Source of the DNA: Cytophagales bacterium
GTDB taxonomy: Bacteria; Bacteroidota; Bacteroidia; Cytophagales; Microscillaceae
Reading direction: 5' to 3'
Length of the DNA: 64,000 bases
Assembly: GCA_013298075.1 (NCBI GenBank)
Contig: JAAFJG010000001.1
Span: 62,001 to 126,000, forward strand
The notes beneath the pieces are model-generated. The model saw nothing but the letters and a program-made list of their open reading frames with translations. It searched no databases and was not told the origin of the DNA. Position numbers and translations under genes: made by a program. Positions within the stretch are counted from its first letter, which is position 1. The number at the start of each line of letters is the position of its first letter. Positions 1-64,000 of this stretch are shown piece by piece.

Positions 1-1
1 T

Positions 2-1495
2 ACGACTGCTTTGTTAGGAAGTAACATTAGTGGGTTAGATTTTAATTCGAGTATGGGTGATCAATTATTTATTTTGCAAGGCACTTTTACAAATAGTGGA
101 ACGAATTACAATTTTGTAGGTAATTTTATTTATGCCATTACAACTACAGGAGTTTGGACTTCGGGAGGAAATACTTCAAGTTCGAATCTTCCTAGTTTAT
201 TAAATTGCCTTAATTTTAATACCACTAATCGTTTGCAGGCTCGTTATATAAGTGTAATTACTACTAATACGCGTTCTGGGCATTTGACTAATATTTATGA
301 TACAGGTAATTGGGCAAGTATGGTAACTATTATGCCTGCCTGCCCAACAAATCTTAATTTTACGTTTCAAGGTTTGCCAGCTTCTATTGTTATCAATCCA
401 GAACCAACCAACGGCAATGCAGGAGCAGACCAAAATATTTGCCAAACCACGACTACTATGGCTGCTATGGGAACAGGAACTTGGTCATTGATATCAGGAA
501 CAGGAACTTTATCAAGCAATACAAATCGAAATGCAAGCGTTTCAGGATTGAGTTCAGGCGTAAATATTTTTAGATGGACAGCCTCAAATTGTGCTATATC
601 AGAAGTAAAAATAAACGTGGGAAGTACGGTAACTCCTAGCGTCAGCATTACTTCTTCGCCTGTTCCTACATCTTCTATTTGTCAAGGAAATTCTGTTACA
701 TTTACCGCCACAGCCATCAATGGAGGTACTAATCCAAGTTATCAATGGCAAGTCAATAATGTGAATCTAAGCACAAATTCACCTACATTTACGACTACAA
801 CTTTGAATAATAATGACCAAATAAAAGTTATTTTGACTTCTAATAATGCGTGTGCAGTGCCAAATACTGCTACTTCTAACGTTATTTCGTTTACGGTTAG
901 TCCTTTGGTTATTCCCACGATAAATGTTACTTCGAATGCCAATAATAACACGATTTGTCAAGGCGAAAATGTTACTTTTATAGCCGTTTCGACCAGTGGC
1001 GGAACTGCTCCAATTTATCAATGGTTTGTCAATAATGTAAGCGTTGGCACAAATTCGACTACTTATACAAGTAATAATATAATGAATACTATTGATGTAA
1101 AAGTGCGTTTGACGAGTAATGCACCTTGTTTGCAAACCACCAATGTTATTGATTCGAGTGTGGTACGTATTGTGGTGCGAGATTGCAATGTATATTCTTT
1201 GTTTATTCCTGATTTATTTTCTCCTAATCAAGATAACGCAAACGATAAATTTAAAATAGAAGGCGATAATAGCGTCATCAAAGACTTTGAAATCAAAATT
1301 TTTGATAGATTTGGGAATATGGTTTATCAATCTAATAATTTTTTAGAAACTAAAACAAATGGCTGGGACGGAACATCTGGAGGTACTTCGCAGCCCACGG
1401 GTACGTATTCGTGGCAAATAAAAGGTAGTTTTATCAATAATCAAACGTTAGATTATAAACAAAAAACTAAAGGAAATATATTTTTGATTCGATAA
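2..1495 (+). CDS. Secreted protein with T9SS type B (gliding-motility-associated) C-terminal domain, 5' partial
   Basis: The reading frame is open to the left edge, so the N-terminus and any signal peptide lie outside the window. The visible 497 residues are Ser/Thr/Asn-rich. They hold a PKD/SprB-like segment followed by two similar Ig-like repeats, each with an SICQGNSVTF or TICQGENVTF start and a YQW core, at roughly residues 205-295 and 300-390. The last ~95 residues start at SLFIPDLFSPNQDNAND and continue with KIFDRFGNMVYQ, NGWDGT and GTYSWQI. This is the classic gliding-motility-associated C-terminal (CHU_C, type B sorting) domain. By family knowledge, that domain targets proteins for export through the type IX secretion system. 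The likely role is a cell-surface or secreted adhesin-like protein; its ligand is unknown. The internal TTG at position 11 is not a real start. Confidence 0.9.
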   Translation, partial: TTALLGSNISGLDFNSSMGDQLFILQGTFTNSGTNYNFVGNFIYAITTTGVWTSGGNTSSSNLPSLLNCLNFNTTNRLQARYISVITTNTRSGHLTNIYDTGNWASMVTIMPACPTNLNFTFQGLPASIVINPEPTNGNAGADQNICQTTTTMAAMGTGTWSLISGTGTLSSNTNRNASVSGLSSGVNIFRWTASNCAISEVKINVGSTVTPSVSITSSPVPTSSICQGNSVTFTATAINGGTNPSYQWQVNNVNLSTNSPTFTTTTLNNNDQIKVILTSNNACAVPNTATSNVISFTVSPLVIPTINVTSNANNNTICQGENVTFIAVSTSGGTAPIYQWFVNNVSVGTNSTTYTSNNIMNTIDVKVRLTSNAPCLQTTNVIDSSVVRIVVRDCNVYSLFIPDLFSPNQDNANDKFKIEGDNSVIKDFEIKIFDRFGNMVYQSNNFLETKTNGWDGTSGGTSQPTGTYSWQIKGSFINNQTLDYKQKTKGNIFLIR

Positions 1496-1619
1496 ATGAT
1501 TTAATTCTTAGGAATTTTGTACAGAAAAATGAAAATATTTTTTCTTGAAATATTTTTTATTACCCTAATTTTTGTGTGATAAATAAGGGACTAAATAAAA
1601 AATAATATACCTAAAAAAA

Positions 1620-1837
1620 CTCCCTCACCTTCGGGGAGGGCTGGGGTCAGTGTTGTTAAATTCTTTTTTTTTAACAAATAAAATAGAAATTAACTTGTAT
1701 AATATTCTGTAAAAAATCTATAATTTTTTGAAAATGTTATAGATTTGGCAAATTATATTTTGATTTGTAAAATAATTTACCTGACAAATATTAGAACTTA
1801 ACAACACTGACCCTAACCCTCCCCAGCGGTGAGGGAA
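1620..1837. repeat. Long inverted repeat with GC-rich 40-bp ends (family R1)
   Basis: The segment 1620-1659 (core TCCCTCACC, GGGGAGGG, GGGTCAGTGTTGTTAA) is matched in inverted orientation at 1798-1837, 34 of 40 positions identical by hand alignment. The interior is AT-rich with no ORF. The arms stand out because they are GC-rich in an AT-rich region. A related, much tighter inverted repeat lies at 44572-44654. No transposase is present, so this looks like a non-autonomous element or a REP/BIME-like repeat. Confidence 0.75.
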
Positions 1838-1887
1838 CTAAAAATAAGTTTTTTTGAGTGGGTAATTTATTTTTTAGATGTTCCCTA

Positions 1888-1915
1888 ACATCTAAAACAC
1901 AAGTGTTTTAGATGT
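1888..1915. repeat. 28-nt perfect palindrome (hairpin)
   Basis: Two 13-bp arms (ACATCTAAAACAC and its reverse complement) are separated by AA. There is no downstream T-run, and no gene ends nearby, so a terminator role is not supported. It lies in the repeat zone between the T9SS protein and engB. Confidence 0.6.
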
Positions 1916-2059
1916 ATGTATATTTCCAAAAATAAAAGATGAATTTTTAACTCTTGGGTCATTTATTTTTGGTTATTGGGAAATTTTTTGGAGCTAATTT
2001 TGTTCTAATATGAATAGCCATTTATCTTGAAAATATACAAAAATATCAATCAGAGAAAC

Positions 2060-2145
2060 ACAGAGATTTCGGCTAAGGCAAATATTTGAATTGTATATTA
2101 TCTTATCCTCCAGATAAATCTAAAGACAATTCAAAAAAAAGATTT
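2060..2145. repeat. Degenerate copy of REP-like family R4
   Basis: It contains TTCGGCTAAGGC, then TTGAATTG, then ATCCTCCAGATAAATCT and GACAATTCAAAA, in the same order as the well-preserved copy at 49411-49475. The second half of each palindrome has decayed. Together with the R1 element and the Rpn remnant it fills the roughly 700-bp stretch between 1496 and 2210, in which I see no gene. Confidence 0.5.
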
Positions 2146-2210
2146 TCCGCACAAATTTTCTAGGAACTTTATTTTTTAGATGCTCCCTAATTACAATAAT
2201 CAAAAGTAAA

Positions 2211-2357
2211 TTATTGTAGTTTTACTTCTACATTTTCGGTAACTTCATCTAATAAGAATTCCAATAAAAAATTAGCAACTTTATCATTTTCCATAAGCCT
2301 TTTGAAAAAAGCATCATAAATTGGATTGGCTAAACATAGTTTTATTTTTTTCGTTAA
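2211..2357 (-). pseudogene. Remnant of an Rpn / PD-(D/E)XK transposase-family gene
   Basis: The minus frame between an in-frame stop at 2358-2360 and the stop at 2211-2213 encodes 48 residues with no ATG start. It includes LANPIYDAFFKRLMEND and KVANFLLEFLLDE. That matches the extreme N-terminus typical of PD-(D/E)XK nuclease family transposase / Rpn proteins (NPIYDxxFKxLME). The rest of the family, including the catalytic D and E-x-Q, is missing. It is a different subfamily from the Rpn array at 38.7-40.8 kb. Confidence 0.55.
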
Positions 2358-2389
2358 TTATACTAATCAACTAAAATCATACAGACTTA

Positions 2390-3085
2390 TTAGTCAATAT
2401 CAACCTCATAATCATCAATCTCTAATTTTTCGTTGTCTAATTTGTCATTGTTTAGTTTTTCATGGTCTAATTTTGCATTCTCGCGCAATTCATCTAAAAT
2501 AGATTTCATATAATCTCTTAAATCTTCACAACCTGCGCCCGTTTGTGCTGAAGTCATAAATCGCAAAGGAGCTTCTTCCCAAGTTTTTAATAATTCGCGT
2601 TGATGTGCGGCTAGTATTTTTTGAGTTTGATTGCCCGAACTTTTATCAATTTTTGTATAAATAATCACAAAAGGCACTTCTTTTTTTCCTAAAAAATTTA
2701 AGAAATCAAAATCAATGGCTTGTGGTTCGTGTCTTGAATCAATCAAAACAAAAACGCATTTTAAATTTTCTCTATCTAATAAATAATTTCTTATCATTTT
2801 AGAAAATTGCATACGTTTTTCTTGCCCAACTTTTGCCCAACCATACCCCGGCAAATCGACCAAATACCATTTTTCGTTGATAAGAAAATGGTTGATGAGT
2901 TGAGTTTTCCCCGGTGTTTGTGAAGTTTTTGCTAAGTCTTTTTTGTTAGTTAATTTATTGATAAGAGATGATTTTCCTACATTAGAACGTCCTATAAAAG
3001 CAAATTCAGGTAATCCATCATCGGGACATTCTGTAAATTTGCTGCTACTTTTGGCAAAAGTTGCTTTTTTGATGTTGTATGCCAT
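2390..3085 (-). CDS. engB: Ribosome biogenesis GTPase EngB/YsxC
   Basis: EngB is a small GTPase required for assembly of the large ribosomal subunit. The protein has 231 residues and shows the G1 P-loop GRSNVGKSS at residues 32-40, G3 DLPGYGWAKV, G4 YTKIDK and a G5-like TSAQTG, all in EngB order. The usual family length is about 200 residues. The extra length is a charged C-terminal tail built of degenerate repeats (KLDHEKL, KLDNEKL, KLEIDD). The start is the ATG at 3083-3085. No clear Shine-Dalgarno is visible, which is normal in this phylum. It stands alone on the minus strand. Confidence 0.93.
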   Translation of the reverse strand: MAYNIKKATFAKSSSKFTECPDDGLPEFAFIGRSNVGKSSLINKLTNKKDLAKTSQTPGKTQLINHFLINEKWYLVDLPGYGWAKVGQEKRMQFSKMIRNYLLDRENLKCVFVLIDSRHEPQAIDFDFLNFLGKKEVPFVIIYTKIDKSSGNQTQKILAAHQRELLKTWEEAPLRFMTSAQTGAGCEDLRDYMKSILDELRENAKLDHEKLNNDKLDNEKLEIDDYEVDID

Positions 3086-3300
3086 AGATATTTTATTTTA
3101 TACTTTCTTGTTCCACCCTACTATTTTTAGTGTAATTTTGTGGGTATAAAACAAAAAACACTTTTGAATTATGAGAAATTCACACACAAAATTAGAGATA
3201 TTTTTAATAAATTCCAAATAATCAATCATAAAACTAAGTAAGATTTTTTTTACAAAGTCATTTTAAAATTAAAAAAAATAGAAAAATATAACCAAAAAAA

Positions 3301-4698
3301 TTATTCCCACATTGGTTTTCCGACCGACCAAAACAACATACCTCTTGCTTTTTCGAATTTCATTTTTTGTGATTCTAATTTGATTTGAGATTCAATGAGT
3401 TTCGTTTCCTGCGTATTTATCAAAAATAAAGAACTTTCACCATTCAAAAATCTTCTATATTCGCCATCTCTTAAAATTTGATAATTTTCCACCATTGAAG
3501 TTTGTTCAGTAATTTGTAATCTTAAATTTAATAATTCATTGTAAGATTTTCGAATATCAGTTTCAATATCTCTTTGTGTTTGTCTTAAATCTAATTCATT
3601 TTGAAATTTTTTGATACGAGTTTGTCCTAATTTTCCTCTTTCTTTTCTTAAAAATAAAGGAAATTCGAACTCAAAACCTACTTTAAAATTCTTTTGAAAA
3701 TTTAATCGAGTAGATTCAGTAGCAGGCTGCATATTTTGTAACATTGCATATTGAAAATTAGCCGTTGGCAAAAGATTATTTTGTGCTAATTGCCTTTCTA
3801 CGTCTAATTGCCCTACTTTTCCTTTTATTTTTAGGATTTCAGGGTGATTTTCTTTCGCAAAAGTGATTAAAGTTTCTATTTCATTGGTCGGATTAGATTG
3901 CCAATTTGGATTTTCAGGATTGACCTCATCAGACAAAACCATAGGCATATCATTTTCTCCCCAAATATAATTCATCACTGTCAATCTTGAATTTTTTACT
4001 TCTAAATTGGCTTGATTGAGTTGTATTTTTCTTTCTTGATAAATAATTTTGGCTTGCACAGAATCGATAGCCGCCAATTCTCCTAATTGCACTCTTTGTT
4101 TTACGCCTTTAAAACGTTCATCAGCCAATTCTAAACCTTTTAATAAATAAAACAATTCTCTTTCAGCAAAATACCATTCCCAATAATCTTTGGTGGCAGA
4201 CAATAAAATTTTGTTAATGGTTTTGATTTTATCTGCCAATGCCATATTTTGAAAAATTTTTGCTTGTTTCAAAGTCGCTCTGCGTTGGTCTATCCAAAAA
4301 TCTTTAGCAATAGGTACTTCAATGCCCATATTTGCTAAGCCATTTTTATCAGTAACACTTTCAGGATTTAATAAATCTCCGCTACTTCTTTCTGCTCCCA
4401 CAAAAACATTTCCTATCCAATTAGGAACTTTTAATTTTCCTTCTAAATGGTCGTAATAATTTTTTTTATCAAAATCTTTTCGTGCATAATTAGCGGCTAA
4501 TTTTGGGTCAAATCCACCTTTTGCCATTCTCAATTCTTGTTTTGCAAAATCAGGAAGAGTAGAAGCTTGTTTGACTAATGGGTGATATGCCATAATTTGG
4601 TCATAAAATTCTCGCAAAGTCAATGTATTTTTTTGTGCAAAAGTAGTATGATGAATAAATATACAAAAAATAAATAAAGATAAAAAAAAGTTTTTCAT
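3301..4698 (-). CDS. TolC family outer membrane efflux protein
   Basis: The protein has 465 residues. It starts with a signal peptide (MKNFFLSLFIFCIFIHHTTFAQ) and continues with long amphipathic helices typical of the outer-membrane factor fold, including REFYDQIMAYHPLVKQA near the N-terminus and GELAAIDSVQAKIIYQERK in the first repeat. TolC-like proteins form the outer-membrane channel of tripartite efflux pumps or type I secretion. No inner-membrane pump or adaptor gene is adjacent, so the substrate is unknown. Neighbours on both sides are unrelated minus-strand genes with gaps over 150 bp, so it is probably transcribed alone. Confidence 0.88.
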   Translation of the reverse strand: MKNFFLSLFIFCIFIHHTTFAQKNTLTLREFYDQIMAYHPLVKQASTLPDFAKQELRMAKGGFDPKLAANYARKDFDKKNYYDHLEGKLKVPNWIGNVFVGAERSSGDLLNPESVTDKNGLANMGIEVPIAKDFWIDQRRATLKQAKIFQNMALADKIKTINKILLSATKDYWEWYFAERELFYLLKGLELADERFKGVKQRVQLGELAAIDSVQAKIIYQERKIQLNQANLEVKNSRLTVMNYIWGENDMPMVLSDEVNPENPNWQSNPTNEIETLITFAKENHPEILKIKGKVGQLDVERQLAQNNLLPTANFQYAMLQNMQPATESTRLNFQKNFKVGFEFEFPLFLRKERGKLGQTRIKKFQNELDLRQTQRDIETDIRKSYNELLNLRLQITEQTSMVENYQILRDGEYRRFLNGESSLFLINTQETKLIESQIKLESQKMKFEKARGMLFWSVGKPMWE

Positions 4699-4815
4699 TG
4701 AAAAAAAAGTTGATAAAATTTTTAATGTTTTATGATTAAAAAACTATTTTAGTTTAAAATTGTTTTAATTTTTAGATTTTTTTAAGTTTGATGAGGTTTG
4801 AAATCTATAAAAAAA

Positions 4816-4839
4816 CCTTATAATTTTTGAATTATAAGG
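4816..4839 (-). terminator. Rho-independent terminator
   Basis: A hairpin with 10-bp arms (CCTTATAATT and its complement) and a TTTG loop is followed on the minus strand by seven T residues. It lies just downstream of the minus-strand lipoprotein gene that ends at 4849. Confidence 0.75.
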
Positions 4840-4848
4840 CATTTATTT

Positions 4849-5175
4849 TTATTTTTTCATTTCTTTTTTAGCTTCTTTCGCTTCAGGTTTTTTCTCCTCT
4901 TTTTTAGTACTATCTTTTGGTAAAGTTGTTTCGGCACTTACCACCGCTCCAAAAAATTTCTCACGCACCTTATCAGCACGTGCTTGTGCGTCTGCGGGGT
5001 CAGGATAGCTATTTTTTGTTTGGCGTGCTGGTTTTCCTTTTCCTTCCCCATAAACATATTGACTATGTTCGTTCACGTCTTTTGTTTTGGCAGTATCACC
5101 AATATTATAATTGTCAGTAACGCAGGCAGATAAGGCACATATCGCACACAACGCAAAAATTCTAAGTATTTTCAT
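4849..5175 (-). CDS. Small predicted lipoprotein, function unknown
   Basis: The 108-residue product begins with a lipoprotein signal peptide ending in the lipobox LSAC (MKILRIFALCAICALSAC), which predicts lipidation at Cys18. The mature part has no family I recognise. Its C-terminus is strongly charged and lysine/glutamate-rich (KKEEKKPEAKEAKKEMKK) and is probably disordered. A terminator hairpin follows the gene directly. I infer a periplasmic location, attached to the outer membrane. Confidence 0.75.
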   Translation of the reverse strand: MKILRIFALCAICALSACVTDNYNIGDTAKTKDVNEHSQYVYGEGKGKPARQTKNSYPDPADAQARADKVREKFFGAVVSAETTLPKDSTKKEEKKPEAKEAKKEMKK

Positions 5176-5255
5176 TATTTTATTTTATTTTTTTATTTTT
5201 GTGCAAAATAAATACAAATTTTACAAAAAATCAAATTTAATTACAAAAAAGATGT

Positions 5256-6203
5256 TTATTTTCCTGCTTTTTCTAATTTTTCTAATTCATCTTTGGTTAA
5301 ACTTTTCCAACCTGAGTCATTTATTTTATCCAAAATTCTATCAATTTCTTCTTGATTGGGAATATTTGAAGTCAAATTTGAAGATTTTGTATTATAATTT
5401 CCTGTATAATTAGTATTTGTTTTTCCACTCGTTTGCGTTTGTTTGACGTGTGAAGGTCGCATATTTGTCTTTTTAGATTTCTTAGATTTATTTCTACTAA
5501 AAATATTGGTTATCCAATTTAAAAATCGGTGTATCCAATTTCCCCAATCGCTTCCGTTTTGTAATTGTCTGATAAAAATATAGCCAATCAATGCACCGCC
5601 CAAATGCGACAAATCTCCACCTGCATTGCCACCTCTCAAAAATATCACAGATAAAATAACATAAGTGGCTGCAATCCATTTAATTTCTACCGCTCCAATC
5701 AACAATAAGTGCATAACATAAGTAGGTCTTAAAGTAGCCGCGCCCACCACAATCGCAAAAACTCCCGCTGATGCACCTTTCAAATTTGCCCCTCTTCCGA
5801 TATTAAATTGAGGTAAAAATGGATAAATCATCAAAAAAGCAATTCCACCAGCAATTCCACCCAATACATACAAAGAAATAACTCTGCGACTTCCTAAAAA
5901 TTCCTCAATAATTTGTCCAAACCAATAAAATGCTAACATATTGAATAAAATATGAAACAAATCTTTATGAATGAAAAAATAAGTAATCAAAGTCCAAGGC
6001 TGATACATCAATTCGCCAATATTAGCAGGCAACAAAAGCCAATTTTCAAATCGAAGATAAACGCCCTCTTGCTTCATCAAAAAAGCAACTGTATGGGCAA
6101 TATTAAGTGCCAGCCATACAAATATATTGATAAAAATAATTTTAATTACTGCATTATTAGGGCGATTAAAAGCACTTTTTATATCATCAATAATACTACT
6201 CAT
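5256..6203 (-). CDS. Rhomboid family intramembrane serine protease
   Basis: The 315-residue protein has about six hydrophobic segments, as expected for a rhomboid core, then a polar C-terminal tail of about 100 residues. The HxxxN motif (HILFN) is at residues 84-88. The catalytic serine lies in GASAG (Ser145) and the catalytic histidine in DLSHLGG (His200). Rhomboids cleave single-pass membrane proteins within the bilayer; the substrate here is unknown. The tail is rich in K, S, N and T and may be a cytoplasmic linker. The start is the ATG at 6201-6203. It reads on its own, between a lipoprotein gene and the crotonase operon. Confidence 0.92.
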   Translation of the reverse strand: MSSIIDDIKSAFNRPNNAVIKIIFINIFVWLALNIAHTVAFLMKQEGVYLRFENWLLLPANIGELMYQPWTLITYFFIHKDLFHILFNMLAFYWFGQIIEEFLGSRRVISLYVLGGIAGGIAFLMIYPFLPQFNIGRGANLKGASAGVFAIVVGAATLRPTYVMHLLLIGAVEIKWIAATYVILSVIFLRGGNAGGDLSHLGGALIGYIFIRQLQNGSDWGNWIHRFLNWITNIFSRNKSKKSKKTNMRPSHVKQTQTSGKTNTNYTGNYNTKSSNLTSNIPNQEEIDRILDKINDSGWKSLTKDELEKLEKAGK

Positions 6204-6418
6204 ATAATTATATTTTAATTGTTTTGTTTTTCGAGTTTAAAGTTAATACTAATTTAATTAAAAAACAAAAATAAATAATTTTTTTTTTAGAAGTAAATTA
6301 TTTTTATCAAAAATACAGGAAAAATAGAATAAATAATATACAAAATAGCATTTATTTTTTGGAAATTTAAGGAGATTTTTTACAGAATATTGATACAAAA
6401 AATGAATTACCAATTTTT

Positions 6419-6841
6419 CTAGGCAAAAAGCCATTTCATTGCCTCTTCTTTACTTAGAAAATGAGCAATAATTTGTGGTAATTTATCCTTTTCTAATTCA
6501 TTTTGATTATCATCAACAAATTGTTCTATTGAAAGATTTGCAAAAAACTCATCAGGCATAATAAAAGCCTGTTTTTTAAATGAAAACTCTGTAAGTGCTG
6601 AGGAAATATTAACCAACATCCATTCTTGTAAAGTTGGAGTGATAGGGAACATAGATTTTTTTGCATTGGTTAAAACATATTCTACTTTATATTTTTTAAC
6701 GAGTTCTAACCATAAAAACATGAGTTCTTTAAACTTTGCTTCTTTTAGATTTTGAGTTTCTTCTGTCCATTCTTCTGTCATCAAACTTTCGTCTTCTTGA
6801 AAATAAATGGTCACATATTGATCCTGATGAATAATATTCAT
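6419..6841 (-). CDS. Hypothetical 140-aa cytoplasmic protein (STAS/SpoIIAA-like fold possible)
   Basis: There is no signal peptide or membrane segment. The pattern of short beta strands and helices (QYVTIYFQEDES, then a helix, then VEYVLTNAKKSMFPITP) resembles small STAS/SpoIIAA-like proteins of Bacteroidetes, but no diagnostic residue is visible, so this is only a suggestion. It lies 30 bp downstream of the crotonase gene on the same strand and is probably the second gene of that operon. Confidence 0.6.
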   Translation of the reverse strand: MNIIHQDQYVTIYFQEDESLMTEEWTEETQNLKEAKFKELMFLWLELVKKYKVEYVLTNAKKSMFPITPTLQEWMLVNISSALTEFSFKKQAFIMPDEFFANLSIEQFVDDNQNELEKDKLPQIIAHFLSKEEAMKWLFA

Positions 6842-6871
6842 TTTTTTATTTTGTTTAAGTAAGTAATTTTT

Positions 6872-7681
6872 TTAATCTAAAAAAGTGGGTTCTCTTTTTT
6901 GCATTTTTGCCATAGCAGCTTCCATCGCATCTTGAGAAAAAAGCATAGCCGCATTCCAAGTAGCCACATAATTCAAACTATCTTCTGTGCTATGATTGCG
7001 TGTATAATTGATAACTTCTTTGGTGCCGCGAATAGAAAGTGGCGATTTTTTAGCAATCAATTCTGCTAATTGTTGTACTTTTGTCATCATTTCTGTTTGA
7101 TTGGCAAAAAATTGATTGACTAAATGCACTTCTTTTGCTTCTTTGGCATCAACATTTCTACCTGTATATGCCCATTCTTTAGCTATTCCTTCAGAAACTA
7201 TTTTGGGTAATCTTTGCAAAGTACCTACATCAGCCACAATTCCTAAATCAATTTCTTTGACGCAAAAAATAGCATCTTCTGTACAAAAACGCATATCACA
7301 AGCCGTAATCATATCTATTGCTCCACCAATACAAGCCCCTTGAATGGCTGCAATGACAGGTTTTGAGCATTTTTCAAGCGCCGTAAAAGCATCTTGCAAA
7401 CCTAAAATCCATTTTCGCAAACGCTCACGTACACGCCCTTGCTCGTCTTTCGAAACCATCATTTGTTGAATTTGAGCAAACATTGTCAAATCAATTCCTG
7501 AACTAAAATGTTTTCCTTGTCCTGTCAAAATCACGACTCGAACTTCAGCATTTTCGCTTATTTCTTGCATCACATTTTTGATTTCTACCCAAAAATCAGG
7601 AGTCATTGCATTTGCCTTATCGGGATTATTAAGACTAAGTGTAGCAATTTTATTTTCTATGGTAAGCAATAAAGTTTTCAT
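6872..7681 (-). CDS. Enoyl-CoA hydratase/isomerase family protein, dienoyl-CoA isomerase-like
   Basis: This 269-residue crotonase-fold protein should act on acyl-CoA esters in fatty-acid beta-oxidation. The oxyanion-hole regions are GKHFSSGIDLTMF and AIQGACIGGAIDMITACDMR. The segment DLGIVADVGTLQRLPK matches the signature of delta3,5-delta2,4-dienoyl-CoA isomerases (ECH1 type), whose ADVGTLQRLPK includes the catalytic aspartate, so isomerase activity is more likely than plain hydratase. The start is the ATG at 7679-7681. A 140-aa gene follows 30 bp downstream. An acyl-CoA dehydrogenase sits elsewhere in the window (16.0-17.8 kb), not in the same operon. Confidence 0.88.
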   Translation of the reverse strand: MKTLLLTIENKIATLSLNNPDKANAMTPDFWVEIKNVMQEISENAEVRVVILTGQGKHFSSGIDLTMFAQIQQMMVSKDEQGRVRERLRKWILGLQDAFTALEKCSKPVIAAIQGACIGGAIDMITACDMRFCTEDAIFCVKEIDLGIVADVGTLQRLPKIVSEGIAKEWAYTGRNVDAKEAKEVHLVNQFFANQTEMMTKVQQLAELIAKKSPLSIRGTKEVINYTRNHSTEDSLNYVATWNAAMLFSQDAMEAAMAKMQKREPTFLD

Positions 7682-7835
7682 TTTTTATTTTTATGATTGA
7701 TAACTATATTTAATTCATATATTTTTTGGCAAATATACATATTTTTTTGGGAATAAAAAAATATAATTTGTAATAAAAATTAAAAATATTATTTTTTTAG
7801 AACAACTATTATAGATTATTTTTTGTTATGTAGAT

Positions 7836-8348
7836 ATGTTAAAAAATATTATAGAGACTGAACGTTTAATTTTAAGAGAATTTACGCTCTTGGATACCGA
7901 TTTTATTATCAAACTTTTGAATACAGGTGGTTGGTTATATTTTATTGGTAGTAAAAATGTAAAAAATACCGAAGATGCTAAGCATTATTTAGAAAATGTA
8001 CCTATCAAAAGTTACAAGGAAAATGGCTATGGTTTGTCATTGATTGCCTTAAAAGATTCTTTTTTGCCGATTGGAATGTGTGGTTTGCTCAAAAGAGAAA
8101 CGTTGGATTATCCTGATATTAATTTTGCTCTCTTAGATGAATATATGGGCAAAGGATATGCTTTTGAAATGGCAAATGCGACAATTCAACACGCCAAATA
8201 CACTTTAAAAATTTCAAAAATTGTAGGAATGGCTACGCCTGATAATAAATATTCGATTCAATTATTAAAAAAAATAGGATTGATATACGAAAAAATGATT
8301 GCTCTCCCGCATAATGACGAGGAATTAATGTTGTTTAGTACATCATAA
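7836..8348 (+). CDS. GNAT family N-acetyltransferase (RimJ/RimL-like)
   Basis: The 170-residue protein opens with ETERLILREFTLLDTDFI, the usual start of the RimJ/RimL-type GNAT group. It continues with PIGMCGLLKRETLDYPDINFALLDEYMGKGYA, where the GKGYA region forms the acetyl-CoA pyrophosphate loop, and ends with the family-typical NKYSIQLLKKIGLIYEK. It transfers an acetyl group from acetyl-CoA to an amine of an unknown protein or small molecule. It is divergent from the crotonase operon, and a dispersed repeat follows. Confidence 0.88.
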   Translation: MLKNIIETERLILREFTLLDTDFIIKLLNTGGWLYFIGSKNVKNTEDAKHYLENVPIKSYKENGYGLSLIALKDSFLPIGMCGLLKRETLDYPDINFALLDEYMGKGYAFEMANATIQHAKYTLKISKIVGMATPDNKYSIQLLKKIGLIYEKMIALPHNDEELMLFSTS

Positions 8349-8358
8349 TTTTGATAAT

Positions 8359-8490
8359 AGTATTTTTTAAATGAAAGAGATTTTAGCACACAGATAACAC
8401 GGATTTAGCGGATTAATACGGATTTTTTTCTTTTTTCTCGAATTTTTAATGATTTTTGTCAATTTTTGGTTACCATTTAAAAAAACTCTA
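8359..8490. repeat. Dispersed ~133-bp repeat, copy X (family R3)
   Basis: The block contains AGTATTTTTTAAATGAAAG, TTTTAGCACACA, ACACGGATTTAG and GGATTAATACGGATT. It recurs almost unchanged on the opposite strand at 42700-42833, with only a few substitutions and length changes in the T-run. It has no ORF and fills most of the 409-bp gap before the first type IIG gene. Confidence 0.85.
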
Positions 8491-8667
8491 ATGGCTTTTT
8501 AATTTTGCAAAAAAATATTTATTCCATTATTCTTTCAAGATTTTAGAAAATATGAAATAATTTTATAATATTTACTCTAACATAAAAAAAATATTGTTAT
8601 CAAAATAATAAAATCCAACATTAAATATTTAATTTTTCAACAAAAAATATATTTATTTGTATTAAAA

Positions 8668-8699
8668 TTTGTTTTTTTTAAACAAAAAAAGTAATTTTG
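8668..8699 (+). promoter_or_regulatory. Bacteroidetes-type promoter of type IIG copy 1
   Basis: A TTTG box (8668-8671) and a TAATTTTG box (8692-8699) are separated by exactly 20 bp, which fits the TTTG / TAnnTTTG promoter of this phylum. The ATG follows 58 bp downstream. The same sequence is repeated in front of copy 3. Confidence 0.75.
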
Positions 8700-8757
8700 T
8701 TGGAAAATCATAAAAAAAAACATAGAAAAAAATCACAAAAATATAAAAAATCGACAA

Positions 8758-11187
8758 ATGAAATATCAAAATATCCAAGAACAAGAAATTAAAAATAAAA
8801 TAACCATAGATTATTTTAAAATATATGATTGTACCAAAATGATAGGAAATATAGATTTTTGTGTAACAATATTTAAAGACTCGAAAGAAGAGTCGGAACA
8901 AGAATCGCTTTTGTGGGCAGAGGCAAAAACAGGCGATTCAGATTTATCCAAATCTATCACACAACTTATTCTTACGATAGGAAAAGCAAGGACTTTTGAT
9001 AAATTTTTGCCACCAAATATGTTGGGTGCTTTTGATGGTGAAAAAATGGCTTTCGTTCCTTATAATGAAATCCACGATATTTTTTATGTCAATGATTTTA
9101 ATTGGAATGTTACGCCTTCTAAATATGACACCAAAGAATTTAAGTTGATTCATGAAAAAGTAAAAAGTAATATTGATGAAAAATCATTGCTTTTTTATTA
9201 TGAAAAAGATGATACAGAATTAAAGAATTTTATCAAAGACAATTTCAAAATAGGAAATTTTGGATTTACTAAAACTAAAATTGATAAAAATAATTTTATT
9301 ACGATTTATAATAAATGGCTACAAACCGTAAAACCAACCATAGTCATGAATTGGGATATGGCTAAAAAAAGTGGTATTATTGATGGCGATTTTTATTTAG
9401 CAGATTTATTATCTACTGAAAATGAAAGTTTGAAAGATAATTTATACGTATTACTCAAAAAAGACAAATATTATTTGGATAAAAAATTAAATGAGTTAGG
9501 AATATTTGATACTAAATATACAGGTTTTACAGATAAACAAAAAGCACATACACAATTTTGGAGTATATATGAACGTCCTCCCAAAGAAGAATATTGGGAT
9601 TATATTGTAGGTCGTAGAGATTTACTCGTGCCACAAGACGTGAGAGAGCGAAAAGGTAGTTTTTTTACACCACAAATTTGGGTAGAATTGTCGCAAAAAT
9701 ATCTGACTGATGTTTTGGGCGTAAATTGGCAAGATGAATATTATATCTGGGATTGTGCGGCAGGAACAGGAAATCTGCTCGCAGGTTTGACCAATAAAAA
9801 GAATATTTGGGCTTCTACTTTAGATAAGCAAGATGTAGATGTAATTCATGACCGTATTGAAAATGGTGCGAATCTTTGGAAAAATAATGTTTTTCAGTTT
9901 GATTTTTTGAATGACGATTTTACAAAACTTCCAAAAAATCTACAAGATATTATCAATAATCCTGAGAAACGTAAAAAATTAGTGGTTTATATTAATCCGC
10001 CTTATGCAGAGGTTACTAATGCAAAAACTCAGAGAGATACTGGGGAAAATAGGAATGGATTAGCAGATAGTAAAATAAATGAAAAATATCAAAATATTAT
10101 AGGTTTTGCAGCAAGAGAACTTTTTGCTCAGTTCTTATTTAGAATTTACATTGAAATACAAGGATGTAAAATCGCAAATTTTTCAACCTTGAAAAATTTG
10201 CAGTCGTCTAACTTTTCAAATTTTCGTAATACATTTAAAGCCAAACTTGAAAGAATATTTTTAGTCCCAGCTGATACATTTGACAACGTAAAAGGAAAAT
10301 TCCCAATTGGATTTTTCTTATGGAATACACAAGAAAAAGAAGATTTTAAAAAAATAGAAGCTGATGTTTATCAATATGATGGAATATTTTCAAATACAAA
10401 AACTATTTATTCTTATCAAGATAGTAAGTATGTTATTGAATGGTTAAGAAAATATTATGATAAAAAAGGTGAAAAAATTGCATATTTAAGAATGTTGGGA
10501 ACAGATATGCAACACAACAAAGATATTTTTATTTCAAATGATTTATCTGAAAATGATTTTAAAAAGCATCTTTACACAATAATTACGAAAAATAATTTAT
10601 ATCAAATGGTTATTTATAATACAGTTCGCCACGTTTTGAGAGCTACTTGGTTAAATGATCGAGACCAGTTTTTATACCCCAAAGACAGTTGGGAAAAAGA
10701 TATAGAATTTCAAAATAATTGTTTAACTTTTACGCTTTTTAGCAATAATATTCAATCTAAATTTGGTACAAATCATTGGATACCATTTACAGAAGACGAA
10801 GTAAATGCAAAAGAGGAATTTGAAAGTGATTTTATGGCTAAATATATAGCAGGAAAACTAAAAAATGGTACAGAAAATAAACCACTTATCAAAATAGAAA
10901 AAATAACTCGAAATATTCCTTTGGTATTTTCTCAAGATGCAAAAGAAGTTTTTGAAGCAGGAAAAAAACTTTGGACTTATTACCATAAACAACCAAATTG
11001 TAACGCAAATGCAAGTTTATATGATATACGTTCACATTTTCAGGGTAGAAATGAATCGGGAAAGATGAATCATAAAAGCGATGATAATGCGTATATGCAG
11101 TATATTAATGTGTTACGTGAAAAGTTAAAAGTTTTGGCAAAAAAAATAGAACCAAAAGTATATGAACATGGTTTTTTGTTGAGATAA
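8758..11187 (+). CDS. Type IIG-like restriction-modification protein, copy 1 (nuclease + N6-adenine methyltransferase + recognition domain)
   Basis: The protein has 809 residues. The N-terminal part holds a PD-(D/E)XK-like pattern: NIDFCVTIF, then LLWAEAKTG (D, then E-A-K), within the first ~65 residues. A methyltransferase core follows: GSFFTPQIWVELSQKYL at ~297, SAM-binding motif I WDCAAGTGNLL at ~330 and catalytic motif IV NPPYAE at ~412. Residues ~418-620 differ completely from the sister copies and are taken as the target-recognition domain. The C-terminus, from VRHVLRATWLNDRDQFLYP on, is conserved again. By family knowledge such fusions cut and methylate with one polypeptide. The next gene starts 1 bp after the stop. 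Confidence 0.82.
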   Translation: MKYQNIQEQEIKNKITIDYFKIYDCTKMIGNIDFCVTIFKDSKEESEQESLLWAEAKTGDSDLSKSITQLILTIGKARTFDKFLPPNMLGAFDGEKMAFVPYNEIHDIFYVNDFNWNVTPSKYDTKEFKLIHEKVKSNIDEKSLLFYYEKDDTELKNFIKDNFKIGNFGFTKTKIDKNNFITIYNKWLQTVKPTIVMNWDMAKKSGIIDGDFYLADLLSTENESLKDNLYVLLKKDKYYLDKKLNELGIFDTKYTGFTDKQKAHTQFWSIYERPPKEEYWDYIVGRRDLLVPQDVRERKGSFFTPQIWVELSQKYLTDVLGVNWQDEYYIWDCAAGTGNLLAGLTNKKNIWASTLDKQDVDVIHDRIENGANLWKNNVFQFDFLNDDFTKLPKNLQDIINNPEKRKKLVVYINPPYAEVTNAKTQRDTGENRNGLADSKINEKYQNIIGFAARELFAQFLFRIYIEIQGCKIANFSTLKNLQSSNFSNFRNTFKAKLERIFLVPADTFDNVKGKFPIGFFLWNTQEKEDFKKIEADVYQYDGIFSNTKTIYSYQDSKYVIEWLRKYYDKKGEKIAYLRMLGTDMQHNKDIFISNDLSENDFKKHLYTIITKNNLYQMVIYNTVRHVLRATWLNDRDQFLYPKDSWEKDIEFQNNCLTFTLFSNNIQSKFGTNHWIPFTEDEVNAKEEFESDFMAKYIAGKLKNGTENKPLIKIEKITRNIPLVFSQDAKEVFEAGKKLWTYYHKQPNCNANASLYDIRSHFQGRNESGKMNHKSDDNAYMQYINVLREKLKVLAKKIEPKVYEHGFLLR

Positions 11188-11188
11188 A

Positions 11189-12751
11189 ATGATGGATAAA
11201 ATAAAAAGAGAGAGAACTGGCAGTTTTTTTACACCACAAATTTGGGTAGAATTGTCGCAAAAATATCTGACTGATGTTTTGGGCGTAAATTGGCAAGATG
11301 AATATTATATCTGGGATTGTGCGGCGGGAACAGGAAATCTGCTTGCTGGTTTGACCAATAAAAAGAATATTTGGGCTTCTACCTTAGATAAGCAAGATGT
11401 AGATGTGATTCATGACCGTATTGAAAATGGTGCGAATCTTTGGAAAAATAATGTTTTTCAGTTTGATTTTTTGAATGACGATTTTACAAAACTTCCAAAA
11501 AATCTACAAGATATTATCAATAATCCTGAGAAACGTAAAAAATTAGTGGTTTATATTAATCCGCCTTATGCAGAGGCAACTGCTTCATCTACAATTACGG
11601 GAAGTAATAGACATAAATCTGGGCTTTCACAAAATATTACATATTCTAAATATATTTCTATTTTTGGAAGATCAATTAATGAAATTTTTATTCAATTTTT
11701 TGCTAAAATTTATTATGAAATCCCTGATTGTATAATTGCAGAGTTTTCAAAGTTAAAAATTTTGCAATCACAAAATTTTTATCATTTCCGAGAAAATTTT
11801 AAGGCTAAACTTGAAAAACTTTTTTTAGTTCCAGCTGATACATTTGATAATGTCAAAGGTCAGTTTTCCATAGGGTTTTTTATTTGGAATACCAATATAA
11901 AGGAAAAATTTATAGAAATTCAAGCAGATGTTTTCAATAGCAACGCTAAATATAGTGGTAAGAAGAAAATAACAAATGTTGAAAAAAATAAAGTAATTCT
12001 AAATTGGATGCAAAAATATTATGATAAATCTAATGAAAGGTTGGCTTACATGGTTAGAGGTGCATCTGATTTTCAAAACAGTAAAATAGTATTTATAACT
12101 AATGGAGCTTCTGTAGCAGTAATTGAACACAGCCAAACGCATAATATAACTAAAAATAATCTAACTGAATGTTCTATCTTTTTTGCAGTTCGACACGTTT
12201 TAGAAGCCACTTGGTTAAATGACCGTGACCAATTTTTATATCCAAAAGACACTTGGAAAAAAGATATAGAATTTCAAAATAATTGTTTAACTTTTACACT
12301 TTTTAGCAATAATATTCAATCTAAATTTGGTACAAATCATTGGATACCATTTACAGAAGATGAAGTAAATGCAAAAGAGGAATTTGAAAGTGATTTTATG
12401 GCTAAATATATAGCGGGAAAACTAAAAAATGATACAGAAAATAAACCACTTATCAAAACAGAAAAGGTAATTAGAAATACGCCTTTAGTATTTTCAAAAG
12501 AAGCAAAAGATGTTTTTGAAGCAGGTAAAAATCTTTGGACTTACTACCATAAACAGCCAAAATGTAACGCAAACGCAAGTTTATATGATATACGTTCGCA
12601 TTTTCAAGGTAGAAATGAATCGGGAAAAATGAATCACAAAAGCGCGGATAGTGCGTATATGCAATACATAAATATACTACGTGAAAAATTAAAAGTTTTA
12701 GCAAAAAAAATAGAACCAAAAGTATATGAACATGGTTTTTTGTTGGAGTAA
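11189..12751 (+). CDS. Type IIG-like paralogue, copy 2, lacking the nuclease part (methyltransferase + recognition domain only)
   Basis: The 520-residue product starts with MMDKIKRERTGSFFTPQIW, so it joins the family exactly at the RERKGSFF position of copies 1 and 3. The whole N-terminal ~295 residues, including the putative PD-(D/E)XK site, are absent. Motif I (DCAAGTGNLL) and motif IV (NPPYAE, ~residue 122) are intact, so methylation should be possible. Its variable segment (about residues 128-332) is different from both sisters. The C-terminus matches copy 1 up to GKLKN and copy 3 from DTENKPLIKTEKV onward. It has no promoter of its own and begins 1 bp after the copy 1 stop, so it is probably translated by coupling. 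It may be a modification-only enzyme or a donor of recognition-domain sequence. Confidence 0.78.
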   Translation: MMDKIKRERTGSFFTPQIWVELSQKYLTDVLGVNWQDEYYIWDCAAGTGNLLAGLTNKKNIWASTLDKQDVDVIHDRIENGANLWKNNVFQFDFLNDDFTKLPKNLQDIINNPEKRKKLVVYINPPYAEATASSTITGSNRHKSGLSQNITYSKYISIFGRSINEIFIQFFAKIYYEIPDCIIAEFSKLKILQSQNFYHFRENFKAKLEKLFLVPADTFDNVKGQFSIGFFIWNTNIKEKFIEIQADVFNSNAKYSGKKKITNVEKNKVILNWMQKYYDKSNERLAYMVRGASDFQNSKIVFITNGASVAVIEHSQTHNITKNNLTECSIFFAVRHVLEATWLNDRDQFLYPKDTWKKDIEFQNNCLTFTLFSNNIQSKFGTNHWIPFTEDEVNAKEEFESDFMAKYIAGKLKNDTENKPLIKTEKVIRNTPLVFSKEAKDVFEAGKNLWTYYHKQPKCNANASLYDIRSHFQGRNESGKMNHKSADSAYMQYINILREKLKVLAKKIEPKVYEHGFLLE

Positions 12752-12828
12752 ACAAAAGTAGCAATCCCAATTGGATTAAATATAAATTAAAGTATTACTT
12801 AAACTATAAAAATTAATTGAAAAAAATA

Positions 12829-12860
12829 TTTGTTTTTTTTAAACAAAAAAAGTAATTTTG
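12829..12860 (+). promoter_or_regulatory. Bacteroidetes-type promoter of type IIG copy 3
   Basis: TTTG (12829-12832), 20 bp, TAATTTTG (12853-12860), identical to the promoter of copy 1 together with the flanking sequence. Because the -7 box overlaps the TTG at 12858, that TTG cannot be the start, and the ATG at 12918 is used. Confidence 0.75.
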
Positions 12861-12917
12861 TTGGAAAATCATAAAAAAAACATAGAAAAAAATCACAAAA
12901 ACATAAAAAATCGACAA

Positions 12918-15344
12918 ATGAAATATCAAAATATCCAAGAACAAGAAATTAAAAATAAAATAACCATAGATTATTTTAAAATATATGATTGTACCAAAAT
13001 GATAGGAAATATAGATTTTTGTGTAACAATATTTCAAGAATCTCAAGACATTTCGGAACAGGAATCTCTTTTATGGGCGGAAGCAAAAACAGGAAACTCG
13101 GATTTGTCCAAATCTATCACACAACTTATCCTTACGATTGGCAAAGCAAGAACTTTTGATAAATTTTTGCCACCAAATATGTTGGGTGCTTTTGATGGTG
13201 AAAAAATGGCTTTTGTGCCTTATAACGAAATTCACGATATTTTTTATATCAATGATTTTAATTGGAATGTTACGCCTTCTAAATATGACACCAAAGAATT
13301 TAAGTTGATTCATGAAAAAGTAAAAAGTAATATTGATGAAAAAGCATTGCTTTTTTATTATGAAAAAGACGATACAGAATTAAAGAATTTTATCAAAGAC
13401 AATTTCAAAATAGGAAATTTTGGATTTACTAAAACTAAAATTGACAAAAATAATTTTATTACAATTTATAATAAATGGCTGCAAACCGTAAAACCAACCA
13501 TAGTCATGAATTGGGATATGGCTAAAAAAAGTGGTATTATTGATGGTGATTTTTATTTGGCTGATTTGCTCTCCTCTGAAAATCGAAGTTTGAAAGATAG
13601 TTTGTATGTATTACTCAAAAAAGACGAGTATCAATTAGATAGAAAATTAAACGAGTTAGGAATATTTGATAATAAATCTACAGGTTTTACGGATAAACAA
13701 AAAGCACATACATTATTTTGGAGTAAATATGAACGCCCTCCGAAAGAGGAATATTGGGATTATATTGTGGGGCGTAGAGATTTGCTCGTGCCGCAAGATA
13801 TAAGAGAGCGAAAAGGTAGTTTTTTTACACCACAAATTTGGGTAGAACTTTCTCAAAAATACCTCACTGATACTTTGGGCGAAAATTGGCAAGATGAATA
13901 TTATATCTGGGATTGTGCGGCGGGAACAGGAAATTTACTTGCTGGTTTGACCAATAAAAAGAATATTTGGGCTTCTACATTAGATAAACAAGATGTAGAT
14001 GTGATTCATGACCGTATTGAAAATGGTGCGAATCTTTGGAAAAATAATGTTTTTCAGTTTGATTTTTTGAATGATAGTTTTGATAAATTACCCAAAGAAT
14101 TACAAGATATTATCAAAAGTCCAAAAAAATGCGAAAAGTTAGTGGTTTATATCAATCCACCTTATGCAGAGGCAGGTTCTTCAAAAGCAATTATAGGAAC
14201 AAGTGAACGTAAAGCTGGCGTTACTACTCAATTTAAAATTAATGATTACTTCAAATCTAAAATAGGTAATGCATCAAATGAAATTTTTGCTCTTTTTATG
14301 GCAAATATTTACGAGAAAATTCCTAATTGTAAATTAGCACAATTTTCAAAATTAAAATTTATCAACGGTTTAAATTTTAAAAAATTTAAAAATTTCTTCT
14401 TAGCTGATTATCTTGGTGGTTTTATAGTGCCTGCTGAAACTTTTGATAATGTAACAGGGAAATTTCCTATTGGCTTTACTATCTGGAATACGTCTATTAA
14501 ATCAAAAATAAATAAAATTTCTACAGATATTATCCATGGAAAAGGAAGTCATTCAGGAACTAAAATTTTTTATGCAGACTTATCTCAAAGTATAAACAAA
14601 TGGATAAAAACTTTTGATGATAAAAACAGAGAGGGAATAGGTTTTATGAGTAATTCAGCACCAGACTTTCAACAAAATAATTATTTATACCTACAAATGA
14701 ATAAAGGTGTCGAACACGTTAATTTTTATAATTTCACACAAAATAATATAATAGAAGGTTTAATATATTTTGCAGTTCGCCATTGTATATCTGCCACTTG
14801 GTTAAACGACCGAGACCAGTTTTTATATCCAAAAGACACTTGGGAAAATGATACAGAATTTCAAAATGATTGTTTTATTTATGGTTTATTTCATGGTCAA
14901 AATCGTATTTCAAATAAATACGGCATCAATAATTGGATACCTTTTATTGAATCAGAAGTAGGTGCAAAAAATAAGTTTGAAAGTAAATTTATGGCTCATT
15001 TTATTGCGGGAAAACTAAAAAATGATACAGAAAATAAACCACTTATCAAAACAGAAAAGGTAATTAGAAATACGCCTTTGGTATTTTCAAAAGAAGCAAA
15101 AGAAGTTTTTGAGGCAGGAAAAAATCTTTGGACTTATTACCATAAACAACCAAAATGTAACGCAAACGCAAGTTTATATGATATACGTTCATATTTTCAA
15201 GGTAGAAATGAATCGGGAAAAATGAATCACAAAAGCGCGGATAGTGCGTATATGCAATACATAAATATACTACGTGAAAAATTAAAAGTTTTGGCAAAAA
15301 AAATAGAACCAAAAGTATATGAACACGGTTTTTTATTGAAATAG
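12918..15344 (+). CDS. Type IIG-like restriction-modification protein, copy 3
   Basis: The 808-residue protein has the same order as copy 1: nuclease-like N-terminus with IDFC and WAEAK, GSFFTPQIWVELSQKYL, motif I DCAAGTGNLL near 330, NPPYAE near 412, a unique variable segment ~418-618, then VRHCISATWLNDRDQFLYP and the shared C-terminus. The start is set at the ATG that gives the same MKYQNIQEQEIK start as copy 1; a TTG 60 bp upstream would overlap the promoter. It has its own promoter, so it can be expressed independently of copies 1 and 2. The segment after the recognition domain (NDCFIYGLFHGQNR) differs from the other two copies, while the last ~110 residues are nearly the same as in copy 2. 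Confidence 0.82.
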   Translation: MKYQNIQEQEIKNKITIDYFKIYDCTKMIGNIDFCVTIFQESQDISEQESLLWAEAKTGNSDLSKSITQLILTIGKARTFDKFLPPNMLGAFDGEKMAFVPYNEIHDIFYINDFNWNVTPSKYDTKEFKLIHEKVKSNIDEKALLFYYEKDDTELKNFIKDNFKIGNFGFTKTKIDKNNFITIYNKWLQTVKPTIVMNWDMAKKSGIIDGDFYLADLLSSENRSLKDSLYVLLKKDEYQLDRKLNELGIFDNKSTGFTDKQKAHTLFWSKYERPPKEEYWDYIVGRRDLLVPQDIRERKGSFFTPQIWVELSQKYLTDTLGENWQDEYYIWDCAAGTGNLLAGLTNKKNIWASTLDKQDVDVIHDRIENGANLWKNNVFQFDFLNDSFDKLPKELQDIIKSPKKCEKLVVYINPPYAEAGSSKAIIGTSERKAGVTTQFKINDYFKSKIGNASNEIFALFMANIYEKIPNCKLAQFSKLKFINGLNFKKFKNFFLADYLGGFIVPAETFDNVTGKFPIGFTIWNTSIKSKINKISTDIIHGKGSHSGTKIFYADLSQSINKWIKTFDDKNREGIGFMSNSAPDFQQNNYLYLQMNKGVEHVNFYNFTQNNIIEGLIYFAVRHCISATWLNDRDQFLYPKDTWENDTEFQNDCFIYGLFHGQNRISNKYGINNWIPFIESEVGAKNKFESKFMAHFIAGKLKNDTENKPLIKTEKVIRNTPLVFSKEAKEVFEAGKNLWTYYHKQPKCNANASLYDIRSYFQGRNESGKMNHKSADSAYMQYINILREKLKVLAKKIEPKVYEHGFLLK

Positions 15345-15462
15345 ATAAAAGTAATAATATTATATTTTCGAAATGATTTGAATAGCAAGTAAAATATAAC
15401 TTTGATAATTTTTCTATTTAAAATAAAAAAATCATATCAAATAAATAAAAATCTGCATAAAT

Positions 15463-15494
15463 TTTGTAATTATTTAAAATAGTTTATATCTTTG
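15463..15494 (+). promoter_or_regulatory. Promoter of the SiaC-like gene
   Basis: TTTG (15463-15466), 20 bp, TATCTTTG (15487-15494), the Bacteroidetes consensus spacing. The start codon lies 50 bp further on. Confidence 0.7.
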
Positions 15495-15543
15495 AATATT
15501 ATTAAACTTATCAAAGAATAAAATCAAATAAAATATTAAAATA

Positions 15544-15933
15544 ATGGCTAAAATTGTTGAAAATTATTTTGTAAAAGGAGAAGAAGAAAAACCTACTATT
15601 AACTTTAATGCCCAAACAGGTATTTTAGAAATTGCTGATAGTTCATATCCTGAATATACAAATGATATTTATAACCCCGCAATGGAATGGTTGGAAAAAT
15701 ATATGGAAGAAGCAAATAGAAATATTACTTTTAACTTTCGCTTGGATTATTTTAATACAAGTACTTCTTTTCGTTTTCAACAACTTATCAATGTATTAAA
15801 CGAATACCACATCAAAAAAGGTGGAACTGTAATTATTAATTGGTATTATGAAGAAGGAGATATAGATATGAAAGAAAATGGAGAAGATTATGCAAAAGAT
15901 GCAAAAGTTCCATTTTATTTATTGACGTACTAA
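15544..15933 (+). CDS. SiaC-like (DUF1987) regulatory phosphoprotein
   Basis: The 129-residue protein matches the DUF1987/SiaC family in length and pattern: TINFNAQTGILEIADSSYPE near the start, then FRLDYFNTSTSFRFQQLI at about 65-82. By family knowledge, Pseudomonas SiaC is phosphorylated on a conserved threonine in this NTS region by SiaB, dephosphorylated by SiaA, and controls the diguanylate cyclase SiaD. The equivalent position here is around Thr72/Ser73. No siaA, siaB or cyclase gene is next to it, so the partners must be elsewhere. It has its own promoter and a bidirectional terminator, so it is monocistronic. Confidence 0.85.
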   Translation: MAKIVENYFVKGEEEKPTINFNAQTGILEIADSSYPEYTNDIYNPAMEWLEKYMEEANRNITFNFRLDYFNTSTSFRFQQLINVLNEYHIKKGGTVIINWYYEEGDIDMKENGEDYAKDAKVPFYLLTY

Positions 15934-15974
15934 TTTTTTTGAACATATAAAAATATTGATAGAAAAGAAAAAAT

Positions 15975-16013
15975 AACGTTTATAAAAGTCTTTTCAGAAC
16001 TTTTATAAACGTT
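15975..16013. terminator. Bidirectional terminator between the SiaC-like gene and acyl-CoA dehydrogenase gene
   Basis: Perfect 15-bp arms (AACGTTTATAAAAGT and its complement) with a 9-nt loop lie between two convergent genes. A/T-rich flanks lie on both sides. Confidence 0.8.
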
Positions 16014-16037
16014 AAAAATAAATAATAATTTATAAAA

Positions 16038-17846
16038 TTATACGAAAGATACCTTTTCACTTTCACAAGTCAATACTTCATCATCTAACAAACGAGTCGC
16101 TAAATAACTTGTTTTAGGTACTTCATACGCAAAAAAGAATTTCATTGTATGGATTTTACTTTCATAAAATTCTGTATCTTCTTCTGTCAAGCCGCCTTTT
16201 AATAATGCTTGTTGTGCGTGAATACCTTGCAATAACCATTGCCAAGCAATCGCAGTTGTGCCAAACATTTCCATATATAAAGTCGCATCAGATAAAAATC
16301 TTTCTGTTTCGCCTTTCATAGCAAAACCTACTAAATGTTGCGTAACTTTTTGCACTAATTGTGTTGTTTCTGTCAATTTTTGTGCATATTTTTTCAACGC
16401 ATCATAAGTGCTTGCTTCTTTGATAGTATTTTGAACTTCTTGGAAATACAACATAGCCGCTTTTCCGTTTTTCATCACAATATTTCTACCCAATAAAGCC
16501 TGAGATTGAATACCTGTAGTTCCTTCATAAATAGTTGTAATTCGAATATCGCGATACAATCTTTCTACACCAAAATCGGTACAATAACCACCACCACCAA
16601 ACACTTGCACACCTTGACTAACAGAATGTTGTCCTGCTTCGGTTGGATAAGTTTTTACGACAGGCGTTAAAAAATCTAATAATAATTGATATTTTTCTTT
16701 TTCTTCTCCTGCTTCTAATACGTGTGCTAAATCTGCATATTTTGAGGCTTGCATAATCAAAGAAATCGAGCCTTCTACGATAGATTTTTGGAATAAAAGC
16801 ATACGTTTTACGTCAGGGTGATTGATAATCAACGTTTGTGGCGTATTTGGGTCTTGTCCTTTGATAGTCAATTTTTGTCCTTGTGGTCTTTCATTTGCAT
16901 ATTGCAATGACGCATAATATACATTTGACGCAATGGCTGCTCCTGTAATTCCCACACCTATACGCGCCTCGTTCATCATTTGGAACATATAAGTCAAACC
17001 TTTGTGCGGTTCGCCTACCAAATAACCAACTGTATTATTGTTTGAGCCTGTTTCTAAATGAATAGCGGGAGTTCCTTTTTGTCCCATTTTATGAAAAATG
17101 CCGATTGTTTTTACGTCATTATCCACAAATTGTCCATTTTCAAGACGATTTTTAGGCACAACAAACAAAGAAATTCCTTTTGTACCTGCGGGCGCACCAT
17201 CTATGCGAGCCAAATATAAATGCACAATATTATCAGCAAATTGATGATCACCTGCTGAAATATAAATTTTATGTCCTTTAATTTTATAACTTCCATCTTC
17301 TTGTGGCGTAGCCGATGAAGTGATATAATGCAAAGAACTTCCGGCTTGTGGTTCGGTCAAACACATAGTTCCTTGCCATTTTCCACCATACATATTAGGC
17401 AAATAAGCGTCTTTTAATTCTTGTGAAGCAAAAGATGCAATTAAATTTGCTGCACCAGCGGTCAACCCTGTAAACATAGTGATACTATTGTTTGCGGCTG
17501 TCAAAACGAAACCTGTGGCAGTTTGCGACATCACAGGAAGTTGTGAACCGCCCATTTCTAATGAACCAGCTGCACCCAAAAGTCCAGACTCGCCCATTGC
17601 TTTCATATATTTTTCTACTGCGGGGTGAACAGTAACTTTTCCATCAGCAAATTCTGCTTGGTCTTTATCCATTCCTTCTGCTGATGGATAGGCGATAGTA
17701 TCTGCGATTTGTACGGCAGAATCAAAGACCATTTCTAAAGTTTCGTGGTCTAAGTGTGAAAAATGCGGATATTTTGTGATTTCAGATGCTTCGAATACTT
17801 CGCGCACTAAAAAGCGAAGATTACGTAAGCTATAGTACTTTGCCAT
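16038..17846 (-). CDS. Acyl-CoA dehydrogenase with C-terminal extension domain
   Basis: The 602-residue flavoenzyme should oxidise an acyl-CoA to the 2-enoyl-CoA using FAD. Family motifs are MCLTEPQAGSSL, NEARIGVGITGAAIASNVYYASLQYANERPQG (read in two parts), and QVFGGGGYCTDFGVERLYRD followed by ITTIYEGTTGIQSQALLGR. The length (about 600 rather than 380) and the tail after LLGR fit the long acyl-CoA dehydrogenase group with an extra C-terminal domain, to which 3-methylmercaptopropionyl-CoA dehydrogenases also belong; the substrate cannot be decided here. The start is the ATG at 17844-17846 (MAKYYSLRNLRFL). Monocistronic by its surroundings. Confidence 0.92.
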   Translation of the reverse strand: MAKYYSLRNLRFLVREVFEASEITKYPHFSHLDHETLEMVFDSAVQIADTIAYPSAEGMDKDQAEFADGKVTVHPAVEKYMKAMGESGLLGAAGSLEMGGSQLPVMSQTATGFVLTAANNSITMFTGLTAGAANLIASFASQELKDAYLPNMYGGKWQGTMCLTEPQAGSSLHYITSSATPQEDGSYKIKGHKIYISAGDHQFADNIVHLYLARIDGAPAGTKGISLFVVPKNRLENGQFVDNDVKTIGIFHKMGQKGTPAIHLETGSNNNTVGYLVGEPHKGLTYMFQMMNEARIGVGITGAAIASNVYYASLQYANERPQGQKLTIKGQDPNTPQTLIINHPDVKRMLLFQKSIVEGSISLIMQASKYADLAHVLEAGEEKEKYQLLLDFLTPVVKTYPTEAGQHSVSQGVQVFGGGGYCTDFGVERLYRDIRITTIYEGTTGIQSQALLGRNIVMKNGKAAMLYFQEVQNTIKEASTYDALKKYAQKLTETTQLVQKVTQHLVGFAMKGETERFLSDATLYMEMFGTTAIAWQWLLQGIHAQQALLKGGLTEEDTEFYESKIHTMKFFFAYEVPKTSYLATRLLDDEVLTCESEKVSFV

Positions 17847-18046
17847 ATTAATATATTTTTATTTTTTTGATTTTTTAACTACTAAATTTTGTTTTTAAAC
17901 TAATTTGATGTAAAAGTAAAAGCCTTTTTTGATATAAACAAATTTTTGATAAAAAATGTTATGCAAGCTGAGTACTTTTTTTTAATAACGTAAAAATAAT
18001 ACAATTTGTTCTTAAAATAGTGAAATATTTTTTTATTGAATACGTT

Positions 18047-18163
18047 GATGCTGTCCCTAATTCGTTGTAATTTTTTATTTTGGAACATTTGCTGCAGTAC
18101 AGACGTTGCATGCAACGTCTGTACAACGATATACTTTTTTTGCAACGAATTTGGGACGGTCCC
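18047..18163. mobile_element. MITE-like element, copy A (117 bp)
   Basis: The terminal inverted repeats share the core CTGTCCC(A/T)AATTCGTTG with copies B, C and D. Read on the minus strand, the interior is nearly identical to copy D, including GCAAAAAAAGTATATCGTTG and a central palindrome at 18097-18124. There is no ORF and no transposase. It lies between the acyl-CoA dehydrogenase start and the S41 peptidase stop. A target-site duplication is not evident here. Confidence 0.8.
18097..18124. repeat. 28-nt perfect palindrome inside MITE copy A
   Basis: The sequence from GTACAGACGTTGCA to its exact reverse complement forms a palindrome with no loop. MITE copy D carries the same palindrome at 40820-40847 with one mismatch. 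MITE copies B and C lack it. Confidence 0.8.
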
Positions 18164-18170
18164 AATAATT

Positions 18171-19649
18171 TTATTTTTTTTCTACCAATTCTAATACTTT
18201 TTCTAAGGCTTTATCTTTGCCATTCAAAATATCTTCGATAGTCGGCTCAACGATATGATGTGGAATAATTCCTCGATTTTTATAAGGATACAACGGAATT
18301 TTTTTAGACCAGCGTTCTATTGGTACTTCTAATTGGAGATTAGTTTGTGGCAAAGCAATATCAATAAAATCGCCACCTGTCAGTCCACTTGACCCGCCAC
18401 CAGTTTCTTCTCCCACAAAAATAGCCCTTTTATACGCATAAAACAAAGAAGAACACAAAGCAGCCGCAGAAAAAGTTTTTTTACCAATCAAGAAATATAT
18501 TTTTCCTTTGAATGTTTTTTTCTTTGCTTTTTGGACTTTCAAAAACGGATAAAAAGTTTCTTTGACCGCAAAAGTTCCCGAATCTGTTTGTTGTACGTGT
18601 TTTGGATTATGCACGCCACTTTTGGTGAGTTCGTTTGCTTGTAATTTTGGTAAATTTTTATCAGTAGAAACTAAAATATTATCTATAAATTTATAGTCTT
18701 TATCCATCACATAACTAAATAATTGGTTGACAAACAACATTTCTCCGCCCACATTGTTTCGAATATCAATAATAAGATTTTCAATTTTTTGTTTTTGAAT
18801 AGTTTTAAAAGTTTGTTTGATAAATGTTGAATATTTTTGTTTTGAATTTTTAATATCCAAAGGTAAAAAAGAATTGATGGTTAAAATTGCCGTTTTATTA
18901 TCTTTGAAAATATTAAAAGATAACGCTTTTCGTTGTTGAATTTCTTCGTTATAATTTTTGCTATATTCTCTCAAAAAATCGTCATCTTTTGCAAAAACTT
19001 CATAATTCACTATTTTTTCATTGCCTAATTCTTGACAAGTCAAAACAAATTTTTCAGGTTGTTCTATCAATAAATCGTAATAATTAGCAAAATCAACTTC
19101 CAAAGTTGCCCATTTTCCTTGTGGATTGATAGCGTCAGAAGACAACGCAGGAAGCATTTTTTGTAATATTTCGAACATCGGTCTGCCATTGATGCTCAAT
19201 ACATTTGCTCCTTTTTGAATTTCTGTTTGTGTGGTATAATTATGTGAAATATAAGCTTTTCCATCTCTAAAAATAAAATCTAAAGGCAATCTTTTTCCTT
19301 GATTTTGATAAAAAGAAGACGATTGTATCAAGGTATGTCCACAATGAATTTGAGCAATCAATGGACTAATTATCTGATAAAACTCTCTTTCTGTTAAACT
19401 TTTGTTGAATAAAAGTGAAGTACTATCAATTTGTTGTTGTAATATTTTTTTAGGCGTGTACCAATATAGACTTGGGTGTGTTTTTTCCAAAATAAATTTT
19501 ATTACTTCAAAATCGGCTTGCAGTTGTGCAGGACTATATCTATAATTGGGATTATAATTTGCTCCTTCATTTTTTTCTTTGTCTTCTTGTGCATATATAA
19601 ATGACAAAAATAAAAAATAGATGAGACTAAATAAAAAATATTTTTTCAT
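18171..19649 (-). CDS. Secreted S41 family (C-terminal processing-like) peptidase
   Basis: The 492-residue product has a signal peptide (MKKYFLFSLIYFLFLSFIYAQ). A PDZ-like part (GANVLSINGRPM) is followed by the S41 catalytic region: ENLIIDIRNNVGGEM, KIYFLIGKKTFSAAALCSS, which carries the candidate nucleophile serine in SAAAL, and FVGEETGGGSSGLTGG. S41 peptidases of this secreted Bacteroidetes type cleave unknown periplasmic or extracellular substrates. The start is the ATG at 19647-19649. The stop lies 8 bp from MITE copy A. Confidence 0.88.
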   Translation of the reverse strand: MKKYFLFSLIYFLFLSFIYAQEDKEKNEGANYNPNYRYSPAQLQADFEVIKFILEKTHPSLYWYTPKKILQQQIDSTSLLFNKSLTEREFYQIISPLIAQIHCGHTLIQSSSFYQNQGKRLPLDFIFRDGKAYISHNYTTQTEIQKGANVLSINGRPMFEILQKMLPALSSDAINPQGKWATLEVDFANYYDLLIEQPEKFVLTCQELGNEKIVNYEVFAKDDDFLREYSKNYNEEIQQRKALSFNIFKDNKTAILTINSFLPLDIKNSKQKYSTFIKQTFKTIQKQKIENLIIDIRNNVGGEMLFVNQLFSYVMDKDYKFIDNILVSTDKNLPKLQANELTKSGVHNPKHVQQTDSGTFAVKETFYPFLKVQKAKKKTFKGKIYFLIGKKTFSAAALCSSLFYAYKRAIFVGEETGGGSSGLTGGDFIDIALPQTNLQLEVPIERWSKKIPLYPYKNRGIIPHHIVEPTIEDILNGKDKALEKVLELVEKK

Positions 19650-19780
19650 TTTTATATCATTAAATTAGTTTTTAATTACCAAAAATAATGCAATAAAAAT
19701 TAAAATCGATTATTTTTTTTGGATAGGGAGCATTTAAAAAATAACTTACCTATTTTATATTTAGAAATATGAACAAATAT

Positions 19781-19812
19781 ATAAAACGTTGACGTTAATG
19801 CCAACGTTTTAT
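19781..19812 (-). terminator. Hairpin downstream of the FAD oxidoreductase gene
   Basis: Two 11-bp arms (ATAAAACGTTG and its complement) enclose a 10-nt loop, 34 bp past the stop of the minus-strand gene. The run of T after it is poor (ATATATTTG), so it is only a possible terminator. Confidence 0.4.
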
Positions 19813-19845
19813 GTAGGTAGAGGTTTTTATTGGGTACAATATTTT

Positions 19846-21456
19846 TTATTTAGTCCCTAAAACAGCTTGACCCCAGCCTGAATATCCTATTTTTTTTTTA
19901 TTTTTTACGCTTGAAAAATTCAACATTTTTATTGCTTCTAAACCAGAATCTGTTGCTTCTAACATCAACGGCAAACGTGCCACATCTACGCCAGCATACA
20001 CAATGCCTTTATTTTTTCGGGCTTCATTCGGATTTTTAAACAAATAATTTAGATTAGGAACAGGCATAGCATGTCCCATTATTTTTCCAAAAACAGCCTC
20101 GATATAAGGACTAAAAAGTGGAGCGGTTAAATGAAAATATTTGGCGATTTTTTCTATCGTTTCTTCTACTAATTTTTCATAATCGAAGGCTTTTGTGCTG
20201 CCTAAAACGGCTCTATATTCAGGTTTAAATACATAATAAGCACTTAAAACTCGTTTAGAATTTTCTTCTCCGCCTTGTGTTTCAGAATCTACAAAACCCA
20301 AAAAACGCACAGGTTTTCTCAAATCATCGGTTATCATTTCGTTTTGCCAATAATTTTTTGCGGTAATAAAATTATCTTTTAAAATAAAATTTAGCACTAA
20401 CCAAGGCGATTGTAATTGCTGACTAAACAGCGGATAATCGTTTGGATAAATATATTTTAGCGTATGTTTTGGGGCAGTATAAATAATTTTTTTGGTATGA
20501 ATAATTTTTACTTTTTTATTTTTTACGTCAATTATTTCTACTTCAAAGCCATTTTTTTGTTCTTTTATTTTTTTTACCAAATGAGAAGTCAATATTTTTT
20601 CTTTTGAAATTTGGTTTGCCATTTTTTGAATAAAATAAAAATTGCCTTCAGGTGGCGAAAAAATCATTTTTGTTTCGTCATAATATGGGCGTGAAGCATA
20701 ATAATAAATGCCCGCCAAAGCCGAAACTTCTTCGCTTGTTCCTCCAAAATCATCTAACATTTGATAATCAAACGCTTGTCTTAAAGTTTCGTTTAGGTCG
20801 ATATTTTTTGATAAATAATTTTCAAAAGAAATTTCATTGAGATAATGAAATTCTTTATCAATCAAACGTGTTGGCAACTTCATTTTTTTATCAAAACTTT
20901 CAAAAATTTTGGCTAATTTTTCTGTTTCAGGAGTTTGTGGCATCACATCATCTCTAAAAACGCCTTTATCATAACAATAACCTTCTTTTTCGCCAGAAAT
21001 CATATATTTTTTATCGTTAAATTGCCAATAATTTGTCAATTTATCAAAAGTAATGATTTTTATATCTTCCCAAAACTGCAATACTTCTTCGCCAAAATAA
21101 GTCGGATAAGCCAAATCATAATGCGCACCTTGCCCAAAAATAGTTTTTTCATAATGAAAAGCAGAAGCAGTTCCGCCTAATTGCTCATCAATTTCTACCA
21201 AAAAAAAGTCTTTATTTTTTAGTTTTGTAGCAGCCGTTAAGCCTGCAATTCCTCCACCAACAACCAAAAATTCTGTTTTTTGAATTTGATTATCTACAGG
21301 AAAATTATCTCCTTGCCAAATCAAATGCCCGACTGATTGGTCAGAATGAATAGCAATTTTATATTTTATATTTTGAGTATTTTTCGTTTCGCATTGAAAA
21401 AAAGGCATACTCAACGCAGATAAAGCAGATAATTGTAAAAATTTTCGTCTGTGCAT
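19846..21456 (-). CDS. FAD-dependent amine-oxidase-like oxidoreductase, probable Tat lipoprotein
   Basis: The 536-residue protein opens with RRKFLQLSALSALSMPFFQC, which has a twin-arginine motif and a lipobox-like cysteine. Export in folded form with bound FAD followed by lipidation is therefore plausible. The Rossmann FAD motif is FLVVGGGIAGLTAATKL, followed by FLVEIDEQLGGTASAF. The C-terminal FAD-contact region is GIVYAGVDVARLPLMLEATDSGLEA. The substrate is unknown; the fold is shared by amine oxidases and phytoene-desaturase-like enzymes. Start: ATG at 21454-21456. Confidence 0.82.
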   Translation of the reverse strand: MHRRKFLQLSALSALSMPFFQCETKNTQNIKYKIAIHSDQSVGHLIWQGDNFPVDNQIQKTEFLVVGGGIAGLTAATKLKNKDFFLVEIDEQLGGTASAFHYEKTIFGQGAHYDLAYPTYFGEEVLQFWEDIKIITFDKLTNYWQFNDKKYMISGEKEGYCYDKGVFRDDVMPQTPETEKLAKIFESFDKKMKLPTRLIDKEFHYLNEISFENYLSKNIDLNETLRQAFDYQMLDDFGGTSEEVSALAGIYYYASRPYYDETKMIFSPPEGNFYFIQKMANQISKEKILTSHLVKKIKEQKNGFEVEIIDVKNKKVKIIHTKKIIYTAPKHTLKYIYPNDYPLFSQQLQSPWLVLNFILKDNFITAKNYWQNEMITDDLRKPVRFLGFVDSETQGGEENSKRVLSAYYVFKPEYRAVLGSTKAFDYEKLVEETIEKIAKYFHLTAPLFSPYIEAVFGKIMGHAMPVPNLNYLFKNPNEARKNKGIVYAGVDVARLPLMLEATDSGLEAIKMLNFSSVKNKKKIGYSGWGQAVLGTK

Positions 21457-21512
21457 TTTTTTAGAAGTGATATTTTTTGGGTATGAAGTATGAAATTTTT
21501 GAGGGCATAGTG

Positions 21513-21553
21513 AAAAAAATGTTTACAAGTTTTTGTACTTATAAACATTTTTT
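21513..21553 (-). terminator. Terminator-like hairpin after efp
   Basis: Long arms (AAAAATGTTTA and its complement, with inner AAGT/ACTT pairs) start 6 bp past the efp stop, with a T-run on the minus strand. The arms are symmetrical, so it could also act on the plus strand. Confidence 0.65.
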
Positions 21554-21558
21554 AATTT

Positions 21559-22122
21559 TTATTTTACTCTTTCAATATACGAGCCATCGCGTGTATCTAC
21601 TCTAATTTTTTGGTCATTTTCTACAAATAAAGGCACTCTTACTTCTGCTCCTGTTTCCAAAGTAGCTGCTTTTGAAGAATTAGTAGCCGTATCTCCTTTA
21701 ATTCCGGGTTCTGTATAAGTAATCATTAGTTCGACAAAGTTAGGAATTTGAGCAAAAATAGCCGTTTCATTTGAGTCAAAACTAATTTCTATATTCATAC
21801 CTTCTTTCAAAAAACGGATCGGTTCGCCAATCAATTTTTCATCAATCAAAACTTGTTCAAACGTTTCAGAATCCATACACGCCAAAGCATTTCCTTCTTT
21901 GTATATAAATTGCATATCTTTCAATTCTACTCTTTCAAGTTCGATACTTTCTCCTGAGCGAAATCTAATTTGCATCAATTTTCCCGTTCTCACATTACGT
22001 AATTTTACATGATATAAAGCACCTGTTTTATTTGGTGTTACATGTTCCCAATCTAATACTTGTCCTAATTCGCCCTCGATACGTAAAAATGCACCACGAG
22101 AAAGGTCTGCTGTTGTTGCCAT
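21559..22122 (-). CDS. efp: Elongation factor P
   Basis: EF-P rescues ribosomes stalled at polyproline stretches. The 187-residue length and three-domain order are standard, with ETFEQVLIDEKLIGE in domain II and PNFVELMITYTEPGIKGDTA leading to VPLFVENDQKIRVDTRDGSYIERVK (read as two blocks) in domain III. The functional loop reads HVTPNKTGALY with Lys32 at the tip, in place of the more common PGKGGA, so the tip lysine is kept. No lysine-modification gene is next to it. The start is the ATG at 22120-22122. It is followed by a hairpin and appears monocistronic. Confidence 0.96.
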   Translation of the reverse strand: MATTADLSRGAFLRIEGELGQVLDWEHVTPNKTGALYHVKLRNVRTGKLMQIRFRSGESIELERVELKDMQFIYKEGNALACMDSETFEQVLIDEKLIGEPIRFLKEGMNIEISFDSNETAIFAQIPNFVELMITYTEPGIKGDTATNSSKAATLETGAEVRVPLFVENDQKIRVDTRDGSYIERVK

Positions 22123-22339
22123 ATTATAATAAAAAATATATTAAGAATGATAAATATAATATTAAAAGTGCAAAATTAAAGAATGAATTTGAAAATTAAA
22201 AATTATATGAAAAAAATTACGTTTATATCTATGTTTTAGTGATAGATATTGAAATTGTATCAAAAATATCTCTAATTCTTTGATAAATTAATTTTTTTTA
22301 GTTTTTAGTAAGTTTGTATGGAAAGGAAAATGATTTTTT

Positions 22340-22413
22340 GATTCTGTCCCAATTTCGTTGCAAATTTATTTTTATATAGAAAAAAATATCTACAACAAAT
22401 TAGGGACAGCCTC
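22340..22413. mobile_element. MITE-like element, copy B (74 bp, shortest)
   Basis: The left end ATTCTGTCCCAATTTCGTTG and the right end (read in reverse) GGCTGTCCCTAATTTGTTG match the terminal repeats of copies A, C and D. The interior is short and lacks the palindrome of A and D. It lies in the 403-bp gap between efp and the next gene, which otherwise shows nothing recognisable. Confidence 0.7.
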
Positions 22414-22525
22414 ATTAATTTGTTAAGAACCATTAAAATTAAACCAAAAAAATTATCCATTTAATCAATAAAACTAACTAAAATTCGTTTACTCTTAGTA
22501 TTTAGAAATTATATTTTAAAATTTT

Positions 22526-23101
22526 ATGTGTATTATGCGTTTTTTATCTATTATTTTTCTTTGTTTTTTGTTCCAATATCATATTTTATCAGCCCAAAAT
22601 GCTGATTATAATGCCATAGAAAAGGAATGTCGATATACATTGAATAAAATTGAAAAAGGAGACTTTTTTTTAAATGAATATAGAATCAATGCGAATCGAT
22701 TTGCTTTAGATGCAACAAGTAATCCTAATCATTTTCAAAATTTTGAGAAATATTATTACACATTAGATAAAAGAGAAGGAAAAAATAATAATCCAATCTT
22801 AAAAATTATTATTGTAAGAAAAGAAAAAGAAAAAATTAATTATTATTACGAATATATATTTAATAATGAAAGTGGATTAATTTTTTATTCTGAACAAAAA
22901 CAATCTGAAACTTCTTTGGTTGCTCAAGATAAAATTAAAATCTATTTTCAAAGTGAAACTGCTTTGAAATGGTTTAAAAATGAAGTAGAAATAAAAGATA
23001 AAACAGAACAACCACAAAATAAAATCAATAAAATATTAAAAGATACCAAAAAAATGAAAAATAAATTTTTGAATGATATAGAAAAATTATCTAAAATGTA
23101 A
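22526..23101 (+). CDS. Hypothetical secreted protein
   Basis: The 191-residue product starts with a signal peptide (MRFLSIIFLCFLFQYHILSAQ from the second ATG at 22535, which is the more natural start). The mature part is lysine- and asparagine-rich, predicted mixed alpha/beta, and ends in a helical segment (KINKILKDTKKMKNKFLND). I do not recognise a family. It is alone on the plus strand and converges on the DoxX gene. Confidence 0.6.
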   Translation: MCIMRFLSIIFLCFLFQYHILSAQNADYNAIEKECRYTLNKIEKGDFFLNEYRINANRFALDATSNPNHFQNFEKYYYTLDKREGKNNNPILKIIIVRKEKEKINYYYEYIFNNESGLIFYSEQKQSETSLVAQDKIKIYFQSETALKWFKNEVEIKDKTEQPQNKINKILKDTKKMKNKFLNDIEKLSKM

Positions 23102-23128
23102 AAAAAATATGCTAAATTTACAAAAAAA

Positions 23129-23161
23129 TCGCTTATAAATGCTTTAAATCATTATAAACGA
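23129..23161 (-). terminator. Terminator of the DoxX gene
   Basis: An imperfect hairpin (TCGTTTATAATG pairing with CATTTATAAGCGA) is followed by seven T on the minus strand. It lies 34 bp after the stop of the DoxX gene and may serve the convergent plus-strand gene as well. Confidence 0.6.
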
Positions 23162-23194
23162 TAAGATTATTTTTTTAGTATATTAAATATCAAG

Positions 23195-23578
23195 TTAATC
23201 TTTTGCTCCACCATTAAAAATATTTTTCAAATCAGCCCAATAAGCAAAAAACGAAATGAAATTTAAAGATACTACCACAATCGAAACAATAGGATTTCCT
23301 TGTTCTATCATCAAATGAAATAAAAGAATATTCACAGAAATAGGCATCAAAAGAATCAAACCTAATTTTGAAAAAATACCTAAAAGAAGCATTACACCTG
23401 CCGTAATTTCTATGATTTTTACCACTAATAAAAATTTAGAATTTATTAAAATTGTCATAAAAGATTTCGCATCACCTGTCATATCAGGCAAAGGAATAAA
23501 GTTAAAAAAGAAGTTTAATCCAAAAACTACATAAATTAAACCCAATAAATAACGCGGAATAGAAAGAATTATACCCAT
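23195..23578 (-). CDS. DoxX family small membrane protein
   Basis: From the ATG at 23576-23578 the protein has 127 residues with four hydrophobic segments. The first (IPRYLLGLIYVVFGLNFFFNF) and the second (KIIEITAGVMLLLGIFSKLGL) have the pattern of DoxX/DoxD-like proteins. Function in this family is mostly uncertain; some members couple to thiosulfate or quinone chemistry. A longer frame upstream starts with TTG and adds only polar residues, so it is not used. Confidence 0.75.
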   Translation of the reverse strand: MGIILSIPRYLLGLIYVVFGLNFFFNFIPLPDMTGDAKSFMTILINSKFLLVVKIIEITAGVMLLLGIFSKLGLILLMPISVNILLFHLMIEQGNPIVSIVVVSLNFISFFAYWADLKNIFNGGAKD

Positions 23579-23785
23579 AATTTTATTTTTTTTGATGTGA
23601 TAACCTTGAATGTTACTATAACTTTTATTTCTCAAAAAAAGTTCATTAAAATATTTTTTGTGATTTTTATGGTTGATAAAATGTTAAAAGTAGTCCATTT
23701 TTTTGTAATTCTCGATAATATTTACTTTCTTTGAACTGATAAAAAATCAAATAAAACACAAACTTCATTTTTCAATATTTATCTT

Positions 23786-24547
23786 ATGTTTACTTCATCA
23801 ATTATTTTTCTTTTTAGTTTTTTAATGCTACAAAATACGGTTACAGATTTTGATTCTTTATGGAATATACTCCAAAAAAAACATAAAAAAGGACATTACA
23901 AAAGCGTAACATTTACACAAAAAAATACGCATTTCAACGACAAAGATAGTATTGTGGGAACTTCAACTTGGAAAGAATACATCGAATATCCTAATAAATT
24001 TCGAATTGATTTGGATAGCACAGCCAAAAATACGGTTTTATTTAGAAATGACAGCGTTTATCAGGTTAGAAATGGAAAATTAAGAAAAGGAGATACTTAT
24101 TTTCACGATCTTTTGGCGTGGAATGGTGGAATATTTTTTATAGACAAAGAATATGCCCGTAAAAATTTTAAAAATGCAGGATATGATTTGACCAAATTTT
24201 ATACAACTACTTGGGAAAATAAAAAAGTGTATGTTTTGGGTGCCTTAGAAAATGATTTTAAAAGTCAACAAGTTTGGTTTGATGCTCAAAATTTATATGT
24301 AGTACGAGTTTTCACGAATCAAGGAGCAAGAATTATGGAATTACAATTTAAAAAGCACCAAAAAATAGGCAAAAAAAGCTGGATAGAAACCGAAGTAATC
24401 GTACTTTCACAAGGTAAAAAAATGCAGACGGAACAATATTTTGATATTCAAACAAGCAAAAAAAAATTATCGCCACAGATTTTTGAATTGATAAAAGAGG
24501 AAAAAAAAGAAGATAAGAAAAAAGAAGAAGGAGGAAAAAAGAAATAA
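23786..24547 (+). CDS. LolA-like outer-membrane lipoprotein-sorting fold protein
   Basis: The 253-residue product has an N-terminal hydrophobic stretch (MFTSSIIFLFSFLMLQ) that could be a signal. The body reads as a LolA-like half beta-barrel: YKSVTFTQKNTHF, then EYIEYPNKFRIDL, RNDSVYQVRNGKL, and QQVWFDAQNLYVVRVF. The C-terminus is a lysine/glutamate tail. By analogy it may bind a lipid or lipoprotein in the periplasm, but no partner LolB is visible nearby. The call rests on the fold pattern only. Confidence 0.55.
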   Translation: MFTSSIIFLFSFLMLQNTVTDFDSLWNILQKKHKKGHYKSVTFTQKNTHFNDKDSIVGTSTWKEYIEYPNKFRIDLDSTAKNTVLFRNDSVYQVRNGKLRKGDTYFHDLLAWNGGIFFIDKEYARKNFKNAGYDLTKFYTTTWENKKVYVLGALENDFKSQQVWFDAQNLYVVRVFTNQGARIMELQFKKHQKIGKKSWIETEVIVLSQGKKMQTEQYFDIQTSKKKLSPQIFELIKEEKKEDKKKEEGGKKK

Positions 24548-24628
24548 TAATTTCGTAAAATTTTTTCTATCAATAAAAACCTTTTTTTTAAACACAAAGT
24601 TTATAAAATAAATAAACAAAATAAAAAA

Positions 24629-25639
24629 ATGTATTATTCTATTTTATCAAAATATAGACTTGTAGGAGATGAAAAAGCAGACGTTTTTATAGAAAATACG
24701 CCTCAAAACGAAGTTTTTGAACTCTTAAAATCTATTCAAAACAACGAAGATTTTTCTAGAACTTATCCTACAAATTATTTTATTTCTTTTCCAAATTGGG
24801 CAGATAAAACAAAAATAAAAACCGCTCAAATATTTTTTCAAAAAAACTTTAGAGTTATTTTATCTTTGTTAGGCTCACTTTCTTTGCCTTATTGTTATGC
24901 GGCGGCTGATGGAGCAAAAGTTTTGATACATTCACAAAGATTAGCCAAAGATACCAAAAAAAGATTGGCTGAAACTGCCAAATTTGTCTTGGAAATTATG
25001 GAAAACAATGCTTTTGAAGATGATGGCAATGGTTTTGCATTGTGTTATCAGGTTCGTTTGATGCACGCACACATACGTAGCAAAGCCCAAAAAAGTCTTC
25101 ATTGGCATTTAGATTGGGGTTTGCCTATCAATCAAGAAGATATGGCTGGCACAAATTTAAGTTTTTCTTTGATTATTTTGAGAGGAATGGAAAAATTACA
25201 ATACAAAGTTACGGACACAGAAGCAGATGCTTTTTTGCATTATTGGAATATTGTCGGTTATTTATTAGGGTTGAAAGAAGAATTATTGCCTAAAAATAGA
25301 AAAGAAGCGTTTTGGCTGGATAAATGTATTGTAGATAGACAATTTAGAACCTCAGAAGAAGGAAAACTTTTGACAAAAAATTTGTTGGCGTGTTTGTCTG
25401 AAACAATACCAAAAAATATTCCTGATGGTTTTTTAGGCTCTTATTTACGTTTTTTGTTGGGTGATAAAATAGCCAATATGATTAAAATTCCTACTTCGAA
25501 TTGGACTACCAATTTATTAACGCCCTTGCCTTTGATTAGTTGGTGGCAAGATACTACGCAAAATATTACTCCCGAAACAATGAAAGAAATGATAGCACAA
25601 GAAACAGATAGTTTGGGAATAGGCGTTTTTTTGGGATAA
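24629..25639 (+). CDS. MpaB/Lcp-like oxygenase (DUF2236 family)
   Basis: The 336-residue protein shows the histidine motif VRLMHAHIR and the segment W-x-LPINQEDMAGTNLSFS, which match the DUF2236 family of mpaB/latex-clearing-protein-like haem enzymes. SLPYCYAAADGAKVL near residue 85 is also typical. By family knowledge such proteins bind haem and cleave or oxidise hydrophobic substrates; the substrate here is unknown. It starts 81 bp after the LolA-like gene on the same strand and may be co-transcribed. No signal peptide is seen. Confidence 0.78.
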   Translation: MYYSILSKYRLVGDEKADVFIENTPQNEVFELLKSIQNNEDFSRTYPTNYFISFPNWADKTKIKTAQIFFQKNFRVILSLLGSLSLPYCYAAADGAKVLIHSQRLAKDTKKRLAETAKFVLEIMENNAFEDDGNGFALCYQVRLMHAHIRSKAQKSLHWHLDWGLPINQEDMAGTNLSFSLIILRGMEKLQYKVTDTEADAFLHYWNIVGYLLGLKEELLPKNRKEAFWLDKCIVDRQFRTSEEGKLLTKNLLACLSETIPKNIPDGFLGSYLRFLLGDKIANMIKIPTSNWTTNLLTPLPLISWWQDTTQNITPETMKEMIAQETDSLGIGVFLG

Positions 25640-25812
25640 TAGACTAAAAATTATCTTGATTTTTTTATTTATTTTGATACGTTTTTAGGTTTCATTTCGT
25701 TATCATTGATGATTGGTTGTGGTTTTTGTATTATTTTTTGGATTTATCAAAATAAATCATTATTTTTGCTGATAAAAACTATAAGATTGAGCGAATAAAA
25801 ATACAGATAATT

Positions 25813-26604
25813 ATGATTTGGGAAACCTTAATTGATGCAGCAAAAAATAAAGCAGGCGAATATGCTATTAATATTGCCACTAAAAAAAGTAATTGGGAAT
25901 ATATCCAAAGTTTTTTTAAAACGAAAAAAAACAATTTTAAAATAATTGTTTTGGGTTCGAGTGGTGTAGGAAAAACGCAATTTATACAATCTTTGCACAT
26001 AGACAAACCACAAAATAAAGTTGAAAAACGTACAATAGATGTGGTAGAGAATGAAATTAAAATCAATGAAAAAGGTATTATTTTATTCGATACTGCAGGA
26101 CAATCAGAGGGAAATATTCAATTAGATGAATTTCAGAAAACTACTACAGATGATTCTTATATAGGAATTATTAATGTTGTTGCTTACGGCTATCACCAAT
26201 ACCCTGATTTCAATACTGAAACAGAGGTTTTTGATGGTGATTTAGTAAAAAAAGATTATTTAAAAAAGCAAAGAGAAATCGAAATTGAAAATATAAAAAA
26301 TATTTTGCCTTTGTTGAAGTTTTCAAAAATAGATTGGATAATTACTTTGGTGAATAAAGCAGATATTTGGTGGAAAGAAAAAGAAGAAGTGTATCAATAT
26401 TATGAAAATGAAGAAACAGAATATTCGAAAGTTTTTAAAAACCATTTTCAACAAAACTATTTTCGTAAAAATCATTTAGTTTTGCCTTATGCGTCTATTA
26501 TTGAGCCTTTTTATGATAGACCTAATGCAGGTTTGTTGGGTGATACGGCTAAAAATAAATTACAAAATCATTTTTTAAGTGAATTAACAAGGTTGATAAA
26601 ATAA
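25813..26604 (+). CDS. Ras/Rab-like small GTPase of unknown role
   Basis: The 263-residue protein has a P-loop GSSGVGKT at residues 48-55, a switch II motif DTAGQ at 93-97 and an NKAD guanine-specificity motif at 181-184. This is a complete Ras-type set, preceded by ~40 residues of helical leader (NKAGEYAINIATKKSNWEY). Cytosolic by sequence. The next gene, 14 bp downstream, encodes a membrane protein, and the pair looks like a two-gene unit. Bacterial Ras-like GTPases often work with a membrane or polarity partner, but no known system is recognised here. Confidence 0.8.
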   Translation: MIWETLIDAAKNKAGEYAINIATKKSNWEYIQSFFKTKKNNFKIIVLGSSGVGKTQFIQSLHIDKPQNKVEKRTIDVVENEIKINEKGIILFDTAGQSEGNIQLDEFQKTTTDDSYIGIINVVAYGYHQYPDFNTETEVFDGDLVKKDYLKKQREIEIENIKNILPLLKFSKIDWIITLVNKADIWWKEKEEVYQYYENEETEYSKVFKNHFQQNYFRKNHLVLPYASIIEPFYDRPNAGLLGDTAKNKLQNHFLSELTRLIK

Positions 26605-26618
26605 AATAAATAAATAAA

Positions 26619-27257
26619 ATGACTGCTAACATAAATAATTTATCAGAACAAAATAAAAATGATGCTCAAACTAATCCGCATGATGTAAATATTTTGTTGA
26701 AAGATGATTGGGATAAATTAGAGAAATTATTAAAAAAAAATAATTTTTATAAAAAAATCTTACAATTTTTTATAATATTATCAATAATTACTCCTATTGT
26801 TTGTTATTTATTATTTTTATTTGGAGTAAAAAAAATATTATTAGACATCTCGATGGTTGTAACAATAACTAATTTTTTATTAACTTATCTATGCCTACAC
26901 ATCTCACAATTACTACAAGAAAAAATAGCAGTTTCTTCTTTTAATATAAGTGTAATACTTCATAATTATTCAAGTCGCTACCGAGAAAATTATTATATTA
27001 ATGAAAGAAACGCAAAACTAACAGGTAATGCAAAACTTACGGGATCACAAAGAAAATCCCAAATTTCAACGTTATATTATTCAACCGTTATCCCATTATT
27101 ATTACTATATTTTGCTTCACTATTCAATCAACCTAATACACTAAATTATGAAAAAAATATTACAAATGATACTATTTATAAAACTAAAATAGACTCTCTC
27201 CAACGAGAATATCAAAAATTAAAAGAACAAATAAAATTATTAGAAAAAAATAAATAA
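26619..27257 (+). CDS. Membrane protein paired with the small GTPase
   Basis: The 212-residue protein has three or four hydrophobic segments: ILQFFIILSIITPIVCYLLF, ISMVVTITNFLLTYLCLHI and STVIPLLLLYFASLF. It ends in a predicted coiled coil (KIDSLQREYQKLKEQIKLLEK). A short internal duplication, KLTGNAKLTG, lies at about residues 131-140. I do not recognise a family. It begins 14 bp after the GTPase gene, so the two are very probably co-transcribed and may act together at the membrane. Confidence 0.65.
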   Translation: MTANINNLSEQNKNDAQTNPHDVNILLKDDWDKLEKLLKKNNFYKKILQFFIILSIITPIVCYLLFLFGVKKILLDISMVVTITNFLLTYLCLHISQLLQEKIAVSSFNISVILHNYSSRYRENYYINERNAKLTGNAKLTGSQRKSQISTLYYSTVIPLLLLYFASLFNQPNTLNYEKNITNDTIYKTKIDSLQREYQKLKEQIKLLEKNK

Positions 27258-27274
27258 TTCTCTCTCCTAATTTC

Positions 27275-27549
27275 TCAATACACTTGTGTTTTTGGGTGCA
27301 AAGTAATTTCATCAATCATTACATTACTCGGACTATTCAAAACATACAAAATAGTATCTGCTACTTCAAAAGGCGATAAATAATGTGGTTTTGTGCCTTG
27401 TTCCGAATTATTAAAATGCGTATCTGTCAAGCCCGCACATATCACGCTCACCCGAATATTATCATTTCGAACTTCTGCACGCAATACATTAGCAACGCAA
27501 TTTGAGCAAATTTAGACGCACAATAAGCGCCACCATTTTCAAAAGTTCG
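27275..27549 (-). pseudogene. Short-chain dehydrogenase (SDR), truncated and frameshifted
   Basis: Two minus-strand segments join into an SDR C-terminal half. The upstream one reads FENGGAYCASKFAQIAL, which includes the catalytic YxxxK as YCASK. The downstream one continues as ANVLRAEVRNDNIRVSVICAGLTDT (in two blocks) to the stop. They are in different frames, joined by the loss of one base near 27498. The N-terminal Rossmann half with the nucleotide-binding glycines is absent upstream of 27549, where an in-frame stop follows at once. It is therefore a decaying gene. Confidence 0.8.
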
Positions 27550-27758
27550 TTTTATTCATTTTTTATGCGTTATTTTGTTTGTTTTTAGGTTTTATTTTTT
27601 ATGCAAATGTAAAGATTTTTCGTAATTTTCAAACATAAATATCAATTAAAAAGTTATTTTGTTACAAAAAAAAACTTTTTATCAAAAATAATTATAACTT
27701 TGCACCAAAATTATCTTTAAAAAATTTAATAGGCAACAAAGATAATAAGAAAAATAAC

Positions 27759-30101
27759 ATGGGAAAAAACTTAGTAATTGTGGAATCTCCCGCAAAAGCA
27801 AAAACAATAGAAGGATATTTAGGGAAAGATTTTACCGTAAAATCAAGCTACGGACACGTGCGTGATTTACCTAAAAAGAATGATGCGATTGATGTGGCAA
27901 ATAATTTTACACCACATTACGAAATCTCAGACGATAAAAAACAAGTTGTTTCGGAACTCAAAAAATTATCAAAAGAAGCAGAAACTATATGGCTCGCTAC
28001 TGATGATGACCGCGAAGGTGAGGCTATTTCTTGGCATCTCAAAGAAAGTTTAGAACTCAAAAAAGGAAAAGATATAAAAAGAATAGTTTTTAGAGAAATT
28101 ACTAAAAGTGCTATCTTAAAAGCCATCGAAAATCCAAGAGATATTGATTATGATTTGGTCAATGCACAACAAGCGAGACGTATTTTGGATAGATTGGTAG
28201 GTTTCGAAATCTCGCCTGTGCTTTGGAAAAAAGTAAAACCGGGACTTTCTGCGGGACGTGTACAGTCGGTTGCGGTGCGTTTGGTGGTAGAAAGAGAAAG
28301 AGAAATTTTGAAATTTAACTCGACTTCTTCCTATAAAGTGGTAGCGGATTTTGATTTGGAGAAAAACAAAAAACTCAATGCCGAATTATCAAAAAATATC
28401 GAAGACAACAAAGGAGCAGAACAATTTTTACAAAAATGTATCGAAGCCGAGTTTAAAATCAAAGATATTGAAACTAAACCTTCTAAACAATCGCCTTCTG
28501 CTCCTTTTACCACTTCTACTTTGCAACAAGAAGCCTCAAGAAAATTAGGTTTTTCGGTATCAAGAACGATGGTCGTGGCTCAAAGATTATACGAAGCAGG
28601 AAAAATTAGTTATATGCGTACTGATTCGACTAATTTATCTGATGATAGCATCAAAGCGGCTTCTGACCAAATTTTAAGTGAATATGGCAAAGAATATTTA
28701 CAAGTTAGACGTTATAAAACCAAGTCCGCATCTGCTCAAGAAGCACACGAAGCCATCAAACCAACCGACTTTGCCGTTTCAAAAACCACAGGCGAAAGAG
28801 ATGAACAACGTTTGTATGAATTGATTTGGAAAAGAGCCATCGCCTCGCAAATGGCTGATGCACAATTAGAAAAAACAACCGCAACCATCAATATAAAAAC
28901 CAAAAATAATGATAAAATGTCTGACTTATTAGCCAAAGGCGAAGTCATTAAATTTGAAGGTTTTTTGAAAGTATATCTTGAGTCAAATGATGAGGAAGAA
29001 GACGAAGAAAATACTAAAATGTTGCCACCTTTGAAAATAGGACAGATTTTGGACTTAAATCAAATGAAAGCCACCGAAAGATTTACACGCCCATCTGCTC
29101 GATATACAGAGGCAAGTTTGGTGAAAGAATTGGAGGAACAAGGCATTGGTAGACCTTCTACGTATGCTCCCACTATTTCGACCATTCAACAAAGAGGATA
29201 TGTTTTGAAAGAAGATAGAGATGGAAAACAACGTAATTTTCAGGAATTGATTTTGAAAAATAATCAAATTACACAAAAAACAAATTCAGAAAATTATGGA
29301 GCAGAAAAATCAAAACTTTTTCCTACTGATTTGGCGGGAGTTGTGAATGATTTTTTGAAAGAAAATTTTGATAATATTGTCAATTATTCTTTTACGGCTG
29401 ATGTAGAAAAAGAATTTGATGATATTGCAGAAGGAAAGAAAAATTGGGTTGATGTATTGCGAAATTTTTATGACGATTTTCATTTGAAAGTAGAAAATAC
29501 TTCGCAAAATACAGACAGAGCAAGCGTTAATAAATCTCGACAATTAGGCAAACACCCACAATCGCAAGAGGACATAATGGTGGCTTTGGGAAGATATGGG
29601 GCTTATGTGCAGATTGGCGAAATCAGTGAGGATAAAAATATTAAACCCAAAAGAGCAAGCCTTAAAAAAGGTCAATCTATGGAAAGTATTACCTTAGAAG
29701 AAGCATTAGAATTGTTTAAATTGCCAAGAGAATCGGGGAATTTTGAAGGAAAATCGATGACGGTAGCAGTTGGAAAATTCGGTCCTTATATCAAACACGA
29801 AGATAAATTTTATTCTTTGAACAAAGAAGATGACCCTTACACGATTGACGAAGCAAAATGTATCGAAATTATCGAAACAAAAAGAAAAGCAGATGCAGAA
29901 AAATTCATAAAATCGTTTGACGAAAATCCAAAAGTACAAATTTTGAATGGACGTTGGGGCGCATATATTAAATTTGACACACAAAACGTAAAAATTCCTA
30001 AAGGTAAAACTCCCGAAGAACTTACGTATCAAGATTGTGTTGATTTAGCAAAAGAAAATGAAACAAAACCAAAATCTACTTTTATTAAGAAAAAAAAGTA
30101 G
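27759..30101 (+). CDS. topA: DNA topoisomerase I (type IA)
   Basis: The 780-residue enzyme relaxes negative supercoils. The Toprim start is LVIVESPAKAKTIEGYLG and the metal-binding motif is ATDDDREGEAISWHL. The domain ARRILDRLVGFEISPVLW is followed by GLSAGRVQSVAVRLV. The catalytic tyrosine sits in ISYMRTDSTNLS at about residue 285. The C-terminus carries Topo_C repeats (GRYGAYVQIGE, GKFGPYIKHED, GRWGAYIKFD) and no zinc finger, as is usual in Bacteroidetes. A TAACTTTG -7-like box is at 27695-27702, but no TTTG lies at the right distance. A hairpin terminator follows. Confidence 0.97.
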   Translation: MGKNLVIVESPAKAKTIEGYLGKDFTVKSSYGHVRDLPKKNDAIDVANNFTPHYEISDDKKQVVSELKKLSKEAETIWLATDDDREGEAISWHLKESLELKKGKDIKRIVFREITKSAILKAIENPRDIDYDLVNAQQARRILDRLVGFEISPVLWKKVKPGLSAGRVQSVAVRLVVEREREILKFNSTSSYKVVADFDLEKNKKLNAELSKNIEDNKGAEQFLQKCIEAEFKIKDIETKPSKQSPSAPFTTSTLQQEASRKLGFSVSRTMVVAQRLYEAGKISYMRTDSTNLSDDSIKAASDQILSEYGKEYLQVRRYKTKSASAQEAHEAIKPTDFAVSKTTGERDEQRLYELIWKRAIASQMADAQLEKTTATINIKTKNNDKMSDLLAKGEVIKFEGFLKVYLESNDEEEDEENTKMLPPLKIGQILDLNQMKATERFTRPSARYTEASLVKELEEQGIGRPSTYAPTISTIQQRGYVLKEDRDGKQRNFQELILKNNQITQKTNSENYGAEKSKLFPTDLAGVVNDFLKENFDNIVNYSFTADVEKEFDDIAEGKKNWVDVLRNFYDDFHLKVENTSQNTDRASVNKSRQLGKHPQSQEDIMVALGRYGAYVQIGEISEDKNIKPKRASLKKGQSMESITLEEALELFKLPRESGNFEGKSMTVAVGKFGPYIKHEDKFYSLNKEDDPYTIDEAKCIEIIETKRKADAEKFIKSFDENPKVQILNGRWGAYIKFDTQNVKIPKGKTPEELTYQDCVDLAKENETKPKSTFIKKKK

Positions 30102-30119
30102 AAAAATATTGATTTTTTT

Positions 30120-30146
30120 GTGTGCAAAAAATTTAGGTTTGCACAC
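30120..30146 (+). terminator. topA terminator
   Basis: A hairpin with 9-bp arms (GTGTGCAAA and its complement) and a 9-nt loop is followed by AAATTTTTTT, 18 bp past the topA stop. Confidence 0.85.
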
Positions 30147-30203
30147 AAATTTTTTTAATAAATTTTTTTTATGGTCATTTAAAATACATCAAAAAAATAA
30201 AAA

Positions 30204-31361
30204 ATGATTACTCAACTTCATATTAAAAACTTCAAAATACACAAAGATACTACTTTAACTTTGAAAAATATTACCTTTTTGTGTGGACAAAATGGGGTAG
30301 GAAAATCGTCTATTATTCAATCTTTATTACTTTTAAGGCAAAGTTTTCAAAAAAATCGTTTAGATAAAGTTTTGAGTCTGAACAAACCTTTGTGTTATGT
30401 TGGATATGGGAAAGATTCTTTGTATCAATTTGCCAAAAATAATGAAATTATTTTTGAATTAGTTGATGATAAATTTCCAATCGATGAATTTTGTTATCGT
30501 TTTGATGTCAAAGGCAGTGGAGATAAAGATTTTATTCCTAAGATTGAGAATAAAAATATAGCAAATAAAAATGAAAAAAAATCACACATAGAAAACGAAG
30601 AAACGTATAAAAATTTTTCATTATTTAATAAAAATTTTCAGTATATAAGTGCCGCTCGTACTGCCGATTATGTTGAAGATGATTATGGAGTTGATATTGA
30701 AAAACAAATTTCAGCAGAAGAAGGAAAAGCAGAATTAACGGCTCATTTTTTATATAAATATCAAAAAGAACAAGTAAATGATTTGTTTTTACATCATTCA
30801 GATAAAAAAAATAAAAAACTATTGTACCAAACAATTCTTTGGCAAAGAGAGATTAGCAAAGGTATAAATATCATTCCTCAAAAAATAGGAACAGGTTATA
30901 AAATTACGTATAGTTTTGATACAGATGCTTCACCCAAAGGCGTAACGAGCGAGTTTACTGCCAAAAATGTTGGTTTTGGTTTGTCTTATGCGTTGCCGAT
31001 TATTGTAGCGATTCTTTCTGCACAAAAAAATGCGTTGATTATTATCGAAAATCCCGAAGCACATTTAGTTCCCTACGGACAATCAAAACTTATGGAATTA
31101 GTATGTTTGGCAGCGCAATCAGGCGTGCAAATTATTATCGAAACTCATTCAGACCATATTATTAATGGTGCTTTGGTGGCTTGTAAAGAACAAAAAATAG
31201 ACAAAGAAAATATTATTATTTATCAATTTAATCGAGATGAAAAACAACATTGTGCAGAAATAACACCTATTAATGTCTTAGAAGGTGGAAGAATTATTTA
31301 TCCTCCACAAGGTTTTTTTGACCAAATTAGTAAAGACCGTAAAATTTTAATGGGATTTTAG
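30204..31361 (+). CDS. AAA/ABC-type ATPase, DUF3696-like, first gene of a two-gene unit
   Basis: The 385-residue protein is a RecF/SMC-like ATPase: Walker A GQNGVGKSS at residues 28-36, the signature-like NVGFGLSYALPIIVAIL, Walker B ALIIIENPEAHLVP and the H-loop IIIETHSDHIINGA. The last residues (GFFDQISKDRKIL) match the DUF3696 tail seen in such ATPases. There is no TOPRIM or other nuclease domain. The next gene starts 3 bp after the stop. Such ATPase-plus-partner units flanked by housekeeping genes (topA, a LolC-like permease) are often phage-defence modules, but that is inference here. Confidence 0.85.
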   Translation: MITQLHIKNFKIHKDTTLTLKNITFLCGQNGVGKSSIIQSLLLLRQSFQKNRLDKVLSLNKPLCYVGYGKDSLYQFAKNNEIIFELVDDKFPIDEFCYRFDVKGSGDKDFIPKIENKNIANKNEKKSHIENEETYKNFSLFNKNFQYISAARTADYVEDDYGVDIEKQISAEEGKAELTAHFLYKYQKEQVNDLFLHHSDKKNKKLLYQTILWQREISKGINIIPQKIGTGYKITYSFDTDASPKGVTSEFTAKNVGFGLSYALPIIVAILSAQKNALIIIENPEAHLVPYGQSKLMELVCLAAQSGVQIIIETHSDHIINGALVACKEQKIDKENIIIYQFNRDEKQHCAEITPINVLEGGRIIYPPQGFFDQISKDRKILMGF

Positions 31362-31364
31362 AAT

Positions 31365-32282
31365 ATGGAAAATAATAAAATTATCGTTTTTATTGATGAT
31401 TTTAATCAAGATTATATCATAGAAAATTTATTCAATAATCATCAAACCAAAGAAGATTTTTTAAAACAATTAGAAGATAACTTGGTTTTGTTTTCTCGTA
31501 GAAAAGATGAAATATTTTATGATAAAAATTCTATTGAATATTTTTGTAATTTTTTGACAGAGATAAAAGATGATGCCAATTATTTAATAGATTTTAGAAG
31601 TAAATTGGCTGATATTTTACAAAATGCTCAACCTATTTCACCAAATATTGACTTAAAAGAACAATATTTTAGGTGGAATTTATTTGAAAACAAAGCAATG
31701 ATACAAATTCAAAATAATATACTTATTGAAATTATAAAAAAACAAATTGAGCAAAAAGAAAATCAATTTTTTGTATTGGTAACGCCTACAAATAGTCAAA
31801 ATCCTTATCAAAAAAGACCTTTTATTGTTTGTTTGGTTGATGATTTTAATCATATTGAGGCACTTCCTCGTATTTTGAAAATTGATTATATTACTGATAA
31901 AATGCAAGCAAATGAATGGATTAACAAAAATAGAACTCCATTAAAAATCAATAAAAATAATAAACATGGAGAAAATGGCGTAGGTGCGCATAAATCAAAT
32001 AAAAATAACAAAGTAGGAATTTTATATGGAAGTATCAAAGAAGCAGATGAATTGTTGCAAACTGCCATTTTTGATTTTAGAGAACAAACAAAAAAACCGC
32101 TTTATAATTATGATAAAAAAAATAAAAAAATAATTGTTTTTCAATATGAAGGTACTTTTCAAACAAAAAATCAATCATATCAAAGTTATCACGCTTTTCA
32201 TTTAGAAATGGATAATAAACAGCAAATTGAAGAACAACAAATACCAAACGAAATATTAAAAGAATTAGAAAAATTATTTTAA
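31365..32282 (+). CDS. Unknown partner protein of the DUF3696-like ATPase
   Basis: The 305-residue protein is cytosolic, with no signal peptide or membrane segment. It has three visible parts: an N-terminal acidic region (KIIVFIDDFNQDYIIENLF), a middle beta-rich stretch (NQFFVLVTPTNSQNPYQKRP), and a C-terminal domain with the glycine/histidine motif HGENGVGAHK at residues 201-210 followed by VGILYGSIKEADELLQTA. The paired histidines could be catalytic or metal-binding, but I know no family with this pattern. It follows the ATPase with a 3-bp gap, so it is almost certainly co-translated and probably a partner or effector. Confidence 0.7.
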   Translation: MENNKIIVFIDDFNQDYIIENLFNNHQTKEDFLKQLEDNLVLFSRRKDEIFYDKNSIEYFCNFLTEIKDDANYLIDFRSKLADILQNAQPISPNIDLKEQYFRWNLFENKAMIQIQNNILIEIIKKQIEQKENQFFVLVTPTNSQNPYQKRPFIVCLVDDFNHIEALPRILKIDYITDKMQANEWINKNRTPLKINKNNKHGENGVGAHKSNKNNKVGILYGSIKEADELLQTAIFDFREQTKKPLYNYDKKNKKIIVFQYEGTFQTKNQSYQSYHAFHLEMDNKQQIEEQQIPNEILKELEKLF

Positions 32283-32292
32283 AAAGTTAAAT

Positions 32293-33525
32293 ATGAACAT
32301 ATCTTTATTGATTGCCAAAAGATTTTCAAAGCATCAACAATTTTCTTTTTCAAAAATTGTTACTCGAATTGCGGTCGCAAGTATTGCCTTGGGATTGGCT
32401 ACTATTTTAATTTCTTTTGGAATTTTGAGAGGTTTTGAATACAATATTAAAAATAAATTATTTGCATTGAGCGGACATATTTTTGTCGAACATGGCAACA
32501 CAAGTAACTCACAAGAACATTCTTATGCTCATTTGCCTTTGAGAAAGGACACAAAATTATATAAAAATTTCAAATCTGCTCCTACTTTATCACACTTGCA
32601 AGGCATTGCGTATAAGGCAGGAATTTTAAAAACTTCGTCTGAAGTATTAGGTGTAAATTTGAAAGGAATAGGAAAAGATTTTGATACAAAACGTTTTGTG
32701 CCTTATATTACCAAAGGAAAAATGATTGATTTTGAGATAGAAAACGAAACGCCTCAAATTATTATCAGTAAAAAAATTGCAGACCAATTAAATCTACAAA
32801 TCAAAGATTCTGTGCAAATGTTTTTTATTCAAGACCCGCCACGTTTTCGTAAATTTGCTATTGTCGGTATTTTTCAAACAGGTTTAGAAGAATTTGATGA
32901 GAAAATAATTATTGGTGATTTGAGAGTAGTGCAGCATTTGTATCAATGGAACGAAAATGAAGTGGGCGGTTATGAAGTTTTTGTTAAAAATTATAACCCA
33001 AAAGATACAATTCCTCAACAACAAACCATCGAATTGGGCAATTATAAAATGCAATATACGCTTGTGGAGGATAGATTTAAGCCAATTTTTGAATGGTTAG
33101 GTTTGATGGAACAAAATGTAACGATTTTTTTGAGTTTAATTTTGATTGTCGCAGGTTTTGGAATGATTTCGATTTTATTGATAATGATTATGGAAAGAGT
33201 GCAAACGATTGGCTTGCTCAAAGCGTTGGGTGCGACAGATATTCAAGTACAAAAAATATTTATTTATCAAGGTTTATATTTGGTTTTGCGTGGAATGGTT
33301 TGGGGAAATAGCATTGGTTTAGGTTTTTGTGCTTTGCAATATTTTAGTCAAATAATGCCTTTAGATGCAGAAAATTATTATATGGCATCTGTACCGATTG
33401 CGTGGGATTGGTGGGCAATTTTTGGCGTAAATTTTTTAATTTTTGTTTTAATTGCTGTGATTTTACTATTACCCACTTGGATAATTACAAAAATAAGACC
33501 TATTCAGGCTTTGAGATTTGATTAA
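32293..33525 (+). CDS. ABC transporter permease of the LolC/LolE type
   Basis: The 410-residue protein has one N-terminal membrane segment (IVTRIAVASIALGLATILISF), a large periplasmic part and three C-terminal membrane segments (from MISILLIMIMERVQTIGLLKALGA). This is the FtsX-like/MacB-type core of LolC/LolE permeases. By family knowledge these extract lipoproteins from the inner membrane for transport to the outer membrane, powered by a LolD ATPase. No lolD is adjacent. It starts 10 bp after the unknown partner gene and may share its transcript, although its function is unrelated. Confidence 0.85.
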   Translation: MNISLLIAKRFSKHQQFSFSKIVTRIAVASIALGLATILISFGILRGFEYNIKNKLFALSGHIFVEHGNTSNSQEHSYAHLPLRKDTKLYKNFKSAPTLSHLQGIAYKAGILKTSSEVLGVNLKGIGKDFDTKRFVPYITKGKMIDFEIENETPQIIISKKIADQLNLQIKDSVQMFFIQDPPRFRKFAIVGIFQTGLEEFDEKIIIGDLRVVQHLYQWNENEVGGYEVFVKNYNPKDTIPQQQTIELGNYKMQYTLVEDRFKPIFEWLGLMEQNVTIFLSLILIVAGFGMISILLIMIMERVQTIGLLKALGATDIQVQKIFIYQGLYLVLRGMVWGNSIGLGFCALQYFSQIMPLDAENYYMASVPIAWDWWAIFGVNFLIFVLIAVILLLPTWIITKIRPIQALRFD

Positions 33526-33557
33526 AAATTATTTTTTTTATCATTTTTTAAGCGCAA

Positions 33558-35222
33558 TTATCTCGAATATTTACGTTTTCTCCAAAAAGTAAATAATATT
33601 CCAAAAATAATAATACAAATCACAGGCAAAACTGTATTCAATAATTGCCAATAAGTGCTTTCTGTTTCTATTTTTAATTTATCTAAAGGTCGCAAAATAA
33701 CTTCTTTATTTTTTGCTCCCATAATGCCTTTGTCATCTAAAACATAATCTAACACGTTCAATAAAAAATCTGTATTCGAATGAATTGTTTTATACACTTT
33801 ATCCAAACCTAACGGGCTTTTTGGCTCATTTTTAAGTATATCGCCATCAGCACAAATTACGATTTTAGTAGGTTTTGACTCTCGTAAAAAGTTTTTTTCT
33901 TCGCTTTGACTTCGAGATTTATACAAACTTTGAAATTTTCCTTCTAATAAATACGCCACAGGCAAACTTCCCAAATTATATTCTCTCGGATTTTGCTTTT
34001 TTTGTGCTTCGTTAAATTCTACTAAGGCAGGCGTACCAATTTTTTTAGAATATTTTGAGGAGAAAAATAAAGGCGTTTTTTTGACATTCAAAGCCTTTAC
34101 TGTATCTATGGTGCTGATAAATTTGGTTTGAATTGTTCCCAAACCTTTGGTAATTTGATGTTTTTCAAAACTATTGATAATAGGATAATAGACCCAAGGA
34201 ATTGGTTTTATTTGCGGTCTATCGCCCATATTTCCCACCATTAACTCAATAAAAGAGGCTTGCAAATCTTTGATTAAATCACCGTTGATACGCACTCCAT
34301 ACTTAAAAAACAAGTCAGTTAAATTATGGTCATAAGGAAAAGTAAACGAACTCCCTTTTTTATTATACAAAACGCTATCCATATACACGCCCACCGCATC
34401 TACACAAAAAATGGCTTTTCCACCTTTCATCACAAATTGGTCGATTTTAAATTTTTCTTTATCTGTAAATTGAGAATCAGGTTTGGCAACAATAATCGCA
34501 TCAAGATTCAAAATTTCTTCTGATTTTGGTAAATCTACTTTATAAACTTCATAATATTTTTGCAAACTTTTGACAATATCAGATTTTTCTACATCATCTA
34601 ATTCGCCATGACCTTCGATAAATCCAACTCTTTTTCTGGTTTTTTGAGTTAATTGTCTAATGCCTGTGATTAAATTATATTCTACATTTTCGACAGATTG
34701 ATTTAAGATTTGTTCGGGTGAGAGCGAGCCTTTTAGTTTTTGGTCTAAGGTTTTGAACAATGAAACAGTCAATTCAAATTCTTTATACATCAAAACAGCC
34801 GCAGGAAATATCATTTTTTGCACTTGTTTATCGTCTTCATTGACAAAAATTTGGGAAGGTTGCACGCCTTTTTGTACCAATTCACGATAAAATTTATTTT
34901 GCTCGTCTTTATTTTTTCCTATTTTTGTGGGGTCAATAAATTTATATCGCAATTTTTTTCCGCCATATATTTTAAATTCGTCCAGAGTTTCTTTGATAGT
35001 TTTTTGTAAACGTCTAAATCCGCTTGGAAAATCGCCTTCTAAATATACTTTTACATATACTTCCTCTTCCAATTCTTTCAAAATTCGTTTGGTAGGTTCT
35101 GTGATAGTATATTTTTTTTCTTCTGTTAAATCAATTCTAAAAAAATATTGTGCAGAAATAATATTGACAATTATAATAATTACAATACCCCAAAAAAAAT
35201 GTATAAGATGTTTTTGTTTCAT
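33558..35222 (-). CDS. gldG: Gliding motility-associated ABC transporter substrate-binding protein GldG
   Basis: The 554-residue protein has an N-terminal membrane segment (FFWGIVIIIIVNIISAQYFF), then FRIDLTEEKKYTITEPTKRIL and VYVKVYLEGDFPSGFRRL, which are typical of GldG. It ends with a C-terminal membrane segment (VLPVICIIIFGILFTFWRKRK). GldG works with GldF and the ATPase GldA in gliding motility and related surface transport. gldF is not in the window on either side. The start is the ATG at 35220-35222 (MKQKHLIHFF); a TTG upstream is ignored because it would overlap the trpA remnant. Confidence 0.9.
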   Translation of the reverse strand: MKQKHLIHFFWGIVIIIIVNIISAQYFFRIDLTEEKKYTITEPTKRILKELEEEVYVKVYLEGDFPSGFRRLQKTIKETLDEFKIYGGKKLRYKFIDPTKIGKNKDEQNKFYRELVQKGVQPSQIFVNEDDKQVQKMIFPAAVLMYKEFELTVSLFKTLDQKLKGSLSPEQILNQSVENVEYNLITGIRQLTQKTRKRVGFIEGHGELDDVEKSDIVKSLQKYYEVYKVDLPKSEEILNLDAIIVAKPDSQFTDKEKFKIDQFVMKGGKAIFCVDAVGVYMDSVLYNKKGSSFTFPYDHNLTDLFFKYGVRINGDLIKDLQASFIELMVGNMGDRPQIKPIPWVYYPIINSFEKHQITKGLGTIQTKFISTIDTVKALNVKKTPLFFSSKYSKKIGTPALVEFNEAQKKQNPREYNLGSLPVAYLLEGKFQSLYKSRSQSEEKNFLRESKPTKIVICADGDILKNEPKSPLGLDKVYKTIHSNTDFLLNVLDYVLDDKGIMGAKNKEVILRPLDKLKIETESTYWQLLNTVLPVICIIIFGILFTFWRKRKYSR

Positions 35223-35304
35223 AGTCTTTAAAAAAATTAGCACGCAAAGTTACATTTTTATTTATATTTTTCCAAAAAATAAGAATATGATGGGCTAAAT
35301 TTAT

Positions 35305-35424
35305 TTTATTTTCTTGTAAATCTCTCAAAAACGCACTTCCAATAATTCTGCCTGCTGCATATTCTGATACTTTTTCAAAATCTTTTTTATCTTTGATACC
35401 AAAACCAATCAAAAATGGATTTTT
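35305..35424 (-). pseudogene. trpA: C-terminal fragment of tryptophan synthase alpha chain
   Basis: The minus frame reads KNPFLIGFGIKDKKDFEKVS and then EYAAGRIIGSAFLRDLQENK. This is the C-terminal part of TrpA: the (I/V)GFGI-x-(D/N/S) turn and the GSAF/GSAI phosphate-binding loop. Everything upstream of it, more than 200 residues, is missing. The homology stops exactly at MITE-like copy C (starting at 35426). No trpB or other trp gene is nearby, so this is a fragment cut off from its operon. Confidence 0.75.
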
Positions 35425-35425
35425 T

Positions 35426-35524
35426 GATAACGTCCCAAATCCGTTGCAAGAGATTTAAAATAAAATCGTTGTAGATACTTTTCTTCAACATAAAATAAGT
35501 TTGCAACGAAATTGGGACAGCACC
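35426..35524. mobile_element. MITE-like element, copy C (99 bp)
   Basis: The left end ACGTCCCAAATCCGTTGCAA and the right end (in reverse) GCTGTCCCAATTTCGTTGCA match the family repeats. The middle (AAAATCGTTGTAGATACTT) is partly shared with copy B and lacks the palindrome of A and D. It sits between the trpA fragment and the end of the amidohydrolase gene. Confidence 0.75.
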
Positions 35525-35556
35525 TAATAATTCTCGCAAAAATAAATGTTTTAAAT

Positions 35557-36855
35557 CTATTTTTGAGAATATTTCTTTTTATATTTTTCGTATAATTCTT
35601 TTTGTTTATCGTTCAAATCAATTTTTTTGCCTCGAACAAATACATGTACAACTTTACTTGTACGCATATCTAACACATCACCCTCAGAAACAATCAAAGT
35701 GGCTTCTTTTCCTACTTCTAATGTGCCAACTTTCGAATCAATACCTAATATTTTGGCTGTATTTGAAGTAACTGTTGCCAACGCACTTTCTTTATCTAAA
35801 CCGTGAGCCGCACAAGTTCCTGCTAAAAATACTAAATTTCTTGCCCCCATTGGCTCATTATCATTTTCATCATAAGTTAAACCTGCCAAAACGCCTTTAT
35901 TTTTGAGTTTTGCAGCCATTTGATAAGGCTCCCAAACATCTTGCTCAGGGCGATAAGGCAAACGATGCACACGACTTAATAAAACTCCTACATTATTTTC
36001 ACGCATAAAATCTGCCACAGGCAAACAATCCTCTCCGCCAACAATCACGATTTTTTTTACTTGATATTTTTGAGCAAATTGCACCGATTCTATAATTTCT
36101 CTCCCAAAAGCAGTATGAATAAATAAAGTTTTTGAGCCATCAAAAATTCCTTTCATGGCTTCTAATTTAATGTTTTTTGGATTAGTTCCACCTTTTTGAA
36201 AATAAGATAAAGATTCTGTAAAAAAATCGTGAAACGCTTTTAATTGCTCTTCTCTTTTTTCATTTTTATTGACATTGCCTGAAGGTGAAAAATACCCACC
36301 TCTAAAAAACATAGAAATCCAGTTGATATGCAAACCATTATCTATCGTATGTTGTGCGTCTTCTTTTGACCAACCTTCCAATTCTACCACAGACGAAGTG
36401 CCTGAAATCATACCACCGCGAGGCATAATTTGAGCCAACAAAATACCATTAGAACGCAAAGTAGGCGTAATTTCTGAATCCACATTATACGCAGAAATAG
36501 CTCTAATGTTTGGATTAAAATCGCCTGTTTCTTCAAAATCGTGGGTAGGTCTCAACGAGCCAACTTCTGTCAAACCCAAAGAAGTGGCGGGCAATATCAG
36601 ACTTGGATAAATATGTTGCCCATTCAAATTAATTTCTTCTGCTCCATTTTTTTCGACTTGCGTACCAATTTGTTTGATGATACCATTTTCAAAACGAATC
36701 GAAGCATTATTCAACACTTGTCCATTGCCAATATGAATAGTGGCATTCGATAAAATAATAGGTTTTGATTGTGCAGCCGCAGGAACGGGCGCTTGTGCGT
36801 GCAAAAAGTGCGTAAAAATAACACTCAATACAGCAAATATAATAATTTTTTTCAT
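35557..36855 (-). CDS. Secreted amidohydrolase family protein
   Basis: From the ATG at 36853-36855 the protein has 432 residues with a signal peptide (MKKIIIFAVLSVIFTHFLHAQ). The amidohydrolase/imidazolonepropionase-like pattern is visible in SNATIHIGNGQVLNNASIRFENG near the start and NTAKILGIDSKVGTLEVGKEATLIV near the end. The first metal-binding H-x-H is not obvious: the expected place reads HIYPSLILPATSLGL instead of the usual PGLID-x-H-x-H. The protein may thus be a variant with altered or no catalytic metal site. The substrate is unknown. Confidence 0.8.
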   Translation of the reverse strand: MKKIIIFAVLSVIFTHFLHAQAPVPAAAQSKPIILSNATIHIGNGQVLNNASIRFENGIIKQIGTQVEKNGAEEINLNGQHIYPSLILPATSLGLTEVGSLRPTHDFEETGDFNPNIRAISAYNVDSEITPTLRSNGILLAQIMPRGGMISGTSSVVELEGWSKEDAQHTIDNGLHINWISMFFRGGYFSPSGNVNKNEKREEQLKAFHDFFTESLSYFQKGGTNPKNIKLEAMKGIFDGSKTLFIHTAFGREIIESVQFAQKYQVKKIVIVGGEDCLPVADFMRENNVGVLLSRVHRLPYRPEQDVWEPYQMAAKLKNKGVLAGLTYDENDNEPMGARNLVFLAGTCAAHGLDKESALATVTSNTAKILGIDSKVGTLEVGKEATLIVSEGDVLDMRTSKVVHVFVRGKKIDLNDKQKELYEKYKKKYSQK

Positions 36856-37065
36856 ACTTATAAATGATTTTTTTTGCAAATCTAATTAAAAATAATCACA
36901 AAGTTTGTTATCAAAATCATAAATTTAATATTAAGTTATTGTTAAGTATAAGTTATTTTATTTTGATATTTATAAAAACATTAGAATTATATATTTTTGT
37001 GGTTTACTTTTGTGTTTGTATAGTAAAAAAACTTTTTAAAAATATTTTTATTTTGGTTCGTGTTT

Positions 37066-38628
37066 ATGAAATTTTCATTATTATTTAAAATTACTTTATA
37101 CATTGTTGGTTTTTTGATAAGTTTAAAATTATTGATTTTATCCTTCAAAACCTTACACGTAGAAGTGATTGAATCTGTAATTTTGGCAACTTCTAATCCA
37201 TTTATTGCTCTTTTTATTGGCATTTTAATCACTGCTTTATTACAAAGTAGTTCGATGGTTACGTCTGCTCTGGTGGCGGCTGTTGCTTCGGGTATGATAA
37301 CGACACAAAATGCGGTTTATTTGGTTATGGGTGCGAATATTGGCACAACCGTCACGAGTACAATCGTTTCTTTGGGTCATATTATGCGAAAAAAAGAATT
37401 TAGAAGAGCGTTTGCAGCGGCTACTTTGCACGATTTTTTTAATATTTTGACTGCTTTTATTCTTTTTCCTTTGGAATATTATTTTAATACATTATCAAAT
37501 TTAGCCAAATATTTCACTCATTTTTTTATCGACTACAAAGGTTTTGGTATATTTTATTTGGTAAATCCTGTTACTTATATTTTAGAACCAATTACTTATA
37601 CGATTTATGTTTTTTTGGGAGAAATAAGCGGGTTGGTGTTAATGGTGGCGATTGTAAGTTTATTTTTGATGATAAGAGGTATGGCGGTTACTTTTAAACG
37701 TAGTTTGCAAGAAAATTTCGAGGGTATTTGGGAAAAATATTTATTCGGAACTGCTTGGCAATCTTTGCTTTCAGGGATTTTAATTACTGCTTTTGTACAT
37801 TCGAGTTCGTTAGTTACCTCTTTGGTTGTGCCGATTGTGGCAAGCAATCGTTTGTCAGTTCGACGTTGTTTTCCTTTTTTGATGGGTGCCAATATTGGCA
37901 CAACTATCACCGCTTTATTTGCTGCTTTGCCTCAACAAAACGAATCTGCTTTGCAAATTGCTTTTACGCATATATTTTTTAATATAATTGGCGTATTGAT
38001 ATTTTTTCCGATTTTATTTTTTAGGAATATTCCTATATTTTTAGCGAGAAATTTAGGAAAATTAGTCATCAAAAATAGACTCATTGGTTTAGCATATTTA
38101 ACGATTGTATTTTTTTTATTGCCTTTTATATTGATTTGGTTTTCTAAATCTCAAATCAAAATTACTACTTATCAATATAAAAATGAGATTGAAAATGTAG
38201 AAAATAAAATATTTTTGAAAGCTGAAATTATCAGTATTCAAAACCAAAAAAATCAACATCAATATTTTTATAAACAAATTTCATTGGTAAAAAGTCCATT
38301 TGAAAATCATATCTTGACTTTTAAACAAGAGAATTTTTTTTTTTTTATCAATCAAGAAAAATTTTTTGAGGGAAATCTTCATCAAATCGAAAAAATTGAA
38401 GATAAAAAAGGAAAATATACTTTAAAAATTGTCAAAAAAATAAAAAAATACGAAGTCCATCAAAATTTATTTTTTGAAGATATACTTGTTTTCGAAAAAA
38501 AATACCTCAAAAATATTCAATTCACAGAATATTTTTACATTGCCCCCAAAGAAAAAATTTATCTGAAGTATGAAAAATATGCACAAAAAGGCAATTTTTT
38601 GGGCAAAGAAGAACTCATCTGGAAATGA
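37066..38628 (+). CDS. Na+/phosphate symporter family protein
   Basis: The 520-residue membrane protein has two inverted repeats of the Na/Pi cotransporter family (PF02690 type). Each repeat carries a serine motif, LLQSSSMVTSALVA and FVHSSSLVTSLVVP, followed by GANIGTT. About eight to ten hydrophobic segments occupy the first ~360 residues. The last ~160 residues (from SQIKITTYQYKNEIENVEN) are polar and beta-rich and are extra relative to the core family. It imports phosphate with sodium, or controls it. The start is the ATG at 37066; a GTG two codons upstream is also possible. Confidence 0.85.
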   Translation: MKFSLLFKITLYIVGFLISLKLLILSFKTLHVEVIESVILATSNPFIALFIGILITALLQSSSMVTSALVAAVASGMITTQNAVYLVMGANIGTTVTSTIVSLGHIMRKKEFRRAFAAATLHDFFNILTAFILFPLEYYFNTLSNLAKYFTHFFIDYKGFGIFYLVNPVTYILEPITYTIYVFLGEISGLVLMVAIVSLFLMIRGMAVTFKRSLQENFEGIWEKYLFGTAWQSLLSGILITAFVHSSSLVTSLVVPIVASNRLSVRRCFPFLMGANIGTTITALFAALPQQNESALQIAFTHIFFNIIGVLIFFPILFFRNIPIFLARNLGKLVIKNRLIGLAYLTIVFFLLPFILIWFSKSQIKITTYQYKNEIENVENKIFLKAEIISIQNQKNQHQYFYKQISLVKSPFENHILTFKQENFFFFINQEKFFEGNLHQIEKIEDKKGKYTLKIVKKIKKYEVHQNLFFEDILVFEKKYLKNIQFTEYFYIAPKEKIYLKYEKYAQKGNFLGKEELIWK

Positions 38629-38733
38629 AATAAGCCAAAAAAATTAGCATTATTTTTTTAAACAGAAAATCACTTTCATATTTTTTCGTATATTTGCATA
38701 AAAATAAATGATGTTACTTAATCCGATAAAACT

Positions 38734-39585
38734 ATGCTAGGAAATTTAGATAACGAAGTAATTTTTAAAAAAGCGTTCACAGATAAAGTGGTGTTCAAGG
38801 CTTTTGTGCGTGATATTTTGGGAATTGAGATAGAAATTGATACCATTGAAACAGAAAAAAAGTTTGACCCAAAAATTGGTTATATTGATTTTGAATTAGA
38901 TATTTTTGCAGAAACGATTGATAAAAGAATTTGCATTGAAATTCAAAGAGTCGAATATGACCATCATTTTGATAGATTTTTACATTATTTTTTGATGTTA
39001 ATTACAGAACAGCAAAAAAAATCTAAAGAATATAATATCGATTTGACTGTGTATGTAATTGTGGTTTTGACTTCGCCTTATACGATTAATCAAAAAAATG
39101 GCAAACCAATTTTAGACGAAGTTTTATTATTAAATCTCAATCCACAAACATTGAAAGGAGAAATTAGGGAATTATTTGGACATCAGTTTGTTTGTTTAAA
39201 TCCTAATCATCCCGATGAAAATACGCCTAAACGAATTAGAGATTGGTTAGATTTGATTTATCAATCTATTCATAGTCCCGAAAGACCTGTTTTGAATACT
39301 GACAATGAAGGAATTCGAAAAGCGGTTGAATTGATAACTTATGACAATTTAACCAGAGAAGAAAGAACGCAAGCCAAAGATAAAGAAGCAAATAGAACGG
39401 CTCTTTTGAAATTGGAAGAACGGGCAAAACAGGAAGGAAAGGAAGAAGGAAAGAAAGAAGGAAAGGAAGAACAAAGTATTGAAATTGCGAGAAATGCTAT
39501 TTTAGAAGGTTCAAGTGATATATTTATTTCAAAAATAACAGGCTTGACTCTGGAACAAATACAAAAACTTCGTCAACAAAAATAA
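38734..39585 (+). CDS. Rpn family recombination-promoting nuclease / PD-(D/E)XK transposase-like, copy 1 (intact)
   Basis: The 283-residue protein shows the family's nuclease core: DFELDIFAET with Asp56, and ICIEIQRVEY with Glu69 and Gln71, the D...E-x-Q pattern of Rpn proteins. By family knowledge Rpn proteins are metal-dependent DNA endonucleases that promote recombination and can limit phage. The C-terminus has a charged EGK-rich repeat (EGKEEGKKEGKEEQ) and a helical tail ending TLEQIQKLRQQK. It is the first of three tandem genes with 21-bp spacers. A TATATTTG -7-like box is at 38689-38696. Confidence 0.85.
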   Translation: MLGNLDNEVIFKKAFTDKVVFKAFVRDILGIEIEIDTIETEKKFDPKIGYIDFELDIFAETIDKRICIEIQRVEYDHHFDRFLHYFLMLITEQQKKSKEYNIDLTVYVIVVLTSPYTINQKNGKPILDEVLLLNLNPQTLKGEIRELFGHQFVCLNPNHPDENTPKRIRDWLDLIYQSIHSPERPVLNTDNEGIRKAVELITYDNLTREERTQAKDKEANRTALLKLEERAKQEGKEEGKKEGKEEQSIEIARNAILEGSSDIFISKITGLTLEQIQKLRQQK

Positions 39586-39606
39586 ACCATTAAATCAAAT
39601 AAAACT

Positions 39607-40561
39607 ATGCTAGGAAATTTAGATAACGAAGTAATTTTTAAAAAAGCGTTCACAGATAAAGTGGTGTTCAAGGCTTTTGTGCGTGATATTTTGGGAATTG
39701 AGATAGAAATTGATACCATTGAAACAGAAAAAAAGTTTGACCCAAAAATTGGTTATATTGATTTTGAATTAGATATTTTTGCAGAAACGATTGATAAAAG
39801 AATTTGCATTGAAATTCAAAGAGTCGAATATGACCATCATTTTGATAGATTTTTACATTATTTTTTGATGTTAATTACAGAACAGCAAAAAAAATCTAAA
39901 GAATATAATATCGATTTGACTGTGTATGTAATTGTGGTTTTGACTTCGCCTTATACGATTAATCAAAAAAATGGCAAACCAATTTTAGACGAAGTTTTAT
40001 TATTAAATCTCAATCCACAAACATTGAAAGGAGAAATTAGGGAATTATTTGGACATCAGTTTGTTTGTTTAAATCCTAATCATCCCGATGAAAATACGCC
40101 TAAACGAATTAGAGATTGGTTAGATTTGATTTATCAATCTATTCATAGTCCCGAAAGACCTGTTTTGAATACTGACAATGAAGGAATTCGAAAAGCGGTT
40201 GAATTATCATCCCGATGAAAATACGCCTAAACGAATTAGAGATTGGTTAGATTTGATTTATCAATCTATTCATAGTCCCGAAAGACCTGTTTTGAATACT
40301 GACAATGAAGGAATTCGAAAAGCGGTTGAATTAATAACTTATGACAATTTAACCAGAGAAGAAAGAACGCAAGCCAAAGATAAAGAAGCAAATAGAACGG
40401 CTCTTTTGAAATTGGAAGAACGGGCAAAACAAGAAGGAAAGGAAGAACAAAGTATTGAAATTGCGAGAAACTTAATTAATTTAGGTTTATCTAATGAAAA
40501 TATAGCCAAAGCAACAGGCTTAGTTTTGGAGCAAATACAAAAACTTCGTTCTGAAAAATAA
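39607..40561 (+). pseudogene. Rpn family nuclease, copy 2, split by an internal tandem duplication
   Basis: The first ~199 residues are identical to copy 1. A 127-bp tandem duplication then shifts the frame, and translation stops at 40218 after 203 residues. The C-terminal part (to the stop at 40561) is readable only in the next frame, from an internal ATG at 40178. Removing one repeat unit gives an unbroken 275-residue ORF (828 bp). The nuclease core (Asp56, Glu69, Gln71) lies before the break, so the short product may still be active. The C-terminal end differs from copy 1 (NLINLGLSNENIAKATGLVL in place of NAILEGSSDIFISKITGLTL). Confidence 0.85.
40079..40332 (+). repeat. 127-bp perfect-looking tandem duplication inside rpn copy 2
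   Basis: Unit 1 is 40079-40205 and unit 2 is 40206-40332, each starting ATCATCCCGATGAAAATACG and ending GCGGTTGAATT. The unit length is not a multiple of three (127 = 42 x 3 + 1), so it shifts the frame. Two bases of microhomology (AT) sit at the junction. Confidence 0.9.
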
Positions 40562-40582
40562 ACCATTAAATCAAATAAAATT

Positions 40583-40780
40583 ATGTTAGGAAATTTAGAT
40601 AACGAAGTAATTTTTAAAAAAGCGTTCACAGATAAAGTGGTGTTTAAGGCTTTTGTGCGTGATATTTTGGGAATTGAGGTAGAAATAAATACCATTGAAA
40701 GAGAAAAAAAGTTTGACCCAAAAATTAGTTATATTGATTTTGAGTTAGATATTTTTGCAGAAACGATTGATAAAACAATT
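40583..40780 (+). pseudogene. Rpn family nuclease, copy 3, truncated by MITE copy D
   Basis: The gene starts like its sisters (MLGNLDNEVIFKKAFTDKVV) with a few substitutions (EVEINTIEREKKFDPKIS). Homology ends after AETIDKTI at about residue 66, where MITE copy D begins, just before the catalytic E-x-Q. The sequence beyond the MITE no longer matches Rpn. It should be inactive. Confidence 0.85.
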
Positions 40781-40900
40781 GGTACTGTCCCAAATTCGTT
40801 GCAAAAAAAGTATATCGTTGTACAGACGTTGCATGCAAGGTCTGTACTGTATAGCAAATCTTCCAAAATAAAAAAATTGCAACGAATTAGGGACAGCATC
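40781..40900. mobile_element. MITE-like element, copy D (120 bp) inside rpn copy 3
   Basis: The ends are GGTACTGTCCCAAATTCG and, in reverse, GATGCTGTCCCTAATTCG. The interior matches copy A on the opposite strand, including the 28-nt palindrome (40820-40847, one mismatch). It is flanked on both sides by AATT (40777-40780 and 40901-40904), a possible 4-bp target duplication, although AATT is common in this DNA. Confidence 0.85.
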
Positions 40901-40902
40901 AA

Positions 40903-41286
40903 TTATTTGTATCGAATTGTTTTTGATTGTATCAATTTTTTGTTTTGATTATATATTTGATGTAATAAATAAATATTTTCAATTTTTTGTGTTGATTTTT
41001 TATTGATTATTTTTTCAATCGTTTCAAATAAATAGTTTAGTTTTTTTTGATAATACGCATAACGTACCAAATATTGAAAATGGTGGTCTGCAAAATTTAT
41101 CTCTTCACTTTTAATGATTCGTTTAGTTTGATTGATTTCGATTTCAATTTTAAAATATTCCGTTTGTATATTTGATTTGATAGGTTCAGCAAACATACCA
41201 AATCTAAAAAAAGGATAAAAATCACTTACCAAAATAAAAGGAAGAACTATCCAAATAAACATACAAATTATTACTGTTTTTTTCAT
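40903..41286 (-). CDS. Hypothetical 127-aa membrane-anchored protein
   Basis: The product starts with a hydrophobic segment (MKKTVIICMFIWIVLPFILV) that is either a signal anchor or an uncleaved signal peptide. The rest is polar, lysine/isoleucine-rich and predicted helical. I know no matching family. The stop codon lies 2 bp from the MITE copy D end, so the C-terminus may have been changed when the element came in. ATG at 41284-41286. Confidence 0.6.
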   Translation of the reverse strand: MKKTVIICMFIWIVLPFILVSDFYPFFRFGMFAEPIKSNIQTEYFKIEIEINQTKRIIKSEEINFADHHFQYLVRYAYYQKKLNYLFETIEKIINKKSTQKIENIYLLHQIYNQNKKLIQSKTIRYK

Positions 41287-41555
41287 TTGGAATAAGAAAT
41301 ATTTTTTAAATATTTTATTTTATGATATATTTTTAATATTTATGGATAGAATATTGCAAATAAAAACGTTTTTTATTAGAATTAAAAATAAAAATGGCAA
41401 AAATTTTGATACTTTATGAAAAAAAGATTTTTTTTTGATATATTTGCAAAAAAATAAAAACTTGTTTATCTCCCTTTTTGCCCAAAGGGTAAATGTTTCA
41501 ATATGTTTGATATGATAATAAAATTCCTCATCGGGCTTGGGGCTTATACATTCTT

Positions 41556-42674
41556 ATGAAATTACATCACTACGGTTATTTGTTACTGATCATAAGCACG
41601 TTGTTTGCTTGTAGAAAAGACAAAAAAGAGGATAACACAACGGATAAAAAGGAAAAAAAAGAACAGCAACTTCCAAAAGCTGAAACTTTACCAAATTTTG
41701 ATAATTCATACGTGGGAGCAGTGGGAACGCAACCTGTTCAACTGAATTTGAGAAGATATGGCAATCAAGCATCAGGAACGTATTGGTTGAGAGGAAATGA
41801 TAGTGTTGAATTTCAATTATCAGGGCAATACAACGATGATAATACATTTTCGTTGACTGTGTATGATGCTATGGGGAAAAATATAGCCAATCCACAACAA
41901 ATCGCTACTTTTAATGGAAAATCTCTGAACGATTTAGCAGCATTAGAAGGAACTTGGAAAAATATAAAAGGGGAGAAAAAATTATCATTGAAAAAAATTG
42001 ACTCAAAAGTGAAGTCATCTATGAAAATTGATAACGTAAAAACTGAAAAAAAATCTCCCAAAGGGGATAGATTAGTCGATATTTCCTATCCTAGATTAGC
42101 AGGAATGGCTGATGTGATGACAATGAATAAAGTCAATAGATTTATTCGTGATTATTTCTCTTCAAATACTTATTTGAATAGCATCAACGATGAAAGTGTA
42201 GTTTTTAAAGAAGACGTAAACTATAGAATTTCTTGCTTTGACCAAGATAATATTAGCATTGTAAAACAACATCACATTTCTAAAAATAATGATACGCATG
42301 TCGTAGATGATTCGCATGGCGTAAATATGAATATCAAAAAAGGGAAAATTTATGAATTGCAAGATTTATTCAAGCCAAATGCCATTGACCAATTAAATAA
42401 AATTATTTTAGATAACATCAATCAATCTTGTAGTGGAAGTCTTGACGAAAAACAATTAGCAGGCTGTAGATTGAAATTAAATGAAATTTATTCTTTTGCT
42501 ATGGAAGAAACTAAAAGAGATGGCTTAAAAATTACTTTCCATTTAACTGAAAGATTGCCCTATAAAATTCGTGGTTGTGGATATGTAAAAATTCGTTATG
42601 ATGATTTGAAAGAAGTTATTAATCCAAGCGGACCTCTAGATGCCATTCAAGCAAGATTAATGAAACAAAAATAG
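41556..42674 (+). CDS. Lipoprotein with DUF3298/RsiV-like C-terminal domain
   Basis: The 372-residue protein has a lipoprotein signal peptide with lipobox LFAC (Cys19). A charged linker (KKEDNTTDKKEKKEQQ) follows, then a beta-rich segment (SYVGAVGTQPVQLNLRRYG). The second half, from VDISYPRLAGM to KIRGCGYVKIRYDDLKEVI, resembles the DUF4163/DUF3298 pair found in PdaC and RsiV-like periplasmic proteins (KGKIYELQDLFKPNAIDQLNK is the typical link). The likely location is the periplasmic face of a membrane; its role is unknown. It is followed by the R3 repeat and a terminator. Confidence 0.7.
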   Translation: MKLHHYGYLLLIISTLFACRKDKKEDNTTDKKEKKEQQLPKAETLPNFDNSYVGAVGTQPVQLNLRRYGNQASGTYWLRGNDSVEFQLSGQYNDDNTFSLTVYDAMGKNIANPQQIATFNGKSLNDLAALEGTWKNIKGEKKLSLKKIDSKVKSSMKIDNVKTEKKSPKGDRLVDISYPRLAGMADVMTMNKVNRFIRDYFSSNTYLNSINDESVVFKEDVNYRISCFDQDNISIVKQHHISKNNDTHVVDDSHGVNMNIKKGKIYELQDLFKPNAIDQLNKIILDNINQSCSGSLDEKQLAGCRLKLNEIYSFAMEETKRDGLKITFHLTERLPYKIRGCGYVKIRYDDLKEVINPSGPLDAIQARLMKQK

Positions 42675-42699
42675 GTTAAAAATAAACTTAAAATATATT

Positions 42700-42833
42700 A
42701 GAGTTTTTTAAATGGTAGCCAAAAATTGACAAAAATCATTAAAAATTCGATAAAAAACAAAAAAAAATCCGTATTAATCCCCTAAATCCGTGTTATATGT
42801 GTGCTAAAATCTCTTTCATTTAAAAAATACTAC
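42700..42833. repeat. Dispersed ~133-bp repeat, copy Y (family R3, inverted relative to X)
   Basis: Read on the minus strand this block matches 8359-8490 nearly base for base (for example TTTTAGCACACA, ACACGGATTTAG, TTAATACGGATTTTTTT and TTTTGTCAATTTTTGG). It lies between the lipoprotein gene and its terminator in the 370-bp gap before glyS. Confidence 0.85.
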
Positions 42834-42835
42834 TA

Positions 42836-42876
42836 AAAAAATCCTTTTTTTTCTAACAAATAAAAGGATTTTTTTT
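42836..42876 (+). terminator. Terminator downstream of the lipoprotein gene
   Basis: AAAATCCTTTT pairs with AAAAGGATTTT around a 13-nt loop, followed by a T-run. It stands 160 bp from the stop because the R3 repeat lies in between. Confidence 0.75.
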
Positions 42877-43044
42877 GAATAAAGAAAAAGAAAGATATTT
42901 TTAAAATCTAAAAAAAAATTATAAAAAACAACAAAAGTAATTATAACTTTCTCAAAAAAAAGTCATTTAAAAATGATAAAAAAAAAGTTTTTTTATGTAA
43001 TTTTGCAATTTATTAAGAAAATTTATACATAAATAAAAAATATA

Positions 43045-44547
43045 ATGGCTCAAAAGCAAAATACTCCACAAGAAAATCCTTTGTTTCAAAAAGTAATTGC
43101 ACACGCAAAAGAATATGGTTTTGTATTTCAATCAAGCGAAGTCTATGATGGTTTGCAAGCCGTATATGATTATGGACAAGTGGGAGCGCAACTCAAAAAT
43201 AATATCAAACAACTTTGGTGGAAAGTAATGACCCAACTCAATGAAAATATTGTGGGCATTGATGCAGCCATTTTTATGCACCCGCTCGTTTGGAAAGCAT
43301 CGGGACATATAGATAATTTTAGCGACCCAATGATTGATAACAAAGATTCTAAAAAAAGATATAGAGTAGATCATTTGATAGAAGATAAAGCAGCCATTTT
43401 GAAAGCAGAAGGAAAAATAGAAGAGGCTCAAAATATGCTTAATGAAATGGGAAGTTTGTTAACAAAAGAAGATTTTACAGGTTTATATGAATTGATTGTC
43501 AATCAAAAAATCGCTTGTAATGTATCTAATACAGTGAATTGGACAGAAGTTAGACAATTTAATTTAATGTTTTCGACTGAAATGGGTGCGGTAGCAGGCG
43601 AATCGAATACAGTATATTTGCGTCCAGAAACCGCTCAAGGTATTTTTGTCAATTTTTTGAACGTTCAAAAAACAGGCAGAATGAAAATTCCGTTTGGTAT
43701 TGCACAAATTGGAAAAGCATTTAGAAATGAAATCGTTGCTAAACAATTTATTTTTAGAATGAGAGAATTTGAACAAATGGAAATGCAATATTTTGTCAGA
43801 CCAGGCGAAGAAATGGAAAATTATAATGAATGGAAACAAAAAAGAATGAGTTTTTTGACCGCTCTTGGTTTGCCTGCCGAAAAATTACGTTTTCACGACC
43901 ACGTAAAATTAGCCCATTATGCCAATGCTGCAGTCGATATTGAATACGAATTTCCGTTTGGTTTTAAAGAATTAGAAGGTGTACATTCTCGAACAGATTT
44001 TGATTTGACAGAACACCAAAAGTTATCAAAAACTAAAATGATTTATTTTGATGATGAAATTGAAGACAAAGAAAAACAAAGATATGTGCCTTATGTAGTC
44101 GAAACTTCTATCGGAGCAGACAGATTATTTTTAGCCCTTTTATGCAATTCTTACACCGAAACCACTGGAATAGATGCCAAAGGTGAGCAAAAAACTCGCT
44201 TGTATTTAAAATTAAATCCTGCAATTGCTCCCGTAAAAGTAGCCGTTTTTCCATTGATAAAAAAAGATGGTTTGCCCGAAAAAGCAAGAGAAGTTTTTGA
44301 AGAATTGCGGTATGATTTTGATACTATTTATGAAGAAAAAGGTGCAATTGGTAAAAATTATACACGAATGGATATGATTGGAACGCCTTTTTGCGTTACG
44401 ATTGACCACGATACTTTGAATGATAATGCAGTTACGGTTCGTTTTCGAGATACAACAGAACAAGTGCGTGTTCCAATCAAAGACTTAAAAAATTTGATTG
44501 CTAAAGAAGTAAGTTTGAAAAATATTTTTGATAAATTGAAAAAATAA
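43045..44547 (+). CDS. glyS: Glycyl-tRNA synthetase (single-subunit class II type)
   Basis: The enzyme charges tRNA-Gly. The 500-residue protein shows class II features: motif 2 region YLRPETAQGIFVNF and GKAFRNEI, motif 3 VETSIGADRLFLALL, and the C-terminal anticodon-binding domain (APVKVAVFPLIKKDGLPEKA to NDNAVTVRFRDTTEQVRVP). It is the alpha-2 type used by Bacteroidetes rather than the alpha-2-beta-2 type, so the symbol glyS is a convention. A TAATTTTG -7-like box is at 42998-43005. A strong GC-rich hairpin repeat follows the stop. Confidence 0.97.
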   Translation: MAQKQNTPQENPLFQKVIAHAKEYGFVFQSSEVYDGLQAVYDYGQVGAQLKNNIKQLWWKVMTQLNENIVGIDAAIFMHPLVWKASGHIDNFSDPMIDNKDSKKRYRVDHLIEDKAAILKAEGKIEEAQNMLNEMGSLLTKEDFTGLYELIVNQKIACNVSNTVNWTEVRQFNLMFSTEMGAVAGESNTVYLRPETAQGIFVNFLNVQKTGRMKIPFGIAQIGKAFRNEIVAKQFIFRMREFEQMEMQYFVRPGEEMENYNEWKQKRMSFLTALGLPAEKLRFHDHVKLAHYANAAVDIEYEFPFGFKELEGVHSRTDFDLTEHQKLSKTKMIYFDDEIEDKEKQRYVPYVVETSIGADRLFLALLCNSYTETTGIDAKGEQKTRLYLKLNPAIAPVKVAVFPLIKKDGLPEKAREVFEELRYDFDTIYEEKGAIGKNYTRMDMIGTPFCVTIDHDTLNDNAVTVRFRDTTEQVRVPIKDLKNLIAKEVSLKNIFDKLKK

Positions 44548-44571
44548 AAATAAAAAAACCTTGTTTTTATG

Positions 44572-44654
44572 TTCCCTCACCACTGGGGAGGGTTAGGGTG
44601 GGGCTTTTTAGCAAAAATTATGCCCCACCCCAGCCCTCCCCAAAGGTGAGGGAG
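44572..44654. repeat. GC-rich inverted repeat of family R1, 83 bp, hairpin-forming
   Basis: Arms 44572-44604 and 44622-44654 (33 bp, 28 identical) share TTCCCTCACC, GGGGAGGG and GGGTGGGGC. The arms match those of the element at 1620-1837 but enclose only 17 bp. It lies 24 bp after the glyS stop, so it may also end glyS transcripts. Confidence 0.8.
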
Positions 44655-44717
44655 TTTTTTAGTTCCTAATTAAAAATCTACGTTAGGTTTTTTCAATCAC
44701 TTTTAACAAATATAAAA

Positions 44718-45890
44718 ATGCAATACGATTTTATTTTGAATGGCGGAGGAGCAGCAGGTTTGAGTTTGGCGATGTATATGAATGAACATATTTTTTTCAA
44801 AGATAAAAAAATTTTGATTATTGAATCAGAAAAAAAAGATAAAAATGATAAAACTTTTTCTTTTTGGACAAATGAAAAAAGTTTTTTTGAAGATATTATC
44901 GACAAACGATGGAAAAAAATTGCTTTTTTACACCCAATATTTGAAAAAATAATCGATACTTCTCCCTATATTTATAAAACGATTAAAGCAATAATTTTTT
45001 ATGAATATTGCAAAAAAAAACTAAGCGAAAATAAAAATATAACGTTTCTGAACGCAAAATCAACAGAATGGGCAAGCACACACACGAATGCATGGGTAAA
45101 AACTGATAAAGGAATTTTTGAATCACAATGGTTATTTAATAGCGTTCCTGAAAAAAAATCTATCCAAAAAAAATCATATCATTATTATTTACAACATTTT
45201 AAAGGTTGGATAATCAACACCAAAAAAGATGTTTTTGACGAGGAAACAGCCACTTTTATGGATTTTAGATTGACCCAAAAAAAAGGTGAAACGTCTTTTA
45301 TGTATTTATTGCCCACTTCAAAAAATCAAAGTTTGGTGGAATATACTATTTTTGGGCGAGAAATATTCACACAAGAAACGTATGATTCTGAACTCAAAAA
45401 TTATATGCAAAATTTTTTACATCTCCAAGAAAATGAATATGAAATCAAAGAAACAGAATTTGGCGTAATTCCTATGTTTGATGAACCTTTTATACAGAAA
45501 AAAAGTAGTTTTGTGATGAATATTGGCGCAGCAGGCGGAGCAACCAAAGCCTCGACAGGTTATACATTTCATAATATTCAGAAAGAAAGTAAAAAAATTA
45601 TAGATAATTTAATTCAAAATGGTACACCTTTTTATGCAAATAATGTATTCAAAAAAAGGTTTAATTTGTATGATAGTATGTTGTTGGAAGTAATGCAAAG
45701 TGAACAATTAAACGGAGCAGATATTTTTAAAATAATGTTTGAAAAACATTCAACTGACAAAATTTTTCGTTTTTTGGATAATGAAAGTAATTTTTTAGAA
45801 GAATTACAGATTATGACTTCTGTGCCACCTTTTCCGTTTGTGAAAGCATTTTTTAATCTAATAAACAAAGGATATTTCTTTCAAAAATAA
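44718..45890 (+). CDS. Lycopene cyclase family FAD protein (CrtY-like)
   Basis: The 390-residue protein opens with the dinucleotide-binding motif DFILNGGGAAGLSLAMYM, followed by FSFWTNE near residue 51. In the second half it reads ETEFGVIPMFDEP and NIGAAGGATKASTGYTFHNIQ, the usual CrtY/lycopene-cyclase flavoprotein signature. By family knowledge it would make beta- or monocyclic carotenoids from lycopene. No other carotenoid gene (crtB, crtI) is visible. The next gene starts 11 bp downstream and is likely co-transcribed. Confidence 0.87.
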   Translation: MQYDFILNGGGAAGLSLAMYMNEHIFFKDKKILIIESEKKDKNDKTFSFWTNEKSFFEDIIDKRWKKIAFLHPIFEKIIDTSPYIYKTIKAIIFYEYCKKKLSENKNITFLNAKSTEWASTHTNAWVKTDKGIFESQWLFNSVPEKKSIQKKSYHYYLQHFKGWIINTKKDVFDEETATFMDFRLTQKKGETSFMYLLPTSKNQSLVEYTIFGREIFTQETYDSELKNYMQNFLHLQENEYEIKETEFGVIPMFDEPFIQKKSSFVMNIGAAGGATKASTGYTFHNIQKESKKIIDNLIQNGTPFYANNVFKKRFNLYDSMLLEVMQSEQLNGADIFKIMFEKHSTDKIFRFLDNESNFLEELQIMTSVPPFPFVKAFFNLINKGYFFQK

Positions 45891-45901
45891 AAATTTCAAC
45901 A

Positions 45902-47128
45902 ATGTTAAATCATATAAAATTTTATTTTTTGTATTTTTTTTGTCTTATTATTTTGTTTCAAAGTTGTAAAACACCAAAAACAGAAGAAAATATCGTTAAA
46001 AATAATTGGACAAATGCTCAAAAAAATCAATTAGAAATCATCAAAAAAAATTATTTAAACGATTTATTTTTTGATAAAAAAGAATGTTTGTGGGAGAAAG
46101 CAATTTTTCATCAAGGCATCGAAAAAAATACTTTTATTACTATTCCTATTCTCAAAAATAAAAAATTAGTGAATTTTTTTTGGAGTATTGATGAATATTT
46201 AGTTTTTTATATTGATGATAAAAATATAATTTATAAACAAGAAAGCGTAATGTTTGTGTCAGATAAAAAATATTTTAAACGATATGAAAATCTTTTTTTA
46301 TCCGCACTCACCCAACCACAACAAATTATAGGAGATTATACAGGTTTTTTTCTTACTTTTGATTTATTTTCAAAACAAAAAATTGGGCATAAATATTTTA
46401 ACGGAAAAATAATACAAAACATTGATTATCAAATAGATAACAATGAAATTTGGTTGATAAATGTGAATAATAAACTCGAAAAACAATACATTGCTTTTCT
46501 GCAAACATCTGTTTTTTTTGAGAATATATATGAAGATAATTTTTCTGTGGGCGAATGTTTGTATACGTATTTGAAAAATTTTAGAGAAGATAGCACCGCC
46601 AAAACGCATCAACTGATTTTATATTTATACGAACCTGCTCCCAATAGCAGCATTGGTTATTTTTTTATGAAAATTGGACATATTTATATTGCTTTAGAAC
46701 AAACTTTGGAAGATAATACTTTGATTCGAAGAAGTATAGGTTTTTGGCCTTCTGAAATTGTTCACCCTTTTTATACGATTACGCCTTCGCTGATTGAAAG
46801 AGAAGATTGGCAAAAATTTACAATTAAAATAAATATTCCACTTTCCAAAGAAAATTTTATAAAATTAAAAAATAACATCATCAAAGACAATAATCCACTG
46901 CCGATATACGATTTAGAAAAATTTAATTGCATAGATTGGATTAGATTTACGCTCAAAAAAATTGATATTTCTTTGCCCGAATCTCGAATTTCTTGGGGTT
47001 TTGGGAGTGCGAGTGCGACAGGAAATTTAGGTTATCAACTTCGAAAAAAATACATTCAAAAACAATTACCCAAAAATTGGGATATACAATTTGCTCATTT
47101 TGGTTTTTTAACTGATAATTTACATTAA
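45902..47128 (+). CDS. Lipoprotein with circularly permuted papain-like (NlpC/P60- or LRAT-like) domain
   Basis: The 408-residue product has a lipoprotein signal with lipobox LFQSC. A possible catalytic histidine lies in KIGHIYIALEQ and a possible catalytic cysteine in EKFNCIDWIRF, near the C-terminus. The His-before-Cys order is the permuted papain-like arrangement. GHxxIAL followed by NCxDW is a recurring pair in such Bacteroidetes proteins. A peptidase, amidase or acyltransferase activity on the cell envelope is possible but not shown. It follows the lycopene cyclase-like gene with 11 bp. Confidence 0.65.
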   Translation: MLNHIKFYFLYFFCLIILFQSCKTPKTEENIVKNNWTNAQKNQLEIIKKNYLNDLFFDKKECLWEKAIFHQGIEKNTFITIPILKNKKLVNFFWSIDEYLVFYIDDKNIIYKQESVMFVSDKKYFKRYENLFLSALTQPQQIIGDYTGFFLTFDLFSKQKIGHKYFNGKIIQNIDYQIDNNEIWLINVNNKLEKQYIAFLQTSVFFENIYEDNFSVGECLYTYLKNFREDSTAKTHQLILYLYEPAPNSSIGYFFMKIGHIYIALEQTLEDNTLIRRSIGFWPSEIVHPFYTITPSLIEREDWQKFTIKINIPLSKENFIKLKNNIIKDNNPLPIYDLEKFNCIDWIRFTLKKIDISLPESRISWGFGSASATGNLGYQLRKKYIQKQLPKNWDIQFAHFGFLTDNLH

Positions 47129-47205
47129 AAAATGAAAGATTAGCAACTAAATCGATACAAATAACGTTACATATACATTACAAGAAAAAAAATTCTGATT
47201 TTAAA

Positions 47206-48372
47206 ATGAAAAAAATAATCGTATTAGTAATTGCTTCTTTTATGACGTTGCAATTAGTACACGCACAAATGAAATTCGAAGAAGGAAAATGGGACGAGGT
47301 AGTCGCAAAAGCAAAAAAAACTAAAAAATATATTTTTGTTGATGCCTATGCAGAATGGTGCGGACCTTGCAAAACAATGGCAAAAAGTGTGTTTACAGAT
47401 GCCAAAGTAGGCGAGTTTTTCAACCAAAAATATATCAACTACAAATTTGATATGGAAAAAGGAGAAGGACCTAAATTTGCAGGAAAATATGGCGTACAAG
47501 CCTATCCAACGCTTTTATTTTTCAATGAAAATGGTGAAATCGCCCATCGTGCAGTGGGTGGAAGAGATGCAAACGGATTTATTGAATTAGGAGAAAGTGC
47601 GTTAAATCCTGATAAACAAATCTTATCTTTGGAAAATAAATTTAAAAAAGGTGAAAAATCAAAAGAATTTATGAAAAAATATTTTGATGCCTTACAAGAA
47701 GCAGGAGATGAAGCAAAAATCCCTGAAATTGCTGAAAAATTTTTAGCAGGAATCCCTGAAAAAAAATGGATTGAGGAAGAAAATTCAGAATATTTATTCC
47801 ACGCATCAAAGAAAAATGCGAAAATTTTACCATTGATTATGACTAATCGTGATAAAATAATGAAATGGAACATGGGCGCAAATCGTTATAATACCATTTT
47901 ATTTAATTCAATTTTAGAAGAATTAAGTCCAATTTTTCAAGCAAAAGACAATGCAAAATATGCGAGTTTAAAAGAAAGTAATCTTAAAAAATTTGGTGCG
48001 AATGATGGCAAAAAAACAAATGCAAAATTAGATGTTTTGCACGCTCGATATGTAGAAGGAAAAGGTTTTGAGGAAAAATTAGATATTTATGCCAATCAAT
48101 ATTGTGATGATTGGGTCGAATTGATTGATTTTTCGAATATGTATGGACAAGGAGAAGATAAAACGGTCTTAGAAAAAGCACTTAAATTCTCAGAAAAAGC
48201 AGAAAAACTTGACCAAAACCCTACTACTTTATATGCAACGGCTATGCTTTTGAAAAGATTAGATAACAAACCAAAAGCACGTGAAAAAGCAAAAAAAGGA
48301 TTAGAAATAGCCAAAAAAACTAAACATAATTTAGAAAAAAGTTTAGAAATTTTATTGACTGAATTAAAATAA
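47206..48372 (+). CDS. Secreted thioredoxin-domain protein
   Basis: The 388-residue protein has a signal peptide (MKKIIVLVIASFMTLQLVHA). A thioredoxin fold follows with the active site WCGPC (Cys52, Cys55), AYAEWCGPCKTMAKSVF, and the cis-proline YPTLLFF. The ~240 residues after it are helical and repeat-like (TPR-like: NPTTLYATAMLLKRLDNKPK). Such periplasmic proteins reduce disulfides or act as thiol chaperones. A strong bidirectional terminator follows. Confidence 0.87.
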   Translation: MKKIIVLVIASFMTLQLVHAQMKFEEGKWDEVVAKAKKTKKYIFVDAYAEWCGPCKTMAKSVFTDAKVGEFFNQKYINYKFDMEKGEGPKFAGKYGVQAYPTLLFFNENGEIAHRAVGGRDANGFIELGESALNPDKQILSLENKFKKGEKSKEFMKKYFDALQEAGDEAKIPEIAEKFLAGIPEKKWIEEENSEYLFHASKKNAKILPLIMTNRDKIMKWNMGANRYNTILFNSILEELSPIFQAKDNAKYASLKESNLKKFGANDGKKTNAKLDVLHARYVEGKGFEEKLDIYANQYCDDWVELIDFSNMYGQGEDKTVLEKALKFSEKAEKLDQNPTTLYATAMLLKRLDNKPKAREKAKKGLEIAKKTKHNLEKSLEILLTELK

Positions 48373-48405
48373 AAGTAGGTTTTTAAATTATTTTTTATAA
48401 AAATA

Positions 48406-48447
48406 TTCCCACAAATATAGATTTTTTATAGGCTATATTTGTGGGAA
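48406..48447. terminator. Bidirectional terminator between the thioredoxin-like gene and proC
   Basis: Perfect 15-bp arms (TTCCCACAAATATAG and its complement) with a 12-nt loop, and T-rich flanks on both sides of the convergent genes. Confidence 0.9.
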
Positions 48448-48454
48448 TTTTATT

Positions 48455-49255
48455 TTATTTCCCTAATTCAATCGCTCTTTTAAGTGCTTGTTGCAAACCA
48501 TTGCCGATTTTTTCTTCTAATAAATTAGTATTAAAATCTTTTAAAGCCGCTTCAGTTGTTCCGCCTTTCGAGGCAACTTTTGAAATCCATTCTTCACAAG
48601 AAAATGTATTATTGTTGAATAAATGAACTGCTCCCATAAAAGTTTGCTCAACTAACATTTCAGATTGCGTTTCTGTAAATCCCATTGCCATCGCAGATTT
48701 CATCATGGCTTTCATAAAATAAAAAATATAGGCAGGACCACTTCCCGAAACCGCCGTTACAGCATCTAACATTTCTTCTTTTTCAAAAAATAAAGTTTTT
48801 CCTGTAGTATTTAATAAATTTTGAACGCTAAAAATTTCTTCTCTATTCACCGAAATATCAGCCGTAAAACCAGTCATTCCCATACTAATTTGAGCAGGTA
48901 AATTGGGCATTGCTCTCACAATTTTTTGCGTAGGCAAGCGTTTTTTAATGCCGTCAATCGTTACTCCCGCCATAATTGATAAAATTAAATGCGAAGAATT
49001 TATCCAATTTTTAATATTATCGAACAATAAATGGCTATCTTGCGGTTTAACTGCTAAAATAATCAAATTCATTTCAGCAATTTCGTTGGTGGGCGTAAGC
49101 CAAATTTGTTGATAACCTTTTTGTTGTAACTGCTCTACTTTTTCGGATAAATGTTCGAGAATAAAAAGATTTTCTTTTTTGACAACTTTTTGTGCGATAA
49201 AACTATCTGCATAAGTTTGTCCCATATTTCCTGCTCCAATCAAAAGAATTTTCAT
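48455..49255 (-). CDS. proC: Pyrroline-5-carboxylate reductase
   Basis: ProC makes L-proline from 1-pyrroline-5-carboxylate with NAD(P)H. The 266-residue length is standard. The nucleotide-binding motif is LIGAGNMGQTYADSF, followed by ILAVKPQD, VRAMPNLPAQISMG, the P5CR signature around AVSGSGPAYIFYFMKAM, and VASKGGTTEAALKDF. The start is the ATG at 49253-49255. It is convergent with the thioredoxin-like gene. Confidence 0.96.
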   Translation of the reverse strand: MKILLIGAGNMGQTYADSFIAQKVVKKENLFILEHLSEKVEQLQQKGYQQIWLTPTNEIAEMNLIILAVKPQDSHLLFDNIKNWINSSHLILSIMAGVTIDGIKKRLPTQKIVRAMPNLPAQISMGMTGFTADISVNREEIFSVQNLLNTTGKTLFFEKEEMLDAVTAVSGSGPAYIFYFMKAMMKSAMAMGFTETQSEMLVEQTFMGAVHLFNNNTFSCEEWISKVASKGGTTEAALKDFNTNLLEEKIGNGLQQALKRAIELGK

Positions 49256-49410
49256 AAATAATGTTGTTTTAAAATGTTTATAATTTTTTTTTATGATGAT
49301 ATTTATTAAACAAAAAAATATAGTTTTTAGGAAGTGATGTCATCACTAATTTTATTCTATGTATGAATAGAAATGGCATTTATGTCATTTATTGTGAAAA
49401 TATAGAAATT

Positions 49411-49475
49411 TTGGCTAAAGCCAACAATTGAATTTTTTATTATCCTCCAGATAAATCTGGAGGCAATTCAAAAAA
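49411..49475. repeat. REP-like repeat of family R4 (best-preserved copy)
   Basis: It contains two palindromes: TTGGCTAAAGCCAA at 49411-49424 and CCTCCAGATAAATCTGGAGG at 49444-49463, then CAATTCAAAA. An inverted copy lies at 59269-59355 and a decayed one at 2060-2145. It lies in the 276-bp gap between proC and the helicase gene. Confidence 0.8.
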
Positions 49476-49531
49476 TAAATCTCAATAAAATATTTTTTAT
49501 TTTTCGAATAAAATTCCTAATAATCAAAATA

Positions 49532-52500
49532 CTACCTAATCACCAACCAAGTCAATAATTCAAAATGTTTTTCGTTTCCTATTTCTTGTTCTGCCACTAC
49601 TTTTTTGTTGATTCCAAAAAGATTTTGTTGATTAGTTTCTGTTGCTTTTCCACGTATTGCTTGCATCGCAGATAGAATCAATCGATCATATAAATTCATA
49701 TCAGTTCCATTTTTTGTATCTTCATTAAATACATTACAAAGTTCTGGAATAGGATTTTTGTGAGGGCTGGCAATTTGTCTAAAAAGCGTTAATATTTTTT
49801 TAGGTTCTGTATAAGTGTGTTTTATTTCGCCATCTGCATTAATCCAAATCAAAAAAATATTTTTCAAAGGATTAAGATGTTGCGTTTTTTCTGCATTTTC
49901 TTTTTGTAAAAAACAAAATATAACGCCATTTTTAATATCTTTATTCGCTAATTTTTCAAAATTAGGTATTAAATTTTTGTACTCTCCCGCAGGCGAAGGC
50001 ACGATGCTATACAATCCATTCGCACTATTTTTGAAGGAATCATCTTTTAAAAATGATTTTAATTCCTCAAAAAATTCATCCATAGAAAACTCATTGAAGT
50101 TAATGCCATTGTCCACTTCTTCCAAATCCAAAGGTCTTTCTTTCAATTTTTTAAGTTGTTCGGCTCTATAATTCAATTCATTTTTTTCTTGAGTTTCGGC
50201 TTCTTCGATTGCTTTGGTATCCAAAATATTATCATCAGCCGTTGCTATCACATCAACCAAAGCCATTCTTGCTTTTACTCTTATTTCGAGATTGAGATAA
50301 ATATCGAGGTCAGCAGTAGGCCAGAAATTAAGCATTTGAATTTGTTTATTTTTGCTTCCTAATCTATCAATACGCCCAAAACGTTGTATCAAACGCACAG
50401 GATTCCAATGAATATCATAATTGATAACAAAATCACAATCTTGCAAATTTTGTCCTTCTGAAATACAATCGGTGGCGATTAAAATATCAATTTCAACGTC
50501 TTGTGGCATATTTTTCATCAAATTTCTATTTTTAGAAATAGGCGAAAAGTTAATCAATAAATCATTAAAAAGTGTCGAAATATTTTGCGAACTTTGTATA
50601 TTTGTTTGATTTTGGCGACTTCCTGTTACCAAAGCCGAATACATATTGAGTTCTTTTTTTGCCCAATCAGCAATATTTTCGTACAAATATAAAGCCGTAT
50701 CTGCATAAGCCGTAAAAATCAATATTTTTTTATTGCCTTTATTGATTGGATTTTTGATTTTATTTTGAATAGCTTCTTTCAAAATAGACAATTTTTTATC
50801 TCGTTTTGGAGTTATAGGTTTGGCAGTTTCTGAAACCGCCTCTAATTTTTCTTTGTCTGTATTCAAATCTATTAACCATTGATCAACGTCAATATGTTTC
50901 AAATTATAATGTAGTTTTTTGCCAACTAATTCATTAAACTCACTTATTTCTTCATCTTCATTATTTTCATTCAAAGAATCGGGTAAATCATTTTGTTCAA
51001 TTTCGACTTCCTTTTCTTTATTGATTTGAAAAATTTTAATTTTATCTTCCAATTTTTTAATTTTATCAATCGTAGAAGTTAAAGTTTTGGTAAAAGCAAA
51101 AATAGAACTTTCTAACCTTTTCAAAAAACCAACTTTCATCATACCAATCAAATATTTTTCTCGGTCTGCTTGATTAAAATTATCTTGATTCCCTTTTTTA
51201 TTGGTATTATTTTGTTTTTTTTCTTCCTTTTTTGCTTGTTTTTCTTCGTCTGTTGGTAAATTATATTTTTCTCTAAATTCATTATACACATAACGCGAAG
51301 GATTAAAAAGTACCAAATTATATTCTGATATTTTTTGATTGATAGCAGCAAAAGTAGGAAATAAATTTTGAATATCAATTTCAGGGCTTTGATTCATATT
51401 CAAAAGCCTTTCAGGAAAACTAATCGATTCAGTATCTTCATAATTACTTTTGATTTGTTGGCGAGAGCGTGCAATGGTTAATTCACTCAAAAGCGTAAAA
51501 AAATCTACGCCCAAAACATCAAAAAGTTGAGAGGATTTTTGGTTTGTATTGATAGTTGGGTCAGCCCAAGCCGTAAAGTTACGTTGTGCTTCTTTGAGCA
51601 AATTGCCGATGTGTGGAATACCCAAATTGTCTTTAAACGCATTGTCTTGTCCCTCTGTAATAAAATATAATTGATTGCGTAAATCTTTCAAAGTCGTATT
51701 GACGGGCGTAGCAGAAAGTAATAAAACTTTTGTTTTGATGCCTGTTTTGATGATTTCTTTCATCAATTTACCATAACGACTGATTCTTTTTTCTGTTGAT
51801 TTGCCTGTATTTCTAAAATTATGGCTTTCATCAATCACGACCAAACCATAATTTCCCCAATTCACATTATTCAATTCCATTCCTTGCGAATTTGTGCCTT
51901 GTGTGCGTGTGAGGTCTGTATGGGCGAATACGTCATAACTAAATCTATCGTCTTTCAAAATATTTCTATCGTCATTTTGCGTATAAATCAACCAGTTTTG
52001 CTCCAATTTTTTGGGACAAAGCACCATTACACGATTGTTTTGTAACTCAAAATATTTGATAACCGCCAACGCCTCAAATGTTTTTCCCAAACCTACGCTA
52101 TCGGCAATGATACAACCATTATAAACTCGTATTTTATCAATCGCAAGTTTTACGCCTTCCGACTGAAAATGATATAATTTTTCCCATATTTTAGTTTGTT
52201 TTAAACCTATTTTTTCGCTAATGCTTTCAATTTCTTCACTTCCTTTGAGTTTTTGGCTAAAAATATGATATAAAGTTTTGAAATAAATATATTCGGGACT
52301 TTTATCGGTATAAATTTCTTCTAAATATTTTAAAACGTCTTCTTTTACATCTTCTATTTTTACGTCTTCTACGCCATTTTCCCAAATCGTATCAAACCAA
52401 TTTTTCAATGCTTTTATATCTCTATTATCATTGACAATCATATTGAGTTCTAAATTAGACTTTTGTTTGAGTCCCAAACCGCTGACCGTAAAATTTGAAC

Positions 52501-52936
52501 TTCCTGTAACTGCTTTGGCTGCTCCTTTGTCTTTGGGTTGGATATAATACATTTTTCCGTGCAAAAAATCAGGTTTTATCATCGATTTGATGGCTACTTT
52601 TTCTTTGAACCAATCATAACAATTTTTGGCTGTTTCTTTTTGTTTCAATACATTTACGAGCGTAATTGTATCATCTTTTTCTATTTTAAATGATTTGCTT
52701 TCATTTTTTTCGGGGTCTAAATTTCTCAAAAAACTGGGTTCTCCGAACAAAAAACGCACAGATTTTACGCTGTCTAATTTTTGTTTTAGACGTTCATACG
52801 CATAAATCGTAAAATAAGCAGAAACAATAGAAAGTTCTGAATCAGCCTCAATATTTTCGGTTAAAAAATCGGCTACACTTCCATTTTCTCTATTGTCTAA
52901 TAAAGAAGAAGGATTATCTTTGGGAGAATTTGGCAT
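49532..52936 (-). CDS. PLD-nuclease-like + SNF2/DEAD helicase, defence-associated
   Basis: The 1134-residue protein has an N-terminal phospholipase-D-like domain (HGKMYY with His126/Lys128, then TGSSNFTVSGLGL and an acidic NLELN). It carries only one HxK motif, so it would have to dimerise to be a PLD nuclease. A superfamily 2 helicase follows: Walker A DSVGLGKT (279-286), DESH (369-372), SAT (408-410), and the C-terminal motifs ILIATDCISEGQNLQ and RFGRIDRLGS. The order PLD then helicase is known from ATP-dependent restriction and DISARM-like systems, though the companion genes differ here. It is the last gene of the minus-strand cluster. Confidence 0.87.
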   Translation of the reverse strand: MPNSPKDNPSSLLDNRENGSVADFLTENIEADSELSIVSAYFTIYAYERLKQKLDSVKSVRFLFGEPSFLRNLDPEKNESKSFKIEKDDTITLVNVLKQKETAKNCYDWFKEKVAIKSMIKPDFLHGKMYYIQPKDKGAAKAVTGSSNFTVSGLGLKQKSNLELNMIVNDNRDIKALKNWFDTIWENGVEDVKIEDVKEDVLKYLEEIYTDKSPEYIYFKTLYHIFSQKLKGSEEIESISEKIGLKQTKIWEKLYHFQSEGVKLAIDKIRVYNGCIIADSVGLGKTFEALAVIKYFELQNNRVMVLCPKKLEQNWLIYTQNDDRNILKDDRFSYDVFAHTDLTRTQGTNSQGMELNNVNWGNYGLVVIDESHNFRNTGKSTEKRISRYGKLMKEIIKTGIKTKVLLLSATPVNTTLKDLRNQLYFITEGQDNAFKDNLGIPHIGNLLKEAQRNFTAWADPTINTNQKSSQLFDVLGVDFFTLLSELTIARSRQQIKSNYEDTESISFPERLLNMNQSPEIDIQNLFPTFAAINQKISEYNLVLFNPSRYVYNEFREKYNLPTDEEKQAKKEEKKQNNTNKKGNQDNFNQADREKYLIGMMKVGFLKRLESSIFAFTKTLTSTIDKIKKLEDKIKIFQINKEKEVEIEQNDLPDSLNENNEDEEISEFNELVGKKLHYNLKHIDVDQWLIDLNTDKEKLEAVSETAKPITPKRDKKLSILKEAIQNKIKNPINKGNKKILIFTAYADTALYLYENIADWAKKELNMYSALVTGSRQNQTNIQSSQNISTLFNDLLINFSPISKNRNLMKNMPQDVEIDILIATDCISEGQNLQDCDFVINYDIHWNPVRLIQRFGRIDRLGSKNKQIQMLNFWPTADLDIYLNLEIRVKARMALVDVIATADDNILDTKAIEEAETQEKNELNYRAEQLKKLKERPLDLEEVDNGINFNEFSMDEFFEELKSFLKDDSFKNSANGLYSIVPSPAGEYKNLIPNFEKLANKDIKNGVIFCFLQKENAEKTQHLNPLKNIFLIWINADGEIKHTYTEPKKILTLFRQIASPHKNPIPELCNVFNEDTKNGTDMNLYDRLILSAMQAIRGKATETNQQNLFGINKKVVAEQEIGNEKHFELLTWLVIR

Positions 52937-52993
52937 ATATATATAAAAGTTTTTTTTTGAGAGATTTTTTTTTGTTTTTAGAAAGATAAAATT

Positions 52994-53221
52994 TTAAGCC
53001 GTTATGTCTTCTTTTGAAATGGTTAAAATATGAATATCAGCAGCTTTTAAAATTTCATTCAAATCATTTAAGTATTTATTTTTAAGATGTTTTTCTTGGC
53101 GAATGGATAAATTATTATCGTTTTCACCCATATTTTTACACTGAGTAATTATTTTATCACAACCTGCTATCAAATCTAATAAATGATTGATAACACGATA
53201 AGGAATTTTTGATGCGTCCAT
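52994..53221 (-). CDS. Small hypothetical protein in the defence cluster
   Basis: From the ATG at 53219-53221 it encodes 75 residues, predicted helical and charged (RVINHLLDLIAGCDKIITQC, then SIRQEKHLKNKYLNDLNEIL). There is no recognised domain. It lies between the second ATPase gene and the helicase gene on the same strand, with 57 bp to the helicase, so it may be a regulatory or accessory subunit of that operon. Confidence 0.6.
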   Translation of the reverse strand: MDASKIPYRVINHLLDLIAGCDKIITQCKNMGENDNNLSIRQEKHLKNKYLNDLNEILKAADIHILTISKEDITA

Positions 53222-53377
53222 TTTTTTTATCAAAATTAATCATTTTAATTGTTAGATTTTTTATTTCTCTGATTCTTATTTTTTTAAGTAACGAATACGA
53301 AACGCTTTGATTGCTTAATTTATTTTATAATCCTATTTTTCAACCCGAATTTCTACAAATCATTAAAAAACTATATT

Positions 53378-55114
53378 TTATGGTTTTATTTCGTTTATAA
53401 GTTGTTGGAGATTTTTTTCTCTTACATAAAACTTTTGAGGTAAGTCATTCAAATTAAACTCAAAACTAAATTCATCACACAAAAATTTATACATTTCTTG
53501 TAAAGATTCAAACTCTTTATTTTTAGAAATATCATCAACCCCATTTTTTCGAATATTTTTAAGTTGAATTTTACATCTATTCAAAAGTTTTTCGGTTTCA
53601 TTGGCTACAAGCAATGTAATATTTTCTTTGATTAAAATTTCTGCACCATTATTTGTATCAAATTGAAATAAGGCAGTTTTTCCTATTGTATTTGGTATTG
53701 GTTTTAAAGTAATATTTTCTAATTTTTTCAAAACTTTCATTACATCAATCAATTCTTGTTTAAAAATCGGATTTTTAATGTCATTATGAGAAAGAGGATT
53801 TAAAACGGCATCTTTATAAATACCTAAATTTTCAAAATCAGCATAATCTAAACCTTCTCCATCACAAAATTCTTTTAAGTTCGTTATAAGTGCATTAAGC
53901 CTTTTTTTCTCTGTCGCATATCCTTCTTCTTTGGTCTTAACTTCTACTTTGTAATAATAAGGAGTCAATATTTTTTCTAAAATATCTTCGCAGGTTTTTC
54001 GTAAATAAGAACCACACGCAGGATAATCGTGTTTTGCCAAATAATATTCTGCCTTTTGGATATGTGTTTTCGTTTCCAAAATCAGAGGCACATCAAAATT
54101 ATTAGTAAAATCATCTACATACATTTCAAAAAACTTCCAATTTTTCTTATCTTTATTTTCAAACCATTGTTTCGCTAACTCAAACCAAGTCCTATCATAA
54201 GTAGTCATAAAAATTTGATAATCTGAAAATTCATTTTTCAAAATATCTAACAAAGGCAAACGATTCGACGTATCCAAACCGATAAAAATATCATCTAAAA
54301 AAAGAATTTTGATAGTAGGTGTAGGAGTTTCTTTTAAAGATGCCAAATACATACAAATTGCCAACGCAGACAAACGGGCTTCGTTTAAAAAATCAAAATA
54401 CGATTGTGTTATTTTTTCATGATGATAATTGATAGAAAGTTTAATTTCTTTCACAAATTCACCTTTTTGCCACAAACTTTCAAAACCAAACTTAAATGTA
54501 ATATTTTGTTTGAAATATTCGTTTAACATTCGATTGGCAGTATTTTCTATGGTAGTTAATAAAGTATTAAACGCTTCATCAAAAATAGGTATTTTTTTAT
54601 CAATGACTTCTTTAAAAATAATTGTATTTTTTCTACTTTCTAAACCTTTTTCTATGTCTTCTAAATATTTGCCAAACGTAGTAAAAAGCTCAGAATCATA
54701 AGTATTTTGCAATACAGTTTCGATAAGTAAGGCAAATAAATCAGGACTTTTTTCGGTCTTTTCTGCTATATATACACGCAAAATACGCTGGTAGGTAAGA
54801 AAAGGATTGTAATTATGTACGTCTTTAAAAATATCATTTTTGTCAGCAGGCAAAATACCATTTGTATATTGATACAAAATACCATTATCAAATTCAAAAT
54901 ATACCTCAACTTTGTCTGTTGCTTGTATAAATATATTTTTTTCTATCTTTTTGGGTGTTTTGCTTGCCTCAAAAAAATGAACAAACGCCTTATACAAACT
55001 ACTTTTACCACTGCCATTTTCACCATACACAAGTAAATTTTTACCTGATATATTGATATGATGTTTGCCATAAAAAGCACGATAATTTTCAAATTCTATG
55101 TGAGTAATTTTCAT
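53378..55114 (-). CDS. RecF/SMC-like ATPase paired with methyltransferase 2
   Basis: The 578-residue protein has Walker A GENGSGKSS at residues 31-39. A degenerate signature, LNEARLSALAICMYLA, follows late in the sequence, then Walker B KILFLDDIFIGLDTSNR and a D-loop/H-switch region (QIFMTTYDRTWFELA, which has Tyr/Asp where a His is usual). The C-terminal ~200 residues are helical (DYPACGSYLRKTCEDILEKI). It starts 48 bp after the methyltransferase stop. The same domain layout is seen in the sister ATPase (59515-61146), although the sequences are far apart. Confidence 0.85.
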   Translation of the reverse strand: MKITHIEFENYRAFYGKHHINISGKNLLVYGENGSGKSSLYKAFVHFFEASKTPKKIEKNIFIQATDKVEVYFEFDNGILYQYTNGILPADKNDIFKDVHNYNPFLTYQRILRVYIAEKTEKSPDLFALLIETVLQNTYDSELFTTFGKYLEDIEKGLESRKNTIIFKEVIDKKIPIFDEAFNTLLTTIENTANRMLNEYFKQNITFKFGFESLWQKGEFVKEIKLSINYHHEKITQSYFDFLNEARLSALAICMYLASLKETPTPTIKILFLDDIFIGLDTSNRLPLLDILKNEFSDYQIFMTTYDRTWFELAKQWFENKDKKNWKFFEMYVDDFTNNFDVPLILETKTHIQKAEYYLAKHDYPACGSYLRKTCEDILEKILTPYYYKVEVKTKEEGYATEKKRLNALITNLKEFCDGEGLDYADFENLGIYKDAVLNPLSHNDIKNPIFKQELIDVMKVLKKLENITLKPIPNTIGKTALFQFDTNNGAEILIKENITLLVANETEKLLNRCKIQLKNIRKNGVDDISKNKEFESLQEMYKFLCDEFSFEFNLNDLPQKFYVREKNLQQLINEIKP

Positions 55115-55162
55115 ATATTATTTTTATTTAAAGAAATTTTAGAATGTTTTTATATCAAATTA

Positions 55163-58100
55163 TTATTCTTGACCTCGTATTATACTAACCACAGACACAC
55201 TACCCGAATAAAAAAGATTAGTCGCTACTATATTTTTAGGATGACTCACAATATTATAAAAATCTCGAATAGTATTTAGTATATCTATTTCTGATGAAAC
55301 TGGCAAAGGAACCAAATCTACTAAATATTGTAATATATCCCGATTACTTTTTTTGAGTTCATTTTCAAAGTATAATTCTATCACAGCCAAATCAATCAAT
55401 GCCCCAAAATATATCGACATTACTCTATCTTTTGACGTTTCTAATAAATGCTTATGCTCATTTAACCACAAAATATAATCTACTATTACTTCAAATGGCT
55501 TTTGTTGTTCTTTGGAAATTTGAGGAATTGGAATTTTTTCAATGAATTGTTTTATCCAACGAAATGCACTATTTCCTAAATCTGTTGCTATTTTTGTAAA
55601 GTAAAAATAAACTAATTTTGAATTTAAAACAGAAAGTAAAAATTTGTTTCCATTTGGAATAAAATAACACGTTTGATTACAAAATATTTTATTATCATCC
55701 CAAACAAAACAATTTCCACTCGTCATTTCTGCCCAAATAATTTTTTCCTTTAAAAACTCGTCCATATAACTACAACTACGGAGTTCCCACCAATATTGCC
55801 CTTGGTCATCACGATTATATAATCCTTTTCCTTTTGAAGATTGATTATTGGCTATTTCTTTAAAATGATTATAAACAGCAGGGAAAGTATTCTTAAAAAA
55901 GATTTCAGCATCTTCTTTATTTCGATTTTCGTTTGTCCAACCTGAAGGAATAACAATTAAATAAAGCCCTGCAAATTCATAACTATATGTTTTAATATCT
56001 CTCCCTCTTAAAATAGGTTTAATAATTTCTGCACTTTTGGGGTCTTGGCTTATCAATTCATTTTTTTTGGCTTCGTCGATGATAAATGCTTCATTGAAAC
56101 CTGTTAAAAGTCCTCTATAAATGGAAATATCCCAATCTTTTAAGGGTATTCCAATTTTTTCGATTTGTTGTTTTACTTTTTGTGTTTTGCTATTACTGAT
56201 TGTCCAAGCATCTTTTGTTAGTTGATTTAAAATGACATGATTTTCGCGAAAATAAGTAGGAATATCTGTGTTGTTTTTTTGATAAGTAACTGCTTTTACC
56301 TGTATATTTTTATTTTTTTCGTTGTTTTTTTCAAACATCAAAATATTTGTATCTACGGTGGCACTTTCAAAAACGCCTGCTCCCAAATCAATCAATAACA
56401 AAGGATTGGTTTCGATGGCTAAAAATTCTCTCAATTTTTCACCATAACCTGCACGCATCCACTTATTAGAAGTAATCAAACAAAGTAAACCTTTTTCTTT
56501 TAATAATTGATTGCCTTTTTCATAAAACAAACAATATAAATCGCTTGATTTCGAATATGTTTTAAAATTTTGTTTAGCAAATATTTCTGAACCTTGCATT
56601 TTTTGGAGTTGCACATAAGGTGGATTTCCCAATACAATATCAAAACCATCTTTAATTCCAAACATCAACTCCATATCGAACCAATCAGCCGAAGCATTTT
56701 GGTCGAATAAATCAAAATCAGCAATTTTTTGGGCGGTTGCTTTTCCCCAGCCATCTTTTTCTAAAAGCATGGCTATTTCTGTTCTGAGTTCTTTATCTTT
56801 TTGAATAAATTGATTTTTTTGCGTTTTATTTTTAACAGCGAAATATTTTTGTCTATTTTCTGCCAAATCAATTTCTAATTTATCGAGGCGCAAATTTTTG
56901 AGTTGTGCTTGTTTTTTAGGTTTATCTAATCCAATCAACGTATTTGCCGTTACAAATTTAGTTTCTAAATTAGGCAAAGGTTTGATGTTTTCGTTCTTTT
57001 GTTCGATGACCAAAGAGAGAAAAAAACGCAGTTTAGAGATTTGTATCGCAATATTTTGAATATCGATGCCATAAATACAATTTTGAACGAGATAAAGTTT
57101 TCGAGCATAATTATCTGTATTGAGATTGGTATTAAAGTCATTTTCAATTTGCTTTATTTTTTCATCAATAATTTGTTGTGCTTTATTTTTTACTTCGTTA
57201 TCTGACAAATGATTGATAATTTCTTTGTCTTTTTTTAGGCTTTGAATGATACTTTCTTTTTCGTGTTTGGTTTTATTGATGACAATTTGTCTAAAATAAT
57301 CATTATTAGCATCTAATTTTTTTAAGATTTGCACAAGTTTATCCAAAATCCCCATCGGGAACGCACCTGAGCCACAAGCGGGGTCAAGTATTTTGAGTTT
57401 GGTATAAATTTTTTCGAGAACTTCTTTGTTTTGTTTAGTCGTAAATGGACTTTTTTCAGTTTGATTATTGATAAGTTGCCTAAAATTTTCTTTCAATATA
57501 TCTTTATTCGGTTCGTTAATAATAGTGGCGGACATAGCAAGTTGCCCTTTTTTTGATTCGTTTACATCAAAAGCAGAGGTTTGTTGCGCTCCTAATTCTA
57601 TTTCAAAACCTTTATCTTTTTCAAAACTATTCACCAAAAACTCTAATAAACTTTCGTCCACCATATAATTCACAATTTCGCGTGGCGTATAAAACGAGCC
57701 TGAACTATTGCGAGCAGTGCTGGCGGTATTTTCATCATAAGAAGCCAATAAACTTTCAAAAATTTGTCCTAACAATTCAGGATCGAGGGCAATATCTTCT
57801 TCCAAAGGCGTATTTTCTTCAATCGTAAATTTATATTTTTTGAGTATTTTGACAATTCCTGTAACATACAAAGTTATTTTTTTGTTTTTTATGCCATAAA
57901 TAGTTTTCAATTCATTCGAAAAACTATCATTTTTATCAGCAAAAAATAAATAATCAGGAATACTCGCTTGATATTTTTCGATGCGTGTAAAACCATCAAA
58001 ATATTGTTTTTTATCTTTGTCTTTTTTATCCAAACTATCAAACAAACCGCCATTCAAAAAAGGCGTTTGTTCGAATATTTTCATAATGTTTGTCGGATTT

Positions 58101-59149
58101 TCATCTATAAATAAATTTTCATATCTATAAAAAGTATTGACATCATTATTAGTTCTATTTTCTACAAAAGATTTATTTTCTGCAAATCCTCGTTCTGTTT
58201 TTTCTCTATTCAAAGTCGCAAAAAATAGATTTTGGAGAATAGCTTTGTAGTAATGATTGCCGTTTTTGAAGTCTTTGAGCGTATTATTCAAATAATTTTC
58301 TTCGAATAAATTTTCTGCTACTAAGTTTTTTTCTTTGATAAACCACACAAAAATAAACCTTGTCAAAAGTCGAATCATCGCAATTTGATTGGTTTGTTCT
58401 TGCGATTTATCATCTGTGATAGGAAATTGACATTTATCCACTGCCCAAAAATACCAATTAGAAATTTCTTTGTAAAACTTTTTATTGAGTTCAGAAATAG
58501 ATAAAATTTCTTGCCACGCATCATGAATATCGATAAAATTTTTGATGTATTTTTTAACTTCTAATTTATCAAATGCTAAATCTGCCAAAATTTCGAGATG
58601 CGACCTTTTTGGATTTTGTATATCAATATCTTTGATAAAAGTAACTTTGAGCAATATATTTTTAGAATCATCTTTTTTATTTTTTCTTCTGTCAATAATT
58701 CCGAGCGTTATTTTTTGCCCAATTTTAAAAATAGGCATTACGCCATTTTGAAAAATTTGGTTAATTTCTCTTGTAAAATCGGCTAATTCTGTCCTTTTAT
58801 AATGAATTTTTTCGTCCAATTCGATTACAAACCAAAGATATGCATCTAAAAATGGTTTCTCGGCTTCTTGAGACCTTCGATTTTTTCGTTGTAATTCAAT
58901 ATCAGAAATTCGAAAAGGAATAAAGGCTTTTTTCCAATGTTGCGTTAATAATTTTTCATTGTTGGGCGTATTTCCTGTTTTTTCAATGACAAATTTTTTA
59001 AATTGTTCGTAATTTTCAAATTTTATATTCAGTTCGATATCCGTAGGATAATGCAAGGTTTTGAATAAATCAATCGTTGCTTGGTTTGGATTGGTATCAA
59101 AAGCGGTTAATTTTTTTTGTATGATTTCGAGGAATTCGTTTTCTTTCAT
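55163..59149 (-). CDS. Eco57I-like type IIG restriction-modification methyltransferase, copy 2
   Basis: The 1328-residue protein has a long N-terminal region (LWFVIELDEKIHYKRTELAD, then TLGIIDRRKNKKDD) with no sure nuclease motif. The methyltransferase core is SSGSFYTPREIVNYMVDESL, SAM motif I LDPACGSGAFPMG at about 589, IYGIDIQNIAIQISKLR, and catalytic motif IV NPPYVQLQKMQG at about 842. A target-recognition region fills the C-terminus, with LITSNKWMRAGYGEKL and PILRGRDIKTY before it. The start is the ATG at 59147-59149, below a TATATTTG promoter box. ATPase 2 follows. Confidence 0.85.
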   Translation of the reverse strand: MKENEFLEIIQKKLTAFDTNPNQATIDLFKTLHYPTDIELNIKFENYEQFKKFVIEKTGNTPNNEKLLTQHWKKAFIPFRISDIELQRKNRRSQEAEKPFLDAYLWFVIELDEKIHYKRTELADFTREINQIFQNGVMPIFKIGQKITLGIIDRRKNKKDDSKNILLKVTFIKDIDIQNPKRSHLEILADLAFDKLEVKKYIKNFIDIHDAWQEILSISELNKKFYKEISNWYFWAVDKCQFPITDDKSQEQTNQIAMIRLLTRFIFVWFIKEKNLVAENLFEENYLNNTLKDFKNGNHYYKAILQNLFFATLNREKTERGFAENKSFVENRTNNDVNTFYRYENLFIDENPTNIMKIFEQTPFLNGGLFDSLDKKDKDKKQYFDGFTRIEKYQASIPDYLFFADKNDSFSNELKTIYGIKNKKITLYVTGIVKILKKYKFTIEENTPLEEDIALDPELLGQIFESLLASYDENTASTARNSSGSFYTPREIVNYMVDESLLEFLVNSFEKDKGFEIELGAQQTSAFDVNESKKGQLAMSATIINEPNKDILKENFRQLINNQTEKSPFTTKQNKEVLEKIYTKLKILDPACGSGAFPMGILDKLVQILKKLDANNDYFRQIVINKTKHEKESIIQSLKKDKEIINHLSDNEVKNKAQQIIDEKIKQIENDFNTNLNTDNYARKLYLVQNCIYGIDIQNIAIQISKLRFFLSLVIEQKNENIKPLPNLETKFVTANTLIGLDKPKKQAQLKNLRLDKLEIDLAENRQKYFAVKNKTQKNQFIQKDKELRTEIAMLLEKDGWGKATAQKIADFDLFDQNASADWFDMELMFGIKDGFDIVLGNPPYVQLQKMQGSEIFAKQNFKTYSKSSDLYCLFYEKGNQLLKEKGLLCLITSNKWMRAGYGEKLREFLAIETNPLLLIDLGAGVFESATVDTNILMFEKNNEKNKNIQVKAVTYQKNNTDIPTYFRENHVILNQLTKDAWTISNSKTQKVKQQIEKIGIPLKDWDISIYRGLLTGFNEAFIIDEAKKNELISQDPKSAEIIKPILRGRDIKTYSYEFAGLYLIVIPSGWTNENRNKEDAEIFFKNTFPAVYNHFKEIANNQSSKGKGLYNRDDQGQYWWELRSCSYMDEFLKEKIIWAEMTSGNCFVWDDNKIFCNQTCYFIPNGNKFLLSVLNSKLVYFYFTKIATDLGNSAFRWIKQFIEKIPIPQISKEQQKPFEVIVDYILWLNEHKHLLETSKDRVMSIYFGALIDLAVIELYFENELKKSNRDILQYLVDLVPLPVSSEIDILNTIRDFYNIVSHPKNIVATNLFYSGSVSVVSIIRGQE

Positions 59150-59167
59150 AAGAATAAGTTTTTTTTG

Positions 59168-59199
59168 CAAATATAAATAAAAAAGTATTAGTTTTGAAA
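59168..59199 (-). promoter_or_regulatory. Probable promoter of methyltransferase copy 2
   Basis: On the minus strand TATATTTG (59175-59168) matches TAnnTTTG, with TTTC (59199-59196), one base off TTTG, 20 bp upstream. It would give a separate transcript for methyltransferase 2 and the downstream genes, with a very short leader to the ATG. Confidence 0.45.
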
Positions 59200-59268
59200 A
59201 CAAGAGAGAGATTTTATTTTTTGATGCTTAAAAAAGTTTGATTCAATATATTTTTTTTTGAAATATTT

Positions 59269-59355
59269 TCTTGAATTGCCTCCAGATTTATCTGAATTGC
59301 CTCCAGATTTATCTGGAGGATAATATAAAATTCAATAGTTGGCTTTAGCCAAAAT
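59269..59355. repeat. REP-like repeat of family R4, inverted and partly duplicated copy
   Basis: Read on the plus strand it has GAATTGCCTCCAGATTTATC twice in tandem, then CTGGAGG, then TTCAATAGTTGGCTTTAGCCAA. It matches the reverse complement of 49411-49475 except for the added unit. Together with the palindrome at 59411 it fills the ~300-bp gap between ATPase 1 and methyltransferase 2. Confidence 0.8.
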
Positions 59356-59410
59356 TTGTTACTGTAATTAAAAGTGTGGGAAATTATTTTGTAACAAAAT
59401 AGTTTCTCAT

Positions 59411-59433
59411 TGGTCTGTGGTACACAGACCAAG
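59411..59433. repeat. Hairpin (10-bp arms) after ATPase 1
   Basis: TTGGTCTGTG and its complement around GTA. It is followed by two copies of TTTCGGTCTGTGT at 59453-59485. There is no T-run on either strand, so a terminator role is not clear. Confidence 0.6.
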
Positions 59434-59514
59434 ATAACTTAGTAACTTTTATTTCGGTCTGTGTTTGTTTCGGTCTGTGTGCCACAGAGCGAGGAGTAAG
59501 GTGTTTTGGTCTTA

Positions 59515-61146
59515 CTACGTATTATTTACCTGCTCTAAAAATTTACGTAATTTTTCTATATTTTCTATTGCTTTTTCAAGTTCTTTTTGGTAAAGTGGAG
59601 TAATATTAGTTATTTGATTATGTGAACGAGGATTTAAAATTCTATTTTTTATATTTTCTAAATCATTGATAATTTCTTTTGCGTTACTTTTATTTTTTTG
59701 CATATCCAAAAAGAATAACATCAAATTTTTTAAAACACCTCTTATTTTGCCTTGTGGTAGTTCTATAAAAATTTCATTATTTTCAAATTTTTTAGTAAGT
59801 TGCTCAAAATCTTGTATTTCAGTTTCAGAAAGTTGTAATTTAAACTTTCTTTCAAAAGAGGCTAAATCTTCTTCATTTACTTTATTATGAGCCGTTTTTA
59901 TCAAATCTTGTAAAGATTTAAAGTCTTTTTCAATGAAAGATAAATCTTTATCCAAATAAACTTTTAAAAGTCGTTCGGCTTCTTTTCGTAAATGATTGGC
60001 ACAAGCATCAAATTCTCTATCTTCAAAAAAACGCTTGGCTTTGTGAAAATCATCTTCATCAAGTTTGATATGTGGTTTTTTATTTATTTTATCTTCATAT
60101 ATTTTATAACCAATCCAATCTCTTGAAAGTGTTTTATGCTTTATCAAATTATAAAAACCTTCATCATGTGTAAAAATAAAAACTTGATATTTATCAACAA
60201 ATTCCTTGAAAATTAAATTTAATATTTTATCTCGATTACTCATATCCAAACTCAACAACAAATCGTCTAAAATAAGAAGTTTGATTTCACTTGTTGCCAA
60301 CCTTAAATCAATATGTGCCAAATGAATGGCTAATGCCACCATATTTAAGCGTGCTTCATTCAAATAATTGTGTGGATTAGAAATTTTTTTACCTCCTAAT
60401 TCTAAATCCATAGATATAGTAGAGTTTTCTAATTGATTGGCTTTCTGGGGTAATTTTGTGTAGCCACAAGATAATGAAATAGATATTTCTGTTTCTTTTG
60501 TAAGCTTTTGATACCACTCATTTAATAAAGGCACTAATAACATAGTTTTTTGACCCAATGCCTTTGAAAATACCTCTAATTCTTCTCGTAATTTTTTATA
60601 CTTTAGTGGATTTTGCTTAGTATCTATTCCTAAACCTCTCAAAGTCCTTAGTCTTTCCCCAAAATTTCTATACCAATTATCAAACATACCGTATGTATTA
60701 TCTTCCCAAAAAGGAAAAAACTCGTGCCTAAATACATCAAATAAATCTATCTTTTCATCATTACGAAAATTATGAAAACTATACAAAGATTTGTAATTTA
60801 TAATTTCAGAAGCATAAAAACCATTTTTTATTTCTTTTTGTAATTCTTCTGAAACAACAGCATCTTCACTAAACTCATAAATCTCTCTTGTATCAAAATA
60901 TAATTTTACATACGTCTTATCATCTGCGGAAGCATATATATTACGAATATTATTATTTTCTAAACCATTTTCATTCAAAAAATTGGTATCGCCTCGTAAT
61001 GCATAATACAAAGCCCAATACAAACTACTTTTACCACTTCCATTTTCGCCATAAATCAATAAATTAGGGCAATTTTGTAAATCTAACTCAATAGGAGAAG
61101 AAAAACCTTTAAATGCACTTACTTCTATTTTGATAATTTTTTTCAT
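59515..61146 (-). CDS. RecF/SMC-like ATPase paired with methyltransferase 1
   Basis: The 543-residue protein has Walker A GENGSGKSS at residues 33-41, a signature-like LNEARLNMVALAIHLA, Walker B KLLILDDLLLSLDMSNR and the H-switch FIFTHDEGFYNLI. The C-terminal part is helical and charged, with DREFDACANHLRKEAERLL like the YPACGSYLRKTCEDIL of the sister ATPase. Its ATG overlaps the methyltransferase stop by one base (TAATG), a sign of translational coupling. No TOPRIM or nuclease motif is visible. By structure it is a RecF-like ATPase, and the pairing suggests it works with the methyltransferase. Confidence 0.87.
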   Translation of the reverse strand: MKKIIKIEVSAFKGFSSPIELDLQNCPNLLIYGENGSGKSSLYWALYYALRGDTNFLNENGLENNNIRNIYASADDKTYVKLYFDTREIYEFSEDAVVSEELQKEIKNGFYASEIINYKSLYSFHNFRNDEKIDLFDVFRHEFFPFWEDNTYGMFDNWYRNFGERLRTLRGLGIDTKQNPLKYKKLREELEVFSKALGQKTMLLVPLLNEWYQKLTKETEISISLSCGYTKLPQKANQLENSTISMDLELGGKKISNPHNYLNEARLNMVALAIHLAHIDLRLATSEIKLLILDDLLLSLDMSNRDKILNLIFKEFVDKYQVFIFTHDEGFYNLIKHKTLSRDWIGYKIYEDKINKKPHIKLDEDDFHKAKRFFEDREFDACANHLRKEAERLLKVYLDKDLSFIEKDFKSLQDLIKTAHNKVNEEDLASFERKFKLQLSETEIQDFEQLTKKFENNEIFIELPQGKIRGVLKNLMLFFLDMQKNKSNAKEIINDLENIKNRILNPRSHNQITNITPLYQKELEKAIENIEKLRKFLEQVNNT

Positions 61147-64000
61147 TATTTTATTTTGTTAGATTGATGAATAATTTTGATTTCTGATACGTGTAAATTT
61201 TGCAAAATAATATGATTCCTTACTATATGTTCTTTCTGACGAATACAATCATACACACGACCTATCAAAAGCCTTTTTTCTTCATCACTCGAACCCAAAT
61301 CTAACACCTCAAAACCATGCGCCAAAGTCATATATTGCAAAACATCGGCATCTTCTTTTTTTACGCTTTCTTCAAAATACAATTCAAAAACCATCGCATC
61401 GATGACATCTTCAAAAATACTCGATATATGGCTATTAGGTACATATTCATTGACTATTTTATCCTTATTTTCTCGCAACCACAAAATATAATCTACTAAC
61501 ATTTCAAATGGCTTTTGTTGGTCTGAAGATATTTGAGGAACAGAAAGATTTTTTACATTTGAAGAATTGCCCGCATTACCACCCACAGCATCACCAACTA
61601 TTATATTCATTAACCATTTAAAAAGACTTGAATTTAGAACACAACATAAAAACTTTAGATGATTTCCAGTAAAGAAATGCATGCTATCTTGAATAAATAT
61701 ATCTTTATCTACCAATGAAAAAGTTTTTTCACTTGCTATTCTATTCCAAACAATTTTTTCCTTTAAAAAATCGTCCATATAACCACAACTACGAAGTTCC
61801 CACCAATATTGCCCTTGGTCATCACGATTATATAATCCTTTTCCTTTTGAAGATTGATTATTGGCTATTTCTTTAAAATGATTGTAAATAGCAGGGAAAG
61901 TATTCTTAAAAAAGATTTCAGCATCTTCTTTATTTCGATTTTTGTTTGTCCAACCTGAAGGAATAACAATTAAATAAAGTTCTGCAAATTCATAATTATA
62001 TTTTTTAATATCTCTTCCTCTTAAAATAGGTTTAATAATTTCTACACTTTTTGGATTTTGTCTTATCAATTCATTTTTTGTGGCTTCATCAATGATAAAT
62101 GCTTCATTGAAACCTGTTTTTATGCCATAGTTTATTTTTATATCCCAATCTTTCAAAGGTGTACCGATTTTTTCGATTTTTTCTTTTATTTTTTGTGTTT
62201 TGTTATTGCTGATTGTCCAAGCGTCTTTTGTTAATCGATTTAAAATGATATGATTTTGACGAAAATAGGTAGCAATATCTGTGTTGTTTTTTTGATAAGT
62301 AACGGCTTTTAGTCGTATATTTTTATTTTTTTCGTTGTTTTTTTCAATCATCAAAATATTTGTATCTACAGAGGCACTTTCAAAAATGCCTGCTCCCAAA
62401 TCAATCAATAACAAAGGATTAGTTTCTTGTATAAAAAATTCTCTTAATTTTTCACCATAACCTGTACGCATCCAAGAGTTAGACGTAATCAAGCAAAGCA
62501 AACCTTTTTCTTTTAATAATTGATTGCCTTTTTCATAAAACAAACAATATAAATCGCTTGATTTCGAATACGTTTTAAATTTTTGTGCCTCAAAATAAGG
62601 TTGTTCTTTTTTCATTTTTTGGAGTTGCACATAAGGCGGATTTCCAATCACAATATCAAAACCATCTTTAATTCCGAACATCCATTCCATATCGAACCAA
62701 TCAGCAATGGCATTTTGGTCGAATAAATCAAAATCAGCAATTTTTTGAGCGGCTGCTTTTCCCCAGCCACCTTTTTCTAAAAGTGCGGCTATTTTTATTC
62801 TGATTTCTTTGTCTTTGTTGATAAGATTTGTTTTTTGCGTTTTATTTTGGACTTCAAAATGTTTTTTTCTTATTTTAGCCAATTCATCTCCTAATGTTTC
62901 GATTTCTAAGTTTTTAATTTGTGTTTGTTTTTCTAATCCAATCAACGTATTTGCGGCTACAAATTTAGTTTCTAAATTAGGCAAAGGTTTGATGTTTTCG
63001 TTCTTTTGTTCTATCACCAAAGAGAGAAAAAAACGCAATTTAGAGATTTGTATCGCAATATTTTGAATATCGATGCCATAAATACAATTTTGAACGAGAT
63101 AAAGTTTTCGAGCATAATTATCTGTATTGAGATTAGTATTAAAGTCATTTTCAATTTGCTTTATTTTTTCATCAATAATTTGTTGTGCTTTGTTTCTTAC
63201 TTCGTTATCTGACAAATGATTGATAATTTCTTTGTCTTTTTTTAGGCTTTGAATGATACTTTCTTTTTCGTGTTTGGTTTTATTGATGACAATTTGTCTA
63301 AAATAATCATTATTAGCATCTAATTTTTTTAAGATTTGCACAAGTTTATCCAAAATCCCCATCGGGAACGCACCTGAGCCACAAGCGGGGTCAAGTATTT
63401 TGAGTTTGGTATAAATTTTTTCGAGAACTTCTTTGTTTTGTTTAGTCGTAAATGGACTTTTTTCAGTTTGATTATTGATAAGTTGCCTAAAATTTTCTTT
63501 CAATATATCTTTATTGGGTTCGTTAGTAATGGTGGTAGACATAGCAAGTTGTCCTTTTTTTGACTCGTTTACATCAAAAGCAGTTACTTGTTGCGCTCCT
63601 AATTCTATTTCAAAACCTTTATCTTTTTCAAAACTATTGACCAAAAACTCTAATAAACTTTCGTCCACCATATAATTCACAATCTCGCGTGGCGTATAAA
63701 ACGAGCCAGAACTATTGCGAGCAGTAGTAGCGGTTTCGGGATTATAATATGCCAATAAACTCTCAAATACTTGTCCTAACAATTCAGGATCGAGGGCAAT
63801 ATCTTCCTCCAAAGGCGTATTTTCTTCAATCGTAAATTTATATTTTTTGAGTATTTTTACAATTCCTGTAACATATAAAACTACTTTTTTATCTTTTATC
63901 CCATAAATAGTTTTGAGTTCATTCGAAAAACTATCATTTTTATCGGCAAAAAATAAATAATCAGGTACACTCGCTTGGTTTTTTTCGATACGTGTAAAAC
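61146..64000 (-). CDS. Eco57I-like type IIG restriction-modification methyltransferase, copy 1, 5' partial
   Basis: The frame is open to the right edge: about 951 residues are visible and the N-terminal third is outside the window. From FTRIEKNQASVPDYLFFADK at the edge it matches copy 2 closely to the start of the C-terminal region, with the SAM motif LDPACGSGAFPMG and catalytic NPPYVQLQKMKK. The recognition part differs (NRIASEKTFSLVDKDIFIQ, then GDAVGGNAGNSSNVKNLSVP). The TTG near 63812 sits inside the frame and is not the start: the same residue is Leu in copy 2 (PLEEDIALDPE). It is coupled to ATPase 1 by a 1-nt overlap. Confidence 0.85.
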   Translation of the reverse strand, partial: FTRIEKNQASVPDYLFFADKNDSFSNELKTIYGIKDKKVVLYVTGIVKILKKYKFTIEENTPLEEDIALDPELLGQVFESLLAYYNPETATTARNSSGSFYTPREIVNYMVDESLLEFLVNSFEKDKGFEIELGAQQVTAFDVNESKKGQLAMSTTITNEPNKDILKENFRQLINNQTEKSPFTTKQNKEVLEKIYTKLKILDPACGSGAFPMGILDKLVQILKKLDANNDYFRQIVINKTKHEKESIIQSLKKDKEIINHLSDNEVRNKAQQIIDEKIKQIENDFNTNLNTDNYARKLYLVQNCIYGIDIQNIAIQISKLRFFLSLVIEQKNENIKPLPNLETKFVAANTLIGLEKQTQIKNLEIETLGDELAKIRKKHFEVQNKTQKTNLINKDKEIRIKIAALLEKGGWGKAAAQKIADFDLFDQNAIADWFDMEWMFGIKDGFDIVIGNPPYVQLQKMKKEQPYFEAQKFKTYSKSSDLYCLFYEKGNQLLKEKGLLCLITSNSWMRTGYGEKLREFFIQETNPLLLIDLGAGIFESASVDTNILMIEKNNEKNKNIRLKAVTYQKNNTDIATYFRQNHIILNRLTKDAWTISNNKTQKIKEKIEKIGTPLKDWDIKINYGIKTGFNEAFIIDEATKNELIRQNPKSVEIIKPILRGRDIKKYNYEFAELYLIVIPSGWTNKNRNKEDAEIFFKNTFPAIYNHFKEIANNQSSKGKGLYNRDDQGQYWWELRSCGYMDDFLKEKIVWNRIASEKTFSLVDKDIFIQDSMHFFTGNHLKFLCCVLNSSLFKWLMNIIVGDAVGGNAGNSSNVKNLSVPQISSDQQKPFEMLVDYILWLRENKDKIVNEYVPNSHISSIFEDVIDAMVFELYFEESVKKEDADVLQYMTLAHGFEVLDLGSSDEEKRLLIGRVYDCIRQKEHIVRNHIILQNLHVSEIKIIHQSNKIK

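Follow-up and report, generated by a model that had tools for sequence, protein, structure and literature searches.

The window analysed here, a 64,000-nt stretch of the genome of a Cytophagales bacterium, most probably (we put it at roughly 0.8) contains an array of one gamma-class single-chain restriction-modification (RM) family, in which two full enzymes and a nuclease-less methyltransferase make up a reshuffled stock of specificities. Family-wide alignments and trees showed the exchange, as a unit, of a block running from the NPPYAE motif to about residue 620, both between paralogues and between genomes, with flanks that stay alike within a genome. A first-pass annotation of this DNA had described three type IIG-like genes with swapped recognition segments and had interpreted them as a reservoir of recognition domains; our analysis confirms the former in part and lends partial support to the latter.

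The three tandem genes were found as annotated, as open reading frames on the plus strand (8758-11187, 11189-12751, and 12858-15344). Copy 1 (A1, 8758-11187; 809 aa, AlphaFold2 pLDDT 84.7) combines an N-terminal nuclease-like region (residues 1-288, 8758-9621) carrying D33, WAEAK (E55, K57), and Q69, a methyltransferase core (residues 293-418, 9634-10011) recognized by DCAAGTGN, NPPYAE, and its fold matches, the exchangeable recognition block (residues 419-620, 10012-10617) delimited by family alignment entropy and identities, and a conserved C-terminal region (10618-11184) that coincides with a C-terminal repeat and is evident in the alignment. Copy 2 (A2s, 11189-12751; 520 aa, pLDDT 81.9) is a nuclease-less, methyltransferase-only paralogue that starts one base past the stop codon of copy 1; its frame begins at a point corresponding to residue ~290 of the full-length protein, its leader reads MMDKIKRERTGSFFTPQ, and the family alignment places its recognition block at 11576-12181. 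Copy 3 (A3) is a full-length paralogue whose frame was listed from 12858 but whose ATG equivalent to the copy 1 start lies at 12918, yielding 808 aa; its recognition block (14172-14774) is common to C109, a copy on another contig of the same genome.

The sequence sharing described in the first-pass annotation was likewise recovered. The upstream region common to copies 1 and 3 forms a direct repeat on the plus strand (8653-8757 and 12813-12917) with 87-100% identity per 60 columns and, taken together with the N-terminus (8653-8952 versus 12813-13112), is 86% identical over 300 nt. All three copies have the core repeat (97% and 91% DNA identity to copy 1) and the C-terminal repeat in common; identity drops at NPPYAE and is regained near ATWLNDRDQ. 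Given these open frames and long repeats, the array lies far beyond chance. The longest exact stretches common to its copies measure 169, 132, and 100 bp, so the flanks offer enough similarity for recombination, as had been proposed. With a longest exact repeat of 169 bp and no N runs, the array is credible as assembled. Two kinds of switch were considered and rejected: a DNA-inversion switch of the hsdS shufflon type, as no inverted repeat pairs of at least 40 nt occur in 7000-17000 and all copies lie on one strand, each with a start, and phase variation, as the longest homopolymers in 8400-15400 are runs of 8-9 A or T that offer no convincing switch. Two same-genus genomes have the SiaC gene that follows the array (94% and 93% protein identity), but window DNA upstream of SiaC aligned to them only in a short stretch immediately preceding it, which gives no date for the gain of the array at this site. 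Elsewhere in the window, the minus strand of 49532-63812 carries a run of apparent defence genes, including a helicase with a PLD/NgoFVII-like nuclease, an SMC-like ATPase, and Eco57I-type RM proteins.

Pfam, NCBIfam, PADLOC, and PHROGs yielded nothing at E<=0.01 for the three window proteins, nor did a single-sequence search of the PDB with copy 1 give a match. DrdV ranked first in structural searches, both for copy 2 (Z 19.2, rmsd 3.4, 249 residues) and for copy 1, which aligned with it over residues 1-639 (Z 18.4-18.5) in a multi-domain alignment with an rmsd of 11.8-13.6 Å. Further fold matches included BpuSI, MmeI, CamA, M.TaqI, others, and the Type ISP enzymes LlaGI and LlaBIII (Z 16.4-18.0); the latter resemble the window proteins in the methyltransferase and recognition fold but differ in that the 809 aa window chain has no helicase-like ATPase between nuclease and methyltransferase. 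Indeed, no helicase match was obtained for the window proteins, and the region before the methyltransferase spans only ~290 residues. Among 91 aligned family members, D332, GTGN (336-339), and NPPY (413-416) are invariant, as are E55, K57, and Q69, while D33 is conserved in at least 90%. The D33...E55xK57...Q69 series is what we take to be a PD-(D/E)XK nuclease site. Small GTPases also appeared in a PDB profile search (best E 4e-4, residues 491-628), and Pfam Roc/Ras matched a few of 37 family members; as these Rab/Ras matches lie around a short FPIGFxIWDT-like stretch in the conserved methyltransferase strands, whereas the whole-chain folds match methyltransferases, we rejected them as due to chance.

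Copies 1 and 3 thus look like single-chain Type IIG enzymes with a PD-(D/E)XK-like N-terminus, a gamma-class m6A methyltransferase, and a recognition region. Both have the motifs and fold of gamma-class m6A methyltransferases, with the variable block placed, as expected of a recognition region, C-terminal to NPPY and the methyltransferase strands. The methyltransferase assignment is well supported by these predicted structures and motifs, and the nuclease assignment less so, its basis being motif residues plus multi-domain fold alignments in which the rmsd is large. Copy 2, which lacks the nuclease part, falls outside Type IIG/IIL; judged from its sequence, it should only methylate. The label of the first-pass annotation, which took all three proteins for Type IIG-like, therefore holds for copies 1 and 3 but not for copy 2.

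To the variable region we applied an entropy profile and an alignment over 111 distinct family members, with the copies from genomes G008 and G012 treated as duplicates of L053 and L092 and with relatives listed for 80 of 212 loci. Two variable stretches, residues 419-450 and 526-620 in copy 1 numbering, flank the more conserved methyltransferase strands at 451-525. Protein identity between copies 1/2, 1/3, and 2/3 is 97/91/89% in the core, falls to 25/27/27% in 419-450, rises to 65/53/53% in 451-525, falls again to 36/24/26% in 526-620, and recovers to 86/76/81% in the C-terminal region. The ~200 residues had been called unrelated in the three genes, which is correct for the two outer stretches and wrong for the middle one; alignable homologues, named in advance as the outcome that would count against the annotation, were encountered only in that middle third. 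Median identities over all family pairs are 24% (419-450) and 27% (526-620), and the 36% between copies 1 and 2 in 526-620 exceeds this median but stays below the 95th percentile (41%). Among 5460 pairs with both segments measurable, 70% of those at least 45% identical in 526-620 also reach at least 45% in 419-450, versus 3% of the other pairs. Since the two segments move together, we treated 419-620 as one exchangeable block; the exchanged region may extend to about residue 670, where a short indel varies even within pairs.

The genome (4.71 Mb, 153 contigs) yielded 20 family match rows, corresponding to nine complete full-length genes, three nuclease-less companions (A2s, C99a2s, and C99b2s), four contig-end fragments, and four divergent rows on contig C66, that is, at least 12 complete family genes plus four contig-edge fragments in an assembly that places several copies at contig ends. 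Family matches occurred in 13 of 37 genomes including this one, the others having 0-6 rows each; the set holds one genome per species, and the relatives are mostly metagenome-assembled genomes in which misbinning is possible. The copy on C135, considered as a short one, reads RERKG at the contig edge as in full-length genes and hence is a full-length copy cut by that edge. A search for contig-end overlaps joining C109, C141, C69, and C135 gave none. The C66 locus (L040, 4993-9316) holds a divergent relative, 28-30% identical to copy 1, in which an 825 aa gene is followed by an apparently frameshifted copy of its second half (84%). A search of a phage collection with copy 1 found nothing; a 61% relative lies on an IMG/VR contig (L009, 8001-10409), which may be phage-borne or a host stretch.

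Backbone and block have different nearest relatives. For all 14 copies analysed in this genome, the closest core and C-terminal relative resides in the same genome, as does the closest N-terminal relative of the nine evaluable copies. For segment 526-620, by contrast with these flanks, the closest relative of 10 of the 14 belongs to another genome, the exceptions being the pairs A3/C109 and C99a1/C99a2s; in copy 2 it is the full-length enzyme L064, at 65%. C96 and C99b1 have no relative above 36% in this segment, near background, so for them block exchange is only inferred. Over all pairs, identity in 526-620 does not correlate with that of the core or the N-terminus (Spearman 0.00 and 0.01); between N-terminal and core identities, by contrast, there is a correlation (0.52). 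Relatives of the blocks at 60-79% identity occur in other genomes, on backbones at background similarity.

Phylogenies agreed with this picture. In a 41-row backbone tree, the copies of this genome formed one clade (support 99), a grouping that was rejected for the recognition block (p-AU 5.8e-10); the 27 external rows of this tree, built without L066, L178, and L186, were picked as nearest by 526-620, a choice that biases the block tree towards mixing. We also built unselected trees of 100 rows (the 111 minus 10 partial or frameshifted ones and minus L039, which had too few columns). On their backbone, the copies of this genome, of JAAFKA, and of RDXG each formed one group, while on the block tree four genome groups required 13 changes versus a shuffled mean of 12.7. 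As the copies of this genome form a clade on the backbone but not on the block, and as the unselected block tree follows genome of origin no more closely than shuffled labels would, these comparisons show that recognition blocks have passed from gene to gene and from one genome to another. They bear out the earlier proposal that the variable block acts as an exchangeable recognition module. Copy 3 provides a case within the genome: its variable segments are 82% and 73% identical to those of C109, with a core identity of 82%, and dS is 0.53 for the block and 0.85 for the core, so that its block resembles that of this paralogue on a backbone that is copy 1-like.

The tandem, swapped-recognition pattern recurs in the same genome in at least three unrelated single-chain RM families. 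Type_ISP_C proteins of ~1100-1150 aa occur as three copies on C85 (L042), three on C76 (L043), two on C72 (L046), and at least two on C136 (L045); these tandem copies have no helicase match and mostly 80-100% identical flanks, with a recognition part (within about residues 660-960) that is mostly 10-60% identical. This genome has 22 Type_ISP_C match rows versus 0-6 in 33 relatives, and 44 Eco57I match rows. At G000:C143:22066-26411, two Type_ISP_C matches of equal score, separated by 3.3 kb, are probably another tandem pair. An Eco57I/TaqI_C cluster on C104 (L041, 2997-12306) follows the order full, short, short, full; its short, nuclease-less genes are 90-100% identical over ~220 residues and mostly 10-60% beyond, which is the architecture of the window array in an unrelated family. 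On C80 (L044, 4751-11354), two tandem enzymes of 1078 and 1068 aa have an exact 1806 bp repeat and differ mainly in ~80 residues of the TaqI_C specificity domain; they may be a minimal pair supplied by nature or an artefact of the assembly.

Such pairs bear on whether diversifying selection drove the recognition segments apart in place once the genes had duplicated, with no transfer at all, which would be compatible with tandem copies beginning as duplicates and with the fast evolution of recognition regions. The C80 copies, exactly alike over 1806 bp, nevertheless show 37-58% DNA identity over ~180 columns, and locus L065 of another genome likewise holds two tandem full-length copies exactly alike over 1256 bp with variable segments of 15-23% identity, although both exact repeats could be assembly errors. 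Together with the 60-79% block relatives found on background-similarity backbones and the rejection of an own-genome clade for the block, these data strongly disfavour divergence in place, which we regard as highly improbable.

Copy 2 has counterparts. A nuclease-less companion lies directly behind a full-length gene in all three cases in this genome, as well as in G006 and L083/G160, from two other genera. The three companions of this genome have the leader MDKIKRERTGSF/Y in common, and the same arrangement in G006 and G160/L083 comes with leaders MDKLKREKTGSF and MDRLKREITGSF; a search for the leader pattern gave hits in 3 of 390 genomes of the order, and none among viral contigs. Core dS between companion and partner is 0.12-0.13 (A and C99b) and 0.09 (C99a), against 0.8-1.2 between different pairs, and reaches 0.35 (L083) and 0.44 (G006) outside this genome. 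The common leader, together with the partner-like cores, suggests that the companions are an old class of genes, which gene conversion has homogenised, rather than independent truncations, in which the leader would have had to arise repeatedly. These comparisons point to copy 2 as a member of a lasting companion class whose core has probably been kept partner-like by gene conversion.

It is improbable that copy 2 is instead a decaying fragment, retained only through hitchhiking and gene conversion. Its missing nuclease would fit decay, as would the altered WLNDRDQ motif, otherwise conserved, in the C99a companion and the L083 companion frame, which matches query residues 296-620 only, after which the alignment ends. 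Still, all three companions of this genome keep intact frames of 520-529 aa and the catalytic NPPY, their leader is conserved in three genera, and the core dN/dS in the three full/short pairs is 0.03-0.19.

Somewhat less unlikely, though still doubtful, is that copy 2 serves as a dedicated second-strand methyltransferase for an asymmetric site of copy 1. Methylation of a single strand is described for MmeI and many Type IIG enzymes, as is the need of some Type IIG families for a second methyltransferase (PMC3936762); reviews describe systems with accompanying methyltransferases, e.g., Eco57I and BpuSI (PMC4081073, PMC3874165). The constant position of the companion behind a full-length gene, in this genome and at L083/G160 and G006, is also what such a role would predict. 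Against it, the companion blocks that differ from those of their partners (A2s, C99b2s, and the L083 short gene) are nearest to full-length enzymes (L064; L082:3-1991 and L076; and L100, respectively) and so form no dedicated set, and no partner pairing of blocks recurs among loci, with four pairs having both blocks readable. Blocks differ in two of the three pairs of this genome; in the third, C99a, they are 92-100% identical, which fits methylation of the same strand, not the opposite one, and adds no second specificity.

Under the reading we favour, of a family array with a reshuffled stock of specificities, copy 2 could not cleave alone. The three specificities that had been proposed to stand side by side would then be at most two cleaving ones and one limited to methylation. 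The blocks, each of which may set a different target, would be exchanged through the conserved flanks (core and C-terminal) by ordinary homologous recombination or by gene conversion; copies 1 and 3 would methylate and cleave, copy 2 would only methylate, and gene conversion would keep the companion core like that of the upstream full-length gene. The net effect would be a parallel, slowly reshuffled stock of specificities rather than a proven fast switch. A more elaborate version, which we consider speculative and unlikely, takes the nuclease-less copies of this genome-wide, multi-family stock as pre-methylating safe holders, whose block is later gene-converted into the neighbouring nuclease-bearing gene. 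A block arriving first in a methylation-only gene would find the chromosome already protected by the time it acquires a nuclease, and the C99a pair would be caught just after or before such a transfer.

Comparison with known systems places the array closest to Type IIG/IIL enzymes (DrdV, BpuSI, and MmeI), with which it agrees in the order of parts and the methyltransferase fold, DrdV being the best structural match. It differs from them in that the window proteins are unmatched in family libraries and, by single-sequence search, in the PDB, in its tandem methylation-only paralogues, and in a block exchanged whole, including the segment right after NPPY. Eco57I-type systems resemble the array in pairing an RM enzyme with an accompanying methyltransferase, but in the window the companion nearly duplicates part of its RM partner, and PF07669 (Eco57I) had no match at E<=0.1 among 37 family members, nor at E<=0.01 for the window proteins. 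Domain movement (DOMO) in the S genes of Type I and Type IIG systems of Helicobacter pylori (PMC3077401, PMC3983042) similarly relocates recognition-domain sequences through recombination in conserved flanks. In the strict sense, DOMO shifts a sequence from one position to another inside an S-subunit gene; in the window family, tandem and dispersed single-chain paralogues exchange the block without any change of position, and blocks align at that one position rather than at two. CjeFV, HP1517, and JHP1409, epsilonproteobacterial Type IIG enzymes described as methylating one strand (PMC3936762), are a further candidate for comparison with the family. A relative of the window family does occur on an H. 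pylori plasmid (NZ_KM583817.1; L194, 6001-8894), where it is unannotated, 47% identical, in three pieces, and probably broken.

Published work reports that Borrelia burgdorferi has as many as 20 Type IIG systems and that genomes have two on average (PMC3874165, PMC4081073), and that each genome of the Bacteroides fragilis group holds 2-38 methyltransferase genes (PMC10333322). Exchange of target recognition domains is already known; multi-family arrays with methylation-only copies are what is new here. Such arrays did not surface among the titles and abstract openings of the literature searched, in which subscription journals are little covered, nor in the passages on Type IIG enzymes and domain movement of the RM works cited here. 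If the proposed reading is true, single-chain RM enzymes diversify through whole-block exchange among tandem paralogues, beyond point changes or separate S subunits. The copies would also constitute natural chimaeras in which to read the recognition code, notably the C80 and L065 pairs, which differ mainly in the recognition part. The nuclease-less companions, finally, raise the testable question of how a new cleaving specificity may be gained without cutting the bacterium's own chromosome.

Follow-up and report, generated by a model that had tools for sequence, protein, structure and literature searches.

The 64-kb window (the whole stretch of DNA that was analysed) corresponds to positions 62001–126000 of contig C1 of its genome. 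The ORF list and domain searches gave, on the minus strand, the gene order M1-A1, M2-A2, small ORF and helicase H. An earlier sequence-only reading had claimed two methyltransferase-ATPase pairs, a 75-aa protein and a PLD-SNF2 helicase on one strand, and both the ORFs and the domains of this cluster were confirmed. The features are as follows:

61146..64000 onward, minus strand: M1, Eco57I/TaqI_C-type N6-adenine methyltransferase with a C-terminal tail (Pfam Eco57I 4.5e-40, TaqI_C 2.2e-9; motifs DPACGSGAF and NPPY)
59515..61146, minus strand: A1, SMC/Rad50-like ABC ATPase with an R-x3-E...SH C-terminal domain (SMC_N and AAA_23 matches)
55163..59149, minus strand: M2, Eco57I/TaqI_C-type N6-adenine methyltransferase with a tail (Eco57I 2.4e-37, TaqI_C 3.7e-15)
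55166..55519, minus strand: tail of M2, the last 118 aa, without a Pfam match
53378..55114, minus strand: A2, SMC/Rad50-like ABC ATPase with an R372-x3-E376...S442-H443 C-terminal domain (SMC_N and AAA_15 matches)
52994..53233, minus strand: small ORF of 79 aa, or 75 aa from the ATG at 53221
49532..52936, minus strand: H, with PLDc_2, NgoFVII N-terminal PLD, SNF2 and Helicase_C matches

The start of M1 lies 1,156 bp past the end of the window, its full length is 1,336 aa (locus L005:1147-5157), and the tail match on the genome is found directly upstream of A1, i.e., at the M1 end. The listed ORF of M2 spans 55163-59203; its probable ATG at 59149 is codon 19, a start that matches those of M1 and of a third copy, M3. 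The N6-adenine motifs and the TaqI-type TRD by which type IIG/Eco57I-type enzymes are recognised were found in both M1 and M2. As the earlier reading had stated, each methyltransferase is coupled to its ATPase by an overlap or a short gap: one base is shared in the M1/A1 junction (TAATG), and M2 is separated from A2 by 48 bp. H, which matched the PADLOC model 'HKD+Snf2' (6e-126) and contains HxK...GSSN, GLGKT, DESH and QRFGRIDR (PLD/HxK, Walker A/B and motif VI), is the presumed restriction effector. The small ORF gave no match in Pfam, PADLOC or NCBIfam, and a phmmer search over the ATPase loci returned the window's own copy alone. The cluster is flanked by proC on one side and, on the other, by a PDDEXK_2 transposase-like gene and then metH. 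Elsewhere in the window (8758-15344), three large ORFs in a row (809, 520 and 828 aa) showed no Pfam matches.

The third pair, M3-A3, is located on contig C2 of the same genome, with no helicase nearby. The proteins M1 and M2 are 81% identical and A1 and A2 only 25%. At the DNA level M1, M2 and M3 are about 89–98% alike across the first ~400 codons, M3 being a mosaic by comparison of the three, and M1 and M2 remain mostly above 80% to about codon 1124, beyond which their similarity falls off abruptly, in the latter half of the TRD as well as in the tail and the ATPase. From these comparisons, the copies look like a constant N-terminal part joined to a variable TRD-tail-ATPase cassette. In Desulfobacterales HSG2 (L010:1915-17426) a tandem array M(no tail)-x-M(tail)-A-M(tail)-A was observed, whose final methylase is without either catalytic motif but retains TRD and tail as well as its ATPase.

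Linkage of the C-terminal tail and the ATPase

A scan of the genomes of 84,980 species with an ATPase profile yielded 80 loci, distributed over Bacteroidota, Poribacteria, Latescibacterota, Chlorobiota, Cyanobacteriota, Fusobacteriota, Planctomycetota, Acidobacteriota, Chloroflexota, Gemmatimonadota, Thermodesulfobacteriota, Pseudomonadota and others. The methyltransferase-ATPase pair, for which the sequence-only reading had suggested such a survey, recurs with or without the helicase in many of these phyla, and its pairing is therefore not due to chance. With few exceptions, the gene 5' of the ATPase encodes a protein that ends in the same C-terminal tail of about 115 aa, placed after a TaqI-type TRD, for which no Pfam family was found in searches of the M proteins and of the partner classes described below. 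Over all loci, a tail-bearing gene is present upstream in 84 of 90 intact ATPases, with a 4-bp overlap in 42 of them. The six ATPases without a recognised tail partner comprise three at contig edges; two, in L023 and L065, that follow a GmrSD_N protein whose C-terminus falls under the tail threshold; and the one in L036. Three annotated records from outside the sample retained the tail, an overlap or 1-bp gap, and the conserved residues of the ATPase C-terminal domain (two records with SH and one with AH).

Among 395 Bacteroidota genomes, the tail was found in 19, the ATPase in 15 and strong helicase matches in 73, and each intact ATPase had an adjacent upstream tail, the one exception being a fragment (G201). 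Twenty helicase-methylase loci without the ATPase were fetched; the tail was missing in 10 of the 10 with a readable methylase C-terminus, most of these tail-less proteins ending in an ordinary 'ID..VY.LY.LT.EE'. A further seven tail-less methylases lie inside ATPase loci, none of them directly 5' of the ATPase. Since methylases that are not followed by an ATPase lack the tail, the tail predicts the ATPase. The link is not absolute, as a tail without an ATPase was found in L132, L133 and, weakly, L134, and the intact H and M genes of L136 and L147 are accompanied by a broken or remnant ATPase gene. The relationship is asymmetric: an intact ATPase with readable upstream DNA and no tail partner is nearly absent, and a tail without an intact ATPase is seen. 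That the M-A genes, or tail-ATPase genes in general, form a linked unit is well supported.

These distributions bear on the suggestion of the sequence-only reading that the ATPase gates cleavage. As a sensor or gate, the ATPase would be docked on the methylase, hydrolyse ATP at an unmodified site and so license the PLD-helicase; the SMC-like head suits DNA binding or looping, and 32 of the 39 methylase-class loci have helicase and methylase genes next to that of the ATPase. Because ATPase-free PLD-helicase/methylase pairs are common and their methylases are tail-less (compare the 73 genomes of 395 with a strong helicase and the 15 with the ATPase), an add-on role as guard or effector is more probable than a gate. 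The abundance of such pairs suggests that they function without the ATPase elsewhere. The ATPase is also found with partners in the absence of helicase and methylase, and its loss is tolerated beside intact H and M (L136, L147). All in all, a gate appears unlikely. The tolerated loss of the ATPase, together with the near absence of an intact ATPase without a tail partner, supports a guard instead.

Several loci show other genes around the tail-ATPase junction. In L133 (6748-11388) MBL-fold-like, SIR2-like and HerA-like genes, as judged by eye, occupy the expected place of the ATPase after the tail-bearing methylase. Genes inserted between the tail-bearing methylase and the ATPase were seen in L066 (AlbA_2-HATPase), L084 (similar by eye), L067 (GmrSD) and L070 (McrBC-type), and as small unannotated ORFs in L075, L035, L057 and L135.

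Partner classes and co-variation with the ATPase

The proteins encoded 5' of the ATPase fall into four classes. Class I consists of Eco57I-type methylases, with 39 loci and a PLD-SNF2 helicase within the fetched DNA of 32 of them, as counted from an automatic split in which some GmrSD-class loci are mislabelled. Class II comprises TIR- or FRG-TPR-TaqI_C proteins, mostly from Poribacteria, class III GmrSD_N proteins of about 1,030 aa, and class IV Z1 helicases adjoining genes for C5 methylases, HNH, MORC-like ATPase and AIPR proteins. In addition, bare TRD-tail proteins of 285–363 aa lie directly 5' of the ATPase on the Nostoc plasmid pANSO36B (L190), on the Thiospirochaeta plasmid pSpe (L191) and in Calothrix (L083). 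The unit of ATPase and Eco57I-type methylase proposed in the sequence-only reading thus stands as a recurring one, but the ATPase is not specific to methylases, being found also with TIR/FRG-TPR, GmrSD_N, Z1 and nearly bare TRD-tail proteins.

The tail is homologous among all four classes (hhalign E values from 9e-42 to 3e-9); five of the six tail-versus-TRD controls were insignificant, and the class I tail versus the class II TRD gave a weak, short match of 37 columns. By profile-profile comparison the TRD is clearly common to classes I and II, probably to class IV and weakly to class III. The constant partner of the ATPase is the TRD with the C-terminal tail, not the methylase or the helicase.

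Pairwise distances of the tail and of the ATPase were correlated in 37 class I pairs with a rho of 0.69 (bootstrap 0.48–0.83), as compared with 0.25 for the N-terminus of the methylase, 0.30 for the core and 0.13 for the TRD, and the tail was above every other region in each bootstrap. As the TRD adjoins the tail, the gap between the two is not readily explained by simple linkage. In an ATPase tree of 89 sequences at least five changes of partner class were needed, with the class I loci L017, L018, L050, L051 and L063 placed within class III and L045 (class I) within class II; the class labels used in the tree were corrected ones that still depend in part on protein length and locus, and long branches leave some placements unsure. 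Linkage and co-variation demonstrate a unit, not binding.

Another explanation is that of ordinary restriction-modification genes with hitchhiking ATPases, in which tail and linkage would reflect shared ancestry alone. In its favour, the operon is flanked by housekeeping genes (proC, and at the far end metH with the transposase-like gene), and class II is largely confined to Poribacteria. This explanation is contradicted by a tail that follows the ATPase through many phyla and in four protein classes that are unrelated to each other, and is missing without it, and by co-variation of the tail with the ATPase that the neighbouring TRD does not share; it is considered very improbable.

The main rival to a guard is an effector-neutral DNA sensor and activator, in which a non-nuclease ATPase would oligomerise on unmodified DNA through the TRD-tail-ATPase part and activate the domain or protein fused to it or encoded next to it (PLD-helicase, TIR, FRG, GmrSD, Z1/MORC). 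The variable effector-like N-termini beside a constant TRD-tail-ATPase part are in agreement with this, as are the at least five partner switches, and in classes II and III the TIR, FRG and GmrSD domains could be effectors, so that in class II the ATPase could be the activator of the TIR or FRG domain. Such a sensor would leave the bare TRD-tail and ATPase pairs (L190, L191, L083) without an obvious effector, and the nearly invariant R-x3-E...SH residues of the ATPase would need some other role. The existence of the bare pairs suggests that the ATPase itself carries an effector, and we regard the neutral sensor as doubtful.

Two arrangements in these classes may be mentioned. The bare pair of pANSO36B (L190:7988-10434), a conjugative plasmid, lies close to a gene of the TrbI/VirB10 family. 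In the Poribacteria loci L041, L043, L044, L068, L077 and L081, tail-less class I methylases are found upstream of a TIR/FRG-TPR-TRD-tail protein and its ATPase, an arrangement that would fit a transfer of the tail and ATPase function to a separate receptor protein.

Structure and conserved residues of the ATPase

The ATPases are about 470–650 aa long and have no long coiled coil. In the model of A2 (pLDDT 84.4) the head matched the folds of SMC and Rad50 heads, and the ATPase head contains Walker A, a signature-like LNEARLS motif and Walker B. The C-terminal domain, helical in the A2 model, is diverse among the ATPases. In 93 of them its most conserved residues were R372 (100%), E376 (100%), H443 (99%) and S442 (95%). 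These residues agree with the triad defined for the anticodon nucleases PrrC and RloC, Arg-X3-Glu-X36-52-His, often with Ser before His, which mutations in RloC have confirmed (PMC2610378); the Glu-His spacing in the present ATPases is mostly 56–69, longer than the 36–52 of RloC. Domains of the PrrC/RloC type have been placed in the HEPN superfamily, with a guard logic proposed for the restriction-linked cases (PMC3710099), and PrrC is listed as a restriction guardian (PMC12707154).

When the C-terminal domain was aligned by hhalign to the C-termini of RloC proteins, the result was not significant under several settings (probability 0.3%), the general HEPN motif Rx4-6H is not conserved in it, and single-sequence matches to Pfam HEPN/DUF4145 were weak (E 0.018 or worse). 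Against PDB sequences it gave a weak match to 2jpu/2q00 alone (E 0.1), 2q00 being listed as HEPN (PMC3710099). A fold search against viral structures returned generic SMC/ABC matches alone. Residues of the PrrC/RloC type suggest that the ATPase is an RNase serving as a second line of defence. From the residue pattern, the domain order and the genomic context, we infer that the ATPase is a PrrC/RloC-like putative RNase; the conserved Arg, Glu and His could be structural instead of catalytic.

The model of the TRD and tail of M2 (pLDDT 92.9) is confident all through the helical tail. Fold and sequence searches with this part matched CamA, M.BseCI and MmeI, and the fold search also BrxX. In the N-terminal ~590 aa of the methylase no nuclease family was found by Pfam.

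Comparison with known systems and a proposed mechanism

Among guards of restriction enzymes PrrC is the textbook example, and until now it has seemed a special case. In PrrC/EcoprrI an ABC ATPase-anticodon nuclease guards a type IC restriction system. The present ATPases resemble PrrC in having an ABC ATPase followed by a C-terminal Arg-X3-Glu...His domain within a restriction-modification operon, for which guard logic has been proposed (PMC2610378, PMC3710099, PMC12707154). They differ in that the partner is an Eco57I-type methylase or another TRD-tail protein, not a type I HsdMSR, and in the putative docking tail, which is not described for PrrC in the literature compared. With RloC they share the Rad50-like head and Arg-X3-Glu...Ser-His, but RloC has a long coiled coil, absent here, and is rarely linked to restriction loci. 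AAA_13 (PF13166) had no significant match in the ATPases, and a search of the window's genome for this family found none.

The methylases resemble type IIG enzymes (PADLOC REase_MTase_IIG, PDLC03601) and PglX/DrmMI in their methylase core and TRD, with matches of 1.9e-140 and 2.3e-126 that extend through a large part of the protein. Unlike type IIG enzymes, they have the extra tail and an ATPase that looks obligatory, and cutting is probably performed by the separate PLD-SNF2 helicase. The nuclease of NgoAVII and CglI is of the PLD type. These systems likewise combine a nuclease and a helicase motor with a methylase (PMC4267653). They differ from the present one, in which PLD and an SNF2-type helicase form one protein, the methylases are adenine-specific and of the Eco57I type, and ATPases are added.

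Several candidates were rejected. Hma (PADLOC) and the DUF499-centred BREX-related systems also bring helicase, methylase and ATPase together; PADLOC describes Hma by an m5C methylase and a DUF499 ATPase, whereas adenine methylases and SMC-type ATPases are found here, and the match of H to HmaA was weak (1.7e-21). DISARM is represented by distant DrmD/DrmMI similarity alone, with no other Drm gene (DrmA, DrmB, DrmC) in the operon, and BREX by PglX-like similarity well under the cut-off, PglZ and BrxC/PglY being missing from the operon. Lamassu, Septu, Gabija and PARIS gave weak head-only or partial ATPase matches of at most 57 bits, and their cognate effectors are absent; none of their ABC ATPases covers the C-terminal domain as a family, and the partners differ. 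Passages of Iyer et al. 2008 on MORC systems showed no matching ABC ATPase. No explanation of the PADLOC name C3a139 was found in the open-access literature searched.

The statement of the sequence-only reading that the cluster does not match a nameable system held: no library searched identifies the complete set as a system already described, PADLOC, Pfam and NCBIfam matching separate parts only. Targeted searches of open-access literature found no description of the unit; a prior description in subscription papers is possible. Read as a restriction guard, the unit would belong to a kind already known from PrrC; its reading as a new plug-in immune module is less certain.

The best explanation, to which we give about an even chance, is a restriction system (M1, M2 and H) with a tail-docked PrrC-like guard RNase on each methylase. 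The N6-adenine methylases M1 and M2 and the PLD-SNF2 helicase H would make up the restriction-modification system, the TaqI-type TRD of each methylase recognising a DNA site, and at an unmodified site on invader DNA H would translocate and cut. The ~115-aa tail of each methylase would dock its own ABC ATPase, made of the SMC/Rad50-like head and a putative HEPN-like C-terminal domain with Arg-X3-Glu...Ser-His. The ATPase would be silent on a working complex; if the complex were inhibited or became stuck on unmodified DNA, the RNase would be released from silencing and translation would stop. Two or three M-A pairs may then provide several sequence specificities with H as one shared cutting enzyme. 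In this guard system physical docking, RNase activity, silencing, trigger and helicase sharing are all predicted features.

A broader reading, held more tentatively, is that TRD, docking tail and ABC ATPase-nuclease may form a self-standing, sequence-programmed module, in which an unmodified site or failed restriction would lead to RNA cleavage and shutdown, and which could be plugged into methylases, TIR/FRG proteins, GmrSD, Z1/MORC or a bare TRD. The same tail-ATPase module is present on at least four unrelated immune proteins. If the reading is true, restriction guarding is a plug-in function tradable between systems. An unnamed domain, the tail, and an unclassified ATPase family gain a testable role, and the tail is readable in sequence, so that a methylase alone forecasts whether an ATPase partner is present.
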